DNA of 32,025 bases, taken from the NCBI GenBank assembly GCA_022729915.1, contig DZBP01000014.1:1-32025 (forward strand), in the 5' to 3' direction. The DNA comes from Draconibacterium orientale. GTDB taxonomy: Bacteria; Bacteroidota; Bacteroidia; Bacteroidales; JAIFNL01. The translations under genes were made by a program, and so were the position numbers. Position 1 is the stretch's first letter, and every line of letters starts with the position of its first letter. Shown in pieces: positions 1 to 32,025 of the stretch. Under the pieces are notes generated by a model. The model did not search any database. It was not told where the DNA came from and saw nothing but the letters and a program-made list of their open reading frames with translations.

Positions 1-499
1 CGGCAAAAAACTTATCATTTAAGTTATTTCCTTTATTATCAATATGTTTCCAAGCATTTGATGTTTTCACGCAAGCAACACCTTCTTTAAAATCGCCAGC
101 ATAAAAAAAGTTTTCAGAATTAATTCGATTGCCTTGAATATCAATATGAAAATAGTTATTTTGAAAATCTCTTACAGTACACAAACTTTCTTGATAATTC
201 CCACACCAAGCATAACTACCTGAATAAATGCGATTTCCATCTATTCCAATATGAAAACAATTTCCATCAAAATTGGTAACTGCTGCTCGCTCAAAATAAT
301 AACCAAAAGTTCGCTTGTAACGCTGAGAATAAATTTCATTATGCTGATTGTCAATATGATACCAACCAGTTTCATCTTCCACAGCAGCAATATCGTTATG
401 AAAATTAAGAATGGTTTTAAAATTCTTTTCGCTCTTTTTGTCAGATTTTGGTACTAAAAAAGTACCACAACGTGATATAATAATTCTCTCGTTCGACAT
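1..499 (-). CDS. WG-like repeat protein, 3' end cut off by window edge
   Basis: The reading frame opens with ATG at 499 and stays open to base 1, giving 166 visible residues; the rest lies outside the window. After a head of about 45 residues the protein is built of units of about 35 residues, each carrying a core like (Y/F)HID-x2-GNxIY followed by an aromatic/glycine stretch and a V-A/C-V strand. The HI(D/G) cores fall near residues 48, 83, 118 and 152. This resembles WG/KWG beta repeats, which usually act as binding or scaffold modules. There is no signal peptide, so it is probably cytoplasmic. The ATG follows directly on the methyltransferase stop codon (TAA at 500-502), so the two are translationally coupled and it is the last visible gene of a four-gene operon. 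I infer an accessory role in that pathway. The function is unknown. Confidence 0.8.
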   Translation of the reverse strand, partial: MSNERIIISRCGTFLVPKSDKKSEKNFKTILNFHNDIAAVEDETGWYHIDNQHNEIYSQRYKRTFGYYFERAAVTNFDGNCFHIGIDGNRIYSGSYAWCGNYQESLCTVRDFQNNYFHIDIQGNRINSENFFYAGDFKEGVACVKTSNAWKHIDNKGNNLNDKFFA

Positions 500-1450
500 T
501 TATTTCTTATAAAAAATTAAAATATTTTGCAAATTGTTTAGTTTTATCATTTCTAAAAAAATAAAACTCTGATTCTCAACTAGTTTAATATATTCACCTA
601 TTTCCCTTTCTCTTCCGCTTGTCATCAATTTCATATTCAAATTAAGTAAAGCAAACGATGAATCTTCTTTATCTACGTAATTTTCAATTAAATACAATTT
701 TCCATTTGAAGGCAAAGCTTCGTAGCAATTTTTTAGAATTAAACTTGCTTCTTCGTCATTCCAATCGTGAATTACTCGGCTCAAAATCAAAGCATCAGCA
801 ATTTTTGGTATCATAACAAAAAAATCACCAATTACTTTTTCAAAAACAGACTCCTCAATTAAATCAATAACTTCTTCTTTATCAAACAAATAACACTTAA
901 TTTGCGGAAATTTTTGAGCAATAATAGAAACCAACGCACCTAAACCTCCGCCAATATCCATAATAGCTTGATGGTTAGAGAAGTCAATAAATTCAGGCAG
1001 TTTTTCATAATCGTCGCGAGCATATTCATACATAGCTTTGTGATAGATTTTCAGCTCATTAGGATTATTTTCGATGTACGAAAAATAATTCTCGTCGCCT
1101 TGCATTTCAAAATAGGATTTTCCAACTTTAAGCGAAAAACTTAAATTCTGCCAAGCACACAAATGTTCTTCTGCCCACAAAATACAAGAATATTTTAAGC
1201 TTTTAGGGTGATTTTCGGTCAAAATTGTTCCATTTTCGGTCAGTTTTATTTCATTTTCATAATTTATAAACTGCGAATTGTGAAGTGCCTGAAGTAAAAA
1301 ATGCAAAAATTCGTTGTCGAACTTACCTTTTGCAGCAAGCAAATCTAAGGAATAATTACCTTGTTCTATCAAGTCGAAAATATTCAATTCGCAAGCTGTT
1401 TTAACGGCTAAATATTCCCAATGTGCTGTAAAAAAAGATTTTAACTCCAT
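500..1450 (-). CDS. SAM-dependent O-methyltransferase, acetylserotonin/caffeate OMT-like family
   Basis: A protein of 316 residues with the layout of family-2 O-methyltransferases. An N-terminal winged-helix dimerisation domain (about 10-100) is followed by a Rossmann SAM-binding domain. The SAM loop is MDIGGGLGAL at 164-173, the motif GDFF at 208-211 precedes the next strand, and SRVIHDWND around 224-232 carries the likely catalytic base H228 with D229. Relatives methylate hydroxyl groups on small molecules, often polyketides, tetrapyrrole-like or aromatic products, rather than nucleic acid. The substrate cannot be told from sequence. It starts 10 bases after the phosphatase stop and abuts the repeat-protein start, so it belongs to the same operon as the radical SAM gene. 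That points to small-molecule or peptide tailoring. The family call is firm and the pathway is inferred. Confidence 0.88.
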   Translation of the reverse strand: MELKSFFTAHWEYLAVKTACELNIFDLIEQGNYSLDLLAAKGKFDNEFLHFLLQALHNSQFINYENEIKLTENGTILTENHPKSLKYSCILWAEEHLCAWQNLSFSLKVGKSYFEMQGDENYFSYIENNPNELKIYHKAMYEYARDDYEKLPEFIDFSNHQAIMDIGGGLGALVSIIAQKFPQIKCYLFDKEEVIDLIEESVFEKVIGDFFVMIPKIADALILSRVIHDWNDEEASLILKNCYEALPSNGKLYLIENYVDKEDSSFALLNLNMKLMTSGREREIGEYIKLVENQSFIFLEMIKLNNLQNILIFYKK

Positions 1451-1460
1451 TTTTTGAATA

Positions 1461-2030
1461 TTAAAACTCTAAAACAAGTCCACCTAAAAACAAAATCCAA
1501 TTTTCTTTCGAATAAATTTTTCCGGAAAAATGAAAATCAAAATTAGCAATTACAATGTCGTGAGTTACAAAGATTGTAATTCCCTCATTTATTGTATTTT
1601 CCTTAATAAATTGGTACAAAATCTCAAATCCATCGCGCCCACGAATACCCGGAATTTTTATGCCAGACACATAGTCATGGTACATTTTTTCGTAGCCAAA
1701 TTTCAAAAAATATTCGCCGACTTCTTGTGGATTTTCAATGAAAGCTCCAGGCTCACCTAAAAGATTATTTACCTCAATATCAACACTTTGCTTATAAGCT
1801 TTTACAATTTGCTTGCCCGTTTGCACGCAACGTTTCACTGGGCTTGAAAAAACTTTATTTATCTTATAATCAATTAATTGCTCACCAAATTGGAAAGCAT
1901 TTTGTTTTCCTTTGGTGTTAAGCTCTACTTCGTCGCCAAAACTGCCTTCGGGAATTTTATTACGGTCGGCATGGCGAATAAGCAATGCTATCTTTTTATT
2001 TTTTTCAAATTTATCAAGTCGTTTAAGCAC
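1461..2030 (-). CDS. Histidine phosphatase family protein (phosphoglycerate mutase-like)
   Basis: A protein of 189 residues. The branch-1 catalytic motif reads LLIRHAD, with R19 and H20 (the phospho-acceptor) after a short beta strand. SSPVKRCVQT at 62-71 supplies the second conserved arginine (R67), and VTHD at 155-158 supplies the second active-site histidine (H157). The fold therefore has the full catalytic set for removing phosphate from a small molecule or phosphoprotein. The usual RHG is RHA here, which is common in the family. The start codon overlaps the end of the radical SAM gene by eight bases, and the methyltransferase begins 10 bases downstream, so expression is coupled. In this setting it probably dephosphorylates an intermediate of the cluster's product. 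The substrate is unknown. Confidence 0.88.
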   Translation of the reverse strand: MLKRLDKFEKNKKIALLIRHADRNKIPEGSFGDEVELNTKGKQNAFQFGEQLIDYKINKVFSSPVKRCVQTGKQIVKAYKQSVDIEVNNLLGEPGAFIENPQEVGEYFLKFGYEKMYHDYVSGIKIPGIRGRDGFEILYQFIKENTINEGITIFVTHDIVIANFDFHFSGKIYSKENWILFLGGLVLEF

Positions 2031-3078
2031 CTTTTCTCCTCATTTTACAGATTTTACATAATTCAAATTGCTTGTAATTTTGTACCAAATATACATATTT
2101 TTCTGAATTTAACACTTCAATCAGTTTATTTTGTGGATAATTTCCAAAGTCGCCCAAACTATTTCTAAGCTCATCGGGAGCACAACACGGCGAAATTTTT
2201 CCGGTTGCCGAAATCCAAAGTTCCTTTTCTAAAAAAGGACATTCATAATTTTCGGGTATTTCATTTTCCGCTGATAGTTTTTCAAGCTGAAAAGGAGTGA
2301 AATTTTCTAAAACAATTTTATTGCCATTTTTGAGCCTATATTTTTCGATAGCTTCGTGAGTTTTTTCAACAAGTTCGTTCCATTTTTGCCTACTTTCGAG
2401 CGAATTTTCAAACGAAAAAGGTTTAATTTCGTCAAAATGAGTCCACAAATGATGACCTTTGATGCGGTCAATTCCTAATTTTGCTGCAAGCTTCACTATT
2501 TCAGGCAGTTCGTGCATATTGTTTTGCATAAAAGTTAGCTGAAAAGTTATGCGGCTATAAAATCCGGTTGAGGTAAAGTGCTGATTTCTATAATTTACAA
2601 ACTCACGAATGTTTTGAATTTGTTGTTGAAAATCAATGCCTTGCATAATATTTTCGGCAGTTTTTGCAGTAGCTCCGTTTATAGAAATTTTGGTATCGCT
2701 CGTTACCGGAATTATCAACTTAGCCCAATCTTGAACCGTTTTTTTAGGAAAAGTTCCGTTTGTAGTTAAATTTATTTTTATTTGGTATTTTTTAGCCAAC
2801 TCAAAAAACAGGTCAATATACTGATAAAGAAGAGGTTCGCCCATAGTTGAAGGAATAATTTCTTCCACTCCTAAATTTTTAGCTTCTAAAAAAATGTTTT
2901 CTATCCATTCTTTGGGCATCAAACGTCGTTTTATGCCCGTTTTTTCAAATAATTTTTGTTTAAAATCAGAAAACTCAGAATGTTCTTCGCACATAATACA
3001 ATGCAAATTGCAATCTTCAGGATTTGTATCGAGCGTAATACGTTTTAAGGTATTTGAGCTTTTAATTTTATAAATCAT
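2023..3078 (-). CDS. Radical SAM protein with SPASM-like C-terminal cysteines
   Basis: A protein of 351 residues. The radical SAM [4Fe-4S] motif is C23-x3-C27-x2-C30 (CNLHCIMC), followed by the glycine/glutamate region STMGEPLLY near 77-85, as in peptide-modifying and heme-pathway radical SAM enzymes. The C-terminal quarter has further cysteines: one in the CPFLE segment, a CC pair in GKISPCCAP, and a final C-x2-C (CKIC). This is a SPASM/twitch-like arrangement that would hold one auxiliary cluster. SPASM proteins commonly modify ribosomal peptides or sugars. No short precursor-peptide gene is visible upstream, so the substrate may be a small molecule. It is the first gene of a four-gene operon and overlaps the phosphatase start by eight bases. 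Its upstream region is shared with the divergent ATPase gene. Confidence 0.88.
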   Translation of the reverse strand: MIYKIKSSNTLKRITLDTNPEDCNLHCIMCEEHSEFSDFKQKLFEKTGIKRRLMPKEWIENIFLEAKNLGVEEIIPSTMGEPLLYQYIDLFFELAKKYQIKINLTTNGTFPKKTVQDWAKLIIPVTSDTKISINGATAKTAENIMQGIDFQQQIQNIREFVNYRNQHFTSTGFYSRITFQLTFMQNNMHELPEIVKLAAKLGIDRIKGHHLWTHFDEIKPFSFENSLESRQKWNELVEKTHEAIEKYRLKNGNKIVLENFTPFQLEKLSAENEIPENYECPFLEKELWISATGKISPCCAPDELRNSLGDFGNYPQNKLIEVLNSEKYVYLVQNYKQFELCKICKMRRKGA

Positions 3079-3118
3079 TGATATTTAATATTATAAACTC
3101 ATTTTTATAAACTAAAAA

Positions 3119-3218
3119 TTTTCAAGTCTATTTGAAAAAATTACTATTTTAACTAAAATTTTCAAGTCTATTTGAAAAAAATACTATTTTAACTAAAATT
3201 TTCAAGTTAATTTGAAAA
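3119..3218. repeat. Three tandem 20-bp palindromes, TTTTCAA-N6-TTGAAAA, spaced exactly 40 bp
   Basis: Copies lie at 3119-3138, 3159-3178 and 3199-3218. The first two have the same six-base centre (GTCTAT) and the third differs (GTTAAT), while the seven-base arms are perfect inverted repeats in all three. The 20-bp linkers are also conserved (xCTATTTTAACTAAAA type). The array lies between the divergent radical SAM operon and the ATPase gene. The last copy sits just before a -7 promoter box, which suits a dimeric DNA-binding protein. Two more copies occur downstream of the ATPase gene. Confidence 0.85.
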
Positions 3219-3226
3219 ATAGTTAG

Positions 3227-3234
3227 TATATTTG
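3227..3234 (+). promoter_or_regulatory. Putative -7 box TATATTTG for the ATPase gene
   Basis: A perfect match to the Bacteroidota -7 consensus TAnnTTTG, 30 bases before the ATG at 3265. No good TTTG sits at the expected -33 position; that place is taken by the third palindrome (3199-3218). A protein bound there would cover the upstream promoter region. Confidence 0.5.
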
Positions 3235-3264
3235 TAAACTAAAATCTCACAAATATATTGAATT

Positions 3265-4554
3265 ATGTTAGAAAATTTATACAAAAATATATCAAAATAC
3301 AATTATTGGAAAAAAAAAGAATTTCACTTAGGCGTAATGCGTAGTGTGTATTTGCAGAAAATTTCCAAATTCATTGGAAATAAACTTATTAAAGTACTAC
3401 TTGGGCAACGTAGAGTAGGTAAAAGCTTTATTTTAAGACAAATAATTTTTTTTCTCATCACAGAAAAAAAGGTCAATCCTAAAAATATTTTTTATCTAAG
3501 CAAAGAATTTATTGGCTTAGATGCCGTTAAAAATAGTCAAATTTTGAATGATTTATTTCTTTTGTATCAAAAAAAACTAAAAGTAACCGGAAAAATTTAC
3601 ATCTTTTTAGACGAAGTTCAAAACATAGCAGAATGGGAAAAGTTTGTAAACTCCTATTCACAAGATTTCACAGGCGAATATGAAATTTTTGTAACTGGCT
3701 CAAATTCAAATCTTTTATCGGGTGAACTTGCCAGTTTATTGTCTGGGCGATATGTTGAATTTATGATTTTTCCATACAATTACTCTGAGTTTTTGGAGGT
3801 TTATAAGCTAAACAACGAAAAGGAAAGCTATCTAAAATACTTAAATATAGGTGGATTGCCCGAAATTGCTAATTTTTCGGAACCCGAAATTGTCAAAAAT
3901 TATATTGAGAGTTTGAAAAATACAATCATTCTCCGTGATGTTATTGAGCGGCACGCAATAAAAGATGTTTTGTTGCTCGAAAATTTGTTCAAATTTTTGT
4001 TGGCAAACATCGGAAATTTGACTTCATACACGGCAGTTGTAAAGTATTTTAAAAGCCAAAATAAGCGAACAAACTACGAAACTATCTCAAGCTATGTAAA
4101 TTACATTTTGGATACTTTCACCTTTTATCAAGCCGAGCGTTTCGACTTGAAAGGCAAGCAAGTACTTTCAGGAGTTAGAAAATTTTATTTAAACGATTTG
4201 GCTTTTCGATATTATTTGCATGGTTTTAAAACCCAAGATTTTGGATATATACTTGAAAATCTTATCTATATGCAACTTATAAATCATGGATTTAAAATTT
4301 ATGTCGGCAATTTGAATAACTTAGAAATTGATTTTGTAGCTGAAAAAAGTCAGCAAAAAATTTATATCCAAGTTGCTTATTTACTGCACAATAATCAAAC
4401 TATCCAACGAGAATTTGGAAATTTGCAGAAAATAAACGATAACTATCCAAAAATTGTAGTCAGTTTAGATGATATTAAATTCTCTGATAATGAAGGAATT
4501 ATACACATACAGGCTTGGAATTTTGAGCAATGGCTTATTGCTAATTTTTCATAA
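3265..4554 (+). CDS. AAA-type ATPase with C-terminal DUF4143 (restriction-endonuclease-like fold)
   Basis: A protein of 429 residues. Walker A is GQRRVGKS at 47-54 and Walker B is IYIFLDEV at 111-118. A sensor segment, VTGSNSNLLSGE, runs from about 143 to 154 and is followed by the family's GRYVEF strand. A winged-helix-like region comes before the C-terminal DUF4143 domain. There E331, E354/D356 (EIDFV) and the strand IYIQV at 366-370 mark a PD-(D/E)xK-like core in which the usual E-x-K of the last strand is replaced by Q-V-A, so nuclease activity is doubtful. These ATPases are common, often multicopy, and of unknown function in Bacteroidota and archaea. The gene stands alone and is bracketed by five palindromic repeats, suggesting a self-regulating or mobile unit. 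Confidence 0.9.
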   Translation: MLENLYKNISKYNYWKKKEFHLGVMRSVYLQKISKFIGNKLIKVLLGQRRVGKSFILRQIIFFLITEKKVNPKNIFYLSKEFIGLDAVKNSQILNDLFLLYQKKLKVTGKIYIFLDEVQNIAEWEKFVNSYSQDFTGEYEIFVTGSNSNLLSGELASLLSGRYVEFMIFPYNYSEFLEVYKLNNEKESYLKYLNIGGLPEIANFSEPEIVKNYIESLKNTIILRDVIERHAIKDVLLLENLFKFLLANIGNLTSYTAVVKYFKSQNKRTNYETISSYVNYILDTFTFYQAERFDLKGKQVLSGVRKFYLNDLAFRYYLHGFKTQDFGYILENLIYMQLINHGFKIYVGNLNNLEIDFVAEKSQQKIYIQVAYLLHNNQTIQREFGNLQKINDNYPKIVVSLDDIKFSDNEGIIHIQAWNFEQWLIANFS

Positions 4555-4602
4555 TTAAAACGACATTTTCTATATGAATAGATAAATTAATTATAATTAA
4601 AA

Positions 4603-4662
4603 TTTTCAAGTCTATTTGAAAAAATCACTATTTTAACTAAAATTTTCAAATAGACTTGAAAA
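4603..4662. repeat. Two further palindromes of the ATPase-flanking family, second copy inverted
   Basis: Copies lie at 4603-4622 (identical to the first upstream copy) and at 4643-4662 (same arms, centre in the opposite orientation: ATAGAC). They are again exactly 40 bp apart with the same linker. They fall between the end of the ATPase gene and the end of the convergent DUF1294 gene, so they cannot be promoter operators for either. The five copies bracket the ATPase gene like the ends of a unit. Confidence 0.85.
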
Positions 4663-4671
4663 ATATTTTTA

Positions 4672-4980
4672 CTAAAAATCATTTCTTCTTTTTAATATTT
4701 TTTTTGATATAATTCTGAAAATGAGAAAGTTAAAAACAATAAGCAACGGGACACCAAAATAAAATTTTGGTTTTCTAACTTTATGCCAAAAGTACAACAT
4801 ACCTATTCCTTCGCCAATTGCGCCGCCTATGGCTGCTTTAACTATTAATTCCTTTTCCGAAATTCGCCATTTATGGTTCTCTGCGCTGCGTTTATCTTCG
4901 CCCATCAGATTGAAAACATGAATGTTAATAAAAAATATGTAAACTAATAAAACTAAAAATAATAATCGTTTGAATAACAT
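4672..4980 (-). CDS. DUF1294 family small membrane protein
   Basis: A protein of 102 residues. An N-terminal hydrophobic helix (about 5-22) is followed by a polar stretch, DKRSAENHKWRISEKEL, and then by GGAIGEGIGMLYFWHKVRKP and a second hydrophobic helix near 75-92. The order D-K...A...RI-x-E...GG-x2-G...HK-x2-KP is the signature of DUF1294 membrane proteins, whose function is unknown. The start lies three bases after the stop of the glycosyltransferase gene, so they are cotranscribed. The gene ends next to the inverted palindrome downstream of the ATPase. Confidence 0.75.
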   Translation of the reverse strand: MLFKRLLFLVLLVYIFFINIHVFNLMGEDKRSAENHKWRISEKELIVKAAIGGAIGEGIGMLYFWHKVRKPKFYFGVPLLIVFNFLIFRIISKKILKRRNDF

Positions 4981-4983
4981 AAC

Positions 4984-6240
4984 TTATTGAATTAATGATT
5001 TATAAATTGAATTAAGTATTTTACAATGTTCCTCAATGCTTGACACTTCTCCATTTTCAGAATATAAATAACCTCTTTCGCCTAATCTGCTCATTGTTTG
5101 TGGATTATCAACTGCAAATTGCATTTGTTCGTACAAGCTCACCACGTTTCTATGCTCAAAAAGCAAACCATTTACTTGATTTTGAACATATTCAGACATT
5201 CCACCAATATTTGCAGTTATTACTGGAATTTTACAAGCCTGAGCTTCGTGAATAACCAAAGGCGAATTTTCAGCCCAAATGCTCGGAACAACTATGCAAT
5301 GTACTTGATTAAAGACAGTTAGAGCCAGATTATGGTTCAGATACTCGCCACAAAACTCTATTTCGTTTTGTGAACTTTCAGCCATTTTTTGCAATGCACT
5401 TGTATTTTGTCCATCGGGGCGACCAAAAATTTTTAGCTTTGCTTTGGTTTTCAACATTTTAAAGGCTTCCACTAGCAAATTAATTCCCTTTGCCGGAATA
5501 TGCGTACCTATGTAGCCAAAAGTGTAACTATCTGTTAATTTGTTAGTTATAGATTTAAAATAGTGTGTAGGAAATCCATAATCGAGATAAATTACTTTTT
5601 CTTTTGGTAAGTCAAAATCGCTTACAAATCGATTCATCAAATACCTTGAAGGCGCAATGAATAAATTAATTTTTTTGGTAATTTTTCGGGTAAATTCCAT
5701 ACGCTTTTTTACCCAATTGGTATAATAGTTTTCACTCGTTTCGTTGGAAAAATACATCGAATAGCAATTTGATGCACATTTATTATCTTCTTGTATATCA
5801 CATAGTTTGAACAAGTTTTTGCCATCAAAATTGCGTTGCAGAAATTGTCCGCGCGGGCACATAAGCCAGAAATCGTGCAAAGTGAAAACAATCGGAATTT
5901 TATTTTTGTGCAACACATCAACCATTCCTAGCGAAAGATGATTCAGATGCCCAACGTGCGCAATATCTGGTTTTATTTCAGAAATAAGCTTTTCAAATCG
6001 TTCATTTACAACATTATGATTATAAGCATCTTTGGCTCGCGCCATATTTACATACACAAAATCAACACCTTGCCGTGTTTCCTTTCTAAATCTAAAATCA
6101 GGCTGGTATTGATTTTCTTCGCGTGTAAAAACAGTAACTTTTTCTGTTTTAATCAGCTCATTAACAACACTTTGACTGTAAACCTCAGAGCCTGCATTGT
6201 ACTGAGGTGGAAAACCGTGAATGATTTTTAAAATGTGCAT
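4984..6240 (-). CDS. Glycosyltransferase family 4 (GT-B fold)
   Basis: With the ATG at 6240 the protein has 418 residues. A longer frame begins with TTG at 6273, but that codon lies inside a terminator hairpin, so I reject it. The N-terminal half has HGFPPQYNAGSEVY near 8-21, the acceptor-side glycine loop of GT4 enzymes. Four cysteines at 128, 147, 155 and 159 recall a subgroup with a possible metal site. The C-terminal half carries GYIGTHIPAKG at 242-252 and the donor-binding E-x7-E motif ENSPLVIHE at 324-332. GT4 enzymes transfer a sugar from a nucleotide donor, retaining configuration, usually for polysaccharide, lipopolysaccharide or glycoprotein assembly. No other polysaccharide genes are close. 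It is followed after three bases by the DUF1294 gene. Confidence 0.9.
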   Translation of the reverse strand: MHILKIIHGFPPQYNAGSEVYSQSVVNELIKTEKVTVFTREENQYQPDFRFRKETRQGVDFVYVNMARAKDAYNHNVVNERFEKLISEIKPDIAHVGHLNHLSLGMVDVLHKNKIPIVFTLHDFWLMCPRGQFLQRNFDGKNLFKLCDIQEDNKCASNCYSMYFSNETSENYYTNWVKKRMEFTRKITKKINLFIAPSRYLMNRFVSDFDLPKEKVIYLDYGFPTHYFKSITNKLTDSYTFGYIGTHIPAKGINLLVEAFKMLKTKAKLKIFGRPDGQNTSALQKMAESSQNEIEFCGEYLNHNLALTVFNQVHCIVVPSIWAENSPLVIHEAQACKIPVITANIGGMSEYVQNQVNGLLFEHRNVVSLYEQMQFAVDNPQTMSRLGERGYLYSENGEVSSIEEHCKILNSIYKSLIQ

Positions 6241-6265
6241 TTCCAAAATTTTGAGTAAAAAAAGT

Positions 6266-6293
6266 AGCCCCAAAAATAGAAATTTTTGGGGCT
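6266..6293 (-). terminator. Strong intrinsic terminator after the secreted-protein pair
   Basis: A perfect 12-bp inverted repeat, AGCCCCAAAAAT / ATTTTTGGGGCT, with a four-base loop. Read on the minus strand it is followed by ACTTTTTTTACTC. It closes the 8139-6353 transcription unit and lies 26 bases before the glycosyltransferase start. The plus-strand side also has an A/T run, so weak bidirectional use is possible. Confidence 0.85.
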
Positions 6294-6352
6294 TAAAAAA
6301 AAGTTGCTAGGTTTATAATATTTCTTTCAGCAAAACCAAATCAATCACTTTT

Positions 6353-6712
6353 TTATTCATCATAAGTTACGTCATAAGTACCATCTTCATTGAGTATTAT
6401 AGTCCATATTCTGCACAAATCAGCTTGACTAAACACAATGTCAGTTTCCTCAGAAGCGTCAATGGTAATGCGAATATCAAACATACAAGTTTCGCCATAT
6501 TGCTCACCTATATCCACTGTTACCTCGGAGCCATTTGTAAACATTTCTCCGAGTAAATCCTCTCCCCAGTTTGAATCTTCAGCCGGACTTAGATACAATC
6601 CATATAAATCGTAACCCGTATTGTTAGTGATACTAAACGTAAGTGCTTGGCTAAAGCCATAACTTACTGAAAGTAAAACAAAAATTAGCAATACAAATAA
6701 TTTTCTTTTCAT
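6353..6712 (-). CDS. Small secreted protein of unknown function
   Basis: A protein of 119 residues with a typical signal peptide (MKRK, hydrophobic core, likely cleavage near SYGFSQ at 17-22). The mature part, just under 100 residues, starts FSITNNTGYDLYGLY and has SPAEDSNWGEDLLG at about 42-55, then alternating strands and a late DLC motif. This pattern of asparagine/threonine-glycine, then W-G-x-D/E-x-L-G, then a (W/F)DI strand and DLC is a recurring secreted beta domain in many bacteria with no known role. Two cysteines (in ETCMFDI and DLCRIW) could form a disulfide after export. It starts only five bases after the stop of the repeat protein and shares its terminator, so the two are coexpressed. 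Confidence 0.75.
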   Translation of the reverse strand: MKRKLFVLLIFVLLSVSYGFSQALTFSITNNTGYDLYGLYLSPAEDSNWGEDLLGEMFTNGSEVTVDIGEQYGETCMFDIRITIDASEETDIVFSQADLCRIWTIILNEDGTYDVTYDE

Positions 6713-6717
6713 TTTTT

Positions 6718-8139
6718 TTATTTTTTAATAAATTTAAACATATTTTTACTTGTCTTACTTTCAATATTTAAAAAATAAATACCTGAATTTAAATTAGATA
6801 CATCTATTTGATTTGTAGTTAATGCTTTTTTTTCTATAATTTTACCTGATACATCAGTCAATGTAAAATTTAAAGCATCAGTTGTATTTGCGTGAATGTT
6901 AATATAATCAACTGCAGGATTAGGTGAAATAGTCATAGCAATATTCTCAATTTTATCAATTCTTGTAGTAACTTCACCTTCCTCATTTGCTTTAACTAAA
7001 TATACATCAGAATCTCCATTGTCATCTTCTTGTGAACCGGCACAAATAAAGCCATTATCAGATGTAAAAGAAAAATTATTGAAGTGTTCATCATAAGCAT
7101 CTCCATAAATAACTTCGCCCAAAATATCGCCAGTTGCAGGGTCTATCAAAACTAAATAAGCATCAGTATCACCAGCGTCAAAATTAGTAACATAGCCACC
7201 TATGAAAACATCATCATTTTTATCTACATAAACACTATAGGCGTTATCATCATCACCATCATAATCAAATGTATATGAGTATAATTCTGTACTTCCATTA
7301 CTCGAAATGCGAGTTAAAGCCATATCTAAATCACCATTAGTAACATCCTCTTCGGCACCAACAATCAAATAATCACCATTTTCTAAAATAATTAAATCAT
7401 TAAATAATTCATCAGCAGTGGTATTTGAATAAACTATCCATTGTTGGTCTGCATTTTCATTAACTTTTATTAGCATTCCATCAATATCTCCATTCGCTTC
7501 GTCATACGAATTTCCAACCATAATAAATCCCCCATCGGTAGTTTCAATAATAACATTAAGTTCATCATTTCCATTCAATCCATAGAAAAATTCATCAACA
7601 AAAGTGCCATCATCGTCAATAAAAGCTAACCAACCATCTGTAAATCCTTCAGTTCCTTCGGTTGACGAGCCAACAGCAGCTAACCCGCCACCCTCTAATT
7701 CAGTAATGTAGTAAAAAATATCGTCATCGCCAACGACACCATAAGTCTTATTAAAAATTTCAGTTCCAGCAGAGTTAATTTTTAATAAAAAAGCCTCTGT
7801 ATCGCCATTGGTTTCATCGGTAGTACTACCACAAATGATAAAATTACCATCAGAAGTTTCAGTTATCTTTTCAGCAAAATCATCTTCAACACCAACACCA
7901 ACATAAATTTCACTCCAAGTTTCATTTCCATTGGCATCAAATTTTGCAACAAAAACATCATAATCTCCATTTGTATCATCAAAAACATTTCCACAAACTA
8001 AATAACCTCCTCCATCTAATTCTAAGACATCAGTAGCATCATCGCCGGTTGAAAAATCATAAGTATTTTCAAATGTAATTTGTGCATAAATGCTTACATT
8101 TAAAAGCAATGCAATAAGCAAAAAGTAAATTTTTTTCAT
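6718..8139 (-). CDS. Secreted repeat (propeller-like) protein with T9SS C-terminal sorting domain
   Basis: The ATG at 8139 gives 473 residues starting with a clean signal peptide (MKKIYFLLIALLLNVSIYAQ). An upstream extension of 15 residues lacks any signal logic, so I prefer this start. The body holds about seven units of 50-55 residues with the pattern DGGGY(L/I)VCG ... D-x-NGD-x-D-x-(F/Y)-(L/V)-x-K ... G-x-E. This suggests a seven-bladed beta-propeller, and the acidic D-x-NGD-x-D turns could bind calcium. The last 75 residues (SPNPAVDYINI, LTDVSGKII, LNSGIYFLNI and a basic end) form a type A T9SS sorting domain. The protein is therefore exported, moved across the outer membrane by T9SS, and probably anchored or released at the surface. 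The ligand is unknown. Confidence 0.88.
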   Translation of the reverse strand: MKKIYFLLIALLLNVSIYAQITFENTYDFSTGDDATDVLELDGGGYLVCGNVFDDTNGDYDVFVAKFDANGNETWSEIYVGVGVEDDFAEKITETSDGNFIICGSTTDETNGDTEAFLLKINSAGTEIFNKTYGVVGDDDIFYYITELEGGGLAAVGSSTEGTEGFTDGWLAFIDDDGTFVDEFFYGLNGNDELNVIIETTDGGFIMVGNSYDEANGDIDGMLIKVNENADQQWIVYSNTTADELFNDLIILENGDYLIVGAEEDVTNGDLDMALTRISSNGSTELYSYTFDYDGDDDNAYSVYVDKNDDVFIGGYVTNFDAGDTDAYLVLIDPATGDILGEVIYGDAYDEHFNNFSFTSDNGFICAGSQEDDNGDSDVYLVKANEEGEVTTRIDKIENIAMTISPNPAVDYINIHANTTDALNFTLTDVSGKIIEKKALTTNQIDVSNLNSGIYFLNIESKTSKNMFKFIKK

Positions 8140-8221
8140 AATTTTTAATATTTTTTGATTGGGTTTCTGTTCTAAAATTCTCAAAAGAACGAATTATTTA
8201 TATATTGAAATGCAGAAAATT

Positions 8222-8238
8222 AAATACAATTTGTATTT
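8222..8238. promoter_or_regulatory. Short palindrome AAATACAA-T-TTGTATTT upstream of the T9SS gene
   Basis: Perfect eight-base arms around one base, in the 161-bp spacer between the XRE gene's end and the T9SS protein's start. It could be an operator or a weak terminator for the XRE gene. No -7 box is clear nearby. AT-rich palindromes of this size can arise by chance. Confidence 0.3.
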
Positions 8239-8300
8239 ACACTTCATGTGTTATTTCTTATTTTTGTATTTTTTTTGGGGTTTAACTAAAAAATTATTTA

Positions 8301-8588
8301 TTATTGCAAGAGATTGCTGATTTTTTCATTAATTTGCCTAATTTCATCGTAGATTTTCTCCATAATATCCTGTTGTTTTAAAGAATTAATTTCAATTTCT
8401 TCAAGCAAGTTTGACGGCTGTACACTCAAAATAGCACAAATTTCCACAAAACGCTCAAGCGTAATTTTTGCTTGTCCGCGTTCAATTCGACCATAATTAA
8501 CGGTATCTATATCAAGCTTTTCAGCTATGTAGTCTTGTGTGAATCCTTTCGATTGCCTTATTGCTCTTATTTTTTCGTGTACTGTCAT
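8301..8588 (-). CDS. XRE-family helix-turn-helix transcriptional regulator
   Basis: The ATG at 8588 gives 95 residues and places the HTH at the usual distance from the N-terminus; a longer frame to 8660 adds 24 unlikely residues. Residues 1-65 read MTVHEKIRAIRQ, GFTQDYIAEKL, YGRIERGQAKITLE and CAILSVQPSNLL, a textbook XRE/Cro-like domain with the recognition helix around VNYGRIERG. The last 30 residues are charged and predicted helical (QDIMEKIYDEIRQINEKI), probably a short coiled coil for dimerisation. It is transcribed divergently from the CARF-type sigma-54 activator, which suggests, but does not prove, a regulatory link. The target is unknown. Confidence 0.88.
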   Translation of the reverse strand: MTVHEKIRAIRQSKGFTQDYIAEKLDIDTVNYGRIERGQAKITLERFVEICAILSVQPSNLLEEIEINSLKQQDIMEKIYDEIRQINEKISNLLQ

Positions 8589-8913
8589 ATTTGTTAAAAA
8601 TAATCTTGTGCCGCTTAAAGCGTGTGATTTAATATGATTTGGTTCCATTTGGTTTTGCAAAAATATTAGTTATTCGTTTGCTATAAAAAGCGATTTGTAA
8701 TAGAAATTATGCTAAAATCGTTTATAAAATCTTTACAAATATTCACTTTCCAATAGAATAATTCAAAACCGTGCCATAAATCATACAATATTCATTATCA
8801 ATAATATAAAAATAGAACTAATAATATGAATACAATAATTTTGTCATATAAGGTATTTTAAATATCATATATTTCGCATTTTAATTTATATTTGTGCGTT
8901 TAAAATTAAAAAA
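8589..8913. other. Divergent intergenic region between XRE regulator and sigma-54 activator
   Basis: No gene is seen in these 325 bases. On the minus strand, TGGCACGG (complement of 8769-8776) matches a sigma-54 -24 element pointing at the XRE gene, but the expected -12 GC is AA. On the plus strand a -7 box lies at 8887-8894. The rest is AT-rich without clear structure. Confidence 0.5.
8887..8894 (+). promoter_or_regulatory. Putative -7 box TATATTTG for the sigma-54 activator gene
   Basis: A perfect TAnnTTTG match 19 bases before the ATG at 8914, implying a leader of about 13 bases. There is no clear -33 TTTG. It suggests that the activator itself is made from a housekeeping promoter. Confidence 0.5.
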
Positions 8914-10716
8914 ATGAAAAAAATAGAAACAATTTACATCTCATGGCATTTTACAACACACGGAATTGCTTATTTAAAGCACATATTATCAGCATTTTAT
9001 GTAAATATTATTTCAAGTGAAAATCTAAATGCACACGACATATCGCAAGAAGAAATGAGTTTGGTTTTCGAAAATCCACGAAAAGGTTTTGTTTTTGACA
9101 AAATTTACTATCTCACTGCAAATCAAAATACTTTCGACAAACTTTCTTCACGCAGATTCGCTTATAAAAATGAGATTTTAAACGACAAGGAAATTCAAAA
9201 AAGTCAAACTTTTGAAATTTGGCAAAAAATTATGGAATCAAATTTTGAGAATTTAGACGAAGAAATAAACTTTGTACGCAAAAATTATCAGGCAAAATTT
9301 GAACTTTGGAAAAACCAAATTTGGAGAAATGTTCATCATTATACTATTGAAGACCAATTAATTTGGTGGAAAAAATACAGCAATACGCATGCAAATTATA
9401 AAAATTCAGATTTTTTTGAAGAACTAAAAACGAAAGTTGTCGATTTGCGCAATCAAATAGAAATAGCTGAAAAATTAAAGCCCATAATCGACAAATTAAA
9501 AACAAAACACCCTAATGCACAGTTTATTATAAATGCAAGTTTGGGAAGTAACGAAACACAAGTAGTCTGGCAAGTTTTCAGTGAATTAAATATTTTACCT
9601 ACCCACTCGCAGCTCATTCGCAGCTACGACAATAAAATTTCTTCGCCCAACGAGCGTTTCAAACTATTTGATATTGAACAAATTCCATCAAAAATAATTT
9701 CACAAATTCAAAATTCTCTAAAATTATACAGCAAACCACCCGAAACAGCCGAACGCAAACTTGCCGAATTAAAAATGCAGCATTATTCAAAATCTGGTTT
9801 TGCCATATTAATTTTAGGTGAGCGAGGAATCGGAAAAAGCCAATTAGCTGAAAAAGTAAGAAATTCAAAAAAAAATATTACCGCTAATTGCGCATCATTT
9901 GCCGATGATACAATGGCAGAAAGTGAACTTTTCGGGTATAAAAAAGGAGCTTTTACAGGCGCAAACAGCAACAAAGACGGGCTTTTTAAAGAAGCCGAAA
10001 ATGGTATTTTATTTCTCGACGAAATTCATCATTTGAGCCTACGTGTGCAAGCAAAATTGATGAAAGCCACTGGTACTGACGAAAATAATTTCATGTCAAT
10101 CAGAAGATTAGGCGATAATCAAGAAATAAAACTAAAAACGACACTCATTTTTGCTTCCAACAAAAAGATTAGCGAACTCCGTAAATTACTTTTGCCCGAT
10201 TTTTATGATAGAATTTCGCAGCAAGTTATTGAAATTCCGCCACTTAGACAAACTCCCAATGAGCTAGAAAATGAATTTATCGCCACTTGGCAACACATGA
10301 AATTTGAACAATTTTACCCATATAAAACTTACATTTCAACTGATAAAAATTTAATAGAATGGATTAAAACGCTGGAACTACTTGGAAATTATAGAGATTT
10401 ACAAAAAATTTCTATTTTTTATAAAAATTTTCTTGATTTCAGCCGTGAAACAAAAAAATTACTTTCTGAAAAAACACCTTTTGACTTTGCAAAATCGGAG
10501 TATGAAAAATACATAGCTCAAAATTCTGATGAAAGCCAATTTGAATCCATTTTTTCAGATAAACAAACAGCAGAACAAATTGAAGATGAATTAAAAAAAC
10601 AACTTGCTTCTTGGGCTATTAAACGCTTCAAAGGCGCACCTAATGCCGCAAAACATTTTCAAAAATTGGGTGGGAAAACTACATCAGAAACTCTCTATCG
10701 TTGGGAAAAAAAATAA
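8914..10716 (+). CDS. Sigma-54-dependent activator with CARF/RtcR-like N-terminal sensor domain
   Basis: A protein of 600 residues. Residues 295-450 are a sigma-54 AAA+ domain: Walker A GERGIGKS 302-309, the sigma-54-contacting GAFTGA loop 345-350, Walker B GILFLDEIHHL 364-374 and an arginine finger at YDR (R433). The end (GAPNAAKHF..TSETLYRWEKK) looks like a Fis-type DNA-binding helix-turn-helix. The N-terminal 280 residues are not a receiver, GAF or PAS domain. The segment AQFIINASLGSNETQVVW (202-219), followed by LIRSYDN, matches the strand-glycine loop-helix of CARF domains as in RtcR (N-x-S-x-GT-x2-M-x2-VW). A Trp-rich helical insert separates this from an N-terminal strand and helix (IYISWHFTTHGIAYLKHIL). 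CARF domains bind cyclic oligonucleotides or RNA ends. No CRISPR or rtcBA genes are near, so signal and target are unknown. Confidence 0.85.
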   Translation: MKKIETIYISWHFTTHGIAYLKHILSAFYVNIISSENLNAHDISQEEMSLVFENPRKGFVFDKIYYLTANQNTFDKLSSRRFAYKNEILNDKEIQKSQTFEIWQKIMESNFENLDEEINFVRKNYQAKFELWKNQIWRNVHHYTIEDQLIWWKKYSNTHANYKNSDFFEELKTKVVDLRNQIEIAEKLKPIIDKLKTKHPNAQFIINASLGSNETQVVWQVFSELNILPTHSQLIRSYDNKISSPNERFKLFDIEQIPSKIISQIQNSLKLYSKPPETAERKLAELKMQHYSKSGFAILILGERGIGKSQLAEKVRNSKKNITANCASFADDTMAESELFGYKKGAFTGANSNKDGLFKEAENGILFLDEIHHLSLRVQAKLMKATGTDENNFMSIRRLGDNQEIKLKTTLIFASNKKISELRKLLLPDFYDRISQQVIEIPPLRQTPNELENEFIATWQHMKFEQFYPYKTYISTDKNLIEWIKTLELLGNYRDLQKISIFYKNFLDFSRETKKLLSEKTPFDFAKSEYEKYIAQNSDESQFESIFSDKQTAEQIEDELKKQLASWAIKRFKGAPNAAKHFQKLGGKTTSETLYRWEKK

Positions 10717-10745
10717 AAAAGTTACATAAACTACTTAATTTGAAC

Positions 10746-10781
10746 AAAAAGCACTGATTTAAAAGCTAAAAATTGCTTTTT
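10746..10781 (+). terminator. Weak intrinsic terminator after the sigma-54 activator gene
   Basis: An eight-base inverted repeat, AAAAAGCA / TGCTTTTT, with a 20-base loop, ending in a T run 30 bases after the stop codon. The stem holds only two G-C pairs, so efficiency is uncertain. Confidence 0.45.
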
Positions 10782-10898
10782 ATCAATTAAAAACAAAATT
10801 GTTTTCTAAAACTAGTAAAATTAACATTTCAATAAGTAGCATATAATTAAATAATTAACTTAGATATTTTCATTCATTAATTTTTTTTTTCAAAATTA

Positions 10899-10930
10899 TT
10901 TGGAAAATAAATAAAAACAAAATAAATTTG
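10899..10930 (+). promoter_or_regulatory. Bacteroidota -33/-7 promoter for the tetR-efflux operon
   Basis: TTTG at 10899-10902 and TAAATTTG at 10923-10930 are separated by 20 bases, the best -33/-7 pair in the window. Transcription would begin near 10937, giving a leader of about 90 bases that is made up almost wholly of the 13-bp repeats. Confidence 0.65.
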
Positions 10931-10941
10931 ACCAAATAGTT

Positions 10942-11019
10942 AAACTAAGTAATCAAACTAAGTAATCAAACTAAGTAATCAAACTAAATAATCAAACAAA
11001 AAGGTTAAACTACAAAATC
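10942..11019 (+). repeat. 13-bp tandem repeats in the leader of the tetR gene
   Basis: Three perfect copies of AAACTAAGTAATC (10942-10954, 10955-10967, 10968-10980) and one single-base variant (AAACTAAATAATC, 10981-10993) are followed by two degenerate copies at 10994-11006 and 11007-11019. A further degenerate unit may precede them at 10929-10941. The array ends eight bases before the tetR ATG. It makes up the 10717-11027 gene-free stretch together with the promoter and a weak terminator. It could be a multi-site operator, or slipped-strand expansion could tune expression. Confidence 0.85.
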
Positions 11020-11027
11020 AAATATAA

Positions 11028-11633
11028 ATGTCAGATATTAAACAAGATACCGAAAAAAATATCCTTGCAGCAGCTAGCCGCGTTTTCATACGTAAAGGCA
11101 TGGGAGGTACACGTATGCAAGAAATTGCCGACGAAGCTCAAATAAATAAATCCCTGTTGCACTATTATTATAGAAGTAAGCAGCTGTTATTCGAAGCTGT
11201 TTTTAAAAATACTGTGGCAGAATTTATTCTTATAATAAAAGAAATCTTTAATTCTGAGGAGGATTTAAGAATTAAAATACCCAAAATAGTACAAGTATAT
11301 ACTGACTATTTAAAGAAAAACCCATACATTATATCATTCATTTTGAGAGAATTACAGGCAGAACCCAAAATAATACTCAAAATAATTGAAATGGTAAATA
11401 TTAAATCACTCTACTTTTTTGAGCAAATAAAAGAAAATATTTCTTCTGGCAAAATAAAACCAATAAAACCTGAAGATTTATTTGTAAATATTCTAAGTCT
11501 AACAATTTTTCCAATAGTTGCAAAGCCTATTGTCAAAGCAGCATTAATGCAAAATGACAGCGAAAAATACAATGACTTTTTAGAAGAGCGAAAAAAAACT
11601 ATTTGCGAATTTATATTTTCATCAATCTACTAA
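11028..11633 (+). CDS. TetR/AcrR-family transcriptional regulator
   Basis: A protein of 201 residues. The N-terminal TetR_N domain covers about 8-60: ILAAASRVFIRKGMGGTRM, then EIADEAQINKSLLHYYYRSK, where the recognition helix and the YYYRSK turn are typical of the family. The remaining 140 residues are helical and poorly conserved, as expected for the ligand pocket. Its gene heads a seven-gene operon, 54 bases before the TolC-family gene, so it most likely represses its own efflux system and responds to a compound that the pump exports. The leader with 13-bp direct repeats is unusual because TetR operators are normally palindromes. Confidence 0.9.
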   Translation: MSDIKQDTEKNILAAASRVFIRKGMGGTRMQEIADEAQINKSLLHYYYRSKQLLFEAVFKNTVAEFILIIKEIFNSEEDLRIKIPKIVQVYTDYLKKNPYIISFILRELQAEPKIILKIIEMVNIKSLYFFEQIKENISSGKIKPIKPEDLFVNILSLTIFPIVAKPIVKAALMQNDSEKYNDFLEERKKTICEFIFSSIY

Positions 11634-11687
11634 AAAAAAATAATTTTAAAATTCAAAGTATATTAACTTATAATATTTTAATAAAAA

Positions 11688-12974
11688 ATGAAAAAAATAT
11701 ACATTGTCCTCTTTATAAATATAATAATCTCATTTACAGCACTTTCTCAAGAAAAATTCAGCTTAACGGATTGTTATAAAATTGCAACAGAAAACTATCC
11801 ACTCAACAAAAGTAAAGAGCTAAATATTAAACTCAACGAACAGAAAATTGAAAACTTAAAAACAGTTTTCCTCCCAAGTGTAAGTATCGATGCTAGAGCA
11901 AGTTATCAGTCTGATGTAATGAAAATTGGAGTAGAATTTCCTATGCTTCCACCAAGTGGACAGCCCGTTTTCCCTACTCCACCTTATCACAATGTTTATA
12001 CAGAGCTCAATATTCAACAAACAATCTGGGACGGTGGCTATTCAAAACAACAAAAAATTATTGAAGAAGCTGATTTTCAAGTAGAAATTAAAAACATAGA
12101 AATAGAAGTAAATAAACTCAAAGAACAAATTCTTGAAAGTTATTTTCTAATATTAAATATGGAACAACAAAATGAAGTTATTTCACTTTCAATCAATTCA
12201 TTAAAAGAACAACTAAAAGGTTTGGAATCAGCCTATAAAAATGGTACTTCCACTGAGGTAAATGTACTTCAACTCCAAGCTGAAATAGTAAAATTAGAGC
12301 AAAAACTAATTGAAATTGAATCAGGGAAAAAAATAGCTTATACTATTTTATATCAATTAATGGGTATCGAGAAAGAACAAGAGAAAGAAATTGCGCAAAC
12401 AAGCATTAATTACGTCCCTAACGATAGCTTTACGCGCTATGAAAATGAATTATTTTCACTTCAAAAAACAAAAATTGAAGCTTATAGCGACTTGCTTAGC
12501 ATAAATCAAAAACCCAAAGTTGGTGCTTTTGCCAAATTAGGTTATGGAAATCCGGGTCTTAATTATTTTAGTGGTGGCTGGGATACTTATTACATAGCAG
12601 GTGTAAATTTTACGTGGAAATTTTTTGATTGGAACGAGACAAATCGTAAAAAACAAATTTTCTTGATTCAAAAAGATTTAATTGATAATAAAGAGGAAAC
12701 TTTTAACAAAAACATTAATACGAACATTAAAAAACAATCGGGAGAGCTTGAAAAAATTGAAAAATTAATTGAAAAAGATGATGAACTTATAAATATGAAC
12801 AAAAAAATTGTAGAAAACTACAATTCACAACTCCAAAATGGAACAATTACTTCAAGTGAATACCTCAATCAGTGGAATAAAGCATTGATTGCAGAAATAA
12901 CAAAAAAGATTCACGAACTTGAACTTGAAAAAGTTAAAGCCATTTTGGAATTAACAATGAACAATTTTAATTAA
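11688..12974 (+). CDS. TolC-family outer membrane efflux protein
   Basis: A protein of 428 residues. A signal peptide (MKKIYIVLFINIIISFTALSQ) is followed by FSLTDCYKIATENYPLNKSK, the usual start of the OEP domain. Two long helical repeats with heptad-like leucine/glutamate patterns (about 125-215 and 335-425) fit the periplasmic barrel. Strand-like segments between them (YIAGVNFTWKFFDWNET) fit the outer membrane beta barrel. It forms the outer membrane exit duct of a tripartite pump with the downstream HlyD-like adaptor and the ABC transporter. It is cotranscribed, ending 29 bases before the adaptor start. Confidence 0.9.
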   Translation: MKKIYIVLFINIIISFTALSQEKFSLTDCYKIATENYPLNKSKELNIKLNEQKIENLKTVFLPSVSIDARASYQSDVMKIGVEFPMLPPSGQPVFPTPPYHNVYTELNIQQTIWDGGYSKQQKIIEEADFQVEIKNIEIEVNKLKEQILESYFLILNMEQQNEVISLSINSLKEQLKGLESAYKNGTSTEVNVLQLQAEIVKLEQKLIEIESGKKIAYTILYQLMGIEKEQEKEIAQTSINYVPNDSFTRYENELFSLQKTKIEAYSDLLSINQKPKVGAFAKLGYGNPGLNYFSGGWDTYYIAGVNFTWKFFDWNETNRKKQIFLIQKDLIDNKEETFNKNINTNIKKQSGELEKIEKLIEKDDELINMNKKIVENYNSQLQNGTITSSEYLNQWNKALIAEITKKIHELELEKVKAILELTMNNFN

Positions 12975-13003
12975 AATATTTTGGTAAAATAAAAAGCAAT
13001 AAA

Positions 13004-13906
13004 ATGAAAAAAAATACTGTATTATTTTTGGCAATCCTATTAGTAGGGCTATCATGTAGCTTAGAAGATGAAAAATCTGACGCTTATGGAAATTTTGAAG
13101 CTACCGAAATAATGGCATCGGCTCAAGCCGCAGGGCAATTGATTACTTTTTCGGTTGAAGAAGGTAAGGAATTATCAAAAAACGAATTAGTTGGCTTAAT
13201 CGATACCAATTTATTTTCGATAAAAAAAGAACAAATTTTAGCTAAGAAAAAATCAGTTTCAACACAAACTGATAATATTTTAGCACAAATAGAAACGCTA
13301 GAAGAGCAGAAAAAAACAGTCTTAATCAATAAAGAACGCATTGAAAAACTATTCAAAGACGGAGCAGCAACTCAAAAGCAAATTGATGAGATTGAGGGTC
13401 AATTAAATGTCCTTAATAAGCAAATAAAATCGATAAAAACGCAAAATGCATCAATTTTAAGCGAATTATTTGCACTAAACAAGCAAATTGATGAGCTAGA
13501 TTACTACATCTCAAAATGCAAAATCACGAACTCAATTAAAGGAATAGTTTTGACAAAATTTGCTGAAGAATCAGAGGTTGTAGCTCAAGGAATGCCACTT
13601 TATAGCATAGCAAACTTAGATGAACTCAGTCTTCGCATATATGTTGATGCCATTCAACTTTCTCATATAAAAATAGGAGATAAAGTGGAAGTTTTAATAG
13701 ATAAAACAAAAGACGAAACTCAAAAATTAGAAGGAATAATTCAATGGATTTCATCACAAGCAGAATTCACTCCTAAAATTATTCAAACTAAAAATGAACG
13801 AGTTAGCCTTGTTTATGCAGTAAAAGTAAGCGTTAAAAACAATGGGTATTTAAAAATTGGGATGCCCGCAGAAGTAAATTTTATAAACAGCAAAGAGTCA
13901 AATTAA
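13004..13906 (+). CDS. HlyD/YbhG-like periplasmic adaptor, lipoprotein
   Basis: A protein of 300 residues. A lipoprotein signal ends in the lipobox GLSC with C18 as the lipidated cysteine, so the protein is probably anchored in a membrane facing the periplasm. Residues 28-60 form the first half of a biotinyl-lipoyl-like domain (GNFEATEIMASAQAAGQL, VEEGKELSKNELVGLID). A long coiled coil runs from about 70 to 170 (KKKSVSTQTDNIL to KQIDELDYYI), and the second lipoyl half includes GIVLTKFAEESEVVAQGMPLY. A barrel domain ends with GMPAEVNF. This is the layout of membrane-fusion proteins that join the inner membrane ABC transporter to TolC, and it is closest in plan to YbhG. Confidence 0.9.
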   Translation: MKKNTVLFLAILLVGLSCSLEDEKSDAYGNFEATEIMASAQAAGQLITFSVEEGKELSKNELVGLIDTNLFSIKKEQILAKKKSVSTQTDNILAQIETLEEQKKTVLINKERIEKLFKDGAATQKQIDEIEGQLNVLNKQIKSIKTQNASILSELFALNKQIDELDYYISKCKITNSIKGIVLTKFAEESEVVAQGMPLYSIANLDELSLRIYVDAIQLSHIKIGDKVEVLIDKTKDETQKLEGIIQWISSQAEFTPKIIQTKNERVSLVYAVKVSVKNNGYLKIGMPAEVNFINSKESN

Positions 13907-13961
13907 TTTATATTTTTTTATCTCTAAAATATAAAATTAAATTGCTCAAAAATAAAAATAA

Positions 13962-14891
13962 ATGGTAAAAGTTGAAAATTTAACAAAAACATACGATAAA
14001 GGAAGCATTAAAGCTCTGAAAAACATCAATTTAAGTGTTGAAAAAGGAGAACTTTTTGGCTTAATTGGTCCTGACGGCGCAGGAAAAACTAGTCTTTTTC
14101 GTATTCTTACTTCTTTACTAATTCCAGATTCAGGAACTGCCCAAATTATGAACTATGATTGTGTAAAAGACTACAAAGAAATACGAAAAATAACGGGCTA
14201 TATGCCGGGTAAATTCTCTCTTTATCAAGACCTAAGCGTAGAAGAAAATCTAACGTTTTTTGCGAGTGTTTTTGGAACAAGTGTAGAGGAAAACTATTAT
14301 CTAATCAAGGATATTTACACGCAAATAGAGCCATTTAAAAAGCGATTGGCTGGAAAACTTTCAGGTGGAATGAAGCAAAAATTAGCTCTTTCGTGTGCAT
14401 TGATTCACAAACCTGAAATTCTGATTCTAGACGAACCTACTACCGGCGTAGATGCTGTTTCGAGAAAGGAATTTTGGGATATGCTCAAAAAATTAAAAAA
14501 AGAAGGAATTACTATTTTAGTATCAACGCCTTACATGGACGAAGCAAGTCTTTGCGATAGAATTGCATTAATACAAAATGGAGAAATACTTTCTGTAAAT
14601 GAACCACAAAATATTATAAATCAATTTAATAGAAAACTGTTTGCAATTCGAGCGTCAAATATGTATCAACTCATGCAAGATTTAAAACGTTTTGAGAATT
14701 TAAATACTGTATTTCTTTTTGGACAATTTGTACATTTTACCTCAAATAACAGAGAAATTTTAGAATCTGATATCTATTCTTTTTTAGAACTTAATAATCA
14801 TTCTGATATTTTTATACAAGAAATTGAACCAACAATTGAAGACTGTTTCATGGAATTTGCAAAAGTCGAAAATAGTTTTGAAAAACATTAA
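13962..14891 (+). CDS. ABC transporter ATP-binding protein, YbhF N-terminal-half-like
   Basis: A protein of 309 residues. Walker A is GPDGAGKT at 36-43, the Q-loop region is GYMPGKFSLY near 79-88, the signature LSGGMKQ is at 133-139, and Walker B LILDEP is at 154-159. The H-loop is degenerate: LVSTPYMDEA has P190 where the catalytic histidine normally sits. E. coli YbhF shows the same kind of change (a non-histidine at this place) in its first half, from memory of that protein. Residues 215-309 are an accessory C-terminal domain. It is followed after two bases by a second ATPase, and the pair should form a heterodimer with one normal and one weakened ATP site. It energises export through the two ABC-2 permeases. 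Confidence 0.9.
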   Translation: MVKVENLTKTYDKGSIKALKNINLSVEKGELFGLIGPDGAGKTSLFRILTSLLIPDSGTAQIMNYDCVKDYKEIRKITGYMPGKFSLYQDLSVEENLTFFASVFGTSVEENYYLIKDIYTQIEPFKKRLAGKLSGGMKQKLALSCALIHKPEILILDEPTTGVDAVSRKEFWDMLKKLKKEGITILVSTPYMDEASLCDRIALIQNGEILSVNEPQNIINQFNRKLFAIRASNMYQLMQDLKRFENLNTVFLFGQFVHFTSNNREILESDIYSFLELNNHSDIFIQEIEPTIEDCFMEFAKVENSFEKH

Positions 14892-14893
14892 CT

Positions 14894-15631
14894 ATGGAAA
14901 AAGTTATTATAGTTAAAAATTTAGTGAAAAAATTTGAAAGTTTCGTCGCAAACGATAATCTCACTTTTGATGTATTTCGAGGCGAAATATTCGGTTTTTT
15001 GGGTGCTAATGGTGCGGGAAAAACCACGGCAATGAAGATTCTTTGCGGTTTATCGCAACCAACTTCTGGAGAATTATCGGTAGCAGGCTTTGATGTTTAC
15101 AAACAGCAAGATAAAATCAAAGCAAATATTGGCTATATGAGTCAAAAATTTTCGCTTTATGAAGACTTGACCGTTTTTGAAAACATACAATTTTATGCAG
15201 GAATTTATGGACTAAGTAATAAAGAAATAGATGAAAGAGCTTTAAAACTGATAGAAAAACTAGGAATGCAAGCGATGAGAAAAAAGTTAGTAGCTTCATT
15301 ACCATTAGGTTGGAGACAAAAACTTTCCTTTTCAATAGCAATAATTCATAAGCCACAAATTGTATTCCTAGATGAACCAACTGGTGGAGTTGACCCTATA
15401 ACTAGAAGACAGTTTTGGGACTTGATATATGAAGCAGCAAACGATGGGATAACTATTTTTGTTACAACACATTACATGGACGAAGCTGAGTATTGCAACA
15501 GAGTTTCGATAATGGTAGATGGAAGAATTGAGGCTTTAGATTCACCTTTAAATCTAAAAAAACAATTCAATGCAGAAAACATGAACGATGTATTCATTCA
15601 ACTTGCTCGAAAAAGTAAAAATAAAGAATAG
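14894..15631 (+). CDS. ABC transporter ATP-binding protein, YbhF C-terminal-half-like
   Basis: A protein of 245 residues. Walker A is GANGAGKT at 37-44, the Q-loop region is GYMSQKFSLYEDLTV at 80-94, Walker B FLDEP is at 158-162, and the H-loop is a normal TTHYMDEAEY with H193. The signature is degenerate: LPLGWRQ at 136-142 instead of LSGG. It complements the first ATPase, which has a good signature but no H-loop histidine. In a heterodimer the site made of this protein's Walker motifs and the partner's LSGG is complete, whereas the other site lacks both features. The start is two bases after the preceding stop, so stoichiometry is probably coupled. Confidence 0.9.
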   Translation: MEKVIIVKNLVKKFESFVANDNLTFDVFRGEIFGFLGANGAGKTTAMKILCGLSQPTSGELSVAGFDVYKQQDKIKANIGYMSQKFSLYEDLTVFENIQFYAGIYGLSNKEIDERALKLIEKLGMQAMRKKLVASLPLGWRQKLSFSIAIIHKPQIVFLDEPTGGVDPITRRQFWDLIYEAANDGITIFVTTHYMDEAEYCNRVSIMVDGRIEALDSPLNLKKQFNAENMNDVFIQLARKSKNKE

Positions 15632-15669
15632 TCATAAATATTTATTAATTAAAATAATATTTTTAAAAA

Positions 15670-16776
15670 ATGAATAGATTTAAAGCTTTTGTAAGAAAAG
15701 AATTTTATCACATTTTTCGCGACAAGCGCACCATGCTCATATTATTTGGTATGCCAGTTGTGCAGATTTTATTGTTTGGTTTTGTAATAACGACTGAAAT
15801 TAAAGATGTTGAAATAGCTGTATGGGACAAATCGAAAGATGAAGTTACTCAAAATATTACCAATAAACTTTTAGGTTCAGGATATTTTAAGTTAGTCAAA
15901 AATATTGATAACGAGCAAGAAATTTACGAAGCATTTAAAAAAGGAGAAATTAAAGAAGCACTTATTTTTGAAAACAATTTTTCAAAAAATCTAAATACAA
16001 AAAATAATGCTGATATTCAAATAATTACTGATGCATCAGATCCAAATATTGCCAACTTGATTGTTAGCTATACTTCAGCCATAGTTTATTCATACACAAG
16101 TGAATTAAATGCAAATTTGAAAATCCCAATGCAAATTAAAACAGAAAGCACAATGCTCTATAATTCAGAGATGAAAAGCGTTTTTATGTTTGTTCCGGGA
16201 ACAATGGCAATGATATTAATGCTCGTTTCGGCTATGATAACTTCTATTGCGATAACAAGAGAAAAGGAGCTTGGTACAATGGAAGTTTTACTTGTTTCGC
16301 CCCTCAAAGTTTCACAAATAATTATAGGAAAAGTTGCTCCTTATGTAGTTCTTTCAATCATCAATGTAATAACAATTATTGCACTCGCCATGAGCATTTT
16401 TCACATGCCAATTGTAGGCAGTCTGAGTTTGTTAATTGGCGTAAGTATATTATTTATATTCATGGCTTTAGCATTAGGAATTCTAATTTCGACAGTTACC
16501 AATGACCAGCAAACAGCCATGATGATTTCAATGTTTGCTCTTATGTTGCCTACCATTTTACTGTCAGGATTCATTTTTCCAATTGAAAATATGCCAAAAA
16601 TTCTTCAATGGTTAACAATTATTATTCCGCCCAAATATTACATCAATGCAATTAAAGATATAATGCTCAAAGGTAGTGACTTATCGTATATTTGGAAAGA
16701 CGTTGCTGTACTTTTAGCAATGACATTAATATTAATTGGATTAAGTATTAAGAAATTTAAAATACGACTAGAATAA
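15670..16776 (+). CDS. ABC-2 type transporter permease, YbhS-like
   Basis: A protein of 368 residues. A first membrane helix (about 22-40) follows the amphipathic VRKEFYHIFRDKRT head. A large soluble extracytoplasmic domain spans about 42-170, and five further hydrophobic helices fill 175-365. REKELGTMEVLLVSP (197-211) is the conserved loop of ABC-2 permeases before the third helix. With the partner permease it forms the export path of the pump, in the same gene order as E. coli ybhFSR. Drug or lipid export is the family's usual role, and the substrate is unknown. Confidence 0.88.
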   Translation: MNRFKAFVRKEFYHIFRDKRTMLILFGMPVVQILLFGFVITTEIKDVEIAVWDKSKDEVTQNITNKLLGSGYFKLVKNIDNEQEIYEAFKKGEIKEALIFENNFSKNLNTKNNADIQIITDASDPNIANLIVSYTSAIVYSYTSELNANLKIPMQIKTESTMLYNSEMKSVFMFVPGTMAMILMLVSAMITSIAITREKELGTMEVLLVSPLKVSQIIIGKVAPYVVLSIINVITIIALAMSIFHMPIVGSLSLLIGVSILFIFMALALGILISTVTNDQQTAMMISMFALMLPTILLSGFIFPIENMPKILQWLTIIIPPKYYINAIKDIMLKGSDLSYIWKDVAVLLAMTLILIGLSIKKFKIRLE

Positions 16777-16831
16777 TTTATAAAATATATTTTTTTATAT
16801 TAAAAATAATTACATATATAAAAATAATAAA

Positions 16832-17953
16832 ATGCGAACAATATTTTTTATTTTACGAAAAGAATTTAAACAAATTTTCAGAAATCCAATGATGGTGAAA
16901 CTCATTGTAGCATTGCCAATTGTACAATTAATTGTGTTGGCAAATGCAGCAACAATGGATTTAAAAAACATCAATTTAGCTATTGTAGACAACGATTTAT
17001 CGACCATTTCGCGTCAATTAGTTTCTAAATTTGAAGGTTCACCTTTTTTTACTATCACTTACAGAGATTTCTCAGAGAAAAACGCACAAGAAAGTGTTGC
17101 ATTAAATCAATCTGATGCCATTTTAATTATCCCTACAAATTTTCAAAAAGATTTACTAAAAGAAAATACTGCAAAACTGCAATTCTCTGTTAATGCGATA
17201 AATGGAATGTCAGCAGGTATTATAAATTATTATATGCAATCAATAATTATAGATTTTAATAAAAAAATAATTCCTGAATGGAAAGCACCTACAAGCGATA
17301 TGAAAAAAATTAAAAATATTTCAATAACTTACGCACATTGGTTTAATAAAGAATTGATTTTCAACATATTTATGGTTCCTGGAATTCTTGCAGTTTTAGT
17401 TACAATCATGGGAATGTTTCTTCCGGGCTTAAACTTAGTACGCGAAAAAGAAATTGGAACAATAGAGCAAATTAATGTTACTCCTATAAAAAAATATCAA
17501 TTTATTTTAGGGAAACTTTTACCATTTATTTTAATTGCTTTTTTTGAGCTTAGCCTAGGTTTGTTGGTTGGTGTGCCTCTATTCAACGTTCCGGTAATAG
17601 GTAGTTACTTTGTATTATACAGTGTAGCAGGAATTTATCTACTCGCAATACTTGGAATAGGTTTATTGCTTTCTACTTTTGCTAATACACAGCAGCAATT
17701 GATGTTCTTATCCTATTTTGTACTCATTATTTTTATTTTAATGTCAGGAATTTTTACTCCCACCGAAAGTATGCCAAAATGGGGACAAATGATAAATTAC
17801 ATCAATCCTATTTACTATTTCATGAAAAGTTTGCGCATGATTTTGCTAAAAGGTTCCGGATTTTCTGATATTTTACCACAAATATATGCACTTTCAATTT
17901 ATGCCGTTTTATCAATAAGTTTAGCAGTTAGTAGGTACAAAAAAACAATCTAA
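16832..17953 (+). CDS. ABC-2 type transporter permease, YbhR-like
   Basis: A protein of 373 residues, homologous in layout to the preceding permease. The LRKEFKQIFRNPMM head and a first membrane helix (about 22-40) are followed by an extracytoplasmic domain to about 175. REKEIGTIEQINVTP (204-218) and five C-terminal helices come next. It is the last gene of the efflux operon, and no clear terminator hairpin follows. Together the two permeases would form a heterodimer matching the asymmetric ATPase pair. Confidence 0.88.
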   Translation: MRTIFFILRKEFKQIFRNPMMVKLIVALPIVQLIVLANAATMDLKNINLAIVDNDLSTISRQLVSKFEGSPFFTITYRDFSEKNAQESVALNQSDAILIIPTNFQKDLLKENTAKLQFSVNAINGMSAGIINYYMQSIIIDFNKKIIPEWKAPTSDMKKIKNISITYAHWFNKELIFNIFMVPGILAVLVTIMGMFLPGLNLVREKEIGTIEQINVTPIKKYQFILGKLLPFILIAFFELSLGLLVGVPLFNVPVIGSYFVLYSVAGIYLLAILGIGLLLSTFANTQQQLMFLSYFVLIIFILMSGIFTPTESMPKWGQMINYINPIYYFMKSLRMILLKGSGFSDILPQIYALSIYAVLSISLAVSRYKKTI

Positions 17954-18093
17954 CTTTTCCAGCTTTAAAATTTAACATTTAATACATAAATTTAATACAT
18001 TGAATTTTAAATAAATAGCTTAGAAAAAGAAAAAAATAGAACTTAAAAAATGAAAAAAATAGAAAAAATTAGTTTTGTTTAAAAAAAAAGAAA

Positions 18094-18101
18094 TATGTTT
18101 G
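18094..18101 (+). promoter_or_regulatory. -7 box TATGTTTG of the Rrf2 gene
   Basis: A perfect TAnnTTTG match with TTTTG at 18073-18077, 16 bases upstream (slightly short). The predicted start of transcription, near 18107, falls inside the proposed operator at 18106-18129, which fits autorepression. Confidence 0.5.
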
Positions 18102-18105
18102 CAAA

Positions 18106-18129
18106 AAATAATACATCAATGTAGTATAT
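18106..18129. promoter_or_regulatory. Proposed Rrf2/NsrR-like operator before the repressor gene
   Basis: AAATAATAC-N6-GTAGTATAT: the right arm is identical to that of the norB operator and the left arm matches in seven of nine bases, with the same six-base spacer. It ends one base before the ATG at 18131. Confidence 0.6.
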
Positions 18130-18130
18130 T

Positions 18131-18547
18131 ATGAAACTTTCTAATACAGCGCAATATGCAATCCGAATTTTGAATTTCATGGCAATTGAAAACCATGAAA
18201 TGGTTTCAGCCAAATATTTAATTGAAAAATTGAATATTTCGGATAAATACCTGCGCCGTATTATGACTCAATTAACTAAAGCTGAATTAATTAGAGCTAT
18301 TCAAGGAAGAGATGGCGGATATCAATTCAACAAAAAAATAAGTCAAATTTTTATAATAGACATTATAAATGCTATAGAAGATACTAAAAAATTATATGGC
18401 TGTGTTCTTGGATTTTCAGAATGCTCTGATAATGAGCCTTGTGCGTTGCATAACAAATGGGTTAAATCAAGACAAGACGTTTTGACTTTTTTTCATACTA
18501 CCTCATTAGAAGAAACTATTTTAGAAAACCGCATTTTAAAATTTTAA
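18131..18547 (+). CDS. Rrf2-family Fe-S transcriptional repressor, NsrR/IscR-like
   Basis: A protein of 138 residues. The N-terminal winged helix (MKLSNTAQYAIRILNFMA, ISDKYLRRIMTQL, GRDGGYQF) is the Rrf2 DNA-binding domain. Three cysteines, C91, C98 and C104, in the loop after the dimerisation helix match the Fe-S ligands of NsrR and IscR, with a spacing of x6 and x5 rather than x5 and x5. It lies 61 bases upstream of a nitric oxide reductase gene, and a matching inverted repeat precedes both. I therefore infer a nitric-oxide-sensing repressor: NO would attack the cluster and release the operators. Family is certain, and the NO role is inferred from context. Confidence 0.88.
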   Translation: MKLSNTAQYAIRILNFMAIENHEMVSAKYLIEKLNISDKYLRRIMTQLTKAELIRAIQGRDGGYQFNKKISQIFIIDIINAIEDTKKLYGCVLGFSECSDNEPCALHNKWVKSRQDVLTFFHTTSLEETILENRILKF

Positions 18548-18562
18548 TATTTTTTTAATTAT

Positions 18563-18586
18563 ATATACTACATACAAGTAGTATAT
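18563..18586. promoter_or_regulatory. Operator ATATACTAC-N6-GTAGTATAT before norB
   Basis: A perfect nine-base inverted repeat with a six-base spacer between the Rrf2 gene and norB. It shares its right arm with the site before the Rrf2 gene. It is a strong candidate for the repressor's binding site. Confidence 0.75.
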
Positions 18587-18608
18587 CAAACAAACTAATT
18601 TTAGAACA

Positions 18609-20843
18609 ATGAAAGAAACATTACTCGACAAATTCATGACACGAAAAGGCTTATATACAGGCTTTTGGATCATAGCACTGTTCATGGTAACAATGCTTAT
18701 TTATTATACAGCAAATTTACAAAAGGAAGTTCCACCCATTCCAAAAGAAGTAAAAACAGTTAGTGGTGAAGTACTTTATACATACGCTGATGTGGTTGCC
18801 GGAAAGGGATATTTTCAACAATTTGACTTGATGGATTGGGGTACTTTGCTAGGAATGGGTGCATACATGGGACCTGATTTTACGACAGATTTTCTGCATT
18901 ATAGAACAGAATTTCTATACGAATTTTATGCCCAAGAAATTTATGAAAAAAGCAACTCCGAAATAAGTAAAATTCAACGTGGCGCAGTAAAAGAACGTGT
19001 AAAAAAAGACATAAAAGAACAGACAAAATTATTAGAAAAAACGACTGTTTACACAGATGCTTCGGGTGCTGCTTACAAAAAAAACGTGGAATATCTTACA
19101 AAACTTTTAGTTGAAGGCGACAAAGAACGTGCCTTTGCCGGAGGAATCATTCGCACCGAAGAAGCTCAAAAAATAGCAGCCTTTGTAGATTGGTCGCAAT
19201 TAGTAGCTTCGAGTTTACGTCCAAATACAGAAAGAACTTGGTCAAATAACTGGCCACCAGAACCATTGTTAGACCAAGATGTTAATTTCAATGCTCATAA
19301 AATTTCGTTATGGGAGTTCCTAATTTTATGGACATTAACTATTGTTGTAATCTTTTTGGCTTACGAATATTTGCTTGTAAAAGATAAAAAAGAAGATTTA
19401 CAACCAGCTATAAAAATTACACATTTATATAAATCTCAAAAGAAATTATTAAAATATATACCAATTGTTGCTGCATTATTTTTTGTGCAATTAATTATTG
19501 GAGGATATCTTGCACATCTTTACACTGAACCAACACAAGATTTTTTAATTTCTCAGAAAATACTACCTTTCAACGTTTTACGTTCAATTCATACGCAATT
19601 GGCAATTTTGTGGGTAGCAGTAGGTTGGCTTGTAGGTGGCTTATTAATAGCACCCTGGGTAGCTAACAAAGATCATAAATACCCATGGCTGGTAGATGTG
19701 TTGTGGGCAGCACTTTTGGTAGTTGCAGTGGGCAGCATGATTGGTTTATACATGGGCGCAACTGGACAATTGCGCGAAACATGGTTTTGGTTAGGAAACG
19801 AAGGCAGAGAGCTTATCAATCTAGGAAGAGCATGGGATATAGGACTAGTTATTGGTCTGGTATTCTGGTTTTTACTTATTATTTCACTTATCCGTAAAGC
19901 CGCCACCAACAACCCAATTGTTAGTACAATTATTTGGTCGGCTTTTGCAATTGCAACCCTTTATATTGCCGGAATGATGCCAATTCACAAAATTGTGCCC
20001 AATTATACCATTGATGATTATTACCGCTGGTGGGTAATTCACCTTTGGGTTGAGTTAACTTTCGAACTGTTTTCGGCGGGCGTTATCGCGTTTTTTACTG
20101 TTTCATTAGGCTTAATTTCGCAAAAAACCGCTGTTAAAGTGATGCTTTTCGAGCTTTTCTTAATCATGTTGAGCGGAACACTTGGTGTAGGGCATCATTA
20201 TTTTTGGCAAGGTCTCGATGAGTATTGGATTGCAGTAGGAGGAATTTTTTCAGCCTTAGAGCCTCTCCCACTTGCACTTATGATTATTGAAGCCATGAAA
20301 AACCAAAGAGAAAAAAGGCTAAACGGCGAAACAAACGAATTTGCAATTCCGTTTATGTGGATTTCAGGGTCAGCGGTTCTAAATTGGATTGGTGCTGGGT
20401 TCTTTGGTATGGTAATAAACACGCCTACAATTAGTTACTATTCACATGGAACCTATTTAATTATGCCACACGGACACGTTGCTTTGCTAGGAGCGTTTGG
20501 TTATATTTCAATTGCCTTTATTTACATGGCGTCGCGTACAAATTCGCTTGCAAAAGGTCTCGTTTGGAACGAAAAACTGAGCAAATACGGCTTTTGGATT
20601 CTAACAATCGGAACTTTGTTATTCGCAATTCCTACGTACATTGTAGGTATGGAACAAACCCAAATAGCACACGATTTAGGTTATTACTATGCACGCTTGC
20701 ACTCGGCTGTTGAGCCAATGAAATCGTGGCTATGGTTTAGAATAGTGCCTGACTCATTGATGATTATAGGTGGTGGATTAATATTATTTGATTTAGTTTC
20801 AAAAACATTCTTTGCTAAGAAAGTAAATGAATTAAATAGCTAA
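18609..20843 (+). CDS. norB: Quinol-dependent nitric oxide reductase (qNorB)
   Basis: A protein of 744 residues, the normal size for qNor. It reduces two NO to N2O at a heme b3/FeB centre using quinol electrons. After a first helix (17-36) comes the fused cytochrome c-like soluble domain with GEVLYTYADVVAGKGYFQ and GTLLGMGAYMGPDFT, lacking a CxxCH heme c motif as in qNor. About 13 more helices follow. Expected metal ligands are present: H328 (SIHTQLA), H478 with E482 (VIHLWVE), H529/H530 (GVGHHYFW), E551 (FSALEP) and the heme histidines H621/H623 (PHGHVALLG). FeB histidines and glutamates are intact, unlike NO dismutase-type relatives. The HLWVE segment runs on as LTFE rather than GVWE, so it is somewhat divergent. 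An Rrf2-type operator precedes it, suggesting NO detoxification. Confidence 0.93.
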   Translation: MKETLLDKFMTRKGLYTGFWIIALFMVTMLIYYTANLQKEVPPIPKEVKTVSGEVLYTYADVVAGKGYFQQFDLMDWGTLLGMGAYMGPDFTTDFLHYRTEFLYEFYAQEIYEKSNSEISKIQRGAVKERVKKDIKEQTKLLEKTTVYTDASGAAYKKNVEYLTKLLVEGDKERAFAGGIIRTEEAQKIAAFVDWSQLVASSLRPNTERTWSNNWPPEPLLDQDVNFNAHKISLWEFLILWTLTIVVIFLAYEYLLVKDKKEDLQPAIKITHLYKSQKKLLKYIPIVAALFFVQLIIGGYLAHLYTEPTQDFLISQKILPFNVLRSIHTQLAILWVAVGWLVGGLLIAPWVANKDHKYPWLVDVLWAALLVVAVGSMIGLYMGATGQLRETWFWLGNEGRELINLGRAWDIGLVIGLVFWFLLIISLIRKAATNNPIVSTIIWSAFAIATLYIAGMMPIHKIVPNYTIDDYYRWWVIHLWVELTFELFSAGVIAFFTVSLGLISQKTAVKVMLFELFLIMLSGTLGVGHHYFWQGLDEYWIAVGGIFSALEPLPLALMIIEAMKNQREKRLNGETNEFAIPFMWISGSAVLNWIGAGFFGMVINTPTISYYSHGTYLIMPHGHVALLGAFGYISIAFIYMASRTNSLAKGLVWNEKLSKYGFWILTIGTLLFAIPTYIVGMEQTQIAHDLGYYYARLHSAVEPMKSWLWFRIVPDSLMIIGGGLILFDLVSKTFFAKKVNELNS

Positions 20844-20913
20844 TATTCAATTTGATAAACGGTTTTATATTCTATTTTTTCAAAATATTTATAACTAACT
20901 TTTCCATATTTTA

Positions 20914-20955
20914 AAGGCTATAAAAATTGATAAAAAATTCAAGATTTATAGCCTT
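20914..20955. terminator. Hairpin/terminator downstream of norB
   Basis: Perfect 11-base arms AAGGCTATAAA (20914-20924) and TTTATAGCCTT (20945-20955) enclose a 20-base loop. The pairing continues imperfectly outward through TTTTCCA...TGGAAAA to about 20900-20967. It lies 70 bases after the norB stop. There is only a short T-rich run, so it could also be a processed RNA structure. Confidence 0.6.
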
Positions 20956-21034
20956 AAAATTGGAAAAATAGAAAATAATTGCAATTAATTTTTAAATAAA
21001 TAAATAAATAGTTACATTTTATTATAAAAATAAC

Positions 21035-21042
21035 TATTTTTG
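21035..21042 (+). promoter_or_regulatory. Putative -7 box TATTTTTG for the DUF438 gene
   Basis: A TAnnTTTG match 67 bases before the ATG at 21110. No clear -33 element and no copy of the GTAGTATAT operator are present, so control by the Rrf2 protein is not evident here. Confidence 0.4.
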
Positions 21043-21109
21043 CATATTTAATAAAATTTACACATTACAAGTAATTTTTCTTATCTAACTATCAAGAATA
21101 TAGCTATTT

Positions 21110-22297
21110 ATGTCAGAATTTACAAATAAATCAAAACAAAGAATAGAGAATTTAACAAATTATTTTGTTGGGTTGCTAAACAAAGAAAATGGCACGAGTT
21201 TGCTAAAAAAATACGAAATCCTTCAAACCCAATTTTTACCGGAAGACGTGTTGATTGTTTTTGACTATGCCTTTGAATTACAATTCGATATAGAGGAAAT
21301 CAAAAGTGCATCAAACAAATTATTTAATATTCTTTACAAGCAATTTAATGAGCCAGAAATAATAAATCCAAAGGAAGATACACTTCTTTACTATCTCATT
21401 TTAAATAATTTAGGATTAAAAAAATTGCTCTTAGAAACAAAAAGATACATAAAACAAGCAAACACAACTGTATCAATAAGTGTAATTTCGGAACTTAAAA
21501 AGAACTTTGAAATAATACTTTCATTTACAAGTCATTATACTTTATTTGAAAATATAATTTTCCCCGAAATTGAAAAAAAATGGAAAGAAACTAAATGCCT
21601 GAAAATTTTATGGTCTCTTCATGACGATGTGCGCAAAAATCTAAAAAAAACACTCGAAATTATTAACAGCAAAGTATTTAATATTCAAGAATTTAATAAA
21701 TATAGCAGCTTAGCCTATTTTAATATCAATACCATTATATTTAGAGAAGAACGAATTTTATTTCCTATAATGCTGAAAAGCTTTGAAAATGAAGAACTTG
21801 ACAATATGCTTTCTGAAGCCTCAGAGTTTGAGCTCAACTTTGTAAAAATACCAGAAAATAAAATTAGAAACACAAAAAAAATAGATGAAAATTTTAAAAT
21901 AAAATTTAATACAGGCGAATTGTATTTAGACCAAATAGAATTGATATTCAATAATTTACCCATAGATTTAACATTTGTAGATGAAAATAATAAAGTTTGC
22001 TTTTTTTCAAATCCTAAACATAGAATTTTTCCGCGAACAAAAGCAATTATCGGACGAAGCGTACAAAATTGCCACCCACACGAGAGTATTGAAACTGTAA
22101 ATCAAATAATTAATTCCTTTAAAGAAGGTGAAAAAGACAGTGCTTCCTTTTGGATTCATTTGGGCGGACAATTTGTTCTTATTCAATACTTTGCGGTAAG
22201 AGACGAGCAAAATAATTACAGAGGTGTATTAGAAGTTTCGCAGGAAATAACAGCTATTCAACAGCTAACAGGAGACAAAAAATTATTAGATTGGTAG
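21110..22297 (+). CDS. DUF438 / hemerythrin-like / PAS domain protein
   Basis: A protein of 395 residues in three parts. Residues 1-85 resemble the DUF438 head. Residues 95-225 are a hemerythrin-like helical domain with HYTLFENIIFPEIE (H142, E147), LHDDVRK (H171) and FREERILFP (E213/E214). The first histidine helix, normally HP-x2-x2-F-x2-EN, is altered to a segment without histidine, so the di-iron site may be incomplete. Residues 270-395 form the PAS domain with FFSNPKHRIFPRTKAIIGR, QNCHPHES and RGVLEVSQEIT, ending LLDW as is standard for the family. Such proteins are often near NO-metabolism genes and may sense or buffer NO or oxygen. No output domain is present, so signalling would be through a partner. 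Confidence 0.88.
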   Translation: MSEFTNKSKQRIENLTNYFVGLLNKENGTSLLKKYEILQTQFLPEDVLIVFDYAFELQFDIEEIKSASNKLFNILYKQFNEPEIINPKEDTLLYYLILNNLGLKKLLLETKRYIKQANTTVSISVISELKKNFEIILSFTSHYTLFENIIFPEIEKKWKETKCLKILWSLHDDVRKNLKKTLEIINSKVFNIQEFNKYSSLAYFNINTIIFREERILFPIMLKSFENEELDNMLSEASEFELNFVKIPENKIRNTKKIDENFKIKFNTGELYLDQIELIFNNLPIDLTFVDENNKVCFFSNPKHRIFPRTKAIIGRSVQNCHPHESIETVNQIINSFKEGEKDSASFWIHLGGQFVLIQYFAVRDEQNNYRGVLEVSQEITAIQQLTGDKKLLDW

Positions 22298-22385
22298 ATA
22301 ATACTTTTCACATACTTTGATTAAAATCCGCACAAAAATAATTAATGTAATATTCTCATTATAAGTACTTAAATAAAGTAAATAC

Positions 22386-23897
22386 ATGAAATTTCTAAAA
22401 AAATACCACAAATGGTTAAGTATTTTCTTTACTTTTTTCATACTTCTATTTTCAGTTTCGGGTATAATATTGAATCACAGAGAATTGTTCTCCAATTTTG
22501 ATGTTAGCCGTTCGATTTTGCCCAAAGAATACCGGTATTCAAATTGGAATAATGCAGCAATAGCCGGTACGCTAAAACTATCGAAAGACAGTATTTTAAT
22601 CTATGGAAATGTTGGTATTTGGCTAACTGACAGCATTTTCACAAATTTCAAATCCTTCAACAATGGGTTTGAAAAAGGAATAGATAACCGAAAAATCAGC
22701 AAAATTATAGTAACCAATAAAAAAGAATTACTTGCAGCCAGTTATTTTGGCGTATTTAAGTACAATTCTAAAAAAGAAAGCTGGCAAAAAATTAAGTTGC
22801 CAGTAATCGAAAATAGAATTGCCGATTTAATACAAAAAAACGACACAAATATCATTTTAACACGTTCGTTTTTGCTTAAAACTACTAATTTTACTAATTT
22901 TGAAGTACAAACTCTTCCAAAACCTGAAAACTATGACAATAAAATTGGTCTTTTTAAAACACTTTGGGTTATTCATAGTGGCGAAATTTATGGTTTAGCT
23001 GGTAAAATTTTAGTAGATATTGTAGGTTTAATATTTGGTTTTCTGAGTGTTACAGGCTTCATTATTTTTATAAACAAAGTAATTTTAAAAAAGAATGGCA
23101 AATCAGATATTAAAAAAAATAAGCTGGTAAAATCGATAAAGTGGAATTTGAAATGGCACAATAAAATTGGCTGGACAACAGTTATCTTGTTGATTATTAC
23201 TACGTTTACTGGAATGTTTCTTCGCCCGCCTTTGCTTATACCCATTGCAAACGCAAAAGTGGGTAAAATACCTTATACTGAATTAGATAGCCCCAATGCT
23301 TGGCTCGATAAACTGCGACGGATTTCGTTCGATTCTGCAAAAAATCGTTATGTTTTAGCAACTTCCGACGGCTTTTTTTATAGCGACGACGATTTTAAAT
23401 CATCACTCAAAATGTTTGATTATCAGCCACCTGCTAGCGTGATGGGAGTTACAGTTTTTGAACAAATAGACTCAACTAATTATTTAATTGGTTCATTTGA
23501 AGGACTTTTCAAATGGAATACTGAAACGGGCGAAATTGTTGATTACATTACACAGCAAAATTATGTTGCTCCAAAACGTAAAGGCGCACCTATCGGTCAG
23601 TATTTAATTACCGGATTTACAAGCGATTACAAAAATGAAGAAGTTATTTTTGAATACAATGGCGGCGCATTTTGTCTTTTTAGTAATTCTAAATTCCCAA
23701 AAATGCCACAAATAATTGAAAATCAAAGAATTTCAATTTGGAATTTATCGCAAGAAATACATACTGGGCGTATATTTCAATCTGTAATTGGCATTTTTTA
23801 TATTTTAGTTGTTCCTTTCGTAGGTTTTGTAATTCTGTTTATTCTTATTTCGGGATTCATAATTTGGTATAAGATATATAGAAAAAGACATATTTAA
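22386..23897 (+). CDS. PepSY-associated transmembrane (PepSY_TM-like) protein with WD-like extracytoplasmic segments
   Basis: A protein of 503 residues. A first helix (YHKWLSIFFTFFILLFSVSG, 7-26, ending with NH at 30-31) matches the PepSY_TM start. Two further helices lie at about 207-230 and 262-280 (IGWTTVILLIITTFTGMF), and one lies near 465-495. Histidines near the helix ends (H8, H31, H198 in VIHSG, and the H of KWHNKIGW and of EIHTG) are placed like heme ligands. Between helices 1 and 2 and between helices 3 and 4 are soluble stretches with short repeats (LAASYFGVFKYN, YVLATSDGFFYSDDD, YLIGSFEGLFKWN) that look like propeller blades. I infer an inner membrane redox or ferric-reductase-like role. 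The operon context is NO metabolism. There are 88 bases between it and the DUF438 gene. Confidence 0.75.
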   Translation: MKFLKKYHKWLSIFFTFFILLFSVSGIILNHRELFSNFDVSRSILPKEYRYSNWNNAAIAGTLKLSKDSILIYGNVGIWLTDSIFTNFKSFNNGFEKGIDNRKISKIIVTNKKELLAASYFGVFKYNSKKESWQKIKLPVIENRIADLIQKNDTNIILTRSFLLKTTNFTNFEVQTLPKPENYDNKIGLFKTLWVIHSGEIYGLAGKILVDIVGLIFGFLSVTGFIIFINKVILKKNGKSDIKKNKLVKSIKWNLKWHNKIGWTTVILLIITTFTGMFLRPPLLIPIANAKVGKIPYTELDSPNAWLDKLRRISFDSAKNRYVLATSDGFFYSDDDFKSSLKMFDYQPPASVMGVTVFEQIDSTNYLIGSFEGLFKWNTETGEIVDYITQQNYVAPKRKGAPIGQYLITGFTSDYKNEEVIFEYNGGAFCLFSNSKFPKMPQIIENQRISIWNLSQEIHTGRIFQSVIGIFYILVVPFVGFVILFILISGFIIWYKIYRKRHI

Positions 23898-24356
23898 AGA
23901 ATACATATACTTCAAAACCATTTTGTGTACAATTTCAAAAAAGTCAATCGTTAAAAAAATTGAACAGAAATTTTAGCTAATTACTCCAAATGTTTCAAAT
24001 TCTTTGTTTATGGTCAAAAAGAATAGAATGAGTTAATTCGTCAATACAATTGAATATCAAATACTTATTAATAAAATTACTATCTTTTATGGGCAGAAAA
24101 ATGTTAAAAAACAAAAGAAATGCAATTATTAAGGATTTCAAGCAACCAACATCACTTGAATATATGCCTTTAAACATTTTTTTTATCAAATATAAAAAGT
24201 AATTTTGTCTTCAAATAAATAGGTATTACAAATTGAGTAATTTCTACTCAAAATATTAAAATTCAATTAATTACAATGAATAAATATGGCTAATTTTGTA
24301 ATACAAATTTTAAAAAAGGTAATTTTGGATAAAACAACTATTTAAAGCTCAAAAAG
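23898..24356. other. Gene-free spacer before the aminotransferase
   Basis: In these 459 bases I find no convincing gene. A 37-codon plus-strand frame around 24088-24200 (MGRKMLKNKRN...) has no recognisable features and may be chance or a decayed gene. A promoter lies at 24295-24327. Confidence 0.5.
24295..24327 (+). promoter_or_regulatory. -33/-7 promoter of the aminotransferase gene
   Basis: TTTG at 24295-24298 and TAATTTTG at 24320-24327 are separated by 21 bases, a good Bacteroidota promoter fit. It lies 29 bases before the ATG at 24357. Confidence 0.55.
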
Positions 24357-25547
24357 ATGCCAAAAATTTCAGAAAGAGGCAATATTATGCCCGAATCTCC
24401 TATTAGAAAGCTAGTTCCTTATGCCGAAGCAGCAAAAAAACGTGGAGTAAAAGTGTATCATCTCAATATCGGTCAGCCCGATATCCCTACTCCGCCCAAA
24501 GCACTCGAAGCAATAAAAAACATTGATACTAAGGTAATTGAATATAGCCATTCGGCAGGAAACGAAAGCTATAGAAAAAAAATAGCCACTTACTACAACC
24601 GTTTGGGAGTTGCGCTAACTTTCAATGAAGTTTTAGTAACAACCGGAGGTTCCGAAGCTATTCAAATTGCATTTAATGCTACTTTAAATCCTGGCGATGA
24701 AGTAATTATGCCTGAGCCATTTTATACAAATTACAACAGCTTTGCGCTCACTAATGGTGTGATTATCAAACCAATAACTTCAAAAATTGAAAATGATTTT
24801 GCACTTCCTGCAATTGAAGAATTTGAAAAGCTTATTACACCCAAAACGAAAGGCATCATAATTGTAAATCCCAATAATCCAACAGGTTCTATCTACAGCG
24901 CTGACGAATTGGACAAAATTAGACAATTAGTAATAAAATACGATTTGTATCTTTATGCCGACGAAGTTTACAGAGAATTTGCTTACGACGGAAACAAAAG
25001 TATTTCTGTACTAGAACTAGAAGGAATTGAGGAAAATGCAATAGTATTTGATTCTACATCAAAACGTTATAGTGCTTGCGGAATACGTGTAGGAGCTTTA
25101 ATTTCAAAAAATAAAGAAGTTATTTCGACTGCCTTAAAATATGCGCAAGCCCGATTGAGCCCTCCCGGACTTGGACAAATAGTTGGCGAAGCGGCTGAAG
25201 ATACTGACGTACAGTATTTTAAAGAAGTTTATGATGAATACATTGAAAGACGAAATTTAGTAATTTCGGAACTTAACAAAATAGAAGGTGTATATGCTCC
25301 AATGCCAAAAGGTGCCTTTTATACAATTATTCAACTCCCTGTAAAAGATACAGATAGATTTTGCCAATGGCTTTTGGAAGAATTTGATTACGAAAAACAA
25401 ACCGTAATGCTTGCACCGGCTTCAGGATTCTATTCCACTCCGGGTTTAGGCAAAAATGAAGCTCGAATAGCTTATGTTTTGAAAAAAGAAGACCTCAAAA
25501 AAGCAGTAAAATGCCTCGAAGAAGCTCTAAAAGTATATAAAGACTAA
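24357..25547 (+). CDS. PLP-dependent class I/II aminotransferase (aspartate aminotransferase-like)
   Basis: A protein of 396 residues with the full fold-type I set. The N-terminal substrate segment is LNIGQPDIPTP, the cofactor phosphate loop is TTGGSEA (95-101), and NPNNPTG at 171-177 carries N174. D202 and Y205 (ADEVY) contact the pyridoxal ring, K236 (STSKRYSACG) is the Schiff-base lysine, and R244 follows in GIRVG. The C-terminal arginine region is ARIAYVLKKEDL. Relatives move the amino group between aspartate, aromatic or branched amino acids and 2-oxoglutarate. The exact substrate cannot be settled by eye. It stands alone with its own promoter and a strong terminator. Confidence 0.92.
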   Translation: MPKISERGNIMPESPIRKLVPYAEAAKKRGVKVYHLNIGQPDIPTPPKALEAIKNIDTKVIEYSHSAGNESYRKKIATYYNRLGVALTFNEVLVTTGGSEAIQIAFNATLNPGDEVIMPEPFYTNYNSFALTNGVIIKPITSKIENDFALPAIEEFEKLITPKTKGIIIVNPNNPTGSIYSADELDKIRQLVIKYDLYLYADEVYREFAYDGNKSISVLELEGIEENAIVFDSTSKRYSACGIRVGALISKNKEVISTALKYAQARLSPPGLGQIVGEAAEDTDVQYFKEVYDEYIERRNLVISELNKIEGVYAPMPKGAFYTIIQLPVKDTDRFCQWLLEEFDYEKQTVMLAPASGFYSTPGLGKNEARIAYVLKKEDLKKAVKCLEEALKVYKD

Positions 25548-25570
25548 ATTAATAACAAAATAATAATATA

Positions 25571-25608
25571 AAAAAGCAAACTTTGTGAGTAAAGTTTGCT
25601 TTTTTTTG
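25571..25608 (+). terminator. Strong intrinsic terminator after the aminotransferase gene
   Basis: Perfect 14-base arms AAAAAGCAAACTTT / AAAGTTTGCTTTTT around a six-base loop, followed by more T (through 25607). It starts 24 bases after the stop codon. Confidence 0.9.
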
Positions 25609-25743
25609 TACCTTTGTATCGAAAAATAAACTTTATTCGTATAAATAAATTTTGATAAAACTCGGCAATTGAGTATTAAACTTTTTAGCGAAAATAAATT
25701 TTAAGAATTTGGCAAAACGAAATATACAATTTATTTTGTCTTA

Positions 25744-25757
25744 GAGCTTATAAGCTC
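25744..25757. promoter_or_regulatory. Perfect 14-bp palindrome GAGCTTATAAGCTC upstream of cheD
   Basis: It is placed 34 bases before the ATG at 25792 and could be an operator. A TATTTTTG box at 25783-25790 touches the start codon and so cannot serve as a normal -7 element for that ATG. Confidence 0.35.
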
Positions 25758-25791
25758 AATTAACAATTGCAAATAGTTTAGCTATTTTTGT

Positions 25792-26328
25792 ATGGAAATT
25801 TTCGAAAAATTAAAAACCAGAACCACTGTGAATTTATCCAAAACCTTTGTACAATCGGGCGAAATTTATATTTCAAAAAAAGCCGAACTTATTTGGACAG
25901 TTCTCGGCTCTTGCATTACAGTCATTTTTTACATCAAATCAAAAGGAATTACGCTCTTTAGCCACGCACAATTACCTAGCGAAAATATCATGAACGATAG
26001 CTGTATAAGCTCATGTAGCAAACCTTGCTACATGATAGCAGAAAAAGAAAACAAGTTTAAATATGTAACTTGCTCAATAAATTACATGGTAGAAGAAGTG
26101 AATAAATTAAACATCACAAAAAAAGATATAAAAATTTATCTACTTGGTGGCGCAAGTTCATTTAATATTACCATGGGAAATTCAAAAAATGTAGCTGAGC
26201 GCAATGTTGAAGTTGCTCAAAAAATGCTCAAACGATTAAATATTCCAATTGTAGAAGACACCAGCGGGCGAATCAGCAGAAAAGTTTCCTTTAATACACT
26301 CACAGGCGAATTGGCTGTAAATATCTAA
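25792..26328 (+). CDS. cheD: CheD-like chemoreceptor glutamine deamidase, with cysteine-rich insert
   Basis: A protein of 178 residues. CheD removes the side-chain amide of glutamines in chemoreceptors. The catalytic pair is present with the family's 17-residue spacing: C41 in TVLGSCITV and H58 in LFSHAQLP. The C-terminal half has LLGGASSFN, then NVAERNVE, and ends ISRKVSFNTLTGELAV, all typical. Between H58 and the YVTCSINYMV helix is an insert with C71-x3-C75-x3-C79, plus C94, which could bind a metal or form disulfides; this is not part of the standard CheD core as I know it. No chemotaxis genes are in the window, so the substrate may be elsewhere or not a chemoreceptor. It converges with yqgE, with 28 bases between the stops. 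Confidence 0.88.
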   Translation: MEIFEKLKTRTTVNLSKTFVQSGEIYISKKAELIWTVLGSCITVIFYIKSKGITLFSHAQLPSENIMNDSCISSCSKPCYMIAEKENKFKYVTCSINYMVEEVNKLNITKKDIKIYLLGGASSFNITMGNSKNVAERNVEVAQKMLKRLNIPIVEDTSGRISRKVSFNTLTGELAVNI

Positions 26329-26356
26329 TAATAAAATAATTATTGCAAAAAAAAAA

Positions 26357-26935
26357 TTAATTAGAGGTAGGATCTTCCGGAATATTAGTCCAGTTTTTAT
26401 ATTGGGTGCAAGTAACAGCCTTTTTCCACAATCCAATAGGTTTTTCCATAATAAAATCAATCGAAGCTTTAGAAACCAACCACGAATTGCCCTTCATTTC
26501 ATCATAAAGCTGATTTCCACTCCAACCCGAATAACCAATAAAAAAGCGAATTTGATGTGTTTGCACTTGTTTTTGAAGAATCATAAATTTAAGAAATTCA
26601 AAATCACCTCCCCAAAACAGATTCTCTTTTATTTTGATAGCTCCTGGTATTATTTCTCCCAAAGTGTGAATAAAAAAAATGGTATTTGTAGCAACAGGTC
26701 CTCCTAAATTAAATTGCGCATCAAAATCAGGAAAATCGGCTACAAATTCCTTTAAATTAATGCTTACTTTTTTATTTAAAATAAAACCCATACTTCCTTC
26801 CTCGCTATGCTCAACGAGCAACACAACGGAGCGTCTAAAATACAAATCTTGCGACAGTGGCTCAGAAATTAAAATTGTCCCCTTTTTAGGCAAAATAGTA
26901 TTTTTAATTGCAAATAATTTAGTCTGAAATTCCAA
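26357..26935 (-). CDS. yqgE: YqgE/AlgH family protein (UPF0301)
   Basis: A protein of 192 residues if it starts with the TTG at 26935, as MEFQTKLFAIKN... This matches the usual N-terminus of the Bacteroidota family directly ahead of KKGTILISEP, while the longer frame adds an unlikely hydrophobic head. There is no in-frame ATG. Motifs are RRSVVLLVEHSEEGSMGFIL near 35-54, FNLGGPV at about 77-83, and FFIGYSGWSGNQL near 131-143. The family is widespread, folds as a single alpha/beta domain and has no settled function, although AlgH was linked to alginate control in Pseudomonas. Confidence is high for the family and moderate for the start codon. Confidence 0.88.
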   Translation of the reverse strand: MEFQTKLFAIKNTILPKKGTILISEPLSQDLYFRRSVVLLVEHSEEGSMGFILNKKVSINLKEFVADFPDFDAQFNLGGPVATNTIFFIHTLGEIIPGAIKIKENLFWGGDFEFLKFMILQKQVQTHQIRFFIGYSGWSGNQLYDEMKGNSWLVSKASIDFIMEKPIGLWKKAVTCTQYKNWTNIPEDPTSN

Positions 26936-27454
26936 TGTAAAAATAATTATAAGTAATGAACCCAATAAATAACTTTACCTTTTGCTTAAAATTATTTGAG
27001 AACATAAAAAGTTAACTACAAATAAAATAGCTCTGGTGCTAAAAAAGTTTAGAAAAAATATATAAATAAATATTAAAAAAAATATGCAAAAAAAGCATCA
27101 TTTACACAGTTATAAAACACAAAAAACTCACTTTTTTCACAAAAAAACTACCTGAAAAAGAATAAATTAACAAAAAAAAGAATTAATAGTTTTAATTCTG
27201 TTCGCTTTTAAAAATAAATAAAAAACATTAAATAAAAAAATTTTCTACAAAATATCTAGTAGATTTTCTATTTTTTTTAGCGAAACGTACTACTTCCTTG
27301 TTTTTTTTGAATGTTAAATTTTTCTCAAAATTTAGAAATTAATATGCAATTTGAAGTAATTATTAACGAACTAAAAATTTTCACAACAAAAATAACCCAA
27401 TTTAATTTTAGCATAATATTTTAGTAAAAAGGTATTATGTTTAATCAAGAAAAA
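26936..27454. other. AT-rich gene-free spacer
   Basis: In these 519 bases I see no gene. A small inverted repeat TCTAC...GTAGA lies near 27243-27265. A GC-richer patch (AGCGAAACGTACTACTTCC, about 27279-27297) stands out from its surroundings but matches nothing I know. Confidence 0.5.
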
Positions 27455-28000
27455 CTAATTTGTTTGTTTCAAAAGTATTTCGAGAGTAAAAGCACCTTTT
27501 GTCAAGCCACTCACTCCTACTACACCAATTACAATTCGATATGGAACCTCTGAAGCTGATAAGCCTGAAAGTAAGAGCGTTCCACTTTGAGGTGAATATT
27601 TATCACATTTATACTGAGCCTGACAATTCAAACAAGAAGGTAAATTGGGAACAATGTACGAATTTGCAAGATTTATAGAGTAGGCATACAAACTAAATTT
27701 ATCCGCTTTATTTTGTGGAATAAGCTTAATTTCAATTTCAGAAAATGCTGGTAAATTTGTTGAAAACAACACATGATTTCCGGTAAAATATTGCTTAGCT
27801 ACTTCTGGAAAACACTCCACATTACTATTCCACGCCCACGACAAATCATCAAGTAAAGTGCCTTCGCTCAAATCGCCACGAATAATTACAGAATTATTTA
27901 ATTGAGTTTTGATATGGGTTACTCCTACTATTTCCTGAGCTACAGATAGATACGATAAAAAAATTAGAAAAATTGTCAATTTTATATGTAAATACATCAT
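27455..28000 (-). CDS. Secreted protein of unknown function
   Basis: A protein of 181 residues. A signal peptide (MMYLHIKLTIFLIFLSYLSVAQ) precedes a mature domain rich in beta strands. Marked features are DDLSWAWNSNVECFP at about 51-65, a cysteine-rich patch LPSCLNCQAQYKC (three cysteines, about 118-130), and a final strand pair with IVIGVVGVSGLTKGAFTLEI. No T9SS tail is present; it is probably periplasmic or exported. The cysteines suggest disulfides. A possible -7 box (TATTTTTG on the minus strand, complement of 28027-28034) lies upstream. I do not recognise the family. It stands alone between two long AT-rich spacers. Confidence 0.7.
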   Translation of the reverse strand: MMYLHIKLTIFLIFLSYLSVAQEIVGVTHIKTQLNNSVIIRGDLSEGTLLDDLSWAWNSNVECFPEVAKQYFTGNHVLFSTNLPAFSEIEIKLIPQNKADKFSLYAYSINLANSYIVPNLPSCLNCQAQYKCDKYSPQSGTLLLSGLSASEVPYRIVIGVVGVSGLTKGAFTLEILLKQTN

Positions 28001-28464
28001 TTGTTATTATTATTAATTAATTTCGGCAAAAATAGAATGCATAAATAATCTACTTAAAATAAGCAAATCATTTTATTTTAGCAATATATAAAAGATATTT
28101 TGCTAAAACATGTAATATTGAAATACTTATCTTTTTTTTCAAAAAAAAAAATTACATAGTCTAAAAAGTTGCCAAAATAAAACAGAAATTGCCTAGTTAT
28201 ACTATTTTTTAAAATTTTAGTTACATCTAAATTAATGTCTAATTAAAAAAATTGAAAAAACATCATCTCATTTAAAACGTTTAACTTAAAAAAATATTGA
28301 AAAAAAATAACAAAAATTGCTAAAAATAACTTTTGAAAAAATCATTATTTACAAAGAAAAATACATAATTTAACTTTGTTTTTGAAATTTTAGCACAATT
28401 GTTAAGTTTGTTTTAAAGAATATCATTTGTAGAAAATGAATTTTCCAGCACCAAAATAAATAAT

Positions 28465-28472
28465 TATCTTTG
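28465..28472 (+). promoter_or_regulatory. -7 box TATCTTTG of pgi
   Basis: TATCTTTGCAC is a very typical Bacteroidota -7 context. TTTC at 28442-28445 sits at the -33 distance, a near match to TTTG. It implies a leader of about 130 bases before the ATG at 28608, long for this window. Confidence 0.6.
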
Positions 28473-28558
28473 CACGTCTGTTCAAAAACTATTATTTGAA
28501 AAATCTTTTATAACTAAAGTAAAGGTTTTGTCAAAAAAAAATTAGTAAAAAAACAGAT

Positions 28559-28572
28559 AAGCACTTGTGCTT
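28559..28572 (+). promoter_or_regulatory. Hairpin AAGCAC-TT-GTGCTT in the pgi leader
   Basis: A six-base perfect stem with a two-base loop, 35 bases before the start codon. It is flanked by the longer complement AAAACTATT (from 28485) and CAAATAGTTTT (28577-28587), which could pair and enclose it. Confidence 0.5.
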
Positions 28573-28607
28573 GAAACAAATAGTTTTCAAAAAAAACTCA
28601 ATAAAAT

Positions 28608-29915
28608 ATGAAACTGAACATTGAAAAAATTTTCAAATTTGTACCTTACGAAGAGGTAGAAAAATATAAAAATACAGCTAAAAAAAGCAATTTAGCATTG
28701 AGCAAAAAAGAAGGCAAGGGCAACGATTACATGGGCTGGGTAAATTTGCCTAGCGCTATAACAGAATCGGAACTTACTGATATTGAACTAACTGTAAGCA
28801 AATTAGCGCCCAAAGTTGAAATAGTAGTAACCATTGGCATTGGTGGTTCGTACTTGGGTTCGAAAGCCGTAATAGATGCGCTGTCAGATAATTTTGCACA
28901 ATTAAAAGCTGACAGAAAAAATCCTTTGGTACTTTTTGCCGGACAAAACATAAGCGAAGATTATTTATTTGAATTGCGCCAATTGCTTAAAAATAAAGAA
29001 TATGCACTGATTGTAATCTCAAAATCGGGCACAACTACTGAGCCAGCTTTAGCATTCCGTTTTTTGAAAAAAGATATTGAAGAAAAATACGGAAAAGAGG
29101 AAGCTAAAAGCAGAATTATTGCCATAACTGATGCTTCTAAAGGTGCTTTACGTACTTTAGCTACACAAGAAGGATACAAAACTTACGTTATTCCCGACGA
29201 TGTTGGAGGTCGTTTTTCAGTACTAACTCCGGTTGGTTTGCTTCCTATCGCTTTTGCCGGATTTAATATTCGTCAGTTAGTAGCCGGAGCAGTAAATATG
29301 GAAAAAGAAACTTCGCACGAAGTAAAATTTGAAAACAATAAAGCTGAAATGTACGCCGCTGCACGCAATGCGCTTTACAATTCTGGCAAACAAATTGAAA
29401 TTTTGGTAAATTACAATCCAAAATTGCATTTCATAGCCGAATGGTGGAAACAACTTTATGGCGAAAGTGAAGGCAAAGAAAACAAAGGAACTTTTCCTGC
29501 AAGTGTCGATTTTTCAAGCGATTTGCATTCAATGGGACAGTATATTCAAGAAGGAATTCGCAATTTGTATGAAACCGTTATTTCTGTAGAAAAAGTTAAT
29601 AATAAGCAAGTTATTGAAAAAGATGCCGACGATTTAGATGGCTTGAATTATTTAGCCGGAAAGCGAGTAGATGAAGTAAACAAAATGGCAGAACTTGGCA
29701 CACAACTAGCTCATATTGAAGGTGGTGTACCAAATATCAAAATTGAAATTTCTGAAATTAGCGAATACACAATAGGCGAACTTTTGTACTTTTTTGAAAA
29801 AGCATGTGGCATAAGTGGAGCTATTTTGGACGTAAATCCATTCGACCAACCTGGTGTAGAAGCTTACAAAAACAACATGTTTGCGCTTTTAGGAAAAAAA
29901 GGTTATTCAATTTAG
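28608..29915 (+). CDS. pgi: Glucose-6-phosphate isomerase
   Basis: A protein of 435 residues, the shorter Bacillus-type enzyme, which interconverts glucose 6-phosphate and fructose 6-phosphate in glycolysis and gluconeogenesis. Signatures: GIGGSYLGS (77-85), the phosphate-binding SKSGTTTE (138-145), [13 protein letters not shown] (198-210), the catalytic glutamate in YGESEGK (E287), the ring-opening histidine region DLHSMGQ (H307), and the C-terminal base K421 in EAYKNNM. All catalytic residues are present. The long structured leader suggests post-transcriptional control. It is a single-gene unit with its own terminator. Confidence 0.96.
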
Positions 29916-29938
29916 TATTCCGAAAAAGAAATAAAAAG

Positions 29939-29968
29939 CCCGAAAACTTAAAAAGCTTTCGGGTTTTT
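29939..29968 (+). terminator. Intrinsic terminator of pgi
   Basis: CCCGAAA (29939-29945) pairs with TTTCGGG (29957-29963), with AAAA before the stem and TTTTT after it. It starts 24 bases after the pgi stop. Confidence 0.85.
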
Positions 29969-29982
29969 CTATTAAAAAAAAT

Positions 29983-30011
29983 AAGGGTAGAATTGAAATA
30001 ACTCTACCCTT
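29983..30011 (-). terminator. Minus-strand intrinsic terminator
   Basis: AAGGGTAGA / TCTACCCTT with an 11-base loop. On the minus strand the stem is followed at once by an A and eight T residues, while the plus-strand side has no T run. It would end leftward transcripts coming from beyond 30011, but the nearest leftward gene ends 750 bases away. Confidence 0.75.
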
Positions 30012-30221
30012 ACCATTTAAATTAAGGGAAATGCTTTAACCCTAAGAATATATAATCAGCATTTTAATCTAAGAATATTTAAAAATTTCGAGTTAATACT
30101 AAAAAAATAAAGTCGTCTTTTTAAACAATTGTTAAATATTCTTTTAATAAATACAAAAAGAAGGAATCTAAATTTGTAACAAATTTTTCTTTTTATGATT
30201 CCTCAAAAAAATGTTAATAAG

Positions 30222-30335
30222 AACTAATTTAAAAATTAAAGATTTAAAAAAATGATTAAAACTAATTTAATAATTAAACATTAAAAAATTTTATTAAAAC
30301 TAATTTAAACGTTAAACATAAAAAAACATTTTTTA
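30222..30335. repeat. Three degenerate 38-bp tandem repeats
   Basis: Units begin with AACTAATTTAA-type sequence at 30222, 30260 and 30298, each 38 bases long, and share the order AACTAATTT...TTAAA...AAAAAA...ATTAA. A partial unit may precede the first. They lie within the gene-poor stretch, and their function is unknown. Confidence 0.6.
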
Positions 30336-30758
30336 TTCGATATTTTGTGTGCCCATTAATTATCCTTGTTTTGTTTAGAGGAAAACATTCATATGTCTAT
30401 TGACACTTTAAAAATATCTTGAACCAAAATTAATATTATTCTAAATATAATCCAAATTTTTTATGGTTTATTTTTCAAAAAAAATAAAAAATATTTTGCT
30501 TCCAAATTTTTGTAGTTCGCAAGCCTGCCAAGTAAAAGAGAAACGTTAAAATTTGCTAAAATAAAATATGGTTGGAAATGTTAAAATTGAAAAAACGAAC
30601 ATCATTTTTAGGATAAAAAAAGTGTTTTAATAAATTTAATTTGATATTTTGGGCTAAAAATAGCTATTTCAGTTTGTTTTCATCAAATGAAAAAATGCAA
30701 CCGCAATAATTATTAAAAAATTAATAATCAAGAAGTTACACTCAAGAATTTTAAGAAA

Positions 30759-30947
30759 TTATTTATATTTAATAACATCAACTGGACAATTATCAGCAGC
30801 TTCTTTTATTCCATCTTCATTTGCAGAAAAATCAGCGTCTTCTATTACTGTTGAAAGATCTTGTAATTCAAATACATCAGGGCAAGTATCTTCGCACAAA
30901 GCGCAAGCAGTACAGCCGTCTTCAATCCAAACTTTAGTTATAGCCAT
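30759..30947 (-). CDS. Small single-cluster [4Fe-4S] ferredoxin
   Basis: A protein of 62 residues. Cysteines C12-x2-C15-x2-C18 and a later C54-P hold one cubane cluster, as in single-cluster ferredoxins. An additional C22-P remains from the ancestral two-cluster motif, but the matching second set is absent. The protein is acidic throughout, as expected of a soluble electron carrier. Partners are unknown; it stands alone, with a plausible TATCTTTA element upstream on its strand but no perfect -7 box. Confidence 0.9.
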   Translation of the reverse strand: MAITKVWIEDGCTACALCEDTCPDVFELQDLSTVIEDADFSANEDGIKEAADNCPVDVIKYK

Positions 30948-31048
30948 TTTTTGTTGTTGTTTTTTATAGTTAGTAATCTATGTAATTAAAGATACAAAAG
31001 TCTGAAATTATTTTTTCAAAACCAAACAAATTTCACTTTTTTTTAAAA

Positions 31049-31082
31049 CACAAAAAGCCACTTAAAAAAGTGGCTTTTTGTG
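31049..31082. terminator. Strong hairpin terminator, probably bidirectional
   Basis: A perfect 15-base stem CACAAAAAGCCACTT / AAGTGGCTTTTTGTG around AAAA. T runs lie within both strands' 3' arms. It sits 100 bases after the stop of the membrane-anchored gene (31182) and so ends that leftward transcript before the ferredoxin. Confidence 0.8.
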
Positions 31083-31181
31083 AACGCAGAAGGACTTTAC
31101 ACCACCACTTCTACTCTATTATGTTTAAGAACATTACGAATGCACTTTTAAAAAGTGCGACGGTTTTAGTTGAAATTGCGA

Positions 31182-31790
31182 CTATTGAGCAATATCTTTG
31201 ACTTCATTAATTAAATAATTTCTTAGCGTATTTGCTTTTTTCACTGCCTCGTTGCCTTCAAATTGCAGTACTATTTCATTTGTGAATTTGCCTTGTTTTT
31301 GAATAATTGTTACAAATGCAAGTCCGTTTATTTGTTTCTTTTTCCATGCTAACGCAAAAAATCCGGTTAGTAAAATACGACCAGCCGTTATTTTTTTTTC
31401 AATTGTAGTGCTATCTTCTAATATTATATCTTCAATTTCATTTTTTAATATTTCCCCTTTGTATTTATATTGATCATATTCCGGTTTTTCGTAAATTGTA
31501 AATTTATTGCCTTCGTTGTTTAAGAAAACTTCTTTTATTGAACTATCAATCTGTGTATGTCCTGATATATACGAAAATCCATCTTTACCTATAAACATGA
31601 TATTCTTAATATCATTGAATACTTGGAGAGGAATGTTTTTATTCTTATTAAATAGTAACAGTTCCTCCCTACTGTCCGTTTTCAAATTTGGGTATTTACG
31701 TTGAAATTCCTGAACTAAATTATTATTATTTACACCTGCTATTATAAGAATAATTACAAAAACAATTGCTATTATTACTATCCAACCCAT
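31182..31790 (-). CDS. Membrane-anchored protein with bacterial PH-like C-terminal domain
   Basis: A protein of 202 residues. One N-terminal membrane helix (GWIVIIAIVFVIILIIAG, 2-19) anchors a soluble part. The second half, KNEIEDIILEDSTTIEK, then TAGRILLTGFFALAWKKK and GLAFVTIIQK, has the strand pattern and the R-x-L-L-T-G-x2-A-x3-KKK core of YokE/PH-like domains. These may bind membranes or proteins. Function is unknown. The gene is followed by a 17-bp near-palindrome (31142-31158) and the strong hairpin at 31049-31082. Confidence 0.6.
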   Translation of the reverse strand: MGWIVIIAIVFVIILIIAGVNNNNLVQEFQRKYPNLKTDSREELLLFNKNKNIPLQVFNDIKNIMFIGKDGFSYISGHTQIDSSIKEVFLNNEGNKFTIYEKPEYDQYKYKGEILKNEIEDIILEDSTTIEKKITAGRILLTGFFALAWKKKQINGLAFVTIIQKQGKFTNEIVLQFEGNEAVKKANTLRNYLINEVKDIAQ

Positions 31791-31834
31791 TTTTTTGATT
31801 TTTATGTTAAACTTGTGTGAATTAAATTTTAATT

Positions 31835-31863
31835 GTACTAACTACCAAATTGATAGTTAGTAC
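31835..31863. promoter_or_regulatory. Inverted repeat GTACTAACTA-N9-TAGTTAGTAC
   Basis: Perfect ten-base arms in the 82-bp spacer between the partial gene ending at 31873 and the membrane-anchored gene starting at 31790. Read leftward it is not followed by a T run, so it looks more like an operator for the 31790 gene than a terminator. Confidence 0.6.
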
Positions 31864-31872
31864 TTTGTTTGC

Positions 31873-32025
31873 TCATTTGTTTTCCAACTCCTCGACCTTC
31901 TGTGTGAGCATGTCATTTGTTTGTTCCAGAAGCTTAATCATCTTTTCCATGTACTTAATCTTTTCTTTGTAAGCTTCCTCTTCTTTGCTTGGTAACTTAG
32001 ACTCTAAGTATTCTTGTATTTGGCT
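31873..32025 (-). CDS. 3' end of a gene encoding a coiled-coil C-terminus
   Basis: Fifty in-frame codons reach from the window edge to a TGA at 31873-31875; the start lies outside the window. The peptide (ending LTQKVEELENK) is highly charged with heptad leucine/methionine spacing, a coiled coil of about 35 residues. Such tails occur on small DNA-binding regulators, but the N-terminal domain cannot be seen. It is too short for a function call. Confidence 0.6.
   Translation of the reverse strand, partial: SQIQEYLESKLPSKEEEAYKEKIKYMEKMIKLLEQTNDMLTQKVEELENK

Follow-up and report, generated by a model that had tools for sequence, protein, structure and literature searches.

A CARF-bearing sigma-54 activator and the enzyme cluster that accompanies it in Bacteroidales

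The window, meaning here the whole stretch of 32,025 nucleotides from Draconibacterium orientale that was analysed, encodes a transcriptional regulator that was originally predicted, from its letters alone, to be an orphan sigma-54 activator with an RtcR-like sensor and no partner genes. The question raised by this locus is what such a regulator switches on, and in response to what. Comparison with related genomes shows that the regulator is not an orphan: it travels with a mobile enzyme cluster across Bacteroidales. The features of the window on which the analysis rests are collected in Table 1.

Table 1. Positions of the regulator, the neighbouring genes and the candidate promoter elements in the window
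Feature	Position	Strand	Basis or remark
CARF - AAA+ - HTH sigma-54 activator, 600 aa	8914..10716	+	ORF, Pfam, PADLOC, structure model, motifs
Modelled CARF sensor domain, residues 1-285	8914..9768	+	AF2, Foldseek, alignment of 12 relatives
Helical Trp-rich insertion in CARF domain, residues 71-155	9124..9378	+	Model secondary structure, alignment
GAFTGA loop (sigma-54 contact), residues 345-350	9946..9963	+	Motif inspection
Putative Bacteroidota-type -7 box TATATTTG	8887..8894	+	About 20 bp before regulator ATG
Candidate sigma-54 -24-like element TGGCACGGTTTTGAAT	8761..8776	-	Faces minus-strand genes; same element before cluster side in relatives
XRE-type HTH protein, divergent neighbour	8301..8660	-	Pfam; kept in G001 (L011) and L020
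GT4 glycosyltransferase (GT), cluster core	4984..6273	-	Pfam; 58-64% identity to GTs adjoining regulator elsewhere
DUF1294 protein	4672..4980	-	Kept beside GT in G002
AAA_14/DUF4143 ATPase gene, reversed inside cluster	3265..4554	+	Pfam; likewise inserted in G001 and G002
Radical SAM enzyme with SPASM domain, cluster core	2023..3078	-	Pfam; 59-67% identity across loci
Histidine-phosphatase-superfamily protein, cluster core	1461..2030	-	Tyrosine-phosphatase-type in some loci
O-methyltransferase (OMT; Methyltransf_2), cluster core	500..1450	-	Pfam
WG-repeat protein, cut by contig end	1..499	-	Relatives predicted beta-propeller-like

An intact activator with a modelled CARF sensor

The regulator is an intact sigma-54 activator. 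Its reading frame starts with ATG and contains no internal stops, and residues 287-437 match Sigma54_activat (PF00158) in Pfam with an E of 7.5e-35. Walker A (residues 302-309), Walker B (residues 365-371) and the GAFTGA loop are all intact, bearing out the earlier description of a complete AAA+ domain; the GNxRDL motif is present as GNYRDLQ at residues 491-497, and the C-terminal HTH-like end, judged by alignment and matching no HTH family, is conserved in relatives. With both Walker motifs and GAFTGA in its AAA+ domain and an HTH-like end at the C-terminus, the protein has the make-up of a bacterial enhancer-binding protein. The sigma factor gene itself, rpoN, was found in 15 of 17 genomes, including both congeners, and was not found in the window's own MAG, which is 83% complete.

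Residues 1-285 have no Pfam match in a scan of the whole protein. An AF2 model of residues 1-287, for which 12 relatives were the input, has a mean pLDDT of 88.3 and a pTM of 0.86, and its elements follow the order expected for a CARF fold. When this N-terminal segment (about residues 1-280), previously called CARF-like, was compared with the PDB by Foldseek, CARF proteins alone came out on top: Csm6 (E 1.8e-4), Can2, Csx1, ring nucleases, Card1 and Cad1. The TM-scores of these matches are modest (0.3-0.4), as expected given the insert in the domain. As modelled, the N-terminus folds as a CARF domain. The motif cited in the original prediction, NASLGSNETQVVW, does belong to the CARF domain; it lies not at the far N-terminus but at residues 207-219, in strand 4 of the model, where the alignment of 12 relatives has the motif N-x-S-L-G-S-x-E-x-Q-V-x-W (9532-9570 on the plus strand). 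The Trp-rich insert is real and consists of a helical insertion between strands 2 and 3. It is kept across the family, with W137 near-invariant and Q148 and W151 invariant, followed by S156 and N157.

RtcR_PspF1 is the best PADLOC family for the whole regulator, at 253 bits. This match was dropped as proof of a CARF domain because most of it comes from the AAA domain: the ordinary activators that almost all Bacteroidota genomes encode reach about 200 bits against the same model. The N-terminus alone gives an E of 0.0023 for the window and 5e-7 for the relative in locus L021. A sequence search of the PDB with the N-terminal alignment returned chance matches to dynein light chain and nothing else.

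The neighbouring cluster and its link to viperins

The partner genes that the original prediction had not recognised form a conserved cluster on the minus strand at window positions 1-6273. The cluster begins 2.6 kb from the regulator, on the divergent strand, with the XRE gene and two other genes between the regulator and the GT gene, and its products are about 43-68% identical to unfused copies in other Bacteroidales genera. The AAA_14/DUF4143 insertion recurs in each of the genus's three genomes and is probably an interruption, not part of the system. Foldseek matched the WG-repeat protein to generic propellers alone, BamB-like in kind. For the radical SAM enzyme, NCBIfam offered weak matches (to tungsten cofactor maturase, among others) that lay far under their cut-offs, and these names were not adopted. 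Elsewhere in the window, at 18131-20843, a gene for an Rrf2-type regulator precedes one for a NorB-like nitric oxide reductase.

Relatives of the regulator, drawn from assembled genomes, place the family in 16 genomes. In most of these it adjoins, as a rule divergently, genes for a GT4 glycosyltransferase, a radical SAM enzyme of the SPASM kind, a phosphatase of histidine or tyrosine type, an O-methyltransferase and a WG-repeat protein. The regulator is linked to such genes or to a viperin in 12 of the 16 genomes, and all 16 have cluster genes or a viperin somewhere. Core genes or a viperin adjoin the regulator in loci L019, L020, L021, L024, L026, L027/L014, L028, L029, L075 and L076. The regulator and cluster contigs of the congener G001 have a common 91-bp end at the same place as in the window, so that a window-like arrangement is likely there. 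The regulator and cluster are unlinked in the assemblies of G002, G037, G078 and G783 (the genome of locus L025), which have the cluster on another contig; the regulator contig of G002 ends within the regulator gene.

Co-occurrence points the same way as linkage. Among 393 Bacteroidales genomes, 13 have the regulator, 16 have the radical SAM enzyme of the cluster and 10 have both (Fisher p about 1e-13, or 4e-10 when counted by genus). Pairwise distances between regulators correlate with those between radical SAM enzymes (rho 0.56, p 0.0003; without congeners, 0.43, p 0.005). A phylum-wide sample of 395 genomes contained the regulator family in none besides the window's own genome. Such a sporadic spread, together with prophage carriage of one cluster copy, fits a mobile accessory function.

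That copy is on a viral contig (L084, IMGVR_UViG_2917530833_000001), where genes for GT, radical SAM enzyme, tyrosine phosphatase, OMT and WG-repeat protein occupy 7290-14654 between endolysin/holin and integrase. Its divergent neighbour is a 302-aa, CARF-less sigma-54-activator-like gene or fragment, and its WG protein is 93% identical to the copy of Labilibacter marinus. An Arsenophonus plasmid (L099, CP132902.1) carries genes for a GT, a radical SAM enzyme and a WG-methyltransferase fusion at 7468-12437, with the CARF regulator absent. These unannotated genes adjoin panBCE (pantothenate) on small plasmids of louse-fly symbionts, and are 51% (GT), 49% (radical SAM), 44% (WG) and 27% (OMT part) identical to the window-type core. 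No CARF-domain relative was found in viral contigs, and no full-length relative of the regulator was found on plasmids.

Viperin linkage is established for part of the regulator family. A prokaryotic viperin gene is divergent from the regulator in L028, as the first gene, and in L024, as the second after a small ORF (PADLOC E 8e-80 and 1e-81, respectively); the L028 protein also scores 270 bits against the NCBIfam viperin model, which has a cut-off of 180. In L076 a viperin gene cut by the contig end adjoins the regulator, and in G036 a viperin fragment adjoins a second, more RtcR-like CARF-sigma54 gene (L016 9329-12056, L100 87-578), the contig breaking within the viperin gene. Among 198 Bacteroidales genomes sampled at a threshold of E <= 1e-40, viperin was detected in three (G036, G562 and G576), and all three also possess a CARF-sigma54 activator; the two genes are on different contigs in G576, and viperin and GT each stand at a contig end in G562. 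No viperin was found in the window or in its genus (the window genome and its congeners).

Some loci have additional genes. A nucleotide kinase is encoded in L014 and L081, and a radical SAM protein of L014 is listed in PADLOC as the defence candidate PDC-M51A. The enlarged cluster of L081 (G783, 4352-14637) includes genes for a NodU-type carbamoyltransferase, an APH-like kinase, a cytidylate-kinase-like protein, an aldolase-like protein and extra radical SAM enzymes. In L014 (G018, 1-4753), a DUF1156-like methyltransferase and a large partner protein adjoin the regulator, which we take to resemble a restriction-type defence island.

Candidate promoters

The TGGCAC core is the textbook -24 element of sigma-54 promoters. 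A strict GG-N10-GC search for such promoters returned nothing useful. On the cluster-facing strand of the divergent regions, 10 of 12 loci have TGGCAY (TGGCAC/T) upstream of the cluster, versus 1.15 expected (P about 4e-7); the expectation comes from the remaining intergenic stretches of these loci, and the scoring was set after the regions had been viewed. The -24 half is the convincing one; the -12 half is weak everywhere and variable (TTGAA, TTGAC, TTGTC, TTTCA), and in the window element TGGCACGGTTTTGAAT it matches poorly, with a spacing one base too short. No TGGCAY was found before the unlinked clusters of G037, G078 and G783. To judge from these motifs, the cluster is likely to have a sigma-54 promoter in the family, and in the window such a promoter is plausible. 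The box TATATTTG is likely to be the regulator's own housekeeping promoter, and the XRE gene has its own TAnnTTTG -7 box at 8665.

What the switch may control

On balance, the regulator is probably a signal-gated CARF-sigma54 activator that switches on a neighbouring cluster for the synthesis of an anti-phage small molecule. Its CARF domain would restrain the AAA+ motor as long as no nucleotide or RNA-end signal is bound. The freed motor would then touch sigma-54 polymerase via the GAFTGA loop and open a TGGCAY-type promoter, driving the adjoining genes for GT4, SPASM radical SAM enzyme, phosphatase, O-methyltransferase and WG-repeat protein, a set that in other genomes also includes a carbamoyltransferase, a nucleotide kinase or viperin. 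The product would most likely be a modified small molecule, probably nucleotide- or sugar-derived, that acts against phage and is made solely upon infection or RNA damage. A sigma-54 promoter and a regulatory link between regulator and cluster are supported by the sequence comparisons; we further infer the identity of the ligand, the chemistry of the product and its antiviral function.

RNA ends are the best guess for the signal of the window regulator, by analogy with RtcR, which is not activated by oligoadenylates and whose CARF domain binds tRNA fragments (PMC9650030), and with RtcR homologs linked to CoCoNuT, for which RNA fragments ending in a cyclic phosphate have been proposed as the signal (PMC11090510). 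Like RtcR, the sigma-54 activator of rtcBA, the window regulator has the order CARF-AAA+-HTH, the GAFTGA loop, a divergent CARF domain without K/R after strand 4 and, likely, CARF repression until a signal arrives. Unlike RtcR, it has a helical CARF insert of about 85 residues and no rtcBA partner, its partner being an enzyme cluster that in part includes viperin. In keeping with the original prediction, rtcBA and CRISPR genes are not its partners: none of the genus's three genomes (G000, G001, G002) has RtcB, which is present in only 6 of 17 genomes examined, and Cas10 is absent from the window genome and four others of seven tested, being present in G002 and G565. Neither RtcB repair nor Cas10-made oligoadenylate therefore looks like a required partner.

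The expected novelty of the regulon appears to hold; the architecture itself is known. A 2014 paper described CARF-AAA-HTH regulators that lack linkage to rtc (PMC4012209), and one of 2024 described RtcR homologs at the head of CoCoNuT operons (PMC11090510). The RtcR_PspF1/2 proteins encoded near restriction-modification genes (PMC4012209; PADLOC PDLC01994/5) share with the window regulator its architecture, its lack of linkage to rtc and, at the level of the family, defence-type neighbours; they differ in regulon, and the PADLOC score of the window protein is mostly that of a generic AAA domain. The CoCoNuT homologs are likewise CARF-sigma54 activators proposed to turn on a defence operon upon sensing RNA ends (PMC11090510), whereas the genes controlled here would be others, mostly divergent in orientation, and no McrBC or CoCoNuT genes were seen. 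Prokaryotic viperins (pVip) occur in this type of locus in L024, L028 and L076 and beside a CARF gene in G036; the window copy differs in having none. The literature searched, with incomplete coverage, yielded no description of pVip with a CARF-sigma54 switch or with a GT4/SPASM/OMT/WG cluster, nor of the insert-bearing CARF branch with a viperin-linked enzyme cluster. The protein falls among the known CARF-sigma54 regulators of defence genes, and the regulon and the viperin link appear to be new.

A bolder proposal, offered tentatively, is that these loci are a bacterial counterpart of interferon-induced viperin, in which CARF would sense nucleotide or RNA-end signals made during infection and, via sigma-54, would induce a mobile cluster making viperin-type nucleotides that are further modified by dephosphorylation, methylation, glycosylation and carbamoylation into an undescribed antiviral compound. 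The regulation of bacterial viperins is not addressed in the literature searched, and the regulator offers a concrete switch with a defined set of genes. The result probably indicates what one branch of CARF-sigma54 proteins controls, replaces an orphan regulator by a tractable regulon, and hints that prophages may carry the means to make a new antiviral small molecule.

Several observations count against the signal-gated defence switch: in the window, the lack of viperin, the three genes between regulator and GT, the weak and mis-spaced -12 half and the separate -7 box of the XRE gene; elsewhere, the unlinked clusters of G037, G078 and G783 without TGGCAY, the Arsenophonus core without CARF, the CARF-less regulator beside the prophage copy and the failure to find rpoN in the window MAG. 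The alternative that survives best, still an unlikely one, is that the product of the cluster is a glycoconjugate, secreted or on the surface, or a natural product, and serves competition, symbiosis or stress instead of antiviral defence, with CARF sensing RNA damage as in RtcR. GT4, OMT, epimerase, carbamoyltransferase and phosphatase are enzymes commonly met in pathways for glycans or antibiotics, viperin is missing from the window copy, and the Arsenophonus core, without CARF or viperin and beside pantothenate genes, fits a non-defence product too. Recurrent linkage to viperins, otherwise rare in Bacteroidales (3 of 198), argues against this alternative, as do the linkage to PDC-M51A and the position as prophage cargo.

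It is decidedly improbable that the protein responds to RNA damage or stress in general and works in trans on scattered genes, with the cluster as a chance or defence-island neighbour. The strength of co-occurrence, the correlated distances and the divergent adjacency with TGGCAY in most loci all speak against this reading, in favour of which can be set the separation of regulator and cluster in G037, G078 and G783 and the AbiEii-like genes, named by eye, close by in L077 and L026. That the regulator is an RtcR ortholog governing RNA repair at a distance, as its CARF-AAA-HTH architecture and best PADLOC family might suggest, is scarcely credible and was already disfavoured, given an NCBIfam RtcR score of 130.5 bits versus a cut-off of 650 and the distribution of RtcB (none of the three MAGs of the genus, just 6 of 17 genomes).

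Small unnamed proteins of 72-113 aa with no Pfam match recur at the cluster start (L024 5451-5792, L026 9570-9851, L075 8946-9248, L081 13854-14072); HicA/RelE toxins adjoining viperins have been reported (PMC10865869). L020 1150-1930 and L021 9400-10010 (minus strand) contain short ORFs for a basic Lys/Asn-rich peptide of about 45 aa ending in GNRGKQxNPNQKK, which sit between the TGGCAY-like element and the next genes.
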